Shown one piece after another: positions 1-64,000 of a stretch of DNA of 64,000 bases. A program made the position numbers and the translations under genes. A model generated the notes under the pieces. It worked only from the letters and a program-made list of their open reading frames with translations, was not told the origin of the DNA and made no database searches. How positions within the stretch are numbered: the stretch's first letter is position 1; the number at the start of each line of letters is the position of its first letter. The DNA comes from Parietichytrium sp. I65-24A (taxonomy: Eukaryota > Sar > Bigyra > Thraustochytrida > Thraustochytriidae): positions 558,001 to 622,000 of the forward strand of contig BLSF01000003.1 of assembly GCA_012862575.1 (NCBI GenBank). Reading direction: 5' to 3'.

Positions 1-28
1 ACCTAAGCTCCCTGTCCTGTACTTTCAG

Positions 29-799
29 ACGGTGGTTGGCAGGGGGGCTGGATCAGAAAGTGACTCGCTTATTACCAGAGGACTCTACGTTGGGGAGGGT
101 AGAGAGTGCTTCGAGAAAGCTTCTGCTCTGTCTTTGCAAGTCAACTTCACGCTGCTCGATGAGCCTTTGAAGAAGGTTGTCGTGTATCTCGATCCAGAAG
201 AGTTCAAATCTACATGGCTCGGAAACAAATCTATTTATCGAACGAGGATGGCAATCGCCGACGATGGCGATCTCATTGTTCTGGCTCCAGGAGTCGAAAC
301 CTTTGGTGAGGATGGCGAGATTGATCAGGTCATTCGAAAACACGGATATCGCTCTACTCCCGAAGTGTTGGATCACCTCTCAAGGAGCCGAGATCTCATG
401 CGGAACCTGAGTGCCGCTGCACATCTAATTCATGGAACCTCGGAAGGCAGGTTCCGAATCACATACTGTCCAGGACATCTGACGCGTGAGGAGATTGAAT
501 CCGTTGGCTACCAATTCGGCGATCTTGAGGAAATGACGCAAAAGTATGACCCAAAGAAATTGAAAGACGGGGTCAATCAAGTCGATGGCGAGGAAATATT
601 CTACGTGTCTAACCCTGCAATTGGCCTTTGGGCCTACAAAGGAAGATTTACGGATTCGGAGCAGCCTTCTGCTGGGAGCGCGGAAGGGGCTCCCATACCA
701 ATATCGCTCAAGGAAGCTGACGAAAACCAAACCTCTGTCGATTCGGGGATCGGGGGAGGCCCATTCGAACCTCCAGAAAAGAGGCAAAGGAAAGATTGA
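29..799 (+). CDS. LarA-like (lactate racemase family, DUF2088) protein, 3' part
   Basis: C-terminal part of a LarA-family protein, whose bacterial members are nickel-pincer racemases or epimerases of 2-hydroxy acids. Family hallmarks visible are DGDLIVLAPGVETFGEDG, then DQVIRKHGYR, then NLSAAAHLIHGTSEGRFRITYCPG, and near the end DGEEIFYVSNPAIGLWAY. The nickel and cofactor ligands of the family lie further N-terminal, outside the window. A pyrimidine-rich tract ending in CAG at 26-28 looks like a 3' splice site, so 29 is taken as an exon start and the gene begins upstream. A polar tail of about 45 residues after the core (rich in S, E, P) is not part of the core family. The gene is convergent with LIPT2. 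Membership of the family is confident; the substrate is unknown. Confidence 0.8.
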   Translation, partial: TVVGRGAGSESDSLITRGLYVGEGRECFEKASALSLQVNFTLLDEPLKKVVVYLDPEEFKSTWLGNKSIYRTRMAIADDGDLIVLAPGVETFGEDGEIDQVIRKHGYRSTPEVLDHLSRSRDLMRNLSAAAHLIHGTSEGRFRITYCPGHLTREEIESVGYQFGDLEEMTQKYDPKKLKDGVNQVDGEEIFYVSNPAIGLWAYKGRFTDSEQPSAGSAEGAPIPISLKEADENQTSVDSGIGGGPFEPPEKRQRKD

Positions 800-988
800 A
801 ACCTTGAAAACAAGCTGCGCCGTTTCTCTCTTCTGGAGGATAATCTTTAACACCAAATACTTCACCAAATTTGTTCATTACATACAACAACTCTCACCTA
901 ACTCTGGAGCTCTCTGGAGCAAACGAAACCCCAAGGAAGCTGATCTCCATACGAGAAAGCACACAAACACACACGCCTCCATTATATT

Positions 989-1720
989 TTAAACATCGTT
1001 GACGCGACACCGCTCAAAATCGAATACATTCATGAAATTTTGAACAATCCGCTCTTGAACCTTGACGCGAGAAAGAGACCTTGAGGTGACATCCCCGGGG
1101 GGAACTTTCAGCAGATCTGTTAGGCTTGTAACTCCGAGCCCTTCTTCACTAATACCGCAAGGTATGATCCGCTTGAATGCGCTTAGATCTGTCGTGACAT
1201 TGAGCGCAAAACCGTGCGAAGTAACCCACTTGCTCGCGTTGAGCCCTATCGCGCATACCTTTACGTTGTCCACCCACACGCCGGTGTATTTCTCCTTTCT
1301 CCCGCCGTTGTTGATACCGTAGGAAGCAAGGACCTGGATCACTACCTCTTCGACTTGGCGCATGTACCAGTGCAAATCTTTCTTGTGTCGCCGTAAATCT
1401 AGGACAGGGTACGCCACAATCTGACCAGGACCGTGGTAAGTGACTTCCCCGCCTCTCTCCGCTCGGTGCAATGCGAGTCCATCTTGATCCGGCCGAAAGA
1501 GTACATTTTCCAGCGTGGCATTTCGGCCGAGCGTATACACTGGGTCGTGCTCCAGCAATATGATGCAATCATTTGGCACCGCTCGTTCTTCTCTAAGCGC
1601 CACAATTTTATCCTCTTGTTTGGCTTTCAGAAGGTCTAGTCCGAACGAATAAGGCACTCGATTTCGTACGTGAAATACATCGAGTACCTTTCCTCCATTT
1701 GCTCGCAGACCTGAACGCAT
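989..1720 (-). CDS. LIPT2: Lipoyl(octanoyl) transferase (LipB/LIPT2 type)
   Basis: Transfers octanoate from acyl carrier protein to lipoyl domains, the first step of de novo lipoate synthesis; eukaryotic copies act in mitochondria or plastids. Translation from the ATG at 1720 gives 243 residues, a normal family length. Visible motifs are LEHDPVYTLGR, RGGEVTYHGPGQIVAYPVLDL, GVWVDNVKVCAIGL and SHGFALNV, then IIPCGI. By alignment to bacterial LipB the catalytic pair is Cys188 (in IIPCGI) and Lys154 (in NVKVCAIG). The open frame extends upstream to a GTG at 1744, but ATG 1720 is the first usable start. No clear long presequence is seen, so organelle targeting rests on family knowledge. It is convergent with the LarA-like gene, with about 190 bases between the stops. 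Confidence 0.93.
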   Translation of the reverse strand: MRSGLRANGGKVLDVFHVRNRVPYSFGLDLLKAKQEDKIVALREERAVPNDCIILLEHDPVYTLGRNATLENVLFRPDQDGLALHRAERGGEVTYHGPGQIVAYPVLDLRRHKKDLHWYMRQVEEVVIQVLASYGINNGGRKEKYTGVWVDNVKVCAIGLNASKWVTSHGFALNVTTDLSAFKRIIPCGISEEGLGVTSLTDLLKVPPGDVTSRSLSRVKVQERIVQNFMNVFDFERCRVNDV

Positions 1721-1782
1721 CTTGATCTCGACCTGTCGCCTCACTGTCCCAAGCTGCGGTGAAGTCCGAACGCTGTCTCAAA

Positions 1783-1823
1783 GTCAGTCAGTCAGTCAGA
1801 CAGACAGACAAACAGACAGACAC
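1783..1823. repeat. GTCA/GACA tetranucleotide repeat
   Basis: Imperfect tandem GTCA units change into GACA units, just upstream of the LIPT2 start. It is a simple sequence repeat with no coding sense. Confidence 0.85.
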
Positions 1824-2444
1824 GCTGACTAACTCAAGCTCTTCTGTTTTTCTTGGCCAACGCAGAGCTCTGCAGCTCCGCGAAACCTGACGGGCCGTTT
1901 CCTAATCAAACATCCGTCGCCCCCACACTTGGCGCGTCCCCAATGTACACCTCCAAATATCGCCACAGCCTATGAACTAACAGTAAGCTTACCTACCCTC
2001 TGTCACATTTCACATTTCATCCAATCACTCTCACTGAACACCTTTGCACAATATCGTACTGATATTTCCAACTACCGCGATACCGCGCGGACGATATCAG
2101 CATATTTTTCAAAATCGCAGCAATCTTAACGCCGGCACGGCGGCTCCCCCGGCACCACTAGCGGCGAGTGTAAATGCCTTGTAGAAGTGGCGGCAGCGTG
2201 GTTTAGACCTGCGCTGGGGAAGAGGAAAAAAGCGGAAAAAGAACCCTAACCGCGCGCGACCTGGAGGACGCTTTCTTCCCCTTTTTGAATCCGTAAAACT
2301 TTGGTAAACTTTCCCGTTTTTTTTTCCCCTCCCTCACACTGTCTCCGCAAGCCAAACCCGCAACGCCAGAACAAAAGAAGGAGGAAGGAGGAAGGGGGTA
2401 CGCGCATCGCAAAATCATCGCAAATTTGCGGTGGGAGAAAGCAG

Positions 2445-2495
2445 GTGAGTGAGTGAGTGAGTGAGTGAGTGAGTGAACGAGTGAACGAGTGAGTG
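2445..2495. repeat. GTGA tetranucleotide repeat
   Basis: About twelve GTGA units, two of them altered to GAAC-type units, followed directly by a purine-rich GGAAGTGAGAG tract. It lies in the probable promoter or leader of the TRF-like gene. Confidence 0.88.
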
Positions 2496-2750
2496 GGCGG
2501 AGGAAGTGAGGGAGGAAGTGAGAGAAGAGAGAAGAGAGAAGAGGAAGTGAGAGGAGAGAAGAGAATAGGGAAGAGAAAACGTCAACTGAGAGGAGATACA
2601 TGGGATGCGTCGCTAACTGTTGGTTTGAACATGACGATGTGTGGGTGCTGTTTCGCGCAGGTGACTGAGTGCAGAGAGGTGGCATAGCTGCTGCAAGGAG
2701 GACGTGGCGTCGGTGCGGCCGTGGAGCGAGTCCTTTTACTGCACAAGAAA

Positions 2751-4214
2751 ATGTCTGGCGCGGAAGAGGAGAGCGGGCACAATCCGATGGAGATTTGCTT
2801 CGATCGGCTAAAGAACGAGCGAGCGGTGAGCCAAGCGGTGCCAGATGATGACGAGAGAAACAAGGTCTTGGCAGCGATGCTAGAGTTCGCCGCGGCTGAG
2901 ATGAATCCAGAGTTGTTCAGGGTAATTGGGGAGGAGATGAGTCAGGTGAACATCCAAGAAACACCTTTCCTTAAGGCATTTGCCTGCTTTGATGCGATCA
3001 AAGCTGCCAACGGAGATGCCGCCGAGCTTGAGAGCTGTCTGGAGGAGTTCGAGTCTGTCGTGCTGGACTATGAGAGCACAGCGAGGAGGTCTTCCGCGCT
3101 GCTGAATGAGATCAAGTTTGTCCTGCATTGTGAATACAAAGTCCACCTGTGTCTAGCCAAGCTGATCGGCCCTCAAAAGAAGGACGGGTTGTCGACGCTG
3201 GATAGTCTAAATGTCAAGGAGTTTGAGGAAAGCCTGGTCAAGTACTTTCCCGATCATACCAGCTCTGCTGTGGACCACTTCAGCGAAGCTGCGAATCTTT
3301 TGGCTGCCGATTCTTTGGGTAAACTGTTTACACTTGCAAACGATTACGTAAAGTCTAAAGGCAGCAAGCAGGACGATAAGGCACAGCAACTTGATGCAGC
3401 TCTGGAGGTCCTCTTCACAAAGCATGACTGGAACAAATTCCTCGAAGTGCTGCGGTCATTCATCTCGATCATGCTTTATACAGTGTATGATGGCCCAAGC
3501 TTGTTTCAGACAGTTCGCGGATATCAGCTTCCACCATTACGAGGGCCAGATGGCCAGCGCAAGATCAAGCGCTCGCCAAAGTACCACGCTTTGTACCGGA
3601 TTTACAAATTTTGTGGCGGCAACCATGCCGGCTGGAATGCGATCGTTAACAAAAGTGAACCAGAGGGCTTGGACATGCTCAAGCGCACACTGCAACGTGC
3701 AGACGAATTTCGTCATCATCGCGACACAAGGCAGAAATCTCGCGAGGACTCGCTCGATGATGCCGAGGAAATGAATGTCTCGGACGATGACTTTGACGAT
3801 GAGCAGGTCTACGTAGCCGAGGAGGACTTTGAGAGCGAAGAAGACGAGAAGTTCGAGGACGATGCACAATCTAGCGCCTACCGAGCGCGAAAAACAAAGC
3901 GCAAGATGAGTTTTCAGATGCCCACCAAGAAGGAGTACGAGGAGCTCATCAACTTTGACAAGTACGCGTCCAATACGCAGTTGAAAAAGCGCAGAAAGAA
4001 GCCAGTGCCGTGGTCAGCCGAGGAGAATGAGTGCTTGCTCCGCGGTGTAGAGCTCTATGGCGTCGGGCAGTGGGCTAAGATTCTTGACCACTTTGTAGAC
4101 ATTTTCTCAAAATCTGGGCGAACCAGCGTCTCCTTAAAAGACAGATTCAGGAATTTAGAGATTCGCCGCGGAAGGGAGGAGTCCAAGGATCGGAGTATAT
4201 CCCTTTCACTGTAA
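2751..4214 (+). CDS. TRF-like telomere-type Myb/SANT protein
   Basis: A 487-residue protein whose extreme C-terminus carries a single Myb/SANT domain of the telomere-repeat-binding kind: PWSAEENECLLRGVELYGVGQWAKIL, then RTSVSLKDRFRNL. The last piece matches the telobox helix (VxLKDKWRN) of TRF and TRF-like proteins. Before it lies a very acidic region (about 330-385) and a basic patch (KKRRKK). The N-terminal half is predominantly helical by composition and could be a TRFH-like dimerisation domain, but I cannot prove that. Start: the frame opens at a GTG (2721); ATG 2751 (MSGAEEESG) is preferred. Likely nuclear, binding telomeric or related duplex repeats. Alternatives are a general MYB regulator, but the LKDRFRNL signature favours the telobox class. 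Confidence 0.82.
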   Translation: MSGAEEESGHNPMEICFDRLKNERAVSQAVPDDDERNKVLAAMLEFAAAEMNPELFRVIGEEMSQVNIQETPFLKAFACFDAIKAANGDAAELESCLEEFESVVLDYESTARRSSALLNEIKFVLHCEYKVHLCLAKLIGPQKKDGLSTLDSLNVKEFEESLVKYFPDHTSSAVDHFSEAANLLAADSLGKLFTLANDYVKSKGSKQDDKAQQLDAALEVLFTKHDWNKFLEVLRSFISIMLYTVYDGPSLFQTVRGYQLPPLRGPDGQRKIKRSPKYHALYRIYKFCGGNHAGWNAIVNKSEPEGLDMLKRTLQRADEFRHHRDTRQKSREDSLDDAEEMNVSDDDFDDEQVYVAEEDFESEEDEKFEDDAQSSAYRARKTKRKMSFQMPTKKEYEELINFDKYASNTQLKKRRKKPVPWSAEENECLLRGVELYGVGQWAKILDHFVDIFSKSGRTSVSLKDRFRNLEIRRGREESKDRSISLSL

Positions 4215-5363
4215 AAATCTGCACCCACCCCCGCCCCCCATCTTGCCGCATGACCCAGAGGTCTCTTCGACAACAAACCTCATAGTTCCTTTGTGCAACA
4301 CCGATCTTTTCTGTAACTTCTCTTTCCGGTCCTTTTCTTCCATCCATCAGTTCATCCATTTGCCCTCACGTTCATTTTCTAATTATAGATGCAAACACAG
4401 GCCGGCCAGCAGGGAGGGCTCTGAAGTTCAGTTCAGTACAACCAAAACGCTTCGACTGAATGACAAGCAAAACTAGAAAACTGCGCCAGACAAAATTTGG
4501 TACTCGCGTTCGACTCGGAAACGAAAGGAAATGTTCTCGGTTCTTCTCAAACTGCTGGATTTGAATAGGTTCGATTGGTTAGATATGGTTTGATCGTGGC
4601 AACCTCGTTCAACACATTGTATCCGGTCGACAAGTATCTTACTACACACACGTAAGCCCAAAATTGCCACAACTATCGAATTCATTAATACAATGGTTAA
4701 TCTGAAGCATTGTGCGTGCTAACCATTTATTATGTTTTACCATAGTCTTGAGTACCATTCCTACTCGGACCCCGTCGGAACTATTTGCTAAGTATTAATT
4801 AACAATCGTATAGCACAAAATCCAATTAATTCTTACGTCAAAACACAAACACACTACAGCGTTCTGCGATGCGCAGTCCTACCGCAAACCCTAAACCCCT
4901 TCCACTATCCCCACTTTCGCCGCGGTGCTGGGTCTTACCAACACCTACCCAAAATCTTGATAATCTTCCTGTCTTACTGCGAGGCTAAACTATTTTGGTA
5001 GCCGTGCTCTTGCGAACAAAATTATGAGTAAGTTTACTCTAGTCTAGACGCAACTCTCGTCAAGTGTGCGCGGACACTCACATCGCAGAGCACATCGCAA
5101 AGAGTCGGTCAGGAGAGGCCGCGGGAAGTGCGCGGTGCGATTGAGGAAAAAGCAAGAAGTCTTCTCGCGACGCGGGTGTGAACTGTGAGGATAGCATATA
5201 GGTCGGAGAGAGAGAGAGAGAGCGGTGTGCAAAGGTAAAGTGTCTTGCGGTAATGCAGGGAAGTTGACGACCAACAGAACTCGAAGCGAAAGATAGGCCG
5301 GATTGAAGTGAGAGAAAGAGAAGTGCAACTGAAGGCCGAAGTTGAACAATTGGACAAGTGGAG
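4215..5363. other. Intergenic region with telo-box-like site
   Basis: Spacer of about 1.15 kb between two same-strand genes. It contains an A/T-rich part (about 4680-4860), an AAACCCTAAACCC string at 4886-4898, and a GA repeat at 5206-5222. Short open frames here have no recognisable protein features. Confidence 0.6.
4886..4898 (+). promoter_or_regulatory. Telo-box-like AAACCCTAAACCC
   Basis: Exact match to the plant promoter telo-box (AAACCCTAA) extended by a second half unit, about 465 bases upstream of the acyltransferase start. In plants such sites bind single-Myb telobox proteins. Function here is inference only. Confidence 0.3.
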
Positions 5364-6647
5364 ATGAGCGGCAAACGCGAAGCGCTGGTAGGCGTGCTGG
5401 AAGGACTGAGAGTGGTGTCCGCGGTGGTGGTGCTATTTCACCACATCGGTTCTCTGGATCCGGATTTGTGGGATCAGAGCTTTCTTCAGGCCAAACATGC
5501 GGCGATGGCTGCTCACGAAGCTTCGCTCGAGCGTGCTGCGGCGGCGGACAGTGACAGGAGACTGGACGGTGCAGCGAATGCAGATTCGGCGACAGGATTT
5601 GCAGCTCTATTTTACTACATTATAAATGTCGGCCCTGGACACGTGGCGGTGGAGGTGTTCTTAAATTTGGCTGGCTTTGTTTCAGCACACGCTGTGCACT
5701 GTATGCTTGGAGGAAACAGCCCAATTGCGGTTGGGACAGCATTCATGAAGAAATACCAAAAGTCGCTTCTGAAGCGGTTCTGGAGACTCGCGTTGCCGCT
5801 TGTTCCGGTTCAGTTGGTGCACTATATATTGTGGAGTAAAGAGCTTGCTTATGGCCAGTATCTCTGGATACCGTCCGCTCTGGCGGTGCGCGAAGGGTAT
5901 GCAATAGGAATTCCGGCCATCTTTGCAGGGACTTTATCCGGATCTCTCTGGGTAGTGGAAGCTCTATTTTTCGCCCCGTTCGTTGCACTCGCTGTGCAGC
6001 TTCCCTCTCAAACTCTGCGACCGGCTGCTCGGGCACTATGGTACCTTTTTTGCATTGCGTATTTCTGCGGAGATGTAGTGTCCAGCCAGTCAATATACCT
6101 GTCAGTTGTTATTGGCGTGGCAATGGCAGATCTCTACAACCACATGTATTTTGAAGACCTGCCGCTCTGGAGATCCGTGGCCCAAGCTCTCCTCGCCATG
6201 TTCCTTGTGTCGTTTACATGGCTCCCGGACCCTCTGTATTCACACTCCATGTCAATGGTGGCTACTGCAACCGGAACCGTGTACCTTGCGCTTTACAGCC
6301 CGCGTCGCATACAGCGCTTGTTGGACAACAAGCTGATGCTCTTCGCGTCCAGATTCGCGTACCAGCTTTACATCTGGCATGTTCTAATCCTGAGCATCTT
6401 TGCCAGAAATGTCTATCCTGTTGCGTCCAAAGGGGTATTGTACTCCATGGGTTATCTTTCATGCTTTGTGGTGGCAATCCTTGCGTACTATCTCTTTGAG
6501 GTGCCGTCTACCTGGTTTGCGAATGTTTTTGTTCAATGGATGATGAAGGGCTCAAAAGACCCGGTTACTGGAAAGCCACTCAAGGCGATCAAGGTCGGGC
6601 AAGTTGCGGAGGAGCCTGTGGATGGCCAAGCTATCCAGGATGTATAA
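5364..6647 (+). CDS. Acyltransferase-3 family membrane protein
   Basis: A 427-residue multi-spanning membrane protein of the acyltransferase 3 family, which moves acyl groups from CoA or similar donors to sugars, lipids or peptides. It starts with EGLRVVSAVVVLFHHIGSLDPD, matching the family's first helix with its essential His (FHH). A second signature, GPGHVAVEVFLNLAGFVSAH, matches the family GVxxFFxLSGF segment. A run of about ten hydrophobic stretches follows, and the protein ends in a polar cytosolic tail. An Ala/Asp-rich insert (about residues 55-85) separates the first two signatures and is longer than usual. The frame opens at GTG 5358; ATG 5364 is chosen. It is convergent with the methyltransferase gene. 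Acceptor and donor are unknown. Confidence 0.8.
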   Translation: MSGKREALVGVLEGLRVVSAVVVLFHHIGSLDPDLWDQSFLQAKHAAMAAHEASLERAAAADSDRRLDGAANADSATGFAALFYYIINVGPGHVAVEVFLNLAGFVSAHAVHCMLGGNSPIAVGTAFMKKYQKSLLKRFWRLALPLVPVQLVHYILWSKELAYGQYLWIPSALAVREGYAIGIPAIFAGTLSGSLWVVEALFFAPFVALAVQLPSQTLRPAARALWYLFCIAYFCGDVVSSQSIYLSVVIGVAMADLYNHMYFEDLPLWRSVAQALLAMFLVSFTWLPDPLYSHSMSMVATATGTVYLALYSPRRIQRLLDNKLMLFASRFAYQLYIWHVLILSIFARNVYPVASKGVLYSMGYLSCFVVAILAYYLFEVPSTWFANVFVQWMMKGSKDPVTGKPLKAIKVGQVAEEPVDGQAIQDV

Positions 6648-6948
6648 ATTCGTAAACTCGAGTCCGTGTTCCTCAGTATCAGAAGTACCTTCAACCTGTC
6701 TAGTACATACCTTTGTTTGATTGAATTCGCTATTTTTCTGTTCATTTGTTGCCAATCTTCCTTCATCTATGTCGATTTGCAAAGTACTACATTTCCGTTC
6801 ATTTTCGAGAAACTCGTTCACGTGAAAGAAGGCGAAGCGAAAATCGATGTCGTCAAAACAAGAGCAATAAAAGGAGACAAGGTTTTCAAGTTTACGGTCT
6901 TTTTACAGCGCAGTGCAGGTTGTCAGGACTGATGACGGCCAAAAGACG

Positions 6949-7578
6949 TCATGAAGACGTTGCTTTAAGCTCCAGGGCCTCTTTTCTGGCACGATACACG
7001 TGCGCCTCCTCCACTGAGAAGACCTTCTCCCACAACTTCGGGTCGAGCTCAAATACGTTGCTGACCACAATGGCTCCCGGGGCTTCGTCCATAATTTTGC
7101 GCCCCAACCGCTCCATGATCGGGCTTAGACCATACACAAATATCACATCTGCATGCCCCAGCGAGGTGTTCCACAAATCTCCGCACCAAATGCTCGTATC
7201 GGCCCCTGGCGGCCACGGCTCTCTTCCCGGAACCAATCTATGAACCAGATGGCGATCTGCCATCGCCCACACCCTCGAAAACCCGGCAAGAAGCGGGTTC
7301 AATTCCACACCTTCTGCCCGAAACCCGCGTCTTGCCGCTGCCAAAACCACTCTTCCGTCGCCGCTACCGAGGTCCATGATCACCGGGGGAGAGGCCCCAG
7401 GAGTTCTGGGCGGCAGGAGTTTCGGCAGTGCGCGAGTGAAGACAGCATCCGTAGCGCGGCGAAACGTGGGCATGTAAGGCGCACCGCGGCCCAAAACCGC
7501 GGGAATGGCGGACATTACCAGTGCCACATTCCCCGCAAGTGCTGCGCCTCCCACGGCCAAAGCCACTGTCTTGAGCAT
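6949..7578 (-). CDS. FAM173/ATPSCKMT-type SAM-dependent methyltransferase
   Basis: A 209-residue class I methyltransferase with an N-terminal hydrophobic anchor (TVALAVGGAALAGNVALVM). Motif I is VIMDLGSGDGRVVLAAA, followed by the acidic-loop segment AEGVELNPLL, then DVIFVYGLSPIMERLG and GAIVVSNVFELD. This order (DLGSGDGR, VELNP, VVSNxFxL) is that of the FAM173 family, whose animal members trimethylate lysine in mitochondrial ATP synthase subunit c or in the adenine nucleotide translocase. An N-terminal membrane anchor fits the mitochondrial lysine methyltransferases. ATG 7578 is the only good start. Substrate choice between subunit c and the translocase cannot be made from the sequence. Confidence 0.83.
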   Translation of the reverse strand: MLKTVALAVGGAALAGNVALVMSAIPAVLGRGAPYMPTFRRATDAVFTRALPKLLPPRTPGASPPVIMDLGSGDGRVVLAAARRGFRAEGVELNPLLAGFSRVWAMADRHLVHRLVPGREPWPPGADTSIWCGDLWNTSLGHADVIFVYGLSPIMERLGRKIMDEAPGAIVVSNVFELDPKLWEKVFSVEEAHVYRARKEALELKATSS

Positions 7579-8002
7579 CGTGTTTCAGCGCTTGCCAAAG
7601 CCGAACAGCTCCAGCCAGTTCGGTACGTACTCGTTGCGTGAACGTAGTCCAACACACCAGTGCGCCCAGACACTCGGGCTCGCAGAGACTTTGTTGCGTT
7701 GACCAGCTAGTTCCTCCGCACCACGCACAATACGCTGCAACACCACACGCCACAGACCTTGGCGGAAGGAGACTCTAGCCTAGATAATATATAACTGCTA
7801 CTAGTTAGCGGAGGTGGAACGTAGGATGCATTTTGGCTTTGCATTGCATGACACTTCGCCATTCATGGGTAGTTGGAGCTGATTGCTGATCGGGAAAGAG
7901 GACGGTGGAGGCAAAAGGCTCAATGTGTTTCGACAAGAATTTTGAATTGTTATTTCGGGATGCTGGGTTCTGGGAATGGAATGGAATGAAGGCACGCAAG
8001 AC
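7579..8002. other. Intergenic region
   Basis: Spacer of 424 bases between two same-strand genes: the 3' end of the cysteine-rich gene and the leader of the methyltransferase gene. I see no gene, repeat or RNA in it. Confidence 0.6.
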
Positions 8003-9351
8003 TCAGGCTTCCGTGTCGCTGTACTGCTCTTCGGAGTAGGTCCCGTACTCATCATACGGTTTCGTCCCGGAGTTGTACTCGCCGTCGGTTCCATCGTAAA
8101 AGGACCAGTATGGCTCGGCTGCGGGAGCATCAAATTTGCGTCAGCACCATTCTTTAAAGCAAATATCCGCCTGAGCCGGGGAAAGAACTTACTGTTGTCA
8201 TCAAAACATTTAGCCTGCTTCGCAGACCACAGGCAACCTTCCAGCTTCTTGCAGTCGGATTGCGATTGCAGGTCGCCACAAAAGACTCCGCCAGCAGCGC
8301 GGCATTCAGAGAACACAAAGATGCACGGACTGTTCATAACCTTCGAGAGGTCTGCCTTGCAGTACGACTCACTGGTGTACATCCCGCAAACCCAGGAATT
8401 CACTTCTGTTGTGGTCATGCACACGCTTGATTTGGAGTTGAGCGCAACTGTGTATGTGCAGTCGCTCCGCTTGGCGCAATACGAAGCACCAAGAGATGAG
8501 CATTCTGCATCCGCAAGCGCGGAGCAAGAAGAACCGGAGACAAAGCACGGTCCGTCACTGACATCCACAGGGTCAGACTTGCAAAATTTGTTGGTGGTAT
8601 AGTCTTTGCAGGACCAAGAGTCTTTATCTGCAGTGGTGTAGCATGTATTTGAGCCTGCAGGAGATTTTCCAAAAGTACAGTCTGCTCTTCCCTTGCATCG
8701 AATCTTTCCGAGCTTTTCGCATGGCGCTCCAGTGGCCGAGTAGCATGCCCCGCCACTCCAAAAGCACGACGCGTCTGACGCTTTTGCAGGATTCTTCGAG
8801 CACAGCTTAGAACTCTCGTAATCGGAGCAACTATACACCGTCGTCAAGTTGTGACATCCCAATTGCCCGCTTGGCTCAACACTGTACGCGCACGAAGGCG
8901 CTGAAAGGCAACCTTCCTTGCTCAGAACAGAACATGGAGCGCTTGCCGAGTCCAGGCAGGTTCCGTCCACCCAAGCGCATCCGTCAGTGATCTTGGATGG
9001 ATTTGCACTGCAAAGCTTTTCAGAAGTGTACCCAGAGCACGAATAGGTCTCCCATTCACTTAGCGTCATGCACTCTGCGGTGTTTGAGTTCATTGGGGCG
9101 GCAAGAATGCACTCGCTGTTTTTAGCGCACTTGCTGGACTCGATCTCGTCGCATGGCAAAGCGCCAACCGCCAGACACACCTTGCCCGAGGATTCATACT
9201 GACACACTCCTTCGGAGGTTGACTTCTTTCTGCAAGCCTTCTTGTTCCTGTTGTAGTCGGCGCACGACGAGCCTTCCGACGCCCCAATCAAACCGAACAG
9301 GGCGGCAGCGGCAACGCAACATTTGAGCAGACTTCGTTTTCGGCGAACCAT
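8003..9351 (-). CDS. Secreted cysteine-rich protein with five 8-Cys repeats (two exons)
   Basis: Exons are 8193-9351 and 8003-8118, with a 74-base GT-AG intron (8119-8192; donor GTAAGT). The spliced product has 424 residues. It opens with a basic stretch and a hydrophobic signal peptide (LLKCCVAAAALFGLIGASEG), then five tandem units of about 72 residues. Each unit starts with (S/V)CxxY and holds eight cysteines in the order CxxYxxxxxC, then C, C, PC/FC/EC, C, C, C. Exon 2 adds a Tyr/acid-rich tail (EPYWSFYDGTDGEYNSG and further YDEYGTYSEEQYSD). Reading through the intron instead would give an unrelated, low-quality tail, which supports the splice. Probably extracellular or in the endomembrane system, with disulphide-bonded repeats. 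I do not recognise the repeat family. Confidence 0.8.
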
Positions 9352-10504
9352 TTTGACAGCCGGGTCTCATCCGATGTTTCGGGCTTGCCGGCTCCGTTCC
9401 AAGCATTTGATTCACAGTGAGACATGTCTCCAATGCGCACACCACTTCTTAGAGCAAGAGGAGGGTCTATTGAACTGTCACAGTGTCAAGTTGTTGTGGG
9501 CGGTCTTATCGGCACACTCGTCTTCTCGCAATCCTTGCTCTCTGCACAGTAATTCCACTGACTGTGGCTAGAGGGAGGCAAAAGTGTGATTGTATGATAC
9601 TCTTTGCGGCAGGACAATTGTGCGTTTCATGGATCGAGGACTCTGCAGGTCGAACTGCATTCCTCGACTTTGCCACGGTCGTTCGCCCGTTTGGACCTAC
9701 TCTGCCTTTTTTTAACTTCCTTTTGCGATTCGAGAAATCGCTAAATCCTATTATGGAGAAGGAATTTTTTTGGCCCAACCCGCGTCGTTAACCTTGGCGG
9801 GGGTCAAAAGAGTCACGAATTCTTTTGCACTCGGCAACTTTCAAGACCGTTTCATTCAACCTACCTGCCCGCACCAAGTCCCTTTTCCATTCGCACACCA
9901 TGCACTCTTCTTCTTATTTCATTCGCACACTTCCGGAACCCATCTCCATCAAGACAGCCGACTAACACTGGAAATACCAATAATATCAGGAACTCTAGGA
10001 ACCCAAGACCCATTTCATTTCATGCGGAACCAAAACCAAGCGCTTGGACATGCTTGGACAGCCCTATCACCCTCTATCACCCCACTCATCCCCACTCTAC
10101 CTCTCCGCTAAGCCCTTATCCAGGCCTACCGACACCGTAGCACTCACTAGCCAACTCTCCCGCTTATGAGGCAGTAGCAACTGGTACCAGTGTGGTGTTG
10201 AGGAACGCATTGACCTGCCAATTGGTTGGTTGGTTGGTTGGCAGTTTTGGAAGTGGAATTTGGCAAGGAGGGACGCAGAGAGCGAAAGGGGAGAGAGAGA
10301 GAGAGAGATAGAGAAGCGAGGACAGACGACAGAGGACAGAGGACAGAAGCGAAGCAGTTCGCGGAGCGTTCCCCAGTCCCGCGCAACAGTCCAGGGTGGA
10401 ACACACAGCACTCTGTGAGTTCTGTCAGTTCTGCCAGTTCTGTCAGTAGAAGGTAGGCGGGGAGGAGTCCCAGGAAGGAGAGAAGAACAAGGAGGGAAAG
10501 CAAA
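9352..10504. other. Divergent upstream region
   Basis: About 1.15 kb between the cysteine-rich gene and SPB1, which point away from each other. It contains a TTGG tandem run (10222-10242) and a GA run (10291-10309) close to the SPB1 start, followed by repeats of TCTGTCAGT-like units (about 10418-10448). No gene is supported. Confidence 0.6.
10222..10242. repeat. TTGG tandem repeat
   Basis: Five perfect TTGG units in the SPB1 upstream region; a simple repeat. Confidence 0.85.
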
Positions 10505-13408
10505 ATGGGGCACAAGAAACGCGCTGTACAGGACAAGTACTACAACCTCGCGAAGGAGCAGGGGTACCGCGCGCGTAGTAGTTTCAAATTGGTGCAGCTG
10601 AACAGAAAGTATGACCTCCTGACGCGCGCAACGCGCGTAATTGATTTGTGCGCGGCGCCAGGAGGATGGCTTCAAGTGTGCGCGAAAGCGATGCCGCGAA
10701 GTGCGGATAGGCAGATCATTGGTGTGGATTTGCACGCGATCAAGCCGATCAAAGGAGTGGTTACGTTCCAGGAGGATATTACATCGGACAGATGCAAGCA
10801 GTTGGTGCGCAAGGAAATGCGCGGCGAAAAGGCGGAGCTGGTGCTGTGTGATGGTGCGCCAAATGTGGGTGCCGAGTACAGCAAAGACGCGTTCGTGCAG
10901 AATGAGCTGACAGTACATGCGCTCAAGTTCGCATGCGAGCATTTGGTGAAGGGCGGCAACTTTGTGACCAAGGTGTTCAGGTCAGCGGATTACAACTCGC
11001 TCATGTGGTCGTTCCAGCAGCTGTTCAAGAAGGTGGAGGCCACGAAGCCAGCGTCTTCTCGAAACGTCTCTGCGGAGATCTTCGTCGTGTGCAGAGACTT
11101 TCTCGCACCGCACAAGGTGGACCCGCGGCTTTTGGACCCAAAATACGTGCTGGACCATGTGGAGGCCGAGCAGAATGTGACCGAACAGTCGGCGGTGGGA
11201 CTGCTGTTCCACAAGAAGAACAAAGAGAAGCGCAATCGTGGCGGTTACGACTCCACGCTTGGTCAGACGCTTTTCAGGGAATGCACCGCGGCCGAACTGA
11301 TCAAGACGGACGAGCCGGTCAAACTCTTGGCCAGTGTCAACAAAGTATCCTTCTCTGATGACAGCTCACAGTGGCTTCTGGAGCACAAGCTCACCACGGA
11401 CGAGGTCAAAGAGTATCTCCAGGACCTCAAGGTACTCGGCAACGCAGAGCTCCGCCTCATCCTAAGGTGGCGCACTGGCATCCGCGCGTTCCTGGCCAAG
11501 GAGAAAGAGGCGCTTAAGGCTGCCAAAATCGCAGAGGCCAACAATGCAAAGTCGGAGGAGGAGAAGATGAACGAGGGAGACAGCGGTAGCGAAAGCAACT
11601 CCGGGTCGGGGTCGTCGGACGATGAGGAGGAGAACGAAGGTGCATTACTGGACATCAAGGCCGAGCTGGCCAGGCTCGAGGACGACAAGAAGGCCAAGAA
11701 GAAGCGGGAGCTCAAGCGTAAACGCAAAGAGCATTCCAAGATGCAGAGGCGCATCGACATGGGCATGGAAAACACCTATGCTATCGATGTGTCCGAGGAG
11801 GCCGGGCCGTTTAACTCGAAGGACCTCAATGTCAAGTCTCTCAAGGAGCTGGGCGAACTGCAAGAGTCTATTGCCGCCCCTGTCGACAAAATCATTAATT
11901 CGAAAGAGAAGGTCAAGCTACGAGAGGGCATGAAGGACCCCGTTAGTGAGAGCGAGGACGAGGACGAGAGAGTGGCATACCTCAATCGCCTCGAGAAGGA
12001 GGCTGACTCGTACTACGATCACAAACTTGCAAACCGCAAGGCCGCCGACCCGCTTTCCGTGCGGGAAAGACGCCAACTGCTTGCCGCTGAAAAGAAGGCC
12101 AAGATGAAGAAGAAGGCTCTCGAGAGTTTGGCCGCCCAGGACTTTTCAAGGGCTCTTGAAGATGCTGAAGAGAACGCGTTGCAGTCTGGGGCCTATCAGA
12201 AGCTTCTCCAGGAGAGCGACGACGACATGAGCGAGGATGGCGACGATGCTGAACGCAAAGCCGACGAGGCTCGCGAAGCCAAGCGCGCCGACAAATGGTT
12301 CAGCCAAAAGCTCTTTGAAGGTGCGGTGAGCGATAGCGATGACGGCGACGACGAGTCTGGCGCGGAATTGGAGGCCAAGGACTCTGACTCTGACGAGGAT
12401 AGTGACTCTGACGACGACCTCGGCGAGATGGCCCTTCCAAACGCCAAGACAGACAAGGGTAAGCGACGTGAGAAACGCGCCAAGCTCAAGGTGAGGAACG
12501 AGAGGAAAGAGGAGAAGAAGCGTCTCGCAGCCCTTAAAGAAGCTCAGCAGCTGAATCCTGAGCTGAAGATGGTGAGCATGTCGAGCGGCTTCGAAACTGT
12601 TCCTACAAGTGCACCTGATGAGGACTCCTTCCGACGCGGTGAAGATGCTATGGAAGAAGCCATGGATCTCGAGATGGAAGAGGTCAAGAGCGAGCGCCCA
12701 AAATGGGCAAAAGACTTGATTAAAAAGGGAATGGGCAACATGGACAACGCTGACAATAGCACCGGTTTCGAGGTGGTCAAGTCCGATTTTGACCCTGACA
12801 GGGACTCCTCGGACTCTGAGGAGGATGAAATTGCAGAGGAGTACAACAGCGAAGACTACGACACTGACGAGCGCGCGCAGCACCTTGCTCTTGGTAGCTT
12901 GATGGTGAGGAAATCAAAGAGGCGAAAGCTTCTTGATTCGGCATACAATCGATACGCTTTCAACGACGACGACCTTCCGGACTGGTTTACCGCTGACGAG
13001 AACCAGCACAGCCGGCCAATCCTGCCAATCACCAAGGAAATGGTAGAGTCGGTCAAGGCTCGCTACAAGGATCTTGCAGCTCGGCCAATTAATAAGGTTG
13101 CTGAAGCAAAGGCTCGTAAACGCCGAAAGCTCACCTCAAAGATCGAGAAGGCGAAGAAACAAGCTTCTGCTCTTGTGGAGCAGCCTGACCTGACACCTGG
13201 AGCCAAGATGCGCGCAATCGAAAAGTTGTACAAGAAAGCACAGATCGCAAAACCAACGACGCTGACTGTCGTTTCCAAGAAGGGCAAACCAAACGCCAAG
13301 GGCGCCAAGGGCAAGAAGGTGAAGATTGTCGATCGCCGTATGCTCAAGGACCAAAGGAACCAGAAGCGCAAGGAGAAAGCGGCCAAAGGAAGAGGCCGCC
13401 GCAAGTAA
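10505..13408 (+). CDS. SPB1: Pre-rRNA 2'-O-methyltransferase SPB1/FTSJ3
   Basis: A 967-residue nucleolar methyltransferase that acts on pre-60S particles and methylates the large-subunit rRNA A-loop guanosine. An N-terminal FtsJ (RrmJ) domain spans about 1-210: ARSSFKLVQLN with the first catalytic Lys, motif I VIDLCAAPGGW, LVLCDGAPNVG (Asp), GGNFVTKVFRS (Lys) and AEIFVVCRDF (Glu) complete the K-D-K-E set. A central DUF3381-like region is followed by long acidic/basic low-complexity stretches with coiled-coil character. The C-terminal SPB1 domain has YDTDERAQHLALGSLMVRKSKRR, LPDWF, and KPINK-like ARPINKVAEAKARKRRK. A very basic tail (KKGKPNAKGAKGKKVK) fits nucleolar retention. Length is close to the fungal and animal proteins. 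ATG 10505 has AAAATGG context. Confidence 0.97.
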   Translation: MGHKKRAVQDKYYNLAKEQGYRARSSFKLVQLNRKYDLLTRATRVIDLCAAPGGWLQVCAKAMPRSADRQIIGVDLHAIKPIKGVVTFQEDITSDRCKQLVRKEMRGEKAELVLCDGAPNVGAEYSKDAFVQNELTVHALKFACEHLVKGGNFVTKVFRSADYNSLMWSFQQLFKKVEATKPASSRNVSAEIFVVCRDFLAPHKVDPRLLDPKYVLDHVEAEQNVTEQSAVGLLFHKKNKEKRNRGGYDSTLGQTLFRECTAAELIKTDEPVKLLASVNKVSFSDDSSQWLLEHKLTTDEVKEYLQDLKVLGNAELRLILRWRTGIRAFLAKEKEALKAAKIAEANNAKSEEEKMNEGDSGSESNSGSGSSDDEEENEGALLDIKAELARLEDDKKAKKKRELKRKRKEHSKMQRRIDMGMENTYAIDVSEEAGPFNSKDLNVKSLKELGELQESIAAPVDKIINSKEKVKLREGMKDPVSESEDEDERVAYLNRLEKEADSYYDHKLANRKAADPLSVRERRQLLAAEKKAKMKKKALESLAAQDFSRALEDAEENALQSGAYQKLLQESDDDMSEDGDDAERKADEAREAKRADKWFSQKLFEGAVSDSDDGDDESGAELEAKDSDSDEDSDSDDDLGEMALPNAKTDKGKRREKRAKLKVRNERKEEKKRLAALKEAQQLNPELKMVSMSSGFETVPTSAPDEDSFRRGEDAMEEAMDLEMEEVKSERPKWAKDLIKKGMGNMDNADNSTGFEVVKSDFDPDRDSSDSEEDEIAEEYNSEDYDTDERAQHLALGSLMVRKSKRRKLLDSAYNRYAFNDDDLPDWFTADENQHSRPILPITKEMVESVKARYKDLAARPINKVAEAKARKRRKLTSKIEKAKKQASALVEQPDLTPGAKMRAIEKLYKKAQIAKPTTLTVVSKKGKPNAKGAKGKKVKIVDRRMLKDQRNQKRKEKAAKGRGRRK

Positions 13409-13851
13409 GCTTATGGAGCATGATTTCTGTTACACATCAAATACTTTTACTCTTTTTACACACCAACAATTGTCTGTCCAGATTTTTATGTCCTTTTTTT
13501 TTTCCTGGAAAACGAATAATGATGTACAATGTGTTTTCTTCCTCTTATTGCTTTCATCTCGTGAAGTTACGCTCTGCCGATCGTCCGCGTTCACGGTCAC
13601 TCGCTACGCTGCCAGCTCCGGAACACACTACCGGAACGCATTGCACACCTCAACTTGCGCGAACACGTTCATCATCGTTCATCCTGGGGGCATCTTAGAG
13701 CTACCCAGCCTCGCTGCTAGCATTCAGAAGATTGTCAAAACCACCTTTTGGGTCTTTTGGGTGAAAAGAAAATCATCATCCATCCAATCCATCCTCAAAG
13801 TCAAGTCGCGACTTTGTGGATGCAGAAGCCTTCGAAAAGAGTTTAAGCAGA
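13409..13851. other. Intergenic region
   Basis: Spacer of 443 bases between two same-strand genes. It has a short T run (about 13493-13503) in the probable SPB1 3' untranslated region. No gene is supported. Confidence 0.6.
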
Positions 13852-15129
13852 ATGAAGTCACTCTTCGTCTCGGGGTCGCTGTTGGCGGCGTCCGCGGCGT
13901 ACTTGTGGAACCTGTCCGCACTGCTTGGCGGCTCGGCACGTGCCCCAGCCGTGAATTGCGAGAAGTTTCCCTTGCTGTGCGGGGAACGACTGGTGGACGG
14001 TGAGGCAACGTGGCCTGCGAACGCGGATGTGGACGTGGATGCGCACGCGAAGACGAATGCGAACGAAAGCATTTCAACATTTCCCGCCGGAAGATGGACT
14101 CTCCCACACGACGACTTAGCCAAGCTTGACGCCCATGGGACCTGGTCGAGGAGGTTTTCTCAGCTCAAAAGGTGGTCGTACTTGAGTGTTTCGACGGACA
14201 AATACCACGTTGCCATGACCCCTGTGCAGTTCAACTATGTGGAGGACCTTTACTTGTCTGTGATTGACAAGGCTACAGGACAAGTCGCTTTCGAGCACCA
14301 TTGGCAAATGCCCTTGGGCCGAGCGTTGTCAATTTCCCCAACTTCCATCACTGGCTGCACAAAGTACGCAGGCTGGTGGGGAGACGAGCTCAGTCTGTGC
14401 TTCGTGGACGGGGCGTGGTACTTTGTCATCAACATGCGCGGGCTGCAAGCGAAAATAAAGATTCTCAAAGGAGAAGACGCGCTCGTGTTGTGGTATCCAC
14501 TCGGAGGGGATATCGACCGACCAGCCTATGTGCACAAAGAAGCTGCGATGATCTCCTCGGGCTTTGTTAACCTTGAGAATCAAGGCAACCACACATTTGA
14601 AAACGGCGTCGCCAACATAGATTGGACCAAGACCTTTGCTTTGCGAGAGACTACATGGAAATGGGTGTCGTGGGCTTGCTCGGCATGCGTGGTGCATGTC
14701 CAGGCATCCGGTCGCCCAGATGAAACTCGGACCGCCAAAGTTGGCATCAATCTTTCCAAGGACGTTTACGATGTATACACAGCCGGGAAGATCTCAGCAT
14801 CTTCAGAGAACGGAATCTGGATTGACCACAAGCTATATCCTTTGAATATCGATGTTAAGGTAGACATGCCAGAGAATGGACCGACTAGCGGCAAGTGGCA
14901 CATCCACGGCTCGGAAGGATCCAAGATCGCCCTTGATATGGTCTTCACACCTCATGGCTTACGAGAAGACCACACTGGCTCTCGCTACCTCGGAATCGTC
15001 AGCGACTTTGTTCAACCGTTCGGTTCATTCGAAGGGAAGGTGACCATCGAAACCGTCCCAGGCACCGTCGTCAGTGTGGACATTCAGGGCGCCTATGGCG
15101 TCTGCGAAGACCATCTCGCAATCTGGTAA
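13852..15129 (+). CDS. DUF2804 domain protein
   Basis: A 425-residue protein matching the DUF2804 family, which has a predicted beta-rich lipocalin- or hydroxyneurosporene-dehydratase-like fold and no firmly established reaction. Visible signatures are a Trp-rich segment NIDWTKTFALRETTWKWVSW, then SENGIWIDHKLYPL, FVQPFGSFEG near the end, and the terminal GAYGVCEDHLAIW, which corresponds to the family's G-G-AEDHxAxW finish. The N-terminus (MKSLFVSGSLLAASAAYLW) is a likely signal sequence or membrane anchor. The frame opens at GTG 13816; ATG 13852 starts this hydrophobic leader directly. Family call is fairly confident; function unknown. The family is commoner in bacteria than in eukaryotes, so transfer is possible. 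Confidence 0.75.
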   Translation: MKSLFVSGSLLAASAAYLWNLSALLGGSARAPAVNCEKFPLLCGERLVDGEATWPANADVDVDAHAKTNANESISTFPAGRWTLPHDDLAKLDAHGTWSRRFSQLKRWSYLSVSTDKYHVAMTPVQFNYVEDLYLSVIDKATGQVAFEHHWQMPLGRALSISPTSITGCTKYAGWWGDELSLCFVDGAWYFVINMRGLQAKIKILKGEDALVLWYPLGGDIDRPAYVHKEAAMISSGFVNLENQGNHTFENGVANIDWTKTFALRETTWKWVSWACSACVVHVQASGRPDETRTAKVGINLSKDVYDVYTAGKISASSENGIWIDHKLYPLNIDVKVDMPENGPTSGKWHIHGSEGSKIALDMVFTPHGLREDHTGSRYLGIVSDFVQPFGSFEGKVTIETVPGTVVSVDIQGAYGVCEDHLAIW

Positions 15130-15580
15130 ACTCTTGCTGGACATTTACATCCAAAGTCTCAACCAAAGGCACTCTCTAATCATAGCACCCATTGCCGATT
15201 TTGCCCATGAAACCAACTCACCTACTGGCCGCACTTTTCCTTGTACCGGTACAGACGTAGTGGTGACTACGTGCACCATGTGTGCACAGCTGAATTGCCC
15301 AAGAGTCCTGTACTAGAATCACAAATTTAATACCTATTTAATTGGTGGGAACTATTACGATACCTTAATGTGCGGATATTAATTCCCTGGTCGGCACCAC
15401 AATTCAGCATCTGTTCTGAATTTTGCAACCTTTTAAATTGATGCGATTGGTCTGATCGGCGGCTGGTGAAAATGGGCGCGTTGGAAATGGAACAGCAGAC
15501 ACCATTTGGAAAGGAGGTTGGTTGGTGAACGTCCGCCACGATCGATCTGATAGTTCGCTCGAGTCCCTGGAGAGTGAAAA
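15130..15580. other. Intergenic region
   Basis: Spacer of 451 bases before the transporter gene. A/T-rich around 15310-15440. No gene, repeat or RNA is seen. Confidence 0.6.
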
Positions 15581-16990
15581 ATGAGCGCGAGCACAGAGGA
15601 TGGGGAAATGTACAGCTGGAAACGGTGGCTCGTGTTGGCGGTGTTCTGCAGCTCAAACTTTTTGGTGTCGCTAAACGGCTTTCTGTTCCCGCCCATTGCG
15701 CAAAAGTTTGAAGAGCTTTACGGGGTGTCTGCGAATGCGATCAACATGATCTCCATTGTTTCGCTTGTCGTCCCATTTTTGATGTTTCCATATGCGATGT
15801 ACTTTGTTGACCGAAGGAAGACTGTGGAAGAGGCATACTACATCGGGATGAGCGCAAACATGGCCTGCTCTTGGATTAGATACGGCGTTCCTGCTCTTGG
15901 CGTTCAGGGCTACGTGGTGGCGATTACAACCCAGGCAGTGATATCCCTGACGCACCCGTTTCTGTTGGTCCTGCCACCCAAGATAAGTGCCATCTATTTC
16001 CCGCTCTCACAGCGCAATCTCTCAACAAGCTTGGGGACACTGTGCGGGCTCATCGGGCTTGGCACTGGGATGGTGTTGTCCCCAATTTTCATCAACGATG
16101 TCCAAAATCTCTTCCTGCTTCAGGCAGTCGCCAGCTCATTTCCCGTGTTGGTTTCACTCATCGTCTTGGACCTCCGAGTTGTTTTCAAGTGCTGCTCAAT
16201 TAGGCAGGATTCTGTTCAAGATGACCAAGAACACACCACGGCGAGCGGCGAAGGCAAGAAAAAGCATGAGAGCTTTGGGCGAACAATTATTCGTATCATG
16301 GGAGACTTTGCGTTCTTGAGATTGCTGTTCATGGTTGGCATTGGTGTCGGAACCGTTCAAACGTTTCTTACCCTTATCGACCAAGCCGCGCAGCCATCGT
16401 TCTCGAGCCCCACCAGCACAGCGACAATATCTGGCATATTCTTCGCCATGGGAATTCTTGGGGCTATTATTTGCGCTCTATTGTGCGACAAGACAGGAGA
16501 CCACATCTTGGTACGGAGATGGATGATAGCAATGGCTTTTGCGAGCACAACGCTGGCCATGAGCGGCTGGTTTTTGGACAACGCAGTAGCCGTGTATGTA
16601 GGAATGGGCTTCACGGGCCTTTTTGGTTTTGGCTTGCTTCCGCTTTCCGTTGAACTTGGCGTAGAGTACACTTTCCAGCCTGATGTCAACTGCGAAGGCA
16701 CTGTTTGCGGATTTCTCAATCTCGTCGTCAACGTCATGTCAGCCATCATCATCATTCTTTCGACGCCAGGAAATCTATTTGCCGCCAAGTGGGACCCCGT
16801 GTTCTGGGAGATCATGTTTTTGCTCGCCACAATCACGTTCTTCACCCTGCCCAAACGATACAATCGGCGTGCCTATGAAAATGGCCAAGACTTTACCGAC
16901 GTCCATGGCGTCAAGAATGCTAAATCAGGCGACGAAAATACATCACCACAAGAGACACCGAGCAATGACTCGCTATCTGCAATTGTATAG
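15581..16990 (+). CDS. Major facilitator, SLC49/FLVCR-like
   Basis: A 469-residue, roughly 12-helix major facilitator. The first helix region KRWLVLAVFCSSNFLVSLNGFLFPPIAQKF and later THPFLLVLPPKISAIYFPLSQRNLSTSLG resemble the SLC49 group (FLVCR1/2, MFSD7, DIRC2): the family carries a conserved Q/HPFxLxxPxKxAxxWFP block followed by R-x-x-A/S-T-S-x-G. A polar, charged loop (about 207-230) separates the two six-helix halves, and the C-terminal tail is acidic and Ser-rich. Animal members move haem, choline or pyridoxine-type solutes, so substrate is open here. ATG 15581 follows GAAAA and gives a short cytosolic leader. Convergent with the RCC1-GAP gene, about 165 bases apart. Confidence 0.8.
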   Translation: MSASTEDGEMYSWKRWLVLAVFCSSNFLVSLNGFLFPPIAQKFEELYGVSANAINMISIVSLVVPFLMFPYAMYFVDRRKTVEEAYYIGMSANMACSWIRYGVPALGVQGYVVAITTQAVISLTHPFLLVLPPKISAIYFPLSQRNLSTSLGTLCGLIGLGTGMVLSPIFINDVQNLFLLQAVASSFPVLVSLIVLDLRVVFKCCSIRQDSVQDDQEHTTASGEGKKKHESFGRTIIRIMGDFAFLRLLFMVGIGVGTVQTFLTLIDQAAQPSFSSPTSTATISGIFFAMGILGAIICALLCDKTGDHILVRRWMIAMAFASTTLAMSGWFLDNAVAVYVGMGFTGLFGFGLLPLSVELGVEYTFQPDVNCEGTVCGFLNLVVNVMSAIIIILSTPGNLFAAKWDPVFWEIMFLLATITFFTLPKRYNRRAYENGQDFTDVHGVKNAKSGDENTSPQETPSNDSLSAIV

Positions 16991-17155
16991 AACGTATATT
17001 TATTCAATCTTAGATTTCAACCAGAACTGCAATCACGACATTTGGATGTTTGTGTGGGAACGAAAATCAAATCAAAGACAAACACGCGCACGAGTGCACC
17101 CATCTTGAGGAAAGAGGAGCACATTTTCCTTATTTAAAAATCCAAAAAAGTGCGT

Positions 17156-20100
17156 TCACTGGACAGAGTCGCCTCCCAAAAGACGTCTCATCGTTAGTTC
17201 CTCCAGCATGACTCTCAGGTTTGCTACCGAAAAGTTTACAGGCAACGACGCAGACGGCATAATATTCGGCCGTGACATTCGCTGCAGCTCTGCCAGCTTG
17301 GCCATTCTGATCTCGAAATTGTCGATAATAGCTTCCTTGTTGAGGATGACAGTCACTGTGTACAAGCCTGTTTTGTTGGACGCGAACAAAAATTGTATTT
17401 TGCTCTTGTGTTTGAGAAGCAGCTGTGGGGAGACCGACTGAGACCCGACGCTGTCTGAACTCTCCATGGACTCCTTGGAGCCGCTGGAGACAATTCCGAG
17501 AACTATCTTCCGCTCTAAAAGCTGTCGAAGGCTGTACTTTCCATAAGCGCCATATGAAGATCCGCTTGATTCGAATTGGGATTTCAGAGAAGATAGTTTT
17601 CCCCCTACGGAAGACATTGGCAAGCTCGATTTATGTGCGTTGAGAACGATTCCGCTTCCCGATCCTGGTTGATTCCCGTTGCCCGTCACAAGCTTCAAAA
17701 AGTCTCTCAGAGCGCTGTTTTGCAGTACAAGCTGATCGTATCTCGCTTTGGATAATTTGTTGAGCGTTTTCAGGGACGCAAGCTGAACTGAAAGCCTCGA
17801 AAACTCCTCTTTTCTCCTCACGAGATTGTTCAGACACGATCTCAAGAGGACGTCAAAGCCAGCGGAGCGTTGTGACGCAGTAATCTCCTGAATGCCCCTT
17901 TGAAGATTATGCACATCCTGAGCTTTGGAAAAGTCCCCGTCTGTCAGATATTCGTCCAGTTTTCTTTTCAGAGCAACCATGAGGTCCTGTACATCCGCTT
18001 GGATAGGAAGCTCTTGCAAGTCGACCAAAGCTCTTTCGAGCTGCGCGACAGTGATTGTACTATCTTCTTGTTGCTCAGCTACGTTGCTCGACAGCGCGTT
18101 CTCGCCGTCGATCATGTATGCGGGGACTGGGGCGCCGGAAAATGGATCATACCGAATCGCATCGGTGAAGCTCGTTCGTGGAACGTACGAGGTACCGCTC
18201 CCCACCGGCGTTTCCGTGCCGTTTTTGGACTCCTCTTTCAAAGGCAAAAGAACGTGTTCGAGATTGTCAAAGTTTAGAAACCGAAGCTGGAGCTCCAGCT
18301 TGAGAACAAAGTTGTCTTCAGGCTTGAACTTGCCTGCTTCATCCAAGAAACTAGCAGCAGCAATTGGATCTGTTTGCTCTGACAAGATCCCACCTTCGCC
18401 GTATGCCAGCTTGTAGAGCGGGTCACTTGTGTGGCATATCCCTGCTGCATTCTCATTATACAAAGCGTATCGAACGAATTTGAGGCTTCGGTGCCGGACT
18501 TGAAGGGCCAAAGGCTCCTCCTTGGGTCTGAGATATTCGCTGAATATGTCAAAATACAGCAAATCCGTCAGGTTGTTCGGAATATTGAGCAAACCATTCA
18601 CCATGTTTTGCACGTGGCCCCTGTGCTGCCTAATGACAACATTGAGCGACTCCAGAGTCTCATCCGAATAGGTTCGGTCGGAAACGATTCGCTGCAGGAG
18701 TCCCACTACGGAGACCATATTCCTCCTTTGCTGCTGAGTGACTTCTCCAAAATGACGAGGGAGAATCTTGCGCTGTGTCGGGCTCAAAAATGCTGGCAGA
18801 AAAAGGTTATCAATCAAGAATTTGGCGATAGCTTTGTCAAAGTCCACGGGAACAGCAGAAGCGTCCTCTCGAAATGTCCATCTTAGCTCGTGATGCAATA
18901 TTTTGCACAGCAGGCGGATCGAATGCGGAAGCTCCGTCACGACCTTGACGATTTGAGTGAAGAAGTCTAACGCGAAGTCGCGCAAAAGCCTGATCCTATT
19001 TTCAAGCTCATTCCTAACTTCTGGCCTCCTCAACACTTCCTCTCGACGGAGATCAGCTCTGGAAGAGTCTGTCAGATATTGCTGACCTTGCGAACCATGC
19101 AGGTCTTCGAAGATTTTGAGCACATCCAACGACAGATTGATCTCGTCCCCCTTCACGGTTCGAGAGTGCAACCCTCGAAAGAGGTCAGTGATACTTGCTT
19201 CAAAGTGTCTCGATAGAAACGCCGTCACGCTCTCCTGCGAACATATCATCGCCGTTGCTTGTAAGAAGGAAGAGCACCGCATCTTTGGCTCCAAAAAATT
19301 CTTGAGCGATCGCCTGCTCGAAGTGCTTCCAAGGCTGGAGGCAAAGTCGTTTAGTTTGTCGAGAGGAGCTTCATTCTCGAGCTCCATCTCGAAAGTTGTG
19401 TTTGCGGAAGAAGCCCCGAGAACGGAGCTGGAATCCAGAAAGGCCTCTATCTCGATTCGCAAAATCTCTCGCGCGAGAAGAAGGAATAGATGCTCTGAGT
19501 GAGCGTCACCCATGGTATAAACGCCTTCTAAAAGCTCAAAGTAAATCGCAGACCAGCTGATTTCTTGATTAGGCTCCATGCCCTGCTGGGCGGACTCAAG
19601 TCGCGGGTTGCCATTTGCGTTCGCTCCGCCATTCGCAATTTTTTCACCATCCGTCATGAACTTGGCGTTGCGTCTTCCAACATAAAGCTTGAATATTTGG
19701 ATAAGATATCGCGGATTTGTCAACAGGTATTGGAAGATACTCTCGTAGACAGGAATTCGAGAAAGCAGCGCTCGAGAAGGCTGAAACCTCGAAGCACCGC
19801 TGCGCTTGGTCTTAGACCCCCCGTCAGCGCCATCCTCTCCGCCAGAGTACGACGTTGAAGCGGAGTTGTGCAGACCAGGGATGTTCAACTTGCGCATCGT
19901 TGACGCAATAGTGAGGCCAATGGTGTAATCCAGGCTCTGCACCTTGGCCTCCTCTGAGACTACGTCCTGCAAGAACATCAACACCGAGTCCTCTGAAGCC
20001 CCAAGCTCTTCCTTGTGCCGGGTAATTCCTTGCTCTTGTCTTCCCCTCGGCTCTGCCTTGAGAAAGAGCTGCACCACAGAAAGCGGGGGAAGGCGGCCAG

Positions 20101-22966
20101 TCTCCATGTAGTCTCTGACATGCCCTTCCAGCTCGCTTTGACTCATGTTCTGATAGCTTTCAAACTTGAGGGAGGCCAGGGTGGCAGCTCCACCCGCTGC
20201 AGCCCCTGCCGTGCTCACCTCTGCCTGAGCAGCAGATAGAGCCGAGTCAAGTGCACCCGGGCCCTCGGCGGAGGCAGCAGCTCCGTTTTGCTGTGCACCT
20301 GTGGCAAACGCAGCAGATGCACCCGCTACAGAACTTGCAAGAGACTGTGATGTTCCCGATGGGACTGCTCGGGCATCTCCTGCTAGAGCGTCTTCTCTCC
20401 TGGTGCTAAAATTTGTAACTCTGATTGGAAGCGAAACTTGCTGGCTCGCGCTTTGTTTTGCTACTCCAATGCGGCCACTTCCATTGAGACCCCAGCCGTA
20501 AACTGTCGAATCTTGTCCAAGTGCCAGACAGTGGTTTGAAAACGCAACTACAGAGCGGATATCCTCATCTGGCGAGGCACTAGGAGGCAGGGAGCCCAAG
20601 TTCAGTGCCGAAGAGTCGATCATTTGCGGCGTTGATTCAATGTGCACTCCTCCAGACATGTTGCTCGGACTTGAAGAGGCGTTTGAGCCCTTATTCGAGC
20701 CAAAACCAAGACCCAGCTTGCCGTAAAAGTCTTTCCCCCACGCCCACACGCGCCCTTTGCTAGTTATTACAAGCGAGTGATCTTCTGCTGCACATGCTCG
20801 GATAACAACGTTTTCAGATTCTGCGCGCAAAGCCGTGTTTAAGACGGGCACCAGCTTGTCGTCTGTATCCCCAAGCCCCAGCCTTGCATCCCCTCGGCCA
20901 CAGACATACAGATCGCCGTCTTCAGTGACAAACATCGAGTGGTATGCCCCGCAGGAGATATCTCTACACGTGCGAAATTGAAGCGCAAGAACGGGTTGGG
21001 GGTAGTACTGATTCTCAGTGCTACCGAGCCCCAGTTTCCCTTGCCATCCTCCGCCCCAAGTGTAAACCTTCCCCGCCGCGTCAAGGCATCCAGAGTGATC
21101 GGTTCCAAGGGAGACCTTGACAATCTTCTGTGAGGCGATGGCTCCCTTTACCACTTTTGGAAGTGATACAGTTTCTTGATCCAGATCTGCTTCAAAGAAA
21201 TTCCGCCCATGGCCGAGTTTTCCCATATCGGGGTCGCCCCAGGTAAAGAGTCGGCCATCGTCAGTAATCGCTGCCGAGTGAGTCTGTGAAGCGCATACGG
21301 TGGTCACTCGTTGACCCTGCAAGCCATGAATGAGTACTGGGAGAAATTCTGAGATTGTGGATCCTGTACCAATTTGGCCTTCAGTTCCCCGGCCCCAGCC
21401 ATAGACGTCGCCTTGTGTAACAGAGCACAGGGTGTGATTTGCTCCAGCTGACGCACTTTCGATGCGCTGTACGAAAGAGTTGTTTAATTTGACCTTGTAC
21501 GGCACCATGCAGTCATCACGCGTGCCATTCCCAATTTGCCCAAATTCGTTGCCCCCCCACGCGTATAAGACGCCAGCAAACGAGAGTGCAATGGAATGTT
21601 TTGCTCCGACGGATATGAGCTTAATTGCGTTTACAGAGACGTCTAGAGACTTGCTTGGAAGCAAGCTCAAGCTTGTAGATGCCCCCGAGCCATTGCCGCT
21701 GACGTCCAATTCTGCTGATACTTCAGAGCTTAAGAGATTGGAGTTCAACAAAAAGCTCGCGTGCGGGGGCGCTATCCTCACGTTCCCAACGTCGCTTGCG
21801 GTAAAATCGACCTTCTTGGGCACAGGTTGCCGCATGGCATTACCGTGACCTAGTTTGCCGTACATGCCGTCGCCCCAGCTGAAGAGACTGCCATTCTTGC
21901 ACACTGCCAGTGTGTGTGAAGGACCAGCAAAAGCCTGAAGTACACTATTGCCTTCCAATGTAGCAGCGCTCACCATTTGGGGAAGCATTACGTTTTCGTC
22001 GCCACCTTCCAAGCCTAGCTTGCCATACTGTCCGCCACCCCAAGTGAACAAGCACCCGTCTTGAGTCACTGCCACGGAATGGAAAACACCGAGCGACACT
22101 TGATGAATAGCGTGGCGGCCAATGCCGTCTACTTTGACGGGAAGGAACATGTCCGTTTCTTCCCCATGACCAAGCCTCCCGAAACTCCCTGCGCCCCAAG
22201 TGTAGAGCTCCCCGCCATCTGTGATGCACGCAGAATGCGATTCGCCGCAAGCAGCAAATACAACGAAGACGTGAACCAAACTCTCCACAAACTCGGGTAT
22301 CGACGTCCCCCTTTGCGCACCGTTCCCGAGACGTCCCTTATCGCCATGGCCCCAGGTGTACAACTCCCCTTTACGAGTCACACAGCAAGAGTGTTTCCCA
22401 CCACCAGCTACTTGCGCGGCCACTTTGCCTCTCAGAGCCTGAACCATTTTCGGCGAGTGCTCGTCTTTGTTGGTCCCGTGGCCCAAATTACCATAGCTTC
22501 CAACGCCCCAGGTCCAAACGTCTCCGTTCCCGTCAATGCATAACGTATGGTCGGATCCGCACGCCACCTGCTTGACCAGAAAATCCGTGCCAAACGCTGG
22601 TATCCTCGCAGGGCTGAACATGAAGCTCCCGCCGCTCTCGAACTGTTGCTCCAGATCCGATTCTACGCCTAACCGCCCTGCATCGGCCGAACCCCACGAG
22701 TAAACCTCTCCAGATGACAGCAGAACGACAGAGTGCGAGGCGCCGCACGCGACCTGAAGAGGGGCAGTCTTCCATGTGCTTGAGCTGGATCTCGGATCCG
22801 GCACCGGAACAGGAGTCATCGCTGCATCTTTGGCCTTTCCGATGCCCAACTGCCCGTGAGTATTTGAACCGAATGCAAACACGCATGAACCATCTCCTAG
22901 CGCTAGCGAGTGGCGCTGCCCCACGCTCACGCACGACAGCACACTCACGGAGAGCTCCAAAGCCAT
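17156..22966 (-). CDS. Double RCC1 propeller fused to IQGAP-type RasGAP and RasGAP C-terminal regions
   Basis: A single-exon 1,936-residue protein. Residues 1 to about 850 contain 14 RCC1-type repeats (for example VWTWGVGSYGNLGHG, LYTWGAGSFGRLGHG, VYTWGGGWQGKLGLG), enough for two seven-bladed propellers. An Ala/Ser-rich linker follows (about 870-960). From about 1070 to 1480 a helical GAP-related region is seen: RIPVYESIFQYLLTNPRYL, LPHSIRLLCKILHHEL, FLIDNLFLPAFLSP and QQQRRNMVSVVGLLQRI, the order of the IQGAP GAP-related domain. From about 1610 to 1760 a RasGAP-C-like helical region occurs (FDVLLRSCLNNLVRRKEEFSRLSVQL, then LSKARYDQLVLQN). The usual RasGAP FLR..NPA block reads FLIDNLFLPA, so catalysis is doubtful. 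Likely a large cytosolic scaffold for small GTPases. Confidence 0.85.
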   Translation of the reverse strand: MALELSVSVLSCVSVGQRHSLALGDGSCVFAFGSNTHGQLGIGKAKDAAMTPVPVPDPRSSSSTWKTAPLQVACGASHSVVLLSSGEVYSWGSADAGRLGVESDLEQQFESGGSFMFSPARIPAFGTDFLVKQVACGSDHTLCIDGNGDVWTWGVGSYGNLGHGTNKDEHSPKMVQALRGKVAAQVAGGGKHSCCVTRKGELYTWGHGDKGRLGNGAQRGTSIPEFVESLVHVFVVFAACGESHSACITDGGELYTWGAGSFGRLGHGEETDMFLPVKVDGIGRHAIHQVSLGVFHSVAVTQDGCLFTWGGGQYGKLGLEGGDENVMLPQMVSAATLEGNSVLQAFAGPSHTLAVCKNGSLFSWGDGMYGKLGHGNAMRQPVPKKVDFTASDVGNVRIAPPHASFLLNSNLLSSEVSAELDVSGNGSGASTSLSLLPSKSLDVSVNAIKLISVGAKHSIALSFAGVLYAWGGNEFGQIGNGTRDDCMVPYKVKLNNSFVQRIESASAGANHTLCSVTQGDVYGWGRGTEGQIGTGSTISEFLPVLIHGLQGQRVTTVCASQTHSAAITDDGRLFTWGDPDMGKLGHGRNFFEADLDQETVSLPKVVKGAIASQKIVKVSLGTDHSGCLDAAGKVYTWGGGWQGKLGLGSTENQYYPQPVLALQFRTCRDISCGAYHSMFVTEDGDLYVCGRGDARLGLGDTDDKLVPVLNTALRAESENVVIRACAAEDHSLVITSKGRVWAWGKDFYGKLGLGFGSNKGSNASSSPSNMSGGVHIESTPQMIDSSALNLGSLPPSASPDEDIRSVVAFSNHCLALGQDSTVYGWGLNGSGRIGVAKQSASQQVSLPIRVTNFSTRREDALAGDARAVPSGTSQSLASSVAGASAAFATGAQQNGAAASAEGPGALDSALSAAQAEVSTAGAAAGGAATLASLKFESYQNMSQSELEGHVRDYMETGRLPPLSVVQLFLKAEPRGRQEQGITRHKEELGASEDSVLMFLQDVVSEEAKVQSLDYTIGLTIASTMRKLNIPGLHNSASTSYSGGEDGADGGSKTKRSGASRFQPSRALLSRIPVYESIFQYLLTNPRYLIQIFKLYVGRRNAKFMTDGEKIANGGANANGNPRLESAQQGMEPNQEISWSAIYFELLEGVYTMGDAHSEHLFLLLAREILRIEIEAFLDSSSVLGASSANTTFEMELENEAPLDKLNDFASSLGSTSSRRSLKNFLEPKMRCSSFLQATAMICSQESVTAFLSRHFEASITDLFRGLHSRTVKGDEINLSLDVLKIFEDLHGSQGQQYLTDSSRADLRREEVLRRPEVRNELENRIRLLRDFALDFFTQIVKVVTELPHSIRLLCKILHHELRWTFREDASAVPVDFDKAIAKFLIDNLFLPAFLSPTQRKILPRHFGEVTQQQRRNMVSVVGLLQRIVSDRTYSDETLESLNVVIRQHRGHVQNMVNGLLNIPNNLTDLLYFDIFSEYLRPKEEPLALQVRHRSLKFVRYALYNENAAGICHTSDPLYKLAYGEGGILSEQTDPIAAASFLDEAGKFKPEDNFVLKLELQLRFLNFDNLEHVLLPLKEESKNGTETPVGSGTSYVPRTSFTDAIRYDPFSGAPVPAYMIDGENALSSNVAEQQEDSTITVAQLERALVDLQELPIQADVQDLMVALKRKLDEYLTDGDFSKAQDVHNLQRGIQEITASQRSAGFDVLLRSCLNNLVRRKEEFSRLSVQLASLKTLNKLSKARYDQLVLQNSALRDFLKLVTGNGNQPGSGSGIVLNAHKSSLPMSSVGGKLSSLKSQFESSGSSYGAYGKYSLRQLLERKIVLGIVSSGSKESMESSDSVGSQSVSPQLLLKHKSKIQFLFASNKTGLYTVTVILNKEAIIDNFEIRMAKLAELQRMSRPNIMPSASLPVNFSVANLRVMLEELTMRRLLGGDSVQ

Positions 22967-23388
22967 TCTCTTTCTCCCTGCGAGTCACTCCTCGCCTTGG
23001 CTTTGAGAGTATCTCCTCGTTTCACTCTCGTTCGCTCGTCTCCTCCCTTCCCCGCTCACTCGATCACTCACTCGCTCGCTCTTTGCAAAGCCAAAGAATC
23101 TCTACCTGAACTCGCCGGATGCTCTCGGTCAACCTGCGGGTCTAACGATTTCTCAGTGTGCCAACGAGGACACCTGCATACGTACGCCGGCAGTCCTGTG
23201 CTACGCTAACGCTCTTTTCCACCAAATTGACTGTGGCTGTGAAGGAGAGACGGGACTGACGGGACGTCTTGGTTTTACTTTCGGTTTCGGTTTGTTAGTT
23301 TGCTTAGTTTGCTGGTTTACTTTGCTTCTTGTCTGCTGCACTTTGTGTCGTTCGTTGTTGAAGTGCCACCGACTGATTGAATGATTAT

Positions 23389-23404
23389 TGATCATCGATG
23401 ATCA
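23389..23404. repeat. Perfect 16-bp palindrome TGATCATCGATGATCA
   Basis: The 16 bases equal their own reverse complement. The flanks continue with further TGATCA and GATC units, ending at a second cluster at 23530-23586. Confidence 0.9.
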
Positions 23405-23529
23405 TTGATCACTGACTGTGATCTGTGAATTCACTCAATTGATTCTTTCTGATTGTGCTGTTCTCTCACTGTGACTATCTGTGACTGTCTGTGAATGCTC
23501 GATGATGATTGAAAGGAAACGGGAAACAC

Positions 23530-23586
23530 ATCGATCGATCTGATCAATCTGATCAATCGATAATCGATCAATTGATTGATCGATCT
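23530..23586. repeat. Cluster of ATCGATC / TGATCAAT units
   Basis: About 57 bases built from overlapping ATCGATC, TGATCAAT and ATTGATTGATCG units, largely self-complementary. It could fold as a cruciform or bind a dimeric factor; no function is known. Confidence 0.8.
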
Positions 23587-23997
23587 CTTCACAGTCGACT
23601 GGCGCTTACTAAATTTACAACCTAAGTCGTGGACTGGCGGTTATGTGTGATGTACGTGGGCGCTAAGTCGCTTCATAGCTAAAGTTTGGGAGCTCTGCGA
23701 GCTCAGAGGATCGAATAGTGCGGGTCACACATGGTTACACATTGGTTACACGGCGTTACAGAAATGAGGTGCCAGTGATGCCAGTGTCGACGTTTACCTC
23801 CAACGAGAACTTGATTGAGAGGAGTCAGGGGATTGACGAATGAGAGCGTGACGGTCAAGTCTTGCGAGTTGTTGCGACGGTGACGGGCTGGGTACTCGTC
23901 GGTAATCGATCAGTCAAAAGCTTTTGGTGGTTGAAATTCGAATTTTGGTTTCACAGTTGAATATGGACACTTTGACGCTCGAGACTGGCGCGAAAGT

Positions 23998-25335
23998 TCA
24001 GGAGAGGATGTAGCTGTCGGAGAACGAGTAATAGTTGAAGAGACGTTCGAAAAAGTGCGTGGGCAATTTGTAAGTCATCATGCGCTCTCCCGCACGGTGG
24101 TATATGGACTGGTGCGAGACGGCCTCTAATCTGTCGAATGAGCCGTTGCGAGGGTGGATTTTCAATGTGAACGTGACTGAAAAGCTGATCATGTTGACGA
24201 CCGCGGTGAGCTCGTTTCCGACTACCGTATAAAACCCTTGGAAAATCGTGTCTGCCTTGGTCGTGTCGACCTTCTTGTTGTGCTTGGCCAAAAATTTCTT
24301 CTTCCGGCCTTGGCCCGCAGTCGATTTGCTGTCTCCAGCAGAGGCAGCGGATCGAGTGGAATAGTCTGCGGTGTGAAAGCCGACTGACTTCGGATCCCGA
24401 TGGCGGACTCCGGCAGCGATTTGATCCTCGAAGAGCCGCCGCTTGAATTTTTCGCGCATCTCTGTTGGATTTAGTGGAGTAGAAGCATAGAGCACCTCAC
24501 CGTTTGCTTTGAACAAGAAATATCGAAAGTGCTTTGCCTCGCAATATGGTGAGTACTCCGTTGTCCACATTGAAGGTGGGCCAGTGTCTTTGATGTAAAC
24601 TCGTTTCATTATGTACAGTCCAGACTCCGTTCTCACATGCGGGCGCTTCATCCGAGTGTTCAGCCAGGAGCCAAATTTGTTGGGCGCAAGCGTGCCTCCT
24701 CGCCTCACGACCTGGACCGGCCTGAATGCTGGTCGCGTGAAGAGCCTTTCGCAAAATATGCGCCAGAGTGGCTCAGTCTGAAGGCTGGAGCGCCACTTTC
24801 GATTGCACACTTTGCATTGGTCGAGAGAATCTTCGTCCAAGAAGGAGAGCACCGACACGAGTTGTTCCTGAGGCAAAGCATTGATGTGTTCCCCGAGGTC
24901 TGCTGGTTCTTGCTCTTCTTCATCGGCGTCAATGTGATGCAGCGCAAACGCCCTTGGTGGAGCATGTGGCGTAGCAACTGGCGACTCTTCTTCCACCTCC
25001 TCTAGTTCCTCCAAAACATTATGCTCGTCGTCATCTTTGATCCGCAGCTGCAGCGCCAACTTTTGAAAAAGTATGTTATCTCTTGGAAGCCCAACACTCA
25101 TGGCAATATCTTCTTCCTCTCGAAGCACTGTATCATCGTCAGATTCGCCGGGGAGTCTCTGCCACGCTTCTTGACCGCCTCCTCGTCTCTCGTCGCCAGC
25201 AGCAGCAGCCTGTCTCAAAGCAATTCTCAGTGCTTCAGCATCTTGAAAATCTTCCAGTCGCCGCCCAATACCCATTCCATTCCCTTGTCGCGAGTTTGGG
25301 TTGAGCACCTGCACTTCCTGCGGCCGCCTCGCCAT
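23998..25335 (-). CDS. FBXO9: F-box protein, FBXO9/Hrt3 type
   Basis: A 445-residue F-box protein. After an acidic N-terminal half comes the F-box at about residues 145-195 (INALPQEQLVSVLSFLDEDSLDQCKVCNRKWR, LWRIFCERLF). The C-terminal part is typical of FBXO9: ESGLYIMKRVYIKDTG, YCEAKHFRYFLFKANGEVLYASTPLNPTEM, and a long beta-rich ending. FBXO9 is the substrate receptor of an SCF ubiquitin ligase. The open frame continues upstream for 64 codons to a GTG at 25527, with a TAG in frame beyond it. ATG 25335 (AAGATGG) is the preferred start, but a further 5' exon cannot be excluded because the upstream 64 codons read as plausible protein. A basic Lys-rich loop (KKKFLAKHNKK) lies inside the C-terminal domain. 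Confidence 0.85.
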   Translation of the reverse strand: MARRPQEVQVLNPNSRQGNGMGIGRRLEDFQDAEALRIALRQAAAAGDERRGGGQEAWQRLPGESDDDTVLREEEDIAMSVGLPRDNILFQKLALQLRIKDDDEHNVLEELEEVEEESPVATPHAPPRAFALHHIDADEEEQEPADLGEHINALPQEQLVSVLSFLDEDSLDQCKVCNRKWRSSLQTEPLWRIFCERLFTRPAFRPVQVVRRGGTLAPNKFGSWLNTRMKRPHVRTESGLYIMKRVYIKDTGPPSMWTTEYSPYCEAKHFRYFLFKANGEVLYASTPLNPTEMREKFKRRLFEDQIAAGVRHRDPKSVGFHTADYSTRSAASAGDSKSTAGQGRKKKFLAKHNKKVDTTKADTIFQGFYTVVGNELTAVVNMISFSVTFTLKIHPRNGSFDRLEAVSHQSIYHRAGERMMTYKLPTHFFERLFNYYSFSDSYILS

Positions 25336-25926
25336 CTTGACGATTGTGTGCCCCGGTTTGTAGTGTGGCAACCTACGAGCTGACAAGGAGTCCGTCTCCC
25401 AGTCCGCCTCCGCAAGAGTACTGTCGCCAGATCCAACTTTCGCTGCTTGAAACAAGTGCAAGGCAGAGGGACGCGAGGACACTTTCCACGACTCAGTGCT
25501 CGGGAGTTTGGGGGGTACTCTCCGCACAATGTCTCGGTGAGTCTATGGTAATAGTTTCTGTCTGATCTTAGTAGTGCAAGGAACAATGCTGCAATGATCT
25601 GCAATGGTGCGAGATCAGCGAGAGCAAATATGCGAAAATGTGCGACGGAAGACATGTGAACATGTGCGGTGTCGGATGTAGTCAGAGACTGGATAGGGCT
25701 GCACTGCAAAGATCTCTGTCGATTGATGGTAAACGAACGTAGCTTGCCGTCCCAGATATCATCATTAAGAAGCCGGGAACAGGTGTGCAAGGGCCGCAAA
25801 GCTGGTAAAATGAAAGTACTTGAGCATGGAGCTGCTCTGCGAGGATGACGAGCGGTCTTGTTCATGGTTATCGGTGAATTCTGAGACAAAAAAAATAAGC
25901 GGAAGCGGAATCGAGCAGGGGTTTGA
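25336..25926. other. Intergenic region, possible FBXO9 5' extension
   Basis: Gap of 591 bases between the isomerase 3' end and the FBXO9 start. Bases 25336-25527 are open in the FBXO9 frame and may be coding or leader. The rest shows no recognisable gene. Confidence 0.5.
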
Positions 25927-26874
25927 TTATATGAGCAGAGACCACAGAGGGCGAGTCAGGCGAATGGCCTGGAAAGACATTTTGGCGCTGCCTCTGCCTC
26001 TGCGCTCTGCATTGGCCTCCATAGCACGAAGAAAGTTTTCGGAAAGGAAGGCTTCGGCAAGAGCTCTGGACTCCTTGGCATTCACTTCCTTGAGTTTGGC
26101 GAGCTCGGCAGCATCACGAGACTTTTTGCGTCCGTTTGCCTCCAAATACGCCTGGACATGGTCGTGTGCGGCGTCAAGAAGAACTTTGTCTTCGGTCTCA
26201 AAGTCTGGGGTCTCCACAAGCTTGAGCATCTTGTAGCTCGCGGCTTCGGCGGCGGTCATTTTGTGACCCTTCACCAGCATCTTCTCCGCCATCTCGTCGC
26301 CGAACATCTTGGGGAACAGATAGGAACTGCACCCCTCTGGCACAAGTCCGAGTGTCTGGAAAGGAGTGTGAAAAGTGGCCCTCTGGTTGGCCAGGATCCC
26401 ATCAGTAAGGGTGGCGCTTGTGGCAGCTGCTCCGATAGTCGGACCGTTCACCGCAACGAAGAGAGGTTTTGGGAAATCGATGAACTGATCAAAAAGCTCT
26501 TTGTTCAGGGACTCGAGAGTGGTCAGCAGTGTCTTGGGCATCATGGGCTTGAGCACAGCAGCAAGGTCAACTCCAGCCTGTATGTGCGACCGTCAGTATC
26601 CTGTGCACTTTTGCCGATTTCCGATTTCCCATCCACCAACGACTCCCTCCCTCCACACCTTCCTTGAACTTATCTTATCCACTCAGTAACTCACACTGTA
26701 ATAGTTGCCGGTTCCCGTCAAAATCACGGCGTCCACATTGTTGTCCGCAGCCAGCTCCTTGAGTGCCGCTCTCTTCTCCTTCATCATCTTGAGCGACCAC
26801 GCATTCAGCTTCTTTGGGTTGTTAAACCGCAGCACGGTCACACCCTTCTTCGCGGACACGTCCAAGAGCCCCAT
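25927..26874 (-). CDS. ECI2: Delta3,delta2-enoyl-CoA isomerase (ECI2-like), two exons
   Basis: Exon 1 26695-26874, exon 2 25927-26577, intron of 117 bases (donor GTGAGT, acceptor ACAG) in phase 0; 276 residues. Crotonase fold: FNNPKKLNAW, then VDAVILTGTGNYYS joined by the splice to AGVDL, matching the oxyanion-hole segment of the family. NGPTIGAAATSATLTDGILANQRATFHTPFQ is followed by LGLVPEGCSSYLFPKMFG, where the Glu in PEGCSSY is the catalytic base of ECI2 isomerases. The enzyme moves cis/trans-3 double bonds to trans-2 during beta-oxidation of unsaturated fatty acids. Unlike animal ECI2 there is no N-terminal acyl-CoA-binding domain, and the C-terminus (WSLLI) is not a classical peroxisomal PTS1. 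ATG 26874 is used; the frame opens at TTG 26883. Confidence 0.9.
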
Positions 26875-27625
26875 CTTTTTCAAATTTTAAATCGCGCCGC
26901 AGTCCGTTGAGCCTATCACCCTTTTGCGCAGTGCAATTATCTACCCTCTGCTCGATGTCTCTGTCTCAGCACGCAGTTTTTCCAAAGTCCAACTCTTTCT
27001 TCACTTCTCCCATCAACCGTGTCACGAGTTACACCTTTCCACAGACGATAAAACGAGGTAAGAATTTGGTGAGTTGGTGAAATCCCTCCGCATTTGCGAA
27101 ACCCTTTCTTTCGTGCATCATTAACCATTACCTACATATACCTACATCCACCTTATCTTACTTTGCCTGCGGTACTACTCACGCCACTAACCTCCACAAT
27201 CAGCAGGGAAGGTAACCTGACTTAGATAGTATCAGATATAGAGTTTCACATAGGGAGGGGAACCGAAGAACCGAAGAACCGGTGCGAAGAACCCACGTTC
27301 CTAGCTTTTTCAAACTTTGAACAAAGCTTTGCAACTTGGAAGCAGGCGCAACGCAACGGAACATAACGTAACGCAACGGAACGGAGAGAGAGAGAGAGAG
27401 AGAGAGAGTTAGAAAGGAAGAAGGAGCAGCTCACGACCTTTGCAGAAAAGCCCGCACTCAACATCGATCTACTGCTGTCGCCAACTCACAAACTGCAGCC
27501 GTTCGCGTGAAGCCAAACTCACTCATTCCCATCGTCGAGCGCAGGTAGATCGCTCGATCGGACAAGAGCGCACTCGTGGAGCTGGGAAGTTGGAAAGCTG
27601 GGAAGCTGGGGAGCTGGGAGGCAAA
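26875..27625. other. Divergent upstream region
   Basis: Spacer of 751 bases between divergent isomerase and RAD9 genes. A GA run occupies 27384-27408, with ACGCAACGGA-type repeats just before it and GCTGGGAA-type repeats at about 27581-27619 directly upstream of the RAD9 ATG. No gene is supported. Confidence 0.6.
27384..27408. repeat. GA dinucleotide repeat
   Basis: Perfect GA run in the RAD9 upstream region. Confidence 0.9.
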
Positions 27626-28708
27626 ATGCAGTGCACGATGCCAGCGAGAAACATCCGCGTGTTCGCCGCGGCGGTGCAGTGCTTGGCGCGAGTGGGCAAG
27701 GAGGTGGTGCTGGAGGCCAGCCGACGCGATGGTGCTGGGTCGGTGATCCTGACGGCGATGAACGACGCAAAGACTGCGTTCAACAAGTTTGTGTTTTACG
27801 ACTCTTTCTTTGAGAAGCTGGTGCTGGAGGGAGGGGCCAGTGGAAAGGTGCTGGCAGTAAAGATCCCGCTGAAGGCATGCGTAAGTGCGCTAAAGTCAAC
27901 GCGCACGTCGGAGAGGCTGACGATTAGCTTCGTGAAGGAAGGGGCGAGGCATGTGGTGGTGTTCAGCAGCCAGTGCAAGGGGGGGTTGGTGAAAACGCAT
28001 GAGTTGCACTATGAAGACACGGCGATCGTTCACGCGACGTTTGACCGTAAAAGTGCCAAGCATAGCATTTCCGCGCGCCGGAGCCTGTTTCAAAAATCTA
28101 TTCAGCACATATTCGGCGCAGAAGAAGCCTCGCTTGGCATTGTTCCTTCGGTTGGAGTGAGGTTCAAGTCGCACTTCCAGCACGCCGACAGAGCAACAGA
28201 GTACACCACCCTCAAGTCGGACATCTTGATTCGCCTCGAGGAGCTCAACTCATCAAACATCGACAATGGCTCACCAAGCGAAATCGCTTTTGGACTAAAG
28301 GAGATGAAAGCTTTGCTTCAATTTTGCGAGAATGCCGATATACTTCAAGTTAGCCTCCTCTTTAGCGACGCAGGAGACCCGTTTCTATTCACCACGGACG
28401 ATGTCGTCACAGATAATGGCGATTATCAAGACGACGTCAGGATGGCGGGATCTGGCCAGATCAACACCTTCAAGGCGGAGCTCATTATGGCAACCCTCGA
28501 AGTGGAGGAAATTGACCCAGAGGAGCCCGAAGAAGCCAGTCAGCGCAGCTCTGAGCATGACAAGCACTCCGTCAAGCAGAATCAGTCTCAGAATAGCACC
28601 CAGTCGGACTCAAGCGCGGCCGGTGAAAAGCGCGGCCGAGTCCTCGAGAGTGACGATGACAGCTCCGTTCCCCTGCGCCAATCAAAGGTCGTGCGATCGA
28701 GACAGTGA
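27626..28708 (+). CDS. RAD9: RAD9, 9-1-1 checkpoint clamp subunit
   Basis: A 360-residue PCNA-like protein. The start NIRVFAAAVQCLARVGKEVVLEA, followed by TAMNDAKTAFNKFVFYDSFF, aligns with RAD9A ([39 protein letters not shown]). Later blocks FSSQCKGGLVKTHEL, VHATFDRK, IAFGLKEMKALLQFCENADI and DPFLFTTDD fit the two PCNA halves (about 1-270). A disordered acidic, Ser/Gln-rich tail (about 285-360) corresponds to the phosphorylated RAD9 tail that recruits TopBP1-type partners. It ends in basic residues. With RAD1 and HUS1, which are not in this window, it would form the DNA-damage clamp. ATG 27626 is chosen; the frame stays open upstream but has no other ATG with family-like sequence. Confidence 0.92.
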   Translation: MQCTMPARNIRVFAAAVQCLARVGKEVVLEASRRDGAGSVILTAMNDAKTAFNKFVFYDSFFEKLVLEGGASGKVLAVKIPLKACVSALKSTRTSERLTISFVKEGARHVVVFSSQCKGGLVKTHELHYEDTAIVHATFDRKSAKHSISARRSLFQKSIQHIFGAEEASLGIVPSVGVRFKSHFQHADRATEYTTLKSDILIRLEELNSSNIDNGSPSEIAFGLKEMKALLQFCENADILQVSLLFSDAGDPFLFTTDDVVTDNGDYQDDVRMAGSGQINTFKAELIMATLEVEEIDPEEPEEASQRSSEHDKHSVKQNQSQNSTQSDSSAAGEKRGRVLESDDDSSVPLRQSKVVRSRQ

Positions 28709-28856
28709 GTGACCTTGCTTGCCAGGGATCAATTTCTTGCGATATGGTCGCGCGATCTCCACCGAGATGTGTACATTCTTGAATTCGTAATACTTAAATT
28801 AACTTGGAACAAGGTGAAAATTAGTTTCTTTGGTCAATGATGACTTAGGGTCGGTC

Positions 28857-29648
28857 TCATGCGACGTGGGAATCGCGAAATATGATGGAGATTCTACGCT
28901 CCGAGGAACCGTCCTGCTCTATGTAGTGCTCAAAATTGAAGCGAATCTCGTTGATCATGATGTACAGCGATCGTGGCTCGAGTGTGATTGAGATGCGGTC
29001 TTTGGGGTCGGCAAAGTACCTCGCGCGCTCCTCCTCATCCGTGAACGTTGGCTCTCTCTTGAGATGCATAAGGCGAGATGAGAGAAGCGAGATGCCAGCC
29101 ACTACTTGGCCGGAAAACTTGTGGCTATCGATATGAGGAAGGATTGCGCCGGACGATGACAGGTCTATAATGTGCGGTTCGAGCCATTCTATGTCGCTCT
29201 TCGATTGTATTTGAGGGCAGTACGCCTCGAGATAGTCCGAGAGCTGCTCCTGAACGCGCGCAAGCGTTGCTTGGTTCTCCGGAGACCAGCGGTGAAGCAT
29301 TCTCGTCGTCTCTTTGAAGTCTCGGATCGCTACGTCCCAATGGTCTTTCTCATAGCGCTTCTTTCTGAACCTTTCAATGGACCTGTCGCCGCTGCGGTGC
29401 AGCAGCTCATCGATTAAACTATCGCATTCCTCCTCAGAAATCACGTCCGGCACAATCGCCAGATCATGGGCGCTCACATTGGCCCAGTCTGCAGACGTTT
29501 GCTCACCGAGACGCGCGCCTTCCGGCCAAGCGACCAGCTCAGGCGCAGGGCGAAAAGCCGCAGCTCCAACTGATCGCTTGCTCGAACGGAGAAAGTGGCA
29601 TCTCCTTCCTCGGCCACGAGAGACCGTCGCCCTCAGGAGGCCGAGCAT
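28857..29648 (-). CDS. ALKBH7: ALKBH7-type 2-oxoglutarate/Fe(II) dioxygenase, mitochondrial
   Basis: A 263-residue AlkB-family protein closest to ALKBH7. The segment KKRYEKDHWDVAIRDFKETTR matches [20 protein letters not shown] of the animal enzyme. Iron ligands are LPHIDSHKFSGQVVAGISLLS (His and Asp of HxD) and a distal His in NFEHYI. The 2-oxoglutarate Arg lies in SSERRISIIFR. The N-terminus from ATG 29648 (LGLLRATVSRGRGRRCHFLRSSKR) is Arg/Ser-rich without acids, as expected of a mitochondrial presequence. ALKBH7 promotes programmed necrosis and affects fatty acid and mitochondrial RNA metabolism in mammals. The frame opens earlier at GTG 29729, but no upstream ATG is available. It is convergent with RAD9, about 150 bases apart. 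Confidence 0.92.
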   Translation of the reverse strand: MLGLLRATVSRGRGRRCHFLRSSKRSVGAAAFRPAPELVAWPEGARLGEQTSADWANVSAHDLAIVPDVISEEECDSLIDELLHRSGDRSIERFRKKRYEKDHWDVAIRDFKETTRMLHRWSPENQATLARVQEQLSDYLEAYCPQIQSKSDIEWLEPHIIDLSSSGAILPHIDSHKFSGQVVAGISLLSSRLMHLKREPTFTDEEERARYFADPKDRISITLEPRSLYIMINEIRFNFEHYIEQDGSSERRISIIFRDSHVA

Positions 29649-29976
29649 GCTTTGGGCGAAAGGTCGTGTACGTACTGCGCAGTAGCTTCTGCTGCGTGCA
29701 TACAGCCCCCCTGTTCGCGCAGAGTGCACTCGAGTACCAGTATGTACTCAGGCAGCGCTATGGTTGGTCGCTCCGAGTCAGAGGATGTCAGAGGTTAAAG
29801 TAAAGTGCTTTTTTCCGTATGACGTGAATTGTCGGTCGCTCACAGATCAGCATTTTGAAGTGAATTGTTCCGAGCTTCCGCCTCGGGAAACTAGTTTACG
29901 TAAAAGCGCAGTTCTGTTGAATTAATTAACAGTAAATACGATCACGAGAGTCATCATGATGAACAAGAATTCGGGC
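29649..29976. other. Intergenic region
   Basis: Spacer of 328 bases between the ALKBH7 5' end and the paraoxonase-like 3' end. Nothing recognisable. Confidence 0.6.
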
Positions 29977-31278
29977 TCAAGGCAGTGGGCACGACAGGAG
30001 TCCAGAGTTGAGCGGGCTTCCGCAGATCGCCCATTTTTTTGATTTGTCTCCAGGCACGTTCACACGAGCGCAGGCAGAGATCCAGTCGAGCACCTTGGCG
30101 TCAGAGAGAGCCTCGGGCTCGAAGGTGTAGGATCCATCTTTGGTCGGCTTGCCAACCAAAAAGGCCCCGGTGATTTCGGTGTCGATATGAAGGTAGAGCC
30201 GCTTCAACGCTTCGATCAGTCTTCCAATGCAGCCAAGCCACAACTCTCCAGTCTCTTCAATGTAGTGGACGTTGTCAGCTGCCATTGGCAGAGAAAGCTT
30301 GGCGTCGTAGTCCTCTGTGAGCTCTCCGGTCTCGGTGTTGCGGTTGAAAACGCGCAGCTCTTTGCGGACAGGATCGTTCACCCACATCTTTGTCTTCTCT
30401 GCGTTGATGGTGAGGCCGTTGGCATGAACAAAGCCGAAGGCAGCCCACTTGCACTGTACGGTAGACTTCGTCTCCACGTCAAACACGCAACGGTGAACTC
30501 CAGTGAAGCCTTTCCATGCCAGCATTTCCACGGCCTTTGCAGCGTTGAGTCTGATGTGATCCCAAAGACCTTCAGGGTGATGTGCACCGCCGTCCGGAAC
30601 TGAGACAGACTGCCATTGAGAGACATACACTTCATTTTTGCTGCCCTCAAGGACAGAGTTGAGCACAATATTTCCAAACCTGTGCCCCCCTCCAATGGCC
30701 ATTACCCAGGTAAACTCCGGAAGTCCATCGGCGCCTTCTTTCACCGAAAACATTTCGACACGAGTGCCAATTCCAGAAGCCCCGCCTGTTTTATAATAAT
30801 ATCATATCACCGTTGTCAGAAAGAGAACCTTGACCCTTCCAAGTACTTTGCCAGGTCAAAACTTACCGTGGTTGATAGCGTACAGCCTCTCGTTCTCCTT
30901 GGAGTAGTAAATTCCGTGAGGGTGGAAAGCAAACGTCTTTGGTGTTCCTGACATCTTCAATTTGTGTGTCTTTGGCTGGCCAGATCGAACGTCCACAGCG
31001 ATCATGAAGCCAGGAGGCATTTTTTCTGGGGAAAACACCGTTGCACCAATGACGGTTCCAGCACCTCCGATGAGAATTCCTTCACGATATGGGACGAGGT
31101 CTTCGGTGGCCAGAATGCTGTCAGTGCCAATATTGGAGCAGTTTGGCGTTGCCTTGATAGTCTTGTAAACATCAAAATGCTCGACGAAGTTCACTGCATA
31201 TGCGATCAAAGCGGCGACGAGAGCGATGCCAACCCAGCCCATCATGCCAGAACCCTTATTTGCTTTCGTCTTGTCCAT
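29977..31278 (-). CDS. Paraoxonase/arylesterase-like calcium lactonase, membrane-anchored, two exons
   Basis: Exon 1 30867-31278, exon 2 29977-30785, intron 30786-30866 (81 bases, GTAAGT...ACAG); 406 residues. An N-terminal membrane anchor (MMGWVGIALVAALIAYAVNFV) resembles the retained signal of PON1. The six-bladed propeller signatures are present: FHPHGIYYSKENERLYAINHG carries the two catalytic His of PON1 (HPHG and NH). FVHANGLTIN, and AADNVHYIEETGELWLGC (calcium-binding DN), match the calcium sites. Such enzymes hydrolyse lactones and aryl esters at membranes or outside the cell. Start: ATG 31278 lies inside the end of the neighbouring small gene. A later pair of ATGs at 31245 and 31242 would avoid the overlap and begin just before the anchor. 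Confidence 0.86.
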
Positions 31279-31633
31279 TCTCGCGTATTTTCTGGTGCTC
31301 AAGCAGCTCCCGAGTGCGCCTTTCGCGTTCTTGTCTTTCCTGGATCGCTTTCTCCGCCAAGACTCTTTTCGCCTGTGCAGGTGGCTGCCCGACCGCGTCG
31401 TCCGTTGCGAAGTTTTCGAAAAGCCCCAACCTCTGCTTCAACAGGACTGCGGTGACGCAGAGTTGGCCTCCAATCAGAACTTTCCACCTGCGACAATCAA
31501 GTTCTGTTCTCAGTCTCGCTGCCTGACCACGCTGCCCTCGGCAGTACACAATGAAAAGTCTACCATAGAGAAAGAAAATCTTTCGAGTTACTTACCTGAG
31601 CGGCACCTTCTGCACTCTAGCCCACCACTGCAT
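31256..31633 (-). CDS. Small single-span, coiled-coil protein (two exons), unknown
   Basis: Exon 1 31596-31633, exon 2 31256-31487, intron 31488-31595 (108 bases; donor GTAAGT, acceptor GCAG). The 89-residue product starts MQWWARVQKVPLRWKV, has one hydrophobic stretch (VLIGGQLCVTAVLL), then a charged coiled-coil-like tail rich in Gln, Glu, Arg and Lys, ending GQDESK. The splice joins frames exactly and gives a continuous, sensible protein, which is the main support. The shape, a short N-terminal anchor plus helical tail, recalls small mitochondrial inner-membrane assembly factors, but I do not recognise the family. Its stop codon lies 20 bases inside the 5' end of the paraoxonase-like coding region on the same strand. 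Confidence 0.6.
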
Positions 31634-33005
31634 TCTACTGTTGACGCAAGCTATTCCTTTCTTCCAAACTGCTGCACTCTTTGTCTTTCTTTTCCTTGCT
31701 CTCCACGTCCCTCCTCTTTCTCTCCACTCTCCTATCTCTTTTCCAGGAAATTTAATCCCGTAGTAGTTTGTACTCACTCCACTCTCTCTACTCTCTGACT
31801 GGTTTCGAGTCGAAACCTTGAGCTCTATCTCACCACGAACCTACTCGTCGCTATCGTTGCTGGTACATGCTGGTACTCACAGTCAGTCAGGCGTCGTGAG
31901 TATTTGTGAGTGTGACGAAGATCTTTCACTTGTTTCACTTTCCTTTGTGGATCTTTCCTAGCAGGACGGTTTCAGCTCCCGCTTTTCCTCTTGCGCTCTC
32001 TCTTTCTCTCTCCCTGCTCTCTTCTCACTTCTCTCTCTCCCTCTGCTCTCTCTGCTCTTGGAGCTCTTGCGTCTCCTTTTTAGAAAAGTAAGTGTCCTTG
32101 TCAATCGCGGTGTAAGGGAGTGGCGTTGAGCTAAAGAGAAATTTTGTTCAATGAAAAAGAGGAAGATGTCAATGTGCTCTCCGTTCTGGTGAAGGCGAGC
32201 CTGAGGACGTGAGAACATGGAGAGAGCAGCAAAGCACAAGTAACTTGTGCATGCAAATCGCAGGAGGATTGACTGTGAACAATTCGATGGAATGTGATTG
32301 GGTTGGAACAGCGTCCAGCTAGTCCAGCTCCAATAATTCAGGATTCCCAGCTGCCACATCCTCCGACTCCCCTCTATCTGCCTCTCTCTCAGATCTCAGG
32401 ATATCTGAGGATATCTCAGGTCTTCTCAGGTGCCAAATTGCCTCTTGTACTTGCGGCACTGTGGTTGTCGACGACATGCTTTGATTTGAAAACGTACGGT
32501 GAGACCACCGTCAAGAAAAATACGTAGGCCAAAGCACAGAGTTGGTTGATCGATTGACACTGAGTTTGATTGATTGATTGACTGCTTGGTTTGAGAGGTT
32601 TGAAATGATTTGAGTGTTGTCTTTCGTCTTTTCAAGAGTATTTTTTTTCGAACAATCACAGGAACAGGTAGGAGCACCTGTCGGACTGAGGAGACATTAG
32701 TGCACTGCTATTTCAGCTAATAGTGGCCGAGTGCGGAACTCAATTGTACACACGCCCTAACCTTTCAGTCAGGTTCATTATCGGAACGCTTTCTAGACAT
32801 TTACTTGTTCGTTTTGTTCCTCCAAGTTCGTTTCTGTCGAGGACACATTTTGAGACAAGTGTGAACGCGAAAGTGAGAACTCACTCTCAGAAGGTAGACA
32901 CGAAGGCAACACCGATATTTGTACTTGGATCTCACGGAGGCTTGAGCCTGATCTCGCACAGCGGGGTTGTTGATAATAGTCTCTCAAGTCGCGAGCCAGG
33001 TGGGC
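31634..33005. other. Divergent upstream region with repeats
   Basis: About 1.37 kb between the small gene and DRAP1. It has a long pyrimidine-rich CTCTCTTT tract (about 31979-32060), the 14-mer TACTCACAGTCAGT at 31874-31887, a 10-base tandem repeat at 32391-32430 and GATTGATT units near 32560-32585. No gene with recognisable features is found. Confidence 0.6.
32391..32430. repeat. 10-bp tandem repeat (ATATCTCAGG-like, four units)
   Basis: Four tandem ten-base units ending in CTCAGG or CTGAGG. Neighbouring units are partly complementary (CTCAGG and CCTGAG senses), giving weak hairpin potential. Confidence 0.8.
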
Positions 33006-33698
33006 ATGGCGAACCGGCAAAAAGTGAGTTTCGGAAAGTTTGAGTTGTCTCGTGTTTGTATGTGAATACTTTGGCGACTAAGCTCGATGCGATGATGACT
33101 TCGTCAGGGGAAAGTTAAAAAGTGGATGCAAGAGGTCGCCGAGACGGGACAGGTATGTGCAGGTTTTGCTATGGAGTTGGATATCCCTATTCTCGGGGCG
33201 TTGAAGGTTCACTGACTTGGCTATAAGGTATCTTCGAGCGCATTGGATGCCGTGTGCGTGGCTCTGGACTGCTTTTTAAAGGACCTGGCGGAGCAGTCGG
33301 CGAAGTTTTGTAAGAAGGACGGCAAGAGTAAAATTGATATTGCGCACCTGTAAGTTCGAGTTGTGTCGAACAAAATTGACATTGTTGGAAACACTCATAT
33401 CATGTCACTTCCGGTCCGCAGGAAGCAGGCCTTAGAGTCTGAAAAGAGATTCGACTTTCTCGCCGGAGCCCACGTGGAAGAACCGGCGCGAATTTACCGG
33501 CCCCCGAAAAAGCGGTCCAAGGTAGCTTCTGACACCGCTGCAACGTTGAAATCCGAACTAGAGGAGGAGGTGGAGGAGTCCGAAAGCGATAGTGCTCAAC
33601 TGGACACGGGAGAATACACGCTAAAGGCATTGAGTACCCCTCCAAAAGCTTCAGCTAGAGGAGACGAGGAGGGCGACAGTGATAGTTCTTTCGATTGA
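33006..33698 (+). CDS. DRAP1: DRAP1 / NC2-alpha histone-fold corepressor, four exons
   Basis: Exons 33006-33023, 33108-33152, 33228-33349 and 33422-33698; introns of 84, 75 and 72 bases, all GT-AG with GTGAGT, GTATGT and GTAAGT donors. The 153-residue product has the DRAP1 histone fold at about 7-70: [19 protein letters not shown], then [16 protein letters not shown], and [21 protein letters not shown]. The last piece matches the human [20 protein letters not shown]. A basic stretch (PPKKRSK) and an acidic Ser-rich tail follow. With DR1 (NC2-beta), not seen here, it would bind TBP on promoters and modulate transcription. Exon 1 encodes only six residues, fewer than in animals. The LpxD start follows the stop by 11 bases. 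Confidence 0.88.
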
Positions 33699-33709
33699 AT
33701 CAGGTAGCA

Positions 33710-34629
33710 ATGAGTTTGCGACTTGGAACCTTTCGGATGGCTAATGTCACACCACGACTGGCTGACCGCGGCATTCGCCTAATGTCAACAAAAGCGGTCC
33801 ATGCGTCCGCAGTAATCCTCCCCGATGTCAAGCTGGGAAAAGGATGTTCTGTGGGCCCAAATAGCGTTCTCGGGCCGAATGTGAGTATTGGGGATGATGT
33901 GGTTATCGGCGCAGGTGTAGTCATCCAGAACGCAGTTCTTGGATCCAGAGTTGTGATTCACCCCGGAACCTGTATCGGACAAGATGGGTTTGGTTTCGAG
34001 GTCGGCAGCGAGACGCACGAGAAAAAACCACAAACCCTCTCCGTCATAGTAGAGGCGGACGTGGAGATAGGGTGAGTATATTAAATTGCTTTCATTCAGG
34101 CTTCGTTCATAGCATTTCTCTCTGTGCTAATAGATGCTGTCTGCGCAATCGCACAGAGCGAACTGCACAATTGATCGTGGTAGCTGGCGCGATACTTTGA
34201 TTGGGCAAGGGACGAAGATGGACAACTTGGTAAGTCTTTCTCACTTGAAATGAGAATCTGCTGAATCTTTTACTCACCTCCGCTTATTTTACGAATTGCA
34301 AGATACAAATCGGGCACAACGTACGAATTGGCAAACATTGTCTTATGGCCGCTCAGTCTGGTATCGCGGGGAGTACCGAGATTGGAGACTATGTATTAAT
34401 CGGCGGCCAAGTTGGTATTGCTCAACATCTTAAGATAGGTTCCAAGGCCCAAATAGCCGCGAAAAGTGGGGTGATGAATGACGTAGAACCAGGGCAAAAG
34501 GTTGGGGGTGTCCCCGCCGTTCCGATTCTGAGCTTTCACCGGCAGACGCTCGCACTTCGCAAGCTTGGTGAAAGAGGTGAGTCTGAAGCGTTTAAAAAAC
34601 GGAACAAACGTGGTCTTCACAGCGAATGA
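33710..34629 (+). CDS. LPXD: LpxD-like UDP-acyl-GlcN N-acyltransferase, three exons
   Basis: Exons 33710-34071, 34157-34229 and 34303-34629; introns of 85 and 73 bases. The 253-residue product is a left-handed beta-helix acyltransferase: hexapeptide repeats throughout, [14 protein letters not shown], then [22 protein letters not shown] spliced to [38 protein letters not shown], and GGVPAVPI. The [10 protein letters not shown] block with its His is the LpxD active-site segment. In bacteria LpxD makes UDP-2,3-diacylglucosamine for lipid A; plants keep a mitochondrial copy. The N-terminal uridine-binding domain of bacterial LpxD is absent, replaced by an Arg-rich, acid-poor leader ([28 protein letters not shown]) that looks like an organelle presequence. 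Substrate is inferred. Confidence 0.87.
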
Positions 34630-34730
34630 AGCAACATAACAATCCTTCTGGGAGTAGAAATCTTAAAATCTAGCTTTGAAAAATTATCAAGTTTGTAAAA
34701 CCTTACGAGAGACGAGCCTCCCTGCCTCAA

Positions 34731-36146
34731 TCATTTCCGTACACCCCTGTTAATCTTTCCCCTCCCGCGACCACGACCACGACCTCGACCTCTGCCATTG
34801 CTGCCCTGCTTGTTTCCTTCACGGGGTGCGTTGGGGTCCAAACCAGAGGCCCGCTGGACTTCGTCTTTCTCACTGCTATTTGACGACAAAGCCGGAGGAT
34901 CCGGCGCGCTAGCTCGCACTGCCTCGCCGCCCCCACTAGCTGGAGAGTCTAACTCATTTGCCGGAATTTCAGAAGCGCTGCCGTCTTGCAATACTATTCC
35001 ATACGTTTCAGATGGATCAATCAACGAGCCCTTCTCTCTCTGTTTTTGAAAAAGCAGCTCTCGCTCCTTTTGCTGTGTTCTCATGCGAGCATTCTCCTCC
35101 GGGGTAAGATCAAGTGAATACGACTTGACGTTCTTGGGCTGTGCCCAGTCTTTCGGCACGCAAGAGCTCTCGCCTTCCCCTTCTATGGCGTGAAGAGACC
35201 CCAAGCACTTTTCTAAAAAGGGCTCAAGCTCTGCATAGGCAATTTCATTTTTACATAGAGGGCATTCGACAGACTTGCGCCTTGCGGACTCCTCGCTCTC
35301 AGCTACATCGGCTGCAACAGCGTCCAACTCCTCTTGCGCTTTGCCCAATTTTGCACGACTTGCGGATATATCTCTTTTCAACTGCTTCTCGGCAGCCTCC
35401 AAAGCCGTAATTTTCTTCTGCGCACTCAACAGGGTGAGGTCCTCAAACTGCCGAAGTTCGTCGTTCAAGTCTTTACTGGTCTGCAAGCAATCTATATATT
35501 CGCCCAGCTGACCTAGCTCACTCAAAGTGCTGTCCTGCTGCGCACACAAAGCAGACAGTGCAGCAGCTTTTTCATTGCGCCTGCTCTGTGCTGCGCTGAG
35601 CTCCTGCTGTCGCCTGGTCTGTGCGATAGAACCCCCGCTGTCTTGCCTGCGGCCCTCCAGTCGTTGCCACCATGCTGCAAAACAGGCTTCGTGAAAAACG
35701 TGCCAACAGCTTGCCCGAAAGAATTGCGCGTCCATGTCACTATCCTCAACACTACAGAGACATATTGCACATGCACTCTCGACTTCATTCTGCTCCTGTG
35801 CGATCTCCTGAGCACGTAACAAAATCCCCACCAAGTTGTATCTCCCGTCTTCTTCCCAGCTCGACTGTGCCTGCGTTAACATTCCGCGTCGCAGCGCAGC
35901 CTCTTGGGCATCAATCAAGCCCCTGCTTCGCACAATACTGATGCGCTCTGGCCCTCGGGTTGCAGGGAATCCAAGCGGAAGCAAAACCTCAATGTCAACA
36001 AGCACGCGATCCAACCTGAGGCGCAGCTCCACCCTCGCCGGCCCATTGTCAGCTGTGCCCTGCACGATGCACTCCTCAGGGGCAAATACAGCGCCCGCCA
36101 ACTCGAGCTCTTGCTCAAGCTCCAGGGCTTGCTCCGATTCATCCAT
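34731..36146 (-). CDS. RNF25: RNF25-type RWD-RING E3 ubiquitin ligase with long RING insert
   Basis: A 471-residue protein with an N-terminal RWD-like domain (about 5-110; VLLPLGFPATRGPERISIVRSRGL). A RING finger follows: ACAICLCSVED, CWHVFHEACFAAWW, and, after about 130 residues, SVECPLCKNEI. The insert between the two halves is Gln/Glu/Lys/Ala-rich and strongly coiled-coil-like. After the RING, RMRTQQKERELLFQKQREKGSLIDPSETY matches the RNF25 block LYQRQQERGGIIDLE, which settles the family. The C-terminus is RG-rich (GRGRGRGRGRGRGK). Animal RNF25 ubiquitinates ribosomal proteins at stalled ribosomes and supports NF-kB signalling. ATG 36146 is used; the frame opens at TTG 36173. Convergent with LpxD, about 100 bases apart. 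Confidence 0.88.
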   Translation of the reverse strand: MDESEQALELEQELELAGAVFAPEECIVQGTADNGPARVELRLRLDRVLVDIEVLLPLGFPATRGPERISIVRSRGLIDAQEAALRRGMLTQAQSSWEEDGRYNLVGILLRAQEIAQEQNEVESACAICLCSVEDSDMDAQFFRASCWHVFHEACFAAWWQRLEGRRQDSGGSIAQTRRQQELSAAQSRRNEKAAALSALCAQQDSTLSELGQLGEYIDCLQTSKDLNDELRQFEDLTLLSAQKKITALEAAEKQLKRDISASRAKLGKAQEELDAVAADVAESEESARRKSVECPLCKNEIAYAELEPFLEKCLGSLHAIEGEGESSCVPKDWAQPKNVKSYSLDLTPEENARMRTQQKERELLFQKQREKGSLIDPSETYGIVLQDGSASEIPANELDSPASGGGEAVRASAPDPPALSSNSSEKDEVQRASGLDPNAPREGNKQGSNGRGRGRGRGRGRGKINRGVRK

Positions 36147-37291
36147 GACGCAAATGCAGCCAGGGCAGGTCAATATGGACGCCTATCTGCCGGAATGGCT
36201 CAATTTCACCCAAGTGCTTGCTGCCGAAAACAGTTTCAGGTTTCAGTCCTCCTACCAAACGACCGCGACTCCGTGACGTGCGCCAGCCAAGCCCCATTCA
36301 TAAATTGTGCGAGGCCGCAGTCAGTCACCTAAAACCTCTCAAGGCAAGCCACTGAGACTCTGTTTACACCCAAGCAAGTAATCTTCCTTTCACTCCGCAA
36401 CACCAAATACTTGCCACTTCCCAAGTGCTCAAGTGCCCAAGTGCCCAAGTGCTTTCTTCTTATCAGTCAGAGTGTTGAGCGCCCCCCACAGACCCCACAG
36501 GCACTGAGTGAGTTACTCACAGTCAGTTCAAAACAAAACCTTTGAAAACCTGTCCAATAGCGAGCTCAGTGGAAGACAAACTGTCCATTCAAAGATCTCT
36601 CAGTCGAGGTATGTTTTTCCAAAGGTAACAACTCCACGTACTCGCGTACTCCTGCCGAGTACTGGTTAAGAGACCGCGTACCCCAGAACTTCCCACACTT
36701 CCAACAAGCTATCTCAATCTTGAAATCAAAATTCGACAGATCCTTGATACCAGTTCTATATTGTTCTTTCCATTCGCTACAGTTAAGCCCTCCTCACTCA
36801 TAGCTTATGTTTCTGAATACATCCACAAGTAGTGACACTCGTAGAACAAAAGGAACTTTATAGAGAACTGCGGAAAGACCAGGGAGCAATGGAATGATCA
36901 TCTGGAGCCAGCGAGACGATGTCTTAGTCGGCCTATTCGGAGACTATATAAACATGAGCATTTACGTAACTTTGCGCGCGGACACGCCTCGTTCGGGAGG
37001 AGGAAGACGAATTCGCCGAAATTGCCGGTCCACAAACACAACGTGTGCCCGCTCTTTATGTTCATGATAAGGGAGAAATAAACAGCCAGGGTACCAATCA
37101 AAACAGTCAAGTAAACTTTGGAAAACCGCGAGCTGGAGGGGTTGACAAATATAAGTGTAAACTTGAAAACCGTCTTGGAAGGGCCAAGACCCAGGACACG
37201 TTGCGCTGGAGATAAAGCTAAATTGGAAAAGGATAGGAAGAGAAGAAAAGAGGGGATACAATAGCGGAGATTAAAAAGTAGAAGGGCAAGA
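36147..37291. other. Divergent upstream region
   Basis: About 1.15 kb between RNF25 and SFT2. It contains CAAGTGCC tandem units (36418-36453) and the 14-mer TACTCACAGTCAGT at 36514-36527. No gene supported. Confidence 0.6.
36418..36453. repeat. 9-bp tandem repeat (CAAGTGCCC)
   Basis: About four units of CAAGTGCC(C/T) in tandem in the spacer upstream of RNF25. Confidence 0.8.
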
Positions 37292-38117
37292 ATGGGGGAA
37301 GGCGCCGCGGATGGTGCCATGTCTTTCGATGATTTGGTGAATTCCTACGCTGCCCAACAGCAGTCTGGGGCCGAATCAGGCTCGCTGCTTTTGGCGTCTC
37401 GAGGCTCTGCTGCAGGTCAAGATGCTTGGGCCAAGATGAGTGGTTGGACCCGCTCGTTAGGAGATAATTTGCAAGGTTGGAGGGGATTTGGGAGCCCTGC
37501 GGTGGAAGGCACGGCGGATCTCGAGCAAGGCGCTGCGGGGCCAAACGCGCTCACCTCCGCTGGCGACAGCTTTGCCTCACTCTCAAGATCGGAAAGGTTT
37601 AAGGGTTTCATGCTGCTTTTGATGCTTAGTGCATTCTTTTTCATGCTGTCGATGTTCTTTCTCGGGGTTGCGGTGGTGTTTCCCGCCAAGTTTGCATTTC
37701 CGTTCACGATGGGCTCTGTCTTTTTTATGAGCGCATTTGCGCTGATCAAGGGACCTGTAGCTTGGGCAAAGTCGGTTTTCTCCTTTGACCAGCTCCCTTT
37801 CACAATTGCGTACTTTGCGTCCATCATTGGGACGCTGTGGGCGTGCTTGGTAGCACGATCGTATTTCCTGGTGCTCATCTTTTCTATCGTGCAGGTAAGT
37901 TCTCCTCGACCTGAAGCGTCTTAAAATCTCTGCATGACAACTAAAAGCCTCTTGTCGTTTGAAGATGTGTGCTCTTGGCTACTATGCGTTCGGAAATCTC
38001 CCAGGGGGTCAGTACGGGCTACGAATGATGGCGAGCTTCATGAAACACTTTGCTAAGAACGTGTGCTGGCCGTGCGCCAAAGGCGTGATAACGCTCTTTC
38101 GCTCGTTCATGTCCTAA
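37292..38117 (+). CDS. SFT2: SFT2-like Golgi traffic membrane protein, two exons
   Basis: Exons 37292-37894 and 37965-38117; 70-base intron (GTAAGT...GAAG) in phase 0; 251 residues. An N-terminal cytosolic part rich in Gly, Ala and Ser is followed by four hydrophobic spans: FMLLLMLSAFFFMLSMFFLGVAVVF, PFTMGSVFFMSAFALIKGP, FTIAYFASIIGTLWACLVARSYF and VLIFSIVQ joined by the splice to MCALGYYAFGNLPGG. The spacing and the FxxGSxxF...KGP...R pattern are those of SFT2/SFT2D proteins, which support retrograde endosome-to-Golgi fusion. A short basic/aromatic tail ends the protein. The N-terminal part is longer than in animals, as in plant and algal forms. Confidence 0.87.
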
Positions 38118-38988
38118 AGCACTCGACACTTTGACTCACTGATTGACAATAGTATTACCTCGCAGAACAGGTTTTGCATTTCAGAATTCATCAAAACTTT
38201 AAAACACCAACTTTCTGTCTATGTTCCATGACATCACATCCACATTCCTCGCGCATTTCTCAACATTCCCAAACTCCCAAATTCCACTCTTCTACGCCGT
38301 CTACTCGTGCACCTACCGCCCTAAACGATGAGTAGCCGTACGCCATAGCAGCCCAATACACATGAGGCGAGGAATGACCCAAGTCCGTGTATCCTCGTAA
38401 AACGCTCTAGAGGAAATCTGGGAATTCTCGTTCTGCAAAAATGCACTCGAAAAGCAATACAGAATGAGTTAGTTGACAGGCGAGTTACAAGTGGTGAGTG
38501 AGTGCGGAGGACTGACACCGACAGTGAGTACAGAACAGAGAGTACTCGCGGTAGGTTGCAAACCCAATACGCGCATTCGCTCTGTGGAGCTCCAACCTTC
38601 GATTCTCGGGGCTCAGAATTCGTAGCACGGCGTTCGGGACCGGACGAGCTGGGCTGATCATTGCTGTTTCGCACAGCCTTTGTGCCTCTTCGCTTGGAGA
38701 TTAGTTGTGGTGTGTCTCTTCTTTAGAATACGTAAGCGGAGCGATCTCGAGGTGCGGCACTGGCCAACGTGTCTGTTGGATAGGCAGCACAGGGTGGTGT
38801 GGTACTCTGTTCGTTACGTGGTGCGCTGTCTTTTCCGTGGAAACGAACATCTGTGGACGAGTCATCCTTTGCACGAAAAGGTTTGCAATTGAAAGGTCGT
38901 TTGTGATTCAGTTGGCCGGCCCGTTCTTGGAGGTTTGCGAAAAGGCATATAGAAGTCATCGAAACCTGGCATTCAGGCGACAGTGAAG
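38118..38988. other. Intergenic region
   Basis: Spacer of 871 bases between two same-strand genes. Contains AGTGAGTAC/AGTACTC motifs near 38523-38550 similar to those in other spacers of the window. No gene supported. Confidence 0.6.
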
Positions 38989-40185
38989 ATGGCCAGCGCA
39001 CAGGCTTCGCCGCCCAAACCATGGGAGAAAGCGTCCTCCAGTGAGGCATCTTCGCCTGCGCCTGCGTCGGCAACAACGGCTTCGGTGTCACAAGCCGCAG
39101 CTCAAGCGGCAGCTACGCCTGCAGCGCCAACAGCATCTCAGCCAGGCGCCCCTGGAGCTCCAATGACTACGACGTCGGCCCCCGGTTCGCAGTACGGATA
39201 TGGGGCTCAGCAACAGCAGCCTTATGGAGCGGCAGCAAGTCCGTATGGAAACACTGGTGGGTACGGCGCTGGGTATGGAGCGTCAAGCTACGGAGGCTAT
39301 GGCAGCTCGTATGGTAGCGGGTATGGCAGTGGATACGGCATGAACAGATACGGCGGGGGCATGTATGGCGGTGGCAGCATGTACGGCGGTGGATATGGCG
39401 GCGGCATGTATGGAGGTGGTATGTACGGAGGCGGTTATGGCGGTGGCATGTATGGTATGGGAATGAACGGAATGATGAACCCGATGATGGGGGATATGGG
39501 TTGGCTTGGCGCCATGCACCAAACCGTCGGATCGCTTGGACAAATGTCGGAGCTGTTAGGAATGAACGCGGAGGCTATGCAATATGCTTTTGGAAGCTTT
39601 GCGCACTTTTTAGAGAGGATCGGTGGCGCGGCGCACGAGATACTATGCTTCTTTACGGGTGCTCCTCCACTTCCTCAGATTGATCCGCACACCGGTCAAC
39701 CACTTCCGATGCCTTCACCCGAAGAGATCAAGATGGAGCGGAAGAGAAGGCTTATGCGCTGGCTAACTGGATTGGTCATTTTATATTTAGGCTACCGCGG
39801 TGTGAAATACTTGATCAAGCGCATGAGCAAGAAGAAGTCTCCAACGGAGCTCATGCTTTCTCAGCAGTGGGACTCTGTGAGCAACAAGTCTGGCATGATG
39901 AACAACTCTATGATGATGAACAATAACAGTATGATGCCTTCCATGTATGGATCAGGCATGTACGGGTCAAGCATGTACGGCGGATACAATTCTCCGTACG
40001 GATCGTCAATGTATGGCAGCTCTGGAATGTACGGACCCTCTTACGGAGGAATGGGTGCGGGAGGCATGTACGGCTCCGGGTCCATGTACGGCAGCGCGAG
40101 CCCCTACGCGAACCGCGTTGGAAATTATGGTGGTGGAATGGCCGGAACAGGCTTTTCTCCGGAACTTGACGAATTATTTGGATAA
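38989..40185 (+). CDS. PEX13: Peroxin-13 (PEX13), SH3-less form
   Basis: A 398-residue peroxisomal docking-complex protein. Near the N-terminus the PPKPWE motif typical of PEX13 is present, followed by an Ala/Thr/Pro-rich stretch and a long YGG/MYGGG-rich region (about 75-160), like the YG-rich tract that forms the import-pore gel. Next comes GMNAEAMQYAFGSFAHFLERIGGAAHEIL, matching the conserved PEX13 helices. One hydrophobic span (LMRWLTGLVILYLGYRGVKYLI) follows a basic turn. No SH3 domain follows; the C-terminus instead is a second Met/Tyr/Gly/Ser-rich tract (MYGSG, MYGSS units) and ends FSPELDELFG. Plants also lack the SH3 domain. The frame opens at GTG 38983; ATG 38989 is chosen. It is convergent with the prenyltransferase gene. 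Confidence 0.88.
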   Translation: MASAQASPPKPWEKASSSEASSPAPASATTASVSQAAAQAAATPAAPTASQPGAPGAPMTTTSAPGSQYGYGAQQQQPYGAAASPYGNTGGYGAGYGASSYGGYGSSYGSGYGSGYGMNRYGGGMYGGGSMYGGGYGGGMYGGGMYGGGYGGGMYGMGMNGMMNPMMGDMGWLGAMHQTVGSLGQMSELLGMNAEAMQYAFGSFAHFLERIGGAAHEILCFFTGAPPLPQIDPHTGQPLPMPSPEEIKMERKRRLMRWLTGLVILYLGYRGVKYLIKRMSKKKSPTELMLSQQWDSVSNKSGMMNNSMMMNNNSMMPSMYGSGMYGSSMYGGYNSPYGSSMYGSSGMYGPSYGGMGAGGMYGSGSMYGSASPYANRVGNYGGGMAGTGFSPELDELFG

Positions 40186-40492
40186 GCTACTCCAAAGCAC
40201 CGGCAAATTGCCAGACGTTGGTGTGAGGAATGCACTTGTACATGTAACATGTAGCTATGGCTTGGCCGACATCATTCATAAAGGAATCGAAGGAGGCGTT
40301 AGAGTGCTTTTTTCTTCGGCTGTCCTTTTCTGTGTTGTCCATTTTCCCTTTTATCTTTCGCATTTTCCCTTTTCTAATAATCTAATGCCAAGAACACAAA
40401 AAAGTGAGGAAGATATTCGTTTATTTGTTATTGTGGGACCCAGAAAAAATGACGTCCCTTTTGAAAGTGAAGGTATTTCATTGTTTGGCAGT
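40186..40492. other. Convergent 3' region
   Basis: Spacer of 307 bases between two facing stop codons, presumably shared 3' untranslated sequence. Nothing else recognised. Confidence 0.6.
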
Positions 40493-41584
40493 CTAACGCT
40501 GTACATATTGTTTGCCAGCGCCATTGAGCGGATTGTTGCCAAATGGCGAGTTCTCGAAGGCTCGATTTGTGAGTCCAATCAATGCATTTATTGAAGCAAG
40601 TCCCGGCTCTTGCATCAAACTCAGCCCACAAAGACTGAAGTAGGAGTGTAGGATATCAGGGTACAGTTTCGAGACAACTTTCGGTCCGTGCTTGCAAAAG
40701 CCCCCAAACTGAGTCTGGCATGACATTACAAAGGAGTGCGTCGAGTCTCTGTCAATGAGCGATGCTAAGCCGAGCGTTTGAAGTGCACCCCCAACCCAGA
40801 ACGTATAGCATGTGTCGGGAACCTTGTTTATTCTCCCGTTGAAACCACCGGTTTGCCGAAAGGCACAGAATCGAGTCAAGCCTTCGAGATCCGCGCGATC
40901 GAGCTGCCCCAGGATCTCCAGAGCTGCTGTGGCACAATAGATAGCCCCGGAGTGCGCTTCTTGGTTGGGAAGAATTCCGAACCCGCCGTCGAATGACTGC
41001 GATTTGATGATGAACTGTGCTGTCTTGTCAACATCGATTCCGCTGAAATCCTGCAGCATGAAGGATACTGCACAAGCGCAATACACAAAGCGCATGTCTA
41101 CTTCGGTGCCACTAGCGGCTGCTTGAAATGAGCCATCTTCCTGCTGAAGGCCTTTCAAGCCAGCGATGATTTCCTGCCTTCGAACTCTTGAAAAGTCGTC
41201 TCCGAGGATGCTCAGAACGAGAAGGGCGCAGTAAGTCATTGAAATGTGCGCTTCGTGGTATTTTGTGATTTTCGAGGTGTCTTTCATACCCCCGAGGTAG
41301 CCGCCGCCCTGAAAACCTCCGCAACTTGGCCCATTCTTCTCCGCAACTACAACTTGATTCTGGTACACCCAATTTATGATCTCCTCCTTGTTGTTCACTT
41401 CGTCCAGCGCACCAAGGATGTCCAACGCCGACACTGCAAAGTATACCATAATCAGTCTATTGGTTTCAAGCGAAGTGTAATGCTGCGGCACCACCTTGTA
41501 AAGAAAGCTCTTAAAGTAGCGCACGTGCAATTCGCGATTCAAAACAGACTGCGCCTCACTCCCTTCTGCCACTAGAGCGGCCAT
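40493..41584 (-). CDS. PGGT1B: Geranylgeranyltransferase type I beta subunit
   Basis: A 363-residue alpha-alpha barrel prenyltransferase beta subunit. HVRYFKSFLYKVVPQHYTSLETNRLIMVYFAVSALDIL aligns with PGGT1B ([37 protein letters not shown]), and LQQEDGSFQAA...DMRFVYCACAVSFML also matches it. Zinc ligands are DTCYTFWVGG (Asp and Cys) and the His in DILHSYFSLCGLSLM. QC repeats such as QSFDGGFG and QTGGFNGR are in place. With the shared alpha subunit it attaches geranylgeranyl to CaaL-type small GTPases. Type I is preferred over farnesyl- or RabGGTase-beta because of the SSLET and EDGSF blocks. ATG 41584 is the natural start (AAGATGG). Same strand as the SAMHD1-like gene, 485 bases apart. Confidence 0.93.
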   Translation of the reverse strand: MAALVAEGSEAQSVLNRELHVRYFKSFLYKVVPQHYTSLETNRLIMVYFAVSALDILGALDEVNNKEEIINWVYQNQVVVAEKNGPSCGGFQGGGYLGGMKDTSKITKYHEAHISMTYCALLVLSILGDDFSRVRRQEIIAGLKGLQQEDGSFQAAASGTEVDMRFVYCACAVSFMLQDFSGIDVDKTAQFIIKSQSFDGGFGILPNQEAHSGAIYCATAALEILGQLDRADLEGLTRFCAFRQTGGFNGRINKVPDTCYTFWVGGALQTLGLASLIDRDSTHSFVMSCQTQFGGFCKHGPKVVSKLYPDILHSYFSLCGLSLMQEPGLASINALIGLTNRAFENSPFGNNPLNGAGKQYVQR

Positions 41585-42069
41585 CTTTGTCTACCAAACT
41601 AAACCGTCCTTCGCACGCTCTGCAACGGCGCAACTTTTGATTGAGCACCGCAAGCACCACAAACTACGTCCGCACGACCTCTCAAGAAGAGACACTGTTG
41701 CATGCGCCAGGACAGTCGATTGCTTTGCCGCGATACACGCTTTCCCTGACTTGCGAGCTCAACCTCGCGGAGATGGTGGCCTGCTTTCGAACTGTGCAAA
41801 GAGTGCAAAGATCGTTGGGATTGTGGGGATTATGTCCAATCGTGGTTTCCAGTAGCGGATCGTAGCCAAGTCGAAGTTACTTGGAGGGAGGTGACGTAAG
41901 TGAGACAAGGGCTGGTAGGAAGGGAACCGTTCTAGTACAGGTATCGGTACGGCCACATCGAAGCTAGCCCCCTGAGGGGCTACCATCGCTGCTCACTGAC
42001 CGCGAGTTGGATGGAGAAATCCCAGACAACAAAATTCTTTTTTACTTTTTTTTCATTCAAAACAGCTAA
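41585..42069. other. Intergenic region with inverted repeat
   Basis: Spacer of 485 bases between SAMHD1-like stop and PGGT1B start. It includes a 7-bp inverted repeat TAGCCCC-CTGA-GGGGCTA at 41965-41982 and T-rich sequence near 42040. No gene supported. Confidence 0.6.
41965..41982. repeat. Short inverted repeat (7-bp stem, 4-base loop)
   Basis: TAGCCCC and GGGGCTA flank CTGA; a stable small hairpin in RNA or DNA, downstream of the SAMHD1-like gene. Purpose unknown. Confidence 0.6.
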
Positions 42070-43896
42070 TTACGGGGTGGGTGAGTCAACGTACAGCCCG
42101 GCCATATGGCGCTGGGAAGTCATGACGTCCACAGGATCATCGCACTGAACCTTGTTCCAAGCCTGGAAAGCAGCTACAGCAGTTGAAAACACGTCCGGGT
42201 TCTTGCAAAACACGCGCAAACGCATCTCCTTAAAGTTTGGGGGAAGCCAGAGCTGGGATCGTAGCTTTACCTTTGACACATCACCACGAGAAGCGACGAG
42301 ACTATCACCAGAATCCAGGTCGCGATTCGAGAAAAAGTACATTGAGTCCAGAGGATTGCTGTTTCCTTTGCCAAAATGCAGCGATTGAAACTCAACGATG
42401 AGGTCGTTCGGGTCCAACAAGCTTTGTGCCTGCATTCGACCCTCGTCTTCATCCATTTGTGCTACCGACGCCTCAGTGTCATCTTCATCGTCACTAAGAA
42501 TGCTGCTCATGTCAAATACATAAGGCTTGCGGACTGCCCGCGGGGTTTGATCTCTTCCACCGGCCATTGAGGCAATCTCGTGAGATATCTCCGTCGTACT
42601 CTTGCGCAACGCAATCTCGGGCATTGGCACCCAGCCAACACATTGATAGAGTCTGGTTCGACTTTCGATTCTGGAATATAAATCAATCAATGCCTGCATC
42701 TTGGGCTCCTGCTTTCTGTTCTCCGGAAGCTCCGAGATGAAATTCCCGACAAAATCGACTATAGTATCATTCAGCGCAACGTATTTGGACGGAATGTGAA
42801 TCACATCACAAATCTTGGCGCCGCGAAAGAGAAGCTCATCATGAGCCAGCACCAAAAGGTCCCTGATCATATACTCGAAAGCTTTGACCGTCCTGTGCTG
42901 GTACACGCTAATGTGGAGATGAAAACGAGTTTCAAATGCCCGAAACGCTGTCAGGTACAGATCCACCGGGAAGCAGATTCTTTGCACACCATCCGTGCAC
43001 TTCATCACGCGGCTCTGCGTCAGGAGCTCCTCAAATTTGCAGCTCCCCTCCACCCCGGTGCTTAGAACGTCACGCTGGAAATAGTCGAGCTTGTCGACAT
43101 CCAAGCCGCTCTCACAATTATTAACTATATCATATAAGAACCTCTTTCGCGGCCAGCGAGAGAGCAAGTCCCGACGTTGTCTCTCTTCTGGAGGTACTCC
43201 AAAAATCATTTCCTTGATAGCTCGGAGATCTTGCTCCGGATCCAGCCCGTATTGACTAAGATCAATACCATTTTGTTTCAAGAGATCATCCAGCATCATT
43301 AAAGATCCTTGCTCATGAGACCAGCCGTGGACTCCGGCAGCGGGCAGCACCATGCCGTCAAAAACATGGGAGAAAGGTCCATGCCCTAAATCGTGGCACA
43401 ATCCGGCAATCTGAACACAGAGGATGTCCGAAGGTGATATCCCAAGCTCTGGCTGACTTAGCATGAGGTTCTTCACCCAAACGCCTGCAAGGTGGCAAAC
43501 CCCGATTGAGTGCTCAAACCTGCTGTGCATGGCTGATGGCCACACAACATAGCACAGCCCAACCTGCTTGAGCTTTCGCAGCCTTTGAAACTGCGCCGTA
43601 TCCATCATTCGCTTCGCCAGAATTGGAAGCTCTAATCTCCCGTGACATGCATCTTTAACCGCAAATCCGCTCCGGATCGTCGACACCGGAATGACGTCTG
43701 GCACCTCGCATCTCACGGCAGCAGCAGCAGCAGCAGCAGCCCCTGTTTCCGCCTTGAAACCGATCGGTTCAGAATCGTCCACTCTCAGACGCTTACATTC
43801 TGGCTCCGACACGCCAGCGCCAGTCGCCAATGGCTTCGAATTCCGATCATGGAAGCTCGCCTTCCGCACTTTCACCCGAGTCACATATTTGTCCAT
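42070..43896 (-). CDS. SAMHD1: SAMHD1-like HD-domain dNTP triphosphohydrolase
   Basis: A 608-residue HD hydrolase. The metal set is complete: His129 in MHSRFEHSIGVCHLAG, His168-Asp169 in LCHDLGHGPFSHVFD, and Asp in GLDVDKLDYFQRD. Other SAMHD1 blocks are FQRLRKLKQVGLCYVVWPSA, GWSHEQGS, KRFLYDIVNN and FHLHISVYQHRTVKAFEYMI. SAMHD1 cleaves dNTPs to nucleosides and triphosphate and, in animals, also supports fork repair. There is no SAM domain; the N-terminus is instead charged, with a poly-Ala run coded by a GCT/GCA repeat (43718-43740). The C-terminus contains an acidic loop (SDDEDDTEASVAQMDEDEG) and a folded end resembling the family's C-lobe. Frame opens at TTG 44121; ATG 43896 (MDKYVTRVKVRK) is preferred. 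Confidence 0.92.
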   Translation of the reverse strand: MDKYVTRVKVRKASFHDRNSKPLATGAGVSEPECKRLRVDDSEPIGFKAETGAAAAAAAAVRCEVPDVIPVSTIRSGFAVKDACHGRLELPILAKRMMDTAQFQRLRKLKQVGLCYVVWPSAMHSRFEHSIGVCHLAGVWVKNLMLSQPELGISPSDILCVQIAGLCHDLGHGPFSHVFDGMVLPAAGVHGWSHEQGSLMMLDDLLKQNGIDLSQYGLDPEQDLRAIKEMIFGVPPEERQRRDLLSRWPRKRFLYDIVNNCESGLDVDKLDYFQRDVLSTGVEGSCKFEELLTQSRVMKCTDGVQRICFPVDLYLTAFRAFETRFHLHISVYQHRTVKAFEYMIRDLLVLAHDELLFRGAKICDVIHIPSKYVALNDTIVDFVGNFISELPENRKQEPKMQALIDLYSRIESRTRLYQCVGWVPMPEIALRKSTTEISHEIASMAGGRDQTPRAVRKPYVFDMSSILSDDEDDTEASVAQMDEDEGRMQAQSLLDPNDLIVEFQSLHFGKGNSNPLDSMYFFSNRDLDSGDSLVASRGDVSKVKLRSQLWLPPNFKEMRLRVFCKNPDVFSTAVAAFQAWNKVQCDDPVDVMTSQRHMAGLYVDSPTP

Positions 43897-44916
43897 CCCG
43901 CCGACCGAACCACAGCTGCCTCTCCGCGAACCTGCAGAACCCACCACACCAACGCCAATCGCTCCGACAGAGAGTGTCCCCGCACGCCAACTCCGTGGCG
44001 CGCACACACCGCACACCTCTCCCTCTCTCGATCCCTCGAACTCTTGATCTCCCCAACGAGCACACAGCGAACAGAGACCTGTTCGTGAGCTCCGCTGGCT
44101 GTCTGGCTGTCTGGCTGGCAACGGGCGGCTATTGCTGGCTGCGGGTCAATCGCCTCGGGAGGGCCGCGCGAGTGTGTGTATGTGTGTGTATGTCTCCGTG
44201 CGCGGGGCAGAGAGCGCGGACACTACGACATACGGCAAATGCACAATAATGCACTGCAATGCACTGGGAATGCACTGGGAATGCACTGGGAATGCTAATT
44301 ATGCTAAGCTTAATGCGAGCACAGCGGCTGCTACACGCCAACTACTGGCCACTACGCTCCTGGTAAACCATAGCTAGCTGGTAGAACCGAGATTGCGTGG
44401 TGGTGTCGTGAAACTTGGTTCTCCAGAAGTGCAGTAAGACCTGCTATACGAAACCCGTAGAAGTTTATAGGAGTGCTAGGGAGCAAAGCTAATGGAAGTA
44501 TGTGATTTAGTGGTAGCAGAAGCGGCATATGTGTTGTACAACTGACTTTTAACAATTGAAGTAAACGAGGGAGTAGGAATGGTGGGGAAGTGCGAACAAA
44601 GCAATGATTGATTCGAGCGTTACGAGTTGCAGAAACTATGAACATCGCAGGGCGTCAATGAGTGAAACGCGGTTTAGAGTTTAGAGTCTCAGGAACCTCG
44701 AAAACGAATCATACCTTGCAGAAAAAATTTCAGTAGACCTTGAAATGATTGTGTTATTTGTCATTCGCTCTTGCGATGAAGGAAGAGAAGAAGGTTCATG
44801 CAGACGCATGCTGAGGAGTGCTTCAGGGACTGTGATTTGTACAAATGTGGAAGGTTTGAGCACCCAGCAAGATTCTGTTTCTCGAGTTCCGTCAAACAGA
44901 GCTTCAGAGTGCCCCT
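43897..44916. other. Intergenic region with short tandem repeats
   Basis: Spacer of about 1.0 kb between two same-strand genes. Holds a TG/TATG run (44171-44193) and an 11-base tandem repeat (44249-44294). Bases 43897-44121 are open in the SAMHD1-like frame but have no ATG. No other gene supported. Confidence 0.6.
44249..44294. repeat. 11-bp tandem repeat TGCACTGGGAA
   Basis: Three near-perfect TGCACTGGGAA units preceded by related TGCACTGCAA and TGCACAATAA units. Located upstream of the SAMHD1-like gene. Confidence 0.85.
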
Positions 44917-46494
44917 TCAAGTGAGAGCAGAAACGAGTGCGGCTGCCTCGGAGAGCTTGACAACCGTGAATTCGCACGCGCTAAGATTCTGCGGATTCGG
45001 ATCCAGAAAGCACATGGCATCGTCGAGCTGCACCCAACCAATCTGCGACAATACGTGGCGTGCTCCGAGAACAGAAGCTAAAAGATTGTGCACCTTTGTG
45101 TTGCTGAGCTTGAGTTTCTTGTACCTGTCACTGCTTGGGTCGCGAAGGACATTGCTGATAATCTTTATAAGGAGCTCAATCGCTCCCTGTGTCGTTTGAG
45201 GAGCATTTCTCTCGACCAGCTTTGACACCGCATCAGATATTTCAACTTGCATCGCTTCTGGCGGGGCTTCATAACGGACCTTAGTGTCAGAAGTCCGATG
45301 GGATTCTGCCTCCTCAATATTCGATGGCTCAGGAGCCTCACTCACAACTCCGACGGATAGATTGTCCCCCTCATGCCGTTGGGGATCACCACTCGATCTG
45401 GGCTCATCAGAGCCAAACTCCATCTGCTCAGATGTTGCGTTCTGCTCCCCAAGCTCGTTGGTGTCCATTTTTTCTGGCACGGAGGGAGGGTGGCAGGAGC
45501 AGTGATCCTTACACGGCTGTGCGTCAGAAATCTCGTCTTTGCGCGGATGCATCCGCGCCAGAGCAGCGGAAGCCAAGTGTGTGCGCATGTCTACTGAGTT
45601 ATCAACCTTTCCGCCAAGTTTGAAGACCTGTGGTTCCTTCTTCTCTGCGATGAAGTTTCGAGTTAGCATCTCAGTGCCTCCAAGACGGGAACCTTGCCCA
45701 CTTCTCCAATCCAGAGCGATAACGTCTTTCTGTATCTCGCGCATCAGCTCATAAAATTTATTGTCGTGTTCACTGTGCACCATATGCGAGAGCTCATGGC
45801 ACAATGTCTCCCTTATGGTCTGAATTTTTCGAAAGCCCCTCAAGTCGTCGGTTCGAATCCGCAACGAAATCTCCTGTCCCTTGTTAATGTTGACCCCGAG
45901 AACACAGACGGGGTCTACACCCACCTTTCCGTCCGGGTACATTTCTGTCAGAGCACCGACAGTCCATTTGTTCTTTCTTAGAACAGCGAGAAATCCGGGA
46001 TCAGTCGCAAGATCCTCAAGCAGCCTATGCGCCACTTCCTTGTCTCGGAATCCATTCAACGCTCTAATCGCGTTAAACTTGTATGGCGTTGAATCGGCAT
46101 CCCTCCTTCTCTGTTCCAAGTCACGACTCTTGGCAGCTGCGTCTCTTTCGTTTTGAAGCTCCTCATAATCGATGTCGATATCATTTCGGACCATCTTCCC
46201 GGCTTTGTCCGCTTCGCTCTCGGCGTTTGCCACAGCCTCAAGCTCTGCATCCGTAGCGCCGTATAACATGAGCGCATCGCCAGCTGCAAGGCCGCTTTTA
46301 AATCCCTCCTCATTCTCCACCCGCACGCCGCCCTTTGCCACTATCTTCTGCCTTGCTACCGCCACGCCTGTCCGTTCCTGGAGTGCAGCTTGGAGCTCTT
46401 CAAATGATCGCACTTGCAGCGACATCCGTTCGCCTCGAAAATTGACGCAAACGTCGTCGCAATTCCTGCCCACGGGCATTGCTCTCGACGTCAT
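44917..46494 (-). CDS. UBL-WLM-PUB metalloprotease (Wss1/SPRTN-related)
   Basis: A 525-residue protein. Residues about 10-85 form a ubiquitin-like domain (DDVCVNFRGERMSLQV, LQERTGVAVARQKIVAKGG, GLAAGDALMLYGA). A WLM (Wss1p-like metalloprotease) domain follows at about 130-310, with the zinc motif HELSHMVHSEHD (His233, Glu234, His237, His243) and the upstream YPDGKVGVDPVCVLGVNIN. After a disordered acidic stretch the C-terminus carries a PUB domain at about 440-520: AIELLIKIISNVLRDP, RYKKLKLSNTKVHNLLASVLGARHVLSQIGW. WLM proteases cut DNA-protein crosslinks; PUB domains bind the p97/CDC48 C-terminus, so a CDC48-linked repair or SUMO/ubiquitin role is likely. The frame opens at TTG 46653; ATG 46494 (or 46479) is chosen. 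Confidence 0.9.
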   Translation of the reverse strand: MTSRAMPVGRNCDDVCVNFRGERMSLQVRSFEELQAALQERTGVAVARQKIVAKGGVRVENEEGFKSGLAAGDALMLYGATDAELEAVANAESEADKAGKMVRNDIDIDYEELQNERDAAAKSRDLEQRRRDADSTPYKFNAIRALNGFRDKEVAHRLLEDLATDPGFLAVLRKNKWTVGALTEMYPDGKVGVDPVCVLGVNINKGQEISLRIRTDDLRGFRKIQTIRETLCHELSHMVHSEHDNKFYELMREIQKDVIALDWRSGQGSRLGGTEMLTRNFIAEKKEPQVFKLGGKVDNSVDMRTHLASAALARMHPRKDEISDAQPCKDHCSCHPPSVPEKMDTNELGEQNATSEQMEFGSDEPRSSGDPQRHEGDNLSVGVVSEAPEPSNIEEAESHRTSDTKVRYEAPPEAMQVEISDAVSKLVERNAPQTTQGAIELLIKIISNVLRDPSSDRYKKLKLSNTKVHNLLASVLGARHVLSQIGWVQLDDAMCFLDPNPQNLSACEFTVVKLSEAAALVSALT

Positions 46495-47367
46495 CTTTCG
46501 CCTGCCACTCAAACGCTCCCCAATAGGCCGCCACCACTGCTTGTCCACCAGCCGCGAGCAGCGCCAAAACGTCTCAGAACCTGACGCGACCTGGGTCTGC
46601 TGCCAGTTGCTGCAACTCAGAGCTACGCCACAGCCCTGGCCGGACCTGCCCAAAAAGGTCTTCGGGGCACCTTGAGTACTCTGGTTTGCAGAGCACTGAC
46701 AGTCTCTAAGCGCTTCAAAGCAAGCGGCTGTGTCGCCCGTATGGTGTAAAGGCTGCGAACGCTTCTGTCTATATTAAACGCTTGCGTTGCGTGTCTGCTC
46801 TGATGTTCTGATTCTGGTGTTCTGGAGTCGTCCTTGCAAGTCGCAAGTCGGAGTTTCTCCCAACACATTGCATCAAGAAGTCTTAAAATGCTAGGGCGGC
46901 TTTGCATTTCGGCTAACGAGGGAGTGAAGAGCTGGCTCGGAAAAGGGAATGTGGTTGACTGGGAGTGAATGAACGCTTCGGAGCTTCCGAGGTCGGGTTC
47001 ATAGTCAAGTGAGTGACATGTGAATTTTAGAAGGCGGGAGAGTTCCAAGAGCTGCAATTATGAAATGGATGCCTCGTTCTCGAGCCGGATTGACGCGCGA
47101 AAGAAAGTTGATCCCGATTCTTGTGTGGAGTGGGCTCGGGCGATCAAATATTTATCGCCGAGCGTTGGTTCCCGTGATATTTCCCACTACCGCGCCTGCG
47201 TTTTTTGGCAATGCTGGACGAGCTTGAGGGCCACAGCTGGGCGAGGATGTTACCATATCTCGTTTCTCGGCTTTCCAATCGGTCTTCCACGAGGTTCCAG
47301 CTCAAACGCGAGCAATTTTTCCCCAAGTCCACTTTGTCGTCGATAAGTAAAGACAAACTTTAGCTAT
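46495..47367. other. Intergenic region
   Basis: Spacer of about 870 bases between the WLM gene and the small membrane-protein gene on the same strand. Short open frames exist but show no family features. Nothing else recognised. Confidence 0.55.
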
Positions 47368-47779
47368 TCATTCATCAATCAACACAAGTACGACAGAGAA
47401 GAGTACACTCGCAGTCAGCACCCACGTGTCGATACCGTACCGAGTCCCGAGTCCGGGTATGCCCGCGGTCCGCAGGAGTTCAGGCGCGAACGTAATCATG
47501 TCTTCTGAATTCTGAACATGTTTCCATGCCACCATCTTTGTCCAAACAATTGATGACTGTGTAACTGTCGTGGGCCCCTTTTTTTTGTAGAGAAAATGAG
47601 AATGATGAGTTTGATGAATGCGCAAACCTACCTCTTTCGACTTTGAGCGAACAATTCATGTCACGGGCCGAGGTAAGTTTCTCTACGCTCATTGCTTGTG
47701 CAAACGACCCCTCCTCCCCCGCTATAATTAAAGGAACTATAAAAGACGAGGAGAACATATTTCCTTCATCACAAGCCAT
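47368..47779 (-). CDS. Small C-terminal single-span membrane protein (two exons), unknown
   Basis: Proposed exons 47632-47779 and 47368-47564 with a 67-base intron (47565-47631; donor GTAGGT, pyrimidine-rich interior, acceptor ACAG). The spliced product has 114 residues. It ends with one hydrophobic span close to the C-terminus (DTWVLTASVLFSVVLVLIDE), suggesting a tail-anchored protein, and the middle includes HVQNSEDMITFAPELLRTAG. The exact frame match across a consensus-like intron supports it, but the unspliced frames are also short open frames, so evidence is modest. An internal ATG at 47692 could start a shorter form. It lies only 113 bases downstream of the giant gene's stop on the same strand. 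I do not recognise the family. Confidence 0.45.
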
Positions 47780-47892
47780 GACGAGACAGCTTTCGCGAGA
47801 GCGTTGCTCCTTCTCGAAAGTGTATATAAAGAAAATGTTGAAAAGTTAGTATGAGCAATTTCATTCATCTTTTTTAGTGCCAGCAACGGCTT

Positions 47893-50800
47893 TTAATCAA
47901 TTTTTGTAATGGCCTGCGCAATCAATTTTCGCAAAGCCTCTGGCTGAATTGTTATCAGTGGTGGCTGATTGACATCTCTTTTTCGTCCCTGCTCCTGTAG
48001 CCACTTGATCCGACGCGTCTCAATGGCCTCGCAAAACTTTTCTTTGACCAAATCGCTCCAGTCGAGATTTCCTTCGAGCGCATGCTGCTTGAGCGCGTCC
48101 AGGTCCACCTCCGAGTTCTCTTTTTGAAGCAATGTATTCTGGTCGTCAAGAGGAATGCTGCTGTTTGACAACAAAAGGCCTGTCGCATAAGTAATACGGA
48201 ATGGGCCCGAGGGCGCCTTGTAAAGCGTCCTATCCGCGTCTTTCTTGATGTCCATGAGGTCCGCACTTTGTGCACGACCCTTGGCAAGCAGCCACAGCTT
48301 GCGCATCAGATTCTTCCACCCGGTCTGTATGTCATCTTCGAACTTCGCAACAACTTCGGCCACATCAGGACATTTTACAGGATCGAGTAACGGGGCCAAA
48401 AACCCGCGCCACAGAAAAGGAACGCGAGCTGCATTTTTTTTACCCCGCGCGATGAGCCACTTGGAGAGCCCGACCAGCAGGTTTGTCAGCGTACGCTGGC
48501 GAATTCCTAGGTCCTTTGCGCGAGTAGCACGCAAAGATGCGACGTTGTCAGGCGCCCAGGCTAATGCTTTGACAAGCTCGTCCCTCGGCACATATCGCTC
48601 GACCAGCTCCTTGACGTCGATCTGCTCCGTTTCGCACATGAGCAAGGTCCAAACAGCAGCCCGATAGGGACTGTTGTGTCCATGCGAGTCTGCGTCCTTC
48701 TCAAAGACACCACTGCTTAGAACATACTTGGCAAGCTTCAAGGCATCGTCTGACAACGCGCCTTGCATAAGGGCTACCAAATTTTCACGCTTCAACGCGA
48801 GTAGCACCGTGGCAGGGGACCTGCATGCAGACAGAAGCACCACAAACTCGTTAAGCGCCACCACTTCGTTTTGTCTCCATTCTTTCTCGTAGACATCAGC
48901 AAAGTTGATGCTGTGGCCCCGGCGCAGGGCATCGGACATACTTTTCAGCGACTCGTAGCTTCCGCCCCAACTAAAGGTAGGACATTTGCGGTCCGTGAGG
49001 CTCGCGCGGTCGCTCAGCTGATGAGGAAAGCCCACTTGATCAATGAAGAGAGTCTTGAATATCGTCTCCGCAGGAATCAAATCATTTAACGATGTATCCT
49101 TTCTACTTTCTGAGCGCATCATGCAGCACCATGCTGCAATTTTAATCGCAGGCGATAGACCGTTCGCGCCGCGCAGATCTCGCTCCACAAAATCCGGAAA
49201 GTCGCGGCCTACGTCGCTATCCCATGTCAACAAGGCGGCTTGAACCATCGCCCCAATGACGGTCTTGGTACTCTTGCCGACTGCACAAAGTAGCTTCAAG
49301 GCTAGGTCAGGAGTTGCTCGAGCATCAATGGAATGCGTGGACTCTGATAAAAGAGAGCAAAGCTTCTTTTCTGCAACCAGATACGCAGTGACAAATTCTT
49401 GTGCTGTCAGCGTCGAAAGGCGCGGCATTTTCTTGCAAAGAAGCTCTTCAAGCTGCGTTTCCTTATCGGGGGCCGCCAAGGCTTCGTCGACTGGAGTGAG
49501 AATTCGCAGCGAGATAGACTCCCCGCCAAAAAGTGCACGACTCAAGTGGAACCAGAGCTTGATTGATAAGGGCTTTTTCACACTTTCTTTGCGCCTACTG
49601 ATCACATCATTCAAAAGCTTGACTGGCAGTCTCGCATTCACCGCTTTGGCATCGAGCGGCTCCAAAAGACTGTCATCACTTGCATCTTTGCGGTTCGCAA
49701 TGAGCAAGACATACAAACGACTTTGCTGGCCTGCAAGCCACGCAAAAAGTTCTCGCTTATGTGCACCGGACAGCATGTGATACTCATCGACCACTAAGAA
49801 CATGCGCCCTCCTTCTTCCGGAACCTTGCGTGTCAGCACCGACGCCAATGCGGTATCCACGAGCTCGTCGTCTGAGCCATCGACATAGGCAAAGCCTAAG
49901 GAAAATTCCTTCTTCAGCTCCTTGCCAAGCTCGTCCGAGAAATGGCTTTTTCCGGCGCCAGGAGGAGAGACAAGTAATACAATCTTGGGGTTTGGTTGCT
50001 TCAAAAGGGACCGCATCTGATCTCTGTAGTCGTCGCTGCCTCGCGACTCTTGTGTTGTCCCGTCTTGCGCAAGCCAGCTCGACTCCTCTGCCGACGCGCC
50101 TAGCTCGATGCGTATTCCCTGCTTTTCCGCTGATGCCGCTGACGTGTCTCCCTGCAAAAAGTCGATCACCACGGTTTCATCGTTCGATAGCATTTCCTTG
50201 CTGCTTCCTTGCAATTGCGAATTTGAGAGCAAAGCTGTCCTGAGTGCTTTTTCAAGACCAATCCAGTCCTTGGACGCCGAAAAAATCGTGTCCACGAGCT
50301 TCTCATCCACGTCAAACTCGTGCACTGGGCGATTTGCTCGGAGTTGCGCCCGCTGCAGATCCTTTCTGCTTGTCAGAAGTCGCGATGCAGCCATGGGAGC
50401 TCGCGTCAGCACGCATCGGTCACGATTCTCGCCAAAGTTCCAAGAGGTGTCGCACTCCTCGAGGTAGACGAATCGCCACGGGTGGTGCTTTGTGTACTCT
50501 GCAATCCACTTGAGCAACTGGTCACTCACCGTTGGCAAACCGCGCACCCATACAAGCCAGGTGAACTCTGAAAAGCACCCAATGATGCGCAGGTACATGG
50601 ACGCATCATCGCGAGCGTTGATGAGGCTATCGTGGCCCAGGTCGCATTCGACGGGGACGACCCCATGTCGCTCAAGAGTATCCCACTCCTGACGCCGGAC
50701 CACGTGCACGCCATACATATCATTCTTGCGTTTGATGAATTTACGCATGCCCGACGTGATCGTGTACACACGCGTCAGCTGCTCGCGCACCGGCTCCTCA

Positions 50801-53800
50801 CGAGGCATCGCGGCCGCTACGCAGTTTGCGATAGCAAGAAGATTGATGTCTTCGTTCTTACTCACATCTTCGTCCATATTCAAGCTGGCTCCGTGGCGCG
50901 TGAGCGCCGGAGCCGTGCTCGAAGGAGCGCCATGCTCAAGCGTGGCCATCATGAAGCGCTTGACACTCACTGGAAGCGGGCTTCGCGCAAGTTTTCCAAG
51001 CCAGTCGAGCAAGCTATCGCGATGACTCATGGCTTCATGTGGCTTGCAAGCTTGTAGAGCTCTGGCGAGGAGCCTCTCATGGAAGATGTAGGCAATGGGG
51101 AGTCCATGCGCATCAGAATACTGCAGCTTGAGTTGCCGTGTGTCAAGTGGGCAAAAGTAAAGACGGCGCCTAGGCTCACTGCCATGCAAGATCCACACGG
51201 TGCGATTGGAGTCTCGCATTTCGCCGTAGCCGCCATCTTCATACTTAAAGAGATTGCTGCTTTTGACCTCACTCGCCTCCACCTCCCCACAAGCATCGTC
51301 GTCTTGCGAGGCACCAGCACTGCTGATCATCTTGCAAGCCTCCTCAACCCGCTGGCGGGCACCTCCGTCATCCCCGTCTCCCGCCTGCATTAATGTAATT
51401 GACCGATGTTTCGGGTGGCCGACGTCATCTTCGTCATCGCTGTCCTCGCAATCCTCCGTGAAGACCCGACTTCCTGAAAGGTTGTAATTTTTGTCAAACT
51501 CTTCGAAGAGCTGCAGCCCGATGCTGCGGAACTTGTGCTTGGCGATTTGCGCATGTATCGCTATGAGTTTGTTCTTCAGTGTAGAGTCTGGTGCAGGCTT
51601 GCCACTGGATAAGTTGAGATTGTGCTGGACTAGCTGAAGGGCAAAGTACAGCTGCGAGCGGGCCTCGTGGTCGGTGGTGGTCATGATTACAGTTAGCGCC
51701 TTCGTCAGGCGGTCCTGAATCGCCGGAGAAGCCATTTCGAGCTTCTTGGCAATTCGAGGCACAATCGTGTGATCTCCAGCCTTTTCGCGAACCTCATTCA
51801 TCTGCTGTAGCATCCATGTGACATGTCGGAGCTCAGCCTCTTTGTAGCTGGTGTAAGGCCCATCCTGGCTCCTTTGATCATCAACACTGTCTGCATTGCC
51901 GTCGTTCGAACCATCATCGTCTTCTTCGTCTTCAACTTCGTTCTCAATTGTGTTTACGTTTTGCATACCATTCCCGATCCTCTGCCTATGCCTGCTACCT
52001 TCTTCACGCTGAAGGGCTTTGATCGCCTTGATGGTCTTCTCGAACGAGTCTGGCACTTCCTTCTGGGGCACGCAAGCCCTAAAAGCGACTTGCACAATGC
52101 ACTCAAGAACAGCAACAACCTCACCATGAAAATTGAAGGCTGCAAGACGATGGTTTTCCAAGATCGTGTGCAAGAATAGCTGTGGGCGGTCTACCTCTTC
52201 ATTGCGCGATGTTGCCATTAGCATCACCCACGTGCCTTGCTGTGTCTTACGAAGATAAAAACCCCGCCCGAGAATGGTTGAGTTATTCGGCAGCTCTTGA
52301 AGAAGTTCCCAGGTCTCGCCGTTATTTGCAAAGACGTGGGAGATTTCTGCTCCCGCGCCAAGGTCTCCGTCGAACGAGAACGGGCTGTGACGTACGTAGC
52401 GCACAATGTCTTCGTCCTCCTGGTCCTCCGGTTTTCGCAACACAGGATGTAGACCCGGAGCAACCTCCAAAATACCGTACGAGGGCTCGCTTCTAACGCG
52501 CAAAAGTGTCCGCGCCGAGACCAGGCTCGGCCCACGGCTCCCCGATCGGTCACCCGCCTTCTGGAGAGAGAGTGCAGTGCTTAAAGCAAGCTGGTCATCC
52601 TCCATATCCTGAGATGACTGCATCATACTCGGACCCGTCAACACTTTATCTGACTCCCTCACTTCTTCGTCCCGTGGCATTGATGATGTTTGAGAGTCTG
52701 TAATAGCCTTGACTACCTTCGCGGGCCCTGCTTTGACAGCTGAGAGGCCGCTTCTGTACGGAAGAATCTTTCCGACAAGGCAAACGTCGTAGAGATCGTG
52801 CAGCTTTGATCCCCGATCTTCTCCATGTCGGCCCTTAATGTCATTCATCTGAAGCACCTTCTCAAGACTTTTCATAAAGTTGTCACCGACGAAAGTACCC
52901 ACTGTCTTTGTCGCATCCAGCTTTCGCGGTACACCTTTCGTACTTAAGCCCTCGACCTTCAAGGCCAGCTCCTGCACATTCTTGTCAAGATCATCGTCTT
53001 TGTCTTTGAACACATTACAGCTCATCCATTTGATCTCTGCTTTGCAGGTCATTGACATAAACGTTGGCTTGCCGTCTCCACTCCATTCGAATGAGTCAAA
53101 GGCGCAGATCATCTGCTTGACCGTCTCGCCATCCGTTAGAGGTGTCAATCCCAACACAATAAAAAGGCCATCGACGATTTCTGGAAGGTGATCGCGCCCC
53201 TTTTGCGTCGAGTTTAGCCCCTGAGCAAGGGACGTGAAGGCTGCTTCGGAATACCTTTTTTTGGTGCGGAGTCCAAGAAGAAATCCTCCTATCATGCGCA
53301 ACTTTTCCCACTCCACAGTTTGGGCATCCGCAAAATAGCAACCGATTTGCAGGAACAAATCCTGCACAATAGAGATGTGTTCCTCCTCGCTACTCGCTTC
53401 TTGAGTCCGCTGTGCAAGAGCACTCCCGCTTCCACCTCCTTTAGATGGCGTCTCAAAGGTGTCTGCGAGCAGAAAGACTTGCTGCATCGTGATTGCTTTC
53501 GAAAGTTTGTCGAAAAGAGAGTCTGCTGCACCACCCATCTCGTCCACGAACCGACTGTCCAGAATGACTGGTAATGGACAAAGTACATATTTAACGTGGG
53601 CAACTTTGCTAACTTTTTGTAGTTCTTGAACCACAGCGATGAGCTTCTTTGCATCGCCTACACCACCTGCACGAGCAATCAGACGAGCTAGTTCTTCCGG
53701 CTCGACTCCGGCCTGCACGAACCATGCCAACAGACAGAGGCCAGTATGAAGACGTACATTAAATTTGTCGCTGTAAATAGTCTCCGTTGCGCTTTGCAAG

Positions 53801-56800
53801 TGGACGAGAAGGCGCAGATTGTGTTCAACCGTTCCCACTGAGAAACCTTCCTGGACGCGAGGAAATCCGAGCTTCTTTGTCCACACAGTGGGTGCGAAAA
53901 GCGATCGATTCATGATCTTGCTGAAAACATGCTCGATGCACTCCGTCGGGAGGACACGTCCAGGCTCCACTCGAAGCGCATAAACCGGAAATGCGCCGCC
54001 ATTTTGCTGGGCCAGTACCAGAGAGGTTGAAACAAAGGATGACCTTGTTTTGGACCCCCGGAAGCGTGACACTAAACTGTTGAGATATTCGCCAGAGAGT
54101 GTATGAGGCATGAAGACAAAGGTAGCAAGTAGTGAGAGCGGCTCTGTGCTTGCTTCGCAGGCGTCACGAAGAATATTGTCACGTACAACGCACGCGAAAT
54201 CGTGCCACTGCTCTTCCCCAGCAGGAAGCAGTGCATGAGGAAGATTATAAACCGGGTTCGCGGCCCATGCAAACCACGCGAGCACAAGCAATGCCCTCGA
54301 AGGTTTACCTTGATCCTCGTCGCTCCAGGATCGCGTTAATGCGGTGAGAAGAGATTCACGTGCTTGCGTTGAGAAGAATCGAGCGTGATCTGACTTCATC
54401 CTTTCGACTTCGAATGTGTCTGTTTTTCGGGCATTATGCTCAACATAGAGTCGCAATAGTTCTGGCGACACAACGAGCTCCAGATCGTGCTCAAATTGCA
54501 GCTCCTCGAAAGCGAAGCTGTTGCGCGCAACAGAAAGCATCGAGAATTTGTACACGGATGCTTCGATATCGCTCAAAAACTCCTCCAGAACACTTGAGAC
54601 AGTCTTGTTGTTGGAAATTGTTTCGGTACGCAGAATTGAGCACACGCGAAGACAGACGTTCAAGCGATCCCAATCAGTAATAGCTTTTATCTCGATGGGC
54701 GCAATCGCTTTAACAAGTCTGAGAATGTACCACTCTTGCGCACTGACCCCTTCAATAACCCCATTTTGCGCAAGGAGCGATTGCAGCACATGCTCGCGAA
54801 CGAAACGAGGAAATGAGACCTCGTTCTCCTTGTTCGGATGACTCGCGGCGCCACGAACAAGGATCTCGGCCATTGCAGCTGGTGAGAGCCGTTGATGCCA
54901 ATCTGGTTTCGAGCGAAGACGTGAAAGACGGTCCCAGAGGCTGTCTGCCGTGCTTCCTGTCGCCCACATGACCAGAGGCTCGAGCCGCGAATGGAGTATC
55001 TCAGCTGCATTGGCGAGCTTCTCGCGCCATGAAGAGTGCAGACACAAACGCAGAAGTGCGGCACCCATGACGAGATTTTTGTTGCTTCGTAGCACCTGTT
55101 CTACCATGCGACGATCTCCCTCGGATGAGGCAAGTAGAACTTCCGCCACCTTGGGCTGCTGCAAGAGAGCAGTTGCAGGGTCATCAATCTGCACAAGATT
55201 CAAAATGAGGCGCTTTTCGAGAACACGATCTCCCTCAGTTCCAGACTTGAAGTCAAAGTGCAGGTCCGACCGTAGAAAGTCTTGAATGAGACTTGAAAAG
55301 TCATCCCTTGAATTTTGGACTGTGGCCGCGCTCGGGCGAGCTGCCTGGTGCTTGAGAATGGACCAGGCCAGCGCCGCGACTCTGTGTTGCAGTTCTGCCG
55401 CAACGCGCGTGGCCGTCTCCTCTTGATTCGGCCCAGTCACGGCGTCACGCATCGCATCGAGGTCTTGGCTCATTCGCTCGACGACTAAATCTGGCAACGG
55501 CAGAGAAGCCAAACGGGTCTTGCTGAGCGAGAGCGCCAGCAAAAGCCGCGAAGGCGCCTCTTGCAACAAGTGCAGAAGAACAGGCGTGGGAATCTCCGGT
55601 GTTCGAGCCCAGCTGCGATAGACATCATTCCAATGCAGGTCTCCGCCACGAATCGCGGTCTGTTCGATGATATCGCTCAACGGCGTCATTGCATCTCCTC
55701 TGCCTGGATCCACATAGTAGATTTCTCGAAATGCGGATTTCGCGGGGTCGGCGTCTTGGCGCGCAATCAACGGGCTACAGAGAATTTCTCCTGGATTGTC
55801 TGTGCGACTAATATTCAGACTGCCCTCCAAAGCACACTTGGGCAGGATCTTGTCTTTATCCTCCAAGCACGCGATGAGAGCCCACACTCGCAAAGCCTGC
55901 GGCGCTAAAAACATGACTGGGTCATTCGCAATATCAGCAAAGTGTATCATCTTTGTGACGTCTTCAAGGTTCTCAACATATGTCCATAGGGCGCTTGCGA
56001 CAACATCTCCGAGAAGTTCAGTTCCGGATCCATTGAAGGTGCTGTCGGGTTCGTCGTCGGACGCCAATGTCCGCAACATGCGCTGGAGCAGGGCCGGCTG
56101 CGGAGAAAGTCGCAGAGCGAACTCACTAAGAAACGGAGGAACGCTGGTTGAGTCGCTGTCCTTGAGGAATGCCGAGAGTGACTGTAAATTGGGTGTGTCC
56201 GAAGTAAGATCGAGGTGTGGGCCGAGAAGGACCCTGAGTCCGAGGATAACACGGTATAGTGGCTGCTGGCTCTGAGAAGGAAGGCGCGCCCGCGCGTGGA
56301 AGATGTCAACATGCTCGAATTTGGTGACACCTTCAATTGACGTTGTCTGGAACGTTGTAAGGTCGCGCGTTGCAGCGTTCACGACCAAAAGTAAAGGCTT
56401 GCGACATCTCGCGCAGTGCGAGGCAATAACGTGGAGTCGATCGCGCACCAGTAGCTGAGCGTGCAGGAGCACGAGGACCACTCGCTCTTCTTCGCTTTCA
56501 GTCACGTTCAATGACAAGAGTCCACGGAGCTTCTCGATGCAGCGTGGGTCTCGAGCGTTGAGGAAATCAAGCCTCGAAAATTTCTCCGTAAGTGTTGAGG
56601 TGAGGGCCTCTGCATCCTCCGTTATGATTACGCGAGTATTTTTCCGCACCGAGCATTCGGTGTTGTCTTCCTCGAGCAGCGAGTTGTGGACGGCTTCCAT
56701 CCAGTTTCTCGCCTGCTCCACTCGACAGCGAATTCTTTCCATGGTCTGCTGGGCAAAGCTTGGAGATTCAATGAGCTTGCGAGAAACGTTGCGCAGAAGG

Positions 56801-59781
56801 CCATCGTACACAGTGTGACGCTCTGTCTGAATGACTGGACTCACGTCTTTGGCACGCTCGGACACCATCTCGTGGAGAAAGACCCGAGGACGAATGTCGG
56901 CCGACAAGCGGTTGTAAAGCGCCATGAGCCCTTTGGTGAAGTAGAAAATGAGCTTGACGCAGCGGCTTTCGGACGCGACACCTAGCAATTTCTCGAGCAT
57001 CCCACTGTTGGTGCGCCCGGTAAGGCGCACAAAGTAGAATGAAGTGACAGACATCTCGGCGCGGCGAGAAAGTCGATCGACAATGCTCCAAAAGTTGCTG
57101 GGCTCTACGTCAAGGTCCTCACAAGAGAACTTAGTTCGCGTGCTCAGCAGCTCGTGAAGGTGGCCCCACATGTCATCGGTGGCCAGCACTGCGGTTGCGG
57201 GTGTGCCAGAGGATCGGCCCGTGATGAGGGCCAGAGCTGCGTCCCGCGCCGCAAGCTCCTCAGGCCCCATGGCATCGTGTGGCGTTAGAGTCGACTCCCA
57301 AACCTCGTGCACTGGACCCCTGAACAACTCTGGCGAGACAGAAACCAGCGAGGTCACCGACATGCAATTGAGAACGAGCTGGTTTGCTTTGAGCTTCTCA
57401 AAGACAATTTCCGTCGGAGGCACCGCGTCGTTTCTCTCTTTGACGCTAATGAAGATGGAGAGGACTTGCGCAAGCGTTTCGGCCGTCTCAACATATGCAG
57501 TCTTGGCATAGCGTTGCAAAAGCCCTGCGAGCTCGTGTCGTTCAGACAACGTGCTGTCAAAATCGAGATACGTGGCTGGCAAGAGTATGAGGTAGCGACG
57601 AAAGCTGAGATTGTCTTGTTCCGGTGCAACGCTGCTGCGCGGCAGCACAGCCAAGGATGGGAGATGCATGCCTTCGACATCTACCTTGCCAGGGTGCGCC
57701 AACGAAATGAGAAATCGGCGCTCGCAGCTCTCTTCGAGCGACCGATAGGCGCCTTTCTCCTTGCTACGCACATCGTCATCCTTGGATGGTGTTGCGTCCA
57801 TTTCAAGGAGAATGTGCGTAAAATAGTGAGCGTGCACGTTCGGTGACGTGCTTTGCGGCTGCGCTCCGTCGCGGAGATCGTGAGAGTTACCACCGCCTGC
57901 GAGGGATCTCACCATGGCGTCTTCGTGTCTTCCTCTGGAATTGGGGCTCGGCGATCGCGGCCTATTCGCATCAGTCGCCTGACTTCCGGGGCCAACGTTC
58001 TCGTGTTGAGAGCGTCTTGTGCGCCCCGCTAATTGCGGAGGCTCTGCAAGAACGCGCTCGAGAGGAGACGAATCAGCCGCATGCACTCCTGAGGGGATAA
58101 ACTCATAAAATACCAGAGTATCGCGCTCTTCACGGATCGGGAGGACGGAGTTGAAGATTTTGTCGCGAGCGCCATCGCAGAACTCATCAGGAATTCGCGA
58201 GTAAAGACCGTCGAGACGGGCCCCAACCTCAATGATTTTATCGCCGGCATTGTTCTTGGACACACTCAGACAGCGCGAAACAAAGGGTGCTTCGCTGCCT
58301 GAAGCAAGGTAGGCATCCGGATCATTGCTAGCACGGTAGCCGATGACTAGGATGACGCGCTCAGCTTCGCCGTCTGCTTGATCACGCGTCTCAATTTGTG
58401 GGTCTCGTGCGGCAATCAAACACGAGCTCAGCATAGATGCTTCGAGGAGGTCCATGAGACGCTGCTTCTTGGAGCAGTACTGGCGCAGCTTTGGCGTAAA
58501 GGTATCTTTGCTTGTGCCTTCTTCCATGGCCAGTTTTTCATCCTCGCGATTAGCAAGAAGATTGAAGATATCCGGCTCACCAGAGTTGGGGATGATCGCC
58601 TCACCATAGTCGGGGAACATCGCCTTCAAGAAGGCATCGACCCTCGGTCGTGTTTTCTGGAACCACTCTTTCTCCTCTTCGACGAGATCGAGGCGTCGCC
58701 TTAAAGAAAGCGCACCCTTTCCGCCTCGCATGTTGCCTCGGTGCCACTTGTCCAGAGATGTGAGTTCCGCTCGAGGGTTTGGGTCGACAAAAATGACCTC
58801 ATTGTCGTTTTCCTGGGTTTGAGAAATGCTGCGCCTTAGCGCGTCAAGGAAGACACGCTTGTTGCGCTGGAGCTTCTCTATCGTTGCGTCAAGGAGATGT
58901 CTCACCGACTCATCTCGATGTTCGGGATCTTCGTCAAGCCTGCGCAGAATGTCCCGAAGACATTTTTTAGTCTGCGCATCGAGATCCTTACGAAGCTCTG
59001 AGTTGCAAAAAGCGCGAAGGATAGCGCTAAGCTCTGCATTGTCGTAAAAGCGTAGGCGCATGAAGTGGATAATGAAGCCAAAGTCCTCCTCGTCTTGGAG
59101 TCGGTGCAGCAGCTCGTCCGGCTTGCAACCTCGCAAGTCTTCAAGGAGGCTGGAAAGCTCATTACGTTCACCGAGCTTATTGATGAAACGTACGATTCTT
59201 GATCCCGGCTTGCCGACAGCGACCTCCAGCATACTCGCGAGATTGTCTTGGTCGACAACGCACTCATACCGACTTCCGTTGAGTTGTCTTGCCACAATTT
59301 TCCCACCAAGCCAACGGAGACACTCATATCCAATCAGGCCGCGGCCTCCCAGGCCCAACCACGTGTAGCGCTTGAGCTTGCTTAGCGCTGAAACTGGCTC
59401 AAAGACGAGATCTTCATAGTCCACATCGCGCAATTTGTTGCTCCAACGGTCAAGCCTCTCTTCCCAAGTAGGAATGGTCCTCGCGCCGTCTTCGTGCATA
59501 ATCTCGTTGTGCCATTCGTCAATTGTTTCAAAAGAAATGTCATTCGCAACATTTGACTCATAGGTTCCATGCGACTGTGTCACTTCCGCCCCCTTGCGCT
59601 CCTCTTGCTCCTCGAGATGATCTATCTCGTGCTCCTCTTCAACGCGTGCAGTTTCGTCAAGATTTCCACGATCTCCAGATTCAACGTGAGCATCGTTTAA
59701 CCCGGCGTGAAGGCCCGGGTTTTCATCTTCTATTTCTTCACTAAGCAGTGCTCGCGCGTCCTCAAACCTGTTTCCCGACAT
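47893..59781 (-). CDS. Giant single-exon protein with AAA-type ATPase near C-terminus, unknown family
   Basis: An uninterrupted frame of 3,962 residues (about 440 kDa) from ATG 59781; the frame opens at GTG 59904. The N-terminal 100 residues are acidic and Glu-rich. Residues of about 100-2,300 look like helical solenoid without recognised domains. A ubiquitin-interacting-motif-like segment (MEDDQLALSTALSLQ) lies at about 2393, and acidic linkers occur near 2,580-2,620 and 2,770. Near 3,272 is a Walker A motif, LLVSPPGAGKSHFSDELGKEL; near 3,327 a Walker B, MFLVVDEYHML, followed by a sensor-1-like LYVLLIANR. This is a single AAA/P-loop ATPase, with about 550 further helical residues. No RING, kinase or membrane span is seen. 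Overall shape recalls RNF213/mysterin (giant, AAA, ubiquitin link), but the RING is missing and only one P-loop is evident, so I do not assign it. Confidence 0.88.
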   Translation of the reverse strand: MSGNRFEDARALLSEEIEDENPGLHAGLNDAHVESGDRGNLDETARVEEEHEIDHLEEQEERKGAEVTQSHGTYESNVANDISFETIDEWHNEIMHEDGARTIPTWEERLDRWSNKLRDVDYEDLVFEPVSALSKLKRYTWLGLGGRGLIGYECLRWLGGKIVARQLNGSRYECVVDQDNLASMLEVAVGKPGSRIVRFINKLGERNELSSLLEDLRGCKPDELLHRLQDEEDFGFIIHFMRLRFYDNAELSAILRAFCNSELRKDLDAQTKKCLRDILRRLDEDPEHRDESVRHLLDATIEKLQRNKRVFLDALRRSISQTQENDNEVIFVDPNPRAELTSLDKWHRGNMRGGKGALSLRRRLDLVEEEKEWFQKTRPRVDAFLKAMFPDYGEAIIPNSGEPDIFNLLANREDEKLAMEEGTSKDTFTPKLRQYCSKKQRLMDLLEASMLSSCLIAARDPQIETRDQADGEAERVILVIGYRASNDPDAYLASGSEAPFVSRCLSVSKNNAGDKIIEVGARLDGLYSRIPDEFCDGARDKIFNSVLPIREERDTLVFYEFIPSGVHAADSSPLERVLAEPPQLAGRTRRSQHENVGPGSQATDANRPRSPSPNSRGRHEDAMVRSLAGGGNSHDLRDGAQPQSTSPNVHAHYFTHILLEMDATPSKDDDVRSKEKGAYRSLEESCERRFLISLAHPGKVDVEGMHLPSLAVLPRSSVAPEQDNLSFRRYLILLPATYLDFDSTLSERHELAGLLQRYAKTAYVETAETLAQVLSIFISVKERNDAVPPTEIVFEKLKANQLVLNCMSVTSLVSVSPELFRGPVHEVWESTLTPHDAMGPEELAARDAALALITGRSSGTPATAVLATDDMWGHLHELLSTRTKFSCEDLDVEPSNFWSIVDRLSRRAEMSVTSFYFVRLTGRTNSGMLEKLLGVASESRCVKLIFYFTKGLMALYNRLSADIRPRVFLHEMVSERAKDVSPVIQTERHTVYDGLLRNVSRKLIESPSFAQQTMERIRCRVEQARNWMEAVHNSLLEEDNTECSVRKNTRVIITEDAEALTSTLTEKFSRLDFLNARDPRCIEKLRGLLSLNVTESEEERVVLVLLHAQLLVRDRLHVIASHCARCRKPLLLVVNAATRDLTTFQTTSIEGVTKFEHVDIFHARARLPSQSQQPLYRVILGLRVLLGPHLDLTSDTPNLQSLSAFLKDSDSTSVPPFLSEFALRLSPQPALLQRMLRTLASDDEPDSTFNGSGTELLGDVVASALWTYVENLEDVTKMIHFADIANDPVMFLAPQALRVWALIACLEDKDKILPKCALEGSLNISRTDNPGEILCSPLIARQDADPAKSAFREIYYVDPGRGDAMTPLSDIIEQTAIRGGDLHWNDVYRSWARTPEIPTPVLLHLLQEAPSRLLLALSLSKTRLASLPLPDLVVERMSQDLDAMRDAVTGPNQEETATRVAAELQHRVAALAWSILKHQAARPSAATVQNSRDDFSSLIQDFLRSDLHFDFKSGTEGDRVLEKRLILNLVQIDDPATALLQQPKVAEVLLASSEGDRRMVEQVLRSNKNLVMGAALLRLCLHSSWREKLANAAEILHSRLEPLVMWATGSTADSLWDRLSRLRSKPDWHQRLSPAAMAEILVRGAASHPNKENEVSFPRFVREHVLQSLLAQNGVIEGVSAQEWYILRLVKAIAPIEIKAITDWDRLNVCLRVCSILRTETISNNKTVSSVLEEFLSDIEASVYKFSMLSVARNSFAFEELQFEHDLELVVSPELLRLYVEHNARKTDTFEVERMKSDHARFFSTQARESLLTALTRSWSDEDQGKPSRALLVLAWFAWAANPVYNLPHALLPAGEEQWHDFACVVRDNILRDACEASTEPLSLLATFVFMPHTLSGEYLNSLVSRFRGSKTRSSFVSTSLVLAQQNGGAFPVYALRVEPGRVLPTECIEHVFSKIMNRSLFAPTVWTKKLGFPRVQEGFSVGTVEHNLRLLVHLQSATETIYSDKFNVRLHTGLCLLAWFVQAGVEPEELARLIARAGGVGDAKKLIAVVQELQKVSKVAHVKYVLCPLPVILDSRFVDEMGGAADSLFDKLSKAITMQQVFLLADTFETPSKGGGSGSALAQRTQEASSEEEHISIVQDLFLQIGCYFADAQTVEWEKLRMIGGFLLGLRTKKRYSEAAFTSLAQGLNSTQKGRDHLPEIVDGLFIVLGLTPLTDGETVKQMICAFDSFEWSGDGKPTFMSMTCKAEIKWMSCNVFKDKDDDLDKNVQELALKVEGLSTKGVPRKLDATKTVGTFVGDNFMKSLEKVLQMNDIKGRHGEDRGSKLHDLYDVCLVGKILPYRSGLSAVKAGPAKVVKAITDSQTSSMPRDEEVRESDKVLTGPSMMQSSQDMEDDQLALSTALSLQKAGDRSGSRGPSLVSARTLLRVRSEPSYGILEVAPGLHPVLRKPEDQEDEDIVRYVRHSPFSFDGDLGAGAEISHVFANNGETWELLQELPNNSTILGRGFYLRKTQQGTWVMLMATSRNEEVDRPQLFLHTILENHRLAAFNFHGEVVAVLECIVQVAFRACVPQKEVPDSFEKTIKAIKALQREEGSRHRQRIGNGMQNVNTIENEVEDEEDDDGSNDGNADSVDDQRSQDGPYTSYKEAELRHVTWMLQQMNEVREKAGDHTIVPRIAKKLEMASPAIQDRLTKALTVIMTTTDHEARSQLYFALQLVQHNLNLSSGKPAPDSTLKNKLIAIHAQIAKHKFRSIGLQLFEEFDKNYNLSGSRVFTEDCEDSDDEDDVGHPKHRSITLMQAGDGDDGGARQRVEEACKMISSAGASQDDDACGEVEASEVKSSNLFKYEDGGYGEMRDSNRTVWILHGSEPRRRLYFCPLDTRQLKLQYSDAHGLPIAYIFHERLLARALQACKPHEAMSHRDSLLDWLGKLARSPLPVSVKRFMMATLEHGAPSSTAPALTRHGASLNMDEDVSKNEDINLLAIANCVAAAMPREEPVREQLTRVYTITSGMRKFIKRKNDMYGVHVVRRQEWDTLERHGVVPVECDLGHDSLINARDDASMYLRIIGCFSEFTWLVWVRGLPTVSDQLLKWIAEYTKHHPWRFVYLEECDTSWNFGENRDRCVLTRAPMAASRLLTSRKDLQRAQLRANRPVHEFDVDEKLVDTIFSASKDWIGLEKALRTALLSNSQLQGSSKEMLSNDETVVIDFLQGDTSAASAEKQGIRIELGASAEESSWLAQDGTTQESRGSDDYRDQMRSLLKQPNPKIVLLVSPPGAGKSHFSDELGKELKKEFSLGFAYVDGSDDELVDTALASVLTRKVPEEGGRMFLVVDEYHMLSGAHKRELFAWLAGQQSRLYVLLIANRKDASDDSLLEPLDAKAVNARLPVKLLNDVISRRKESVKKPLSIKLWFHLSRALFGGESISLRILTPVDEALAAPDKETQLEELLCKKMPRLSTLTAQEFVTAYLVAEKKLCSLLSESTHSIDARATPDLALKLLCAVGKSTKTVIGAMVQAALLTWDSDVGRDFPDFVERDLRGANGLSPAIKIAAWCCMMRSESRKDTSLNDLIPAETIFKTLFIDQVGFPHQLSDRASLTDRKCPTFSWGGSYESLKSMSDALRRGHSINFADVYEKEWRQNEVVALNEFVVLLSACRSPATVLLALKRENLVALMQGALSDDALKLAKYVLSSGVFEKDADSHGHNSPYRAAVWTLLMCETEQIDVKELVERYVPRDELVKALAWAPDNVASLRATRAKDLGIRQRTLTNLLVGLSKWLIARGKKNAARVPFLWRGFLAPLLDPVKCPDVAEVVAKFEDDIQTGWKNLMRKLWLLAKGRAQSADLMDIKKDADRTLYKAPSGPFRITYATGLLLSNSSIPLDDQNTLLQKENSEVDLDALKQHALEGNLDWSDLVKEKFCEAIETRRIKWLQEQGRKRDVNQPPLITIQPEALRKLIAQAITKID

Positions 59782-60113
59782 GGTGGGCCTCAAGGAGAAA
59801 TCGCTGATCGTCACTTCTCGCTCGTTCTCTCGCCAAGCCTCGCTTCGGTGAGCACAATTCTTCGCCCTGCCGCGCTCGGCATTTGGGTTTGCTTTATCTG
59901 TCACTCGCGTTGCTCATTTCCTAGTGGCGCGGTTTCGTGAAAACGAAGGACCACGCAGTCTCTTTGATCTTTGATTTGCTTCTTAACCCTTCCCCTTCCA
60001 GTGGAGTGGGCTAGTACTAATACTAACGGGGGCTATCTAGTCTAGAGAGATAGCTGTTTGTGTTAATACTATTTTGATTGACTGACAATGATTACAGTGC
60101 GAATGCAGCAGAG

Positions 60114-60162
60114 GCGAACGACAGTGAGCACAGCTGTACCCCCTGCCATAGTGGGGGTGGTG
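60114..60162. repeat. Hairpin repeat, copy 1
   Basis: GCGAACGACAGTGAGCACAG is followed by ACCCCC-TGCCATAGT-GGGGGT and GGT. The C and G runs pair as a six-base stem. It shares the 5' arm with copy 2 and the stem-loop with copy 3. Confidence 0.7.
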
Positions 60163-60268
60163 TGAATGAAGCATAATAATTTTGTACTCGGGTACGGTGG
60201 TATGTATTCGTTGATACTCAGTACATCTCAGTACAGGTACACAGTCAGTTGAAGCGAAGTCAGTTGAA

Positions 60269-60313
60269 GCGAACGACAGTAAGCAGGTGTACACCCTTGC
60301 GTAGTGGGGTGGT
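60269..60313. repeat. Hairpin repeat, copy 2
   Basis: GCGAACGACAGTAAGCAGGT, then ACACCCTTGCGTAGTGGGGTGGT. Close to copy 1 in the 5' arm, with a weaker stem (CCC/GGG). Confidence 0.65.
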
Positions 60314-60840
60314 AAGATTGTGAGATTGGGGGGGTTAAATGACCATCGACGACCCCAAATGACAATTGCCTACAATAGCTGCCATTTCAAACACACATAC
60401 TCGACACATTCATCTTTCTATGGTACCGGTATGCGTATGCAGATCATAACTTTAACTGTCAATGTTCTGAAACAGTTGCAGAAACCGAGTTCAACGTGCG
60501 CAATTTCAAAAGGACTTGGAATGACCTCTTCGCGCCCGTGGTCACCGTCGATGAAAGATCAACGGGCATTACCACTCTTGTCGCTCACTTCAAGGGTGTT
60601 CAAGGCACTAACATAAGCCTTCGTTGGGCATGATTGATTCTGACAAGACTCTTGCTAACTACTGACTGTCACACCTCGAGGCGGACAGCGACGCGCATTC
60701 ATGATATGCCTACTACACAAATCCAATCCATTCAACAGCTGGAGGAGAAATCGAGTTCATCCGCGTTTTGGAAATGCTTGCCAGTGGAATGACACCTCTG
60801 ACCATCCTCGGTCTCCGTTTCCGAAAGATTTGAAAGATTT

Positions 60841-60893
60841 ACGATGATTGACAATGATTGACAATGATTGACAATGATTGACAATGATTGACA
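60841..60893. repeat. 10-bp tandem repeat ACAATGATTG
   Basis: Five perfect ten-base units in the spacer between the giant genes, the first with one change (ACGATGATTG). Confidence 0.92.
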
Positions 60894-61371
60894 GGTTGGT
60901 CTGTCACTACCACCACTACCGCTTCCCCAGACACGTATAACTGGTTGAACGACATGCCAGTACGGTGACGGCAAGCGAAGCCGTTGGTTGAAAAGAGCTT
61001 TGAAGCGTGACCGTTGGACATCGCTACTGAGTACTCAAAAAATCGCGATTTCCAACGACAACATGTACTCACAGTCAGTACCCTCTTCTCTGGTTTCACA
61101 CATCAGTAGTTCCGGTGATCATTGAAAATGCCATGCCATGCAGTGATATGCAGTGCGTACTGTGCCTACTGAGCACTGAGTGTACGACGATCCCAGGAAC
61201 TAACAGTAAGTACCGGTACTCACAGTGAGTACTCACTGTATCTCACTTTCAGCTTTTCACGAAGAGAGAGATAAGAAGAGTTGGGGTCTTAGCTTATGAT
61301 ACTCAGTACACACTCGTACCTCAGCGTCCCAGCAGAGTGACGTGAGAACGATGAGGAGAGTGTGCAGTGGT

Positions 61372-61406
61372 GTGAGCAGCTGTAGCCCCTGCCAAAGTGG
61401 GGTGGT
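61372..61406. repeat. Hairpin repeat, copy 3
   Basis: GTGAGCAGCTGTAGCCCC-TGCCAAAGT-GGGGTGGT, with a four-base C/G stem and the same loop as copy 1 apart from one base. It ends about 190 bases before the large gene at 61596. Confidence 0.65.
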
Positions 61407-61595
61407 AACTCAGAATCGCAAGACAAAAGCATCAACGAACAAAGGGAAAAAGTGCTTTCTCGCGGGACTTGCACGACTTGGCAGGCTGCTGGAAGTGAAC
61501 TGAGCGCGTATGCGGAAGCGCGCAACCACGTGCGAAAGCCATTCTCCTCGGTTGCGCGCTGGGCAGACGAGGCAGAAAAGGATCGCCCGTGAACC

Positions 61596-64000
61596 ATGGT
61601 CTGGATAGTCTTCCGCGTGCCCGACGCAATCAAGGAGCGCACGGTCGACGTCAAGTCGAAGCACGAAAACTTTGAGGAAAACAAGAACGTGGAGGTGACA
61701 CATCATGGGGTCCTCGTGGTGGCCAAGGTGACGATGGCGAAGCCCGAACAAGGGATTTTCAAGAAAGTCACGTCATATATCTTTGGTTCTTCAGAAGAAC
61801 TCATCGAGGTTTCTGTCATGATCCGAGACGAAACTTTCAACACTTTAAAAGTACCCTTGAAGAGCTTAGACGTGTCAAATCATGGCTTGATCTGCTTTGT
61901 TGGTGACTGTCATCTCGAAGAGTATCTTCATTGCGTAAATTTCGTTGCGATGAAAGAGGGAGAAAATCCGCTTGAAATTTTCAATGTGTACGAGGGGATA
62001 TTAGGCGAGAATCAAGGAAAGGTGTCGGAAGTTTTAGCGAATTACGGCAAGTGGACGAATGTTTTGCCTTGGGGCCTCAACACCGCTTCGGACCATGCAC
62101 GTGCATCAGTAGCCCTTAATAAAATTGAATGGACAGAGGCCGCTCGAACCCATCTTTCGTGTCTCATTACCAAATTGAGCGAGGTGCAGACTGTTGACCA
62201 CGATTTGGAGAAGATTCTCAGTGAGTCAACACCGTGGCATCTGATGTGTAACAAACTCTTGGTCGCCTTATTTAAGGATATCTTCGAGGATCCAAATTGG
62301 GGCGAAGAGAGTCCGAGTGCCGAAAATTCCCCACAAGCCGTTGATGAGGCCATCAAGATTGCGTGCTCTATTCGCCATCTGGCAACGAGCCGCAATTGGG
62401 ATTCTCGTCGTTATTCTTCGGGCGACATTGTGTATGGAGCTTTGCTTTCTGTCACCCTACCTCCGGCCAAGATGGAGGCTCTTGAGCTGCCACGCTTGGA
62501 CACTAATCAAATTCAAACTGCCAAACAACTTGAGGAGCAGATAGCAGCTCTTTCTACCCCAGCTAGATGCAGTTTTCGCTCCTGGATGCAGAAGGCGGTG
62601 GCCCAGTCGACGCCGCTGAACGAAGCGCTCGCCAGCTGCCTGAGGTTTTTCGAAGAAAATGAGGACACGCTACGTCTGATGCGTGTAGGCTTCGTCATGC
62701 AACGTTGGAGAGAGCAACGTCATGATTACGGGTTTTTTGAGGCGTTTGTCGCAGCTGAAATTCGAGAGGAACAAGCGCAATACGTTGCGCCCCTCGTCTT
62801 CCATGTTGCAATCGATGAGTTGGAGACGGAGAAGCTCCTTCTCATTGCTATCGGACCCCTTCTAGCACCGACCTCCCAATATTGCCCCAACCCATCCTCG
62901 AAGATTGCTACGCAAATGCTCCGCCAAAATGAAGCACAAACATTCCTTTCAGCCCTGGAAAGCTTGCGTTCAAACGCTAGAAGGCGTTTGCTCAAAGGTG
63001 TTGACTGGAAGCAGGCATATCAGGATGTGAAGAACTTGGAAGCGTCTATCATTCCTGTTCTTCTGGCGCTAGGTCGGAACTTTCGGGATATCAGCAATGA
63101 GGACTATATTCGCTTCGTTTGCGCTGTCCTGATTCAACGTCCCCGCGAAACCCATGCAATGGTCAAGCTTCCTAATCTTCCAGTGGAGTCCGCTAGTCGA
63201 TCTAGGGAGCTGCTTTCCGAGATCAATCTGCGGTCTGAGATCAATCTTCAAATCAGAATCTGCCGCAACTTGAGCAAAGCACGACTTGGACAAATTCCCC
63301 TGAAAGTGCTCTTTTGGCCATTGAGAGCGCATTCCAGAAAGAAAGTCGGCCCTTGGACCACGTAACCGAATGGTGTAAATATTGGGCCGGAGTCGACAGT
63401 TCTACAGAGGTCGTCTCTGGAGGGGTCAAGGTTTACGCAATCGTCGCAGAGCATTTTGAGAAGTCAGCTTTGCAGCGAGGCGCCGATCTCGTACTGGAAG
63501 GCATAGGAATGCTCAATGAGCGAGGCGAGCGTATGAAGGCACTTCAAGCGTACGTCAATTCGAGCCTAAGGGCCTACATCAGTGAGGAAGTGCTAGAAAG
63601 CCTCTCGGAGCGTTTGGGGACCTACACACAAAAGTTGACGACCTTCCCGAACAAAAACTCTGAGGCACGCGCGCTAAAGGATCTCAAGGCGTTCGAACGG
63701 CACGACGGAGCTGCTGCCGCAGACTCTGTCTGGTTTCATCATGCCGCTGCTCACATCGCTTCCCAGCAAGCAGAGAACTTGCGTACTGTAGATGATTTGT
63801 ATAATCTTGTGGCAAATTCTCTTGTTAAAGCGCGCGACAACGTCGTCAAAGCCTTGGAAGAGAGAAAAAGCTCGTGCACAGTGCTCGACCTGATCTTGAA
63901 GACTAGTGTCGACAAGGAGATAAAGGCCCTTCGCGCGTTACTTGCGTTGAGTCCCGACGGCGCAGCATTGGGCCCTGACCTGAGTGCGGACGACGGAAAG
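61596..64000 (+). CDS. Large protein of unknown family, 5' part, with one frame break
   Basis: Starts at an ideal ATG (GAACCATGG) and reads for about 568 residues in one frame. Coding sense then passes to the -1 frame at a CCCC run (63297-63300) and stays open to the window end for another 230 residues or so. No GT-AG intron bridges the change. A one-base error in the C run is the simplest cause; a recent lesion or programmed slip are alternatives. The N-terminal part (about 1-120) looks beta-rich; the rest is helical (VEASIIPVLLALGRN-like segments, SWMQKAVAQSTPLNEAL). I recognise no domain. It is divergent from the giant gene and of similar style, so the two may work together or be distant relatives, including the RNF213-like N-terminal arm as a weak possibility. 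Confidence 0.7.

Follow-up and report, generated by a model that had tools for sequence, protein, structure and literature searches.

RNF213 (mysterin), a giant AAA+ E3 ligase of vertebrates, is investigated for its role in immunity and as the principal risk gene for moyamoya disease. The structure paper states that all vertebrates express it and that its conservation is high (PMC7311170). According to two mechanistic reports, ATP binding to the AAA units AAA3 and AAA4 activates the E3, and ubiquitin is transferred via a Cys/His pair of the RZ finger, the RING being largely dispensable (PMC12075652, PMC11549300); one of them describes a partial effect of the RING at the Toxoplasma vacuole (PMC11549300). 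The RNA helicase ZNFX1 is reported to have the RZ finger in common with RNF213 (PMC12075652). A literature search for RNF213 in labyrinthulomycetes gave no paper on this subject among the matches listed, and with unicellular, choanoflagellate or stramenopile terms none of the matches listed named RNF213. The locus described here adds a protein of the RNF213 type with an RZ finger and no detected RING, in what is probably a stramenopile, next to a giant that is as yet unclassified.

The locus was analysed in a 64,000 nt stretch of contig C3 (C3:558001-622000, referred to as the window); the whole genome comprises 42.5 Mb in 172 contigs. Two giant genes are encoded here on opposite strands, divergently oriented and 1.8 kb apart (intergenic region 59782..61595). 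The first, termed gA, is located on the minus strand at 47893..59781. A stretch of 4,006 codons is open between 59913 and the stop codon at 47893, and the first ATG at 59781 leaves 3,962 codons, which agrees with the single uninterrupted frame of about 3,960 codons and 11.9 kb reported by the first-pass annotation. The second gene, referred to as the neighbour, starts at 61596 on the plus strand and extends beyond the window. We favour the reading that the two form a head-to-head pair in which an orphan giant AAA+ protein partners an RZ-type E3, and give this a probability of about 0.4.

The neighbour is almost certainly RNF213-like. Its AAA3, AAA4 and RZ finger are all located beyond the window end, in the second of its two frames, to which the residue numbers refer. 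AAA3 contains the motifs GDTGTGKT at 1082 and AILDEV at 1154 and matches Pfam AAA_16 with an E-value of 1.1e-5, a match that falls short of the cut-off of that profile. The AAA4 region matches PDB sequences with E-values from 7e-4 to 7e-3, and all nine listed matches are RNF213. Counted from the sequence, the Walker residues are K1088 and E1158 for AAA3 and K1397 and E1476 for AAA4. The RZ finger (Pfam E-value 5.6e-10; C3:629837) is the lone RZ match in the genome; its matches in the PDB are weak (E 0.22-0.25), and the five listed sequences are all RNF213. C2880 and H2901 align with the catalytic residues Cys4462 and His4483 of mouse RNF213 (numbering, also for the metal ligand His4455, as given in PMC12075652). 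Of the four metal ligands all but one are conserved; at the position of mouse His4455 there is a tyrosine. An extra cysteine is found three residues after the first Cys of the finger and two before this tyrosine, and judged from the alignment it may replace the missing histidine ligand.

The neighbour thus has AAA3 and AAA4 with Walker motifs, AAA4 sequence and the RZ Cys/His pair in the same order as RNF213 and with similar spacing. The distance between the Walker A motifs of AAA3 and AAA4 is 309 residues (349 in mouse RNF213), that from AAA4 to the catalytic Cys 1,483 (1,726 in mouse) and that from the catalytic Cys to the C terminus 664 (686 in mouse); the mouse spacings were taken from the residue numbers in PMC12075652 and the length in PMC7311170. 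It differs from RNF213 in that no RING was found, neither with Pfam (E≤0.5) nor with a Cys/His pattern, whose lone match is the RZ finger itself. The neighbour is about 240 residues shorter from AAA4 to the RZ finger, the interval that holds the RING in the mouse protein (residues 3940-3999 according to PMC7311170). The CBM20 domain, which in RNF213 is near the N terminus, was likewise without a Pfam match, although divergence could hide it. From ZNFX1 the neighbour differs by its RNF213-type AAA units; its only helicase-like Pfam match is ResIII with an E-value of 0.13. A paralogue of the AAA3-AAA4 region was not found elsewhere in the genome, the one further match (E 0.14) containing stops.

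The first frame of the neighbour (61596..63365, plus strand) comprises 589 codons from an ATG at 61596. By itself it matches neither RNF213 nor any other PDB entry, and it is taken as the 5′ part of the gene because it leads into the second frame. The latter starts at 63239 (63239..64000 in the window, plus strand) and continues 9,873 bases past the window to C3:631873, giving 3,544 codons in all. The frames overlap by 127 bases. As far as about 63265 codon usage supports the first frame, and from about 63385 onwards the second; in the intervening stretch neither scores well. The frame change is located at 63183-63410 (plus strand), and a 74-base GT-AG stretch at 63183-63256 is consistent with an intron; the change may equally well be due to an intron or to an indel.

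Searches of gA against Pfam, NCBIfam, PHROGs, PADLOC and the PDB recognised one part, an AAA+ module some 125 residues long and close to the C-terminal end (residues 3248-3373; 49663..50040, minus strand); the first-pass annotation had likewise seen no other known domain. Motif searches located Walker A (PPGAGKSH) at residues 3273-3280 (49942..49965) and Walker B (VVDEYH) at residues 3330-3335 (49777..49794), both on the minus strand; both motifs had been named by the first-pass annotation, Walker A at about residue 3,272. A sensor-1-like strand, LLIANR, with a sensor-1-like Asn follows at residues 3359-3364 (49690..49707, minus strand), and the low-confidence model of this region has a strand there. 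About 3,270 residues are located upstream of Walker A and 690 downstream. With Walker A, Walker B and sensor 1 the module contains the motifs of an AAA+ protein, the fold being seen in a weak model only, and we infer from these motifs that gA is an AAA+ protein with ATPase activity.

The slice of residues 3150-3480 matches Pfam AAA_16 with an E-value of 8.8e-5 (23.5 bits; cut-off 32.6) and Pfam AAA with 4.3e-4 (21.2 bits, equal to the cut-off of 21.2). A PHROG profile for the clamp-loader AAA+ protein gave 1.8e-7 with the whole of gA and 1.4e-8 with the AAA slice, and the profile of a novel STAND NTPase matches the module weakly (E 0.02). Since AAA3 of the neighbour scores against the clamp-loader profile too (6.7e-5), the match of gA indicates AAA+ only, and identity as a clamp loader was rejected. 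Like AAA+ ATPases of the clamp-loader/AAA_16 type, residues 3248-3373 contain Walker A, Walker B and the sensor-1-like Asn in the usual order; in gA, however, they form one small module within a protein of 3,962 residues. The Ser-Arg-Cys motif, which is the arginine finger of clamp loaders, is absent from gA as judged by eye.

The first-pass annotation had also described a motif resembling a ubiquitin-interacting motif (UIM) at about residue 2,393. The stretch is indeed present (EDDQLALSTALSLQ, residues 2394-2407; 52561..52602, minus strand), but the slice containing it has no Pfam UIM match with E≤10, and a strict UIM pattern has no match in gA. A looser pattern matches the stretch and turns up 0.26 times per shuffled protein; for a narrower one the figure is 0.008, but this pattern was fitted to the stretch itself. 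It is thus a weak likeness and probably not a true UIM, and a ubiquitin link of gA rests more on the adjacent RNF213-like gene than on this motif.

The collections searched for relatives of gA contain prokaryotes, phages and viruses. None was found in the viral contig collection with six short peptide patterns, and in the genome contig collection 16 stretches matched a pattern, none of which was confirmed; as these scans rest on six short peptides each, they detect close relatives only. A scan of the viral contigs with six such patterns from codons 1-2,253 of the second frame of the neighbour, which again detects close relatives only, was also negative. The C-terminal half of gA has no phage relatives, and its AAA slice matched 24 phage records with a best E-value of 0.4. 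In its own genome gA has no paralogue. The one other match (E 0.3) is located on contig C42 in a frame of 752 codons with P-loop-like motifs; it was rejected as a relative of gA, and by its appearance we take it to resemble a VWA8-type protein. Four minor matches, to NCBIfam IstB (0.056), PADLOC mad8 (0.014), Pfam E7 (0.0047, with a slice of gA) and a PDB tailspike (0.07), were taken as chance or plain P-loop matches. Apart from its AAA+ module, gA is thus an orphan giant in the prokaryotes, phages and viruses searched, and because of this composition its orphan status is uninformative about other protists.

Single-sequence models of two parts of gA, 331 and 261 residues long, were poor (pLDDT 46.7 and 38.2). 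The second one, which covers residues 2985-3245, shows an alternating order of strands and helices; this region could be a degenerate AAA unit, on which we do not rely. In a Foldseek search with the weak first model clamp loaders rank first, with TM-scores of about 0.2 in those rows, and RNF213 is absent from the best 50 of 1,467 rows.

Whether the two giants belong together was judged from their size and position. In a sample of 248 kb of C3 (1-148000 and 548001-648000, the latter 100 kb chosen around gA) we counted 85 non-overlapping ATG frames of at least 200 codons, and gA and the neighbour are the only two that reach at least 2,000 codons. Outside these 100 kb, in the remaining 148 kb, all 54 frames are shorter than 2,000 codons. 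The sample is small, and therefore the inference of linkage is modest. The adjacency suggests that gA and the RNF213-like gene work together; since adjacency in one genome may be due to chance, a functional partnership as such is proposed tentatively. The explanation that competes most strongly, and which we regard as quite possible though short of even odds, is that gA is an unrelated signalling NTPase, a STAND-like or clamp-loader-like AAA+ protein with a long scaffold, and that the neighbour is adjacent by chance. The families that match the AAA module best (AAA_16, AAA, phage clamp loader and, weakly, STAND NTPase) fit this explanation, as does the order of the Foldseek rows obtained with the weak model. 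However, the clamp-loader profile does not separate gA from AAA3 of the neighbour, and it is less likely that the only two frames in the sample with more than 2,000 codons are neighbours by chance.

The region between the two giants contains copies of a dispersed repeat. Its core, CAGCTGTANCCCCTGCCANAGTGGGG, is found at window positions 60131, 60284 (degenerate) and 61377 (plus strand). Genome-wide there are 98 matches with at most three mismatches (54 forward, 44 reverse), and the reversed control has none; a further copy at C3:1688-1730 has about 45 bases in common. This 26-base element upstream of both giants was considered as a common promoter element and rejected owing to its 98 genome matches: being dispersed over the genome, it is no sign of co-regulation. 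The intergenic region also contains a tandem array at 60823-60892 with about five copies of the 10-base unit AATGATTGAC. On the other side of gA, the next long frame downstream on the same strand encodes a protein with WLM and PUB domains (window 44917-46653, minus strand), presumably a Wss1-like protease, whose PUB domain we take to be a link to p97.

The proposal of the first-pass annotation that gA is a divergent RNF213 relative without RING was not borne out. A phmmer search of the PDB with gA gave no match to the solved RNF213 chains at E≤10; the only matches are three tailspike chains with E-values from 0.07 to 0.13. Comparison of gA with both frames of the neighbour gave a best blastp E-value of 1.1 and a best hhalign probability of 0.7%. 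No RZ finger was found in gA, the genome's one RZ match being in the neighbour, and a pattern search revealed no Cys/His cluster. The absence of a RING, noted earlier, was confirmed with Pfam and a Cys/His pattern. One Walker A/B pair was recognised in gA, whereas RNF213 has AAA3 and AAA4 about 350 residues apart. Finally, the AAA module of gA is out of place: at this distance from the C terminus, 690 residues, RNF213 has its ligase end instead. The only traits that gA detectably shares with RNF213 are its size and an AAA+ module. Since the tests on the PDB, the neighbour, RZ, RING, number of AAA units and position are all negative, gA is not to be filed under RNF213: by sequence it is outside this family, and very probably it is not collinear with RNF213, although at the level of fold it may still be a remote relative. 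An RNF213 relative without RING does fit the adjoining gene, which is RNF213-like and has an RZ finger and in which no RING was found. The other proposal made for gA, a new class of giant ATPase that is perhaps linked to ubiquitin, survives insofar as gA is an orphan beyond its AAA+ module; for its ubiquitin part the adjacent RNF213-like gene now counts more than the UIM-like motif.

Two further explanations would nevertheless derive gA from RNF213. It could be an extremely diverged paralogue that arose by inverted tandem duplication of the neighbour, followed by loss of the RZ finger and most AAA signatures. The back-to-back position and similar length of the two giants (3,962 versus about 4,090 codons, with the overlap of the neighbour's frames counted once) would agree with such an origin, and so would the presence of AAA+ modules in both and the lack of a detected RING in either. 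We consider it improbable, as gA shows no similarity to either frame of the neighbour and no match to RNF213 in the PDB at E≤10, has no RZ-type cysteine cluster, and carries its AAA module in the C-terminal region that in RNF213 is the ligase end. Alternatively, the two genes could be the halves of a split RNF213, gA supplying the N-terminal region together with one of the early AAA units and the neighbour everything else. Although the genes are adjacent and divergent and the AAA unit is located near the end of gA, AAA3 of the neighbour is already preceded by about 1,630 residues (the two frames together, without counting their overlap twice), compared with 1,912 modelled in mouse (475 to 2387), so that little is missing from the neighbour, and the roughly 3,270 residues before Walker A of gA exceed the stretch before AAA3 of RNF213; a split is thus very improbable.

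gA is a genuine coding gene, as follows from the length and the codon usage of its frame. With the local base composition, the chance of an open frame of this length is about 10^-79. Codon usage was scored with a table built from nine other genes, whose own scores range from 0.011 to 0.344. The gA frame scores +0.133 bits per codon, the other five frames -0.17 to +0.03, and it is the best of the six in 13 of 14 stretches of at most 300 codons each, the lone exception being residues 901-1200 (0.080 versus 0.095). The concern raised earlier that the frame might be an artefact, or that it is not expressed as a single protein, can draw on the lack of detected relatives and on gA being known from DNA alone, but given its length and its coding-like codon usage it is hardly credible.

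The description of gA as intron-free is correct in that the DNA shows no interruption. This is not exceptional here, because other long frames in the window are likewise uninterrupted, for example those of Spb1 (967 codons) and of a protein of 1,936 codons that combines RCC1 repeats with a RasGAP domain (window 17156-22966, minus strand). A comparison of gA with itself by blastp revealed no internal repeat, and hydropathy indicated no clear membrane helix (highest mean over 19 residues: 1.65). In the window, Rfam gave nothing at gathering scores and ARAGORN found no tRNA.

Elsewhere in the genome, COX1 was located on the mitochondrial contig C141, which is 39.3 kb long and has a G+C content of 28%, calculated over all letters including withheld ones. 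Ten chosen frames of this contig (minus strand, mostly named by eye) contain, from the first ATG to the end, 214 TTG, 119 CTT and 63 CTA codons and four TTA codons. Two of the four TTA are in a cytochrome b-like frame before the second ATG, which by eye is likely the true start, and a third is located ten codons before the end of this frame; the fourth is in the COX1 frame, past the point where the likeness to COX1 ends. The lone TGA of the ten frames also lies in the cytochrome b-like frame, ahead of its second ATG. Frames outside the chosen ten do hold TTA codons: four and six are present at 577-1287 and 13621-14745, two frames that have TGA as well, and some others contain one or two. Genes so poor in TTA in such an AT-rich mitochondrial genome are typical of NCBI table 23, the code of Thraustochytrium mitochondria, from which we conclude that the host is probably a labyrinthulomycete, and thus a stramenopile. 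A nad7-like start and a 189-codon frame each occur twice on C141; these repeated stretches are perhaps real or misassembled.

Returning to the favoured head-to-head pair, we envisage that gA and the RNF213-like protein would be made together and, judged from adjacency and size, might act in one pathway. The RNF213-like protein would serve as an ATP-gated, RZ-type ubiquitin ligase: the neighbour keeps AAA3/AAA4 and the RZ Cys/His pair, the parts that the model of the RNF213 mechanism uses. gA might act as a scaffold or adaptor driven by ATP, which recruits targets or prepares them. The more far-reaching proposal, that labyrinthulomycetes have a two-giant ubiquitin machine, in which one divergent locus encodes both an RZ-only ligase of the RNF213 type and a giant AAA+ protein dedicated to it, is unlikely at present. 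If it were true, RNF213 would be an ancient ligase of cell-autonomous defence or quality control with the RZ finger as its original catalytic part, and in some lineages it would work with a second giant ATPase. A stramenopile protein with AAA units and the RZ pair and no RING would naturally support the view that the RING is largely dispensable (PMC12075652, PMC11549300). The RNF213-like gene would offer a single-celled system for asking what the first role of RNF213 was, and the orphan gA would be a testable candidate partner that vertebrate studies would miss.
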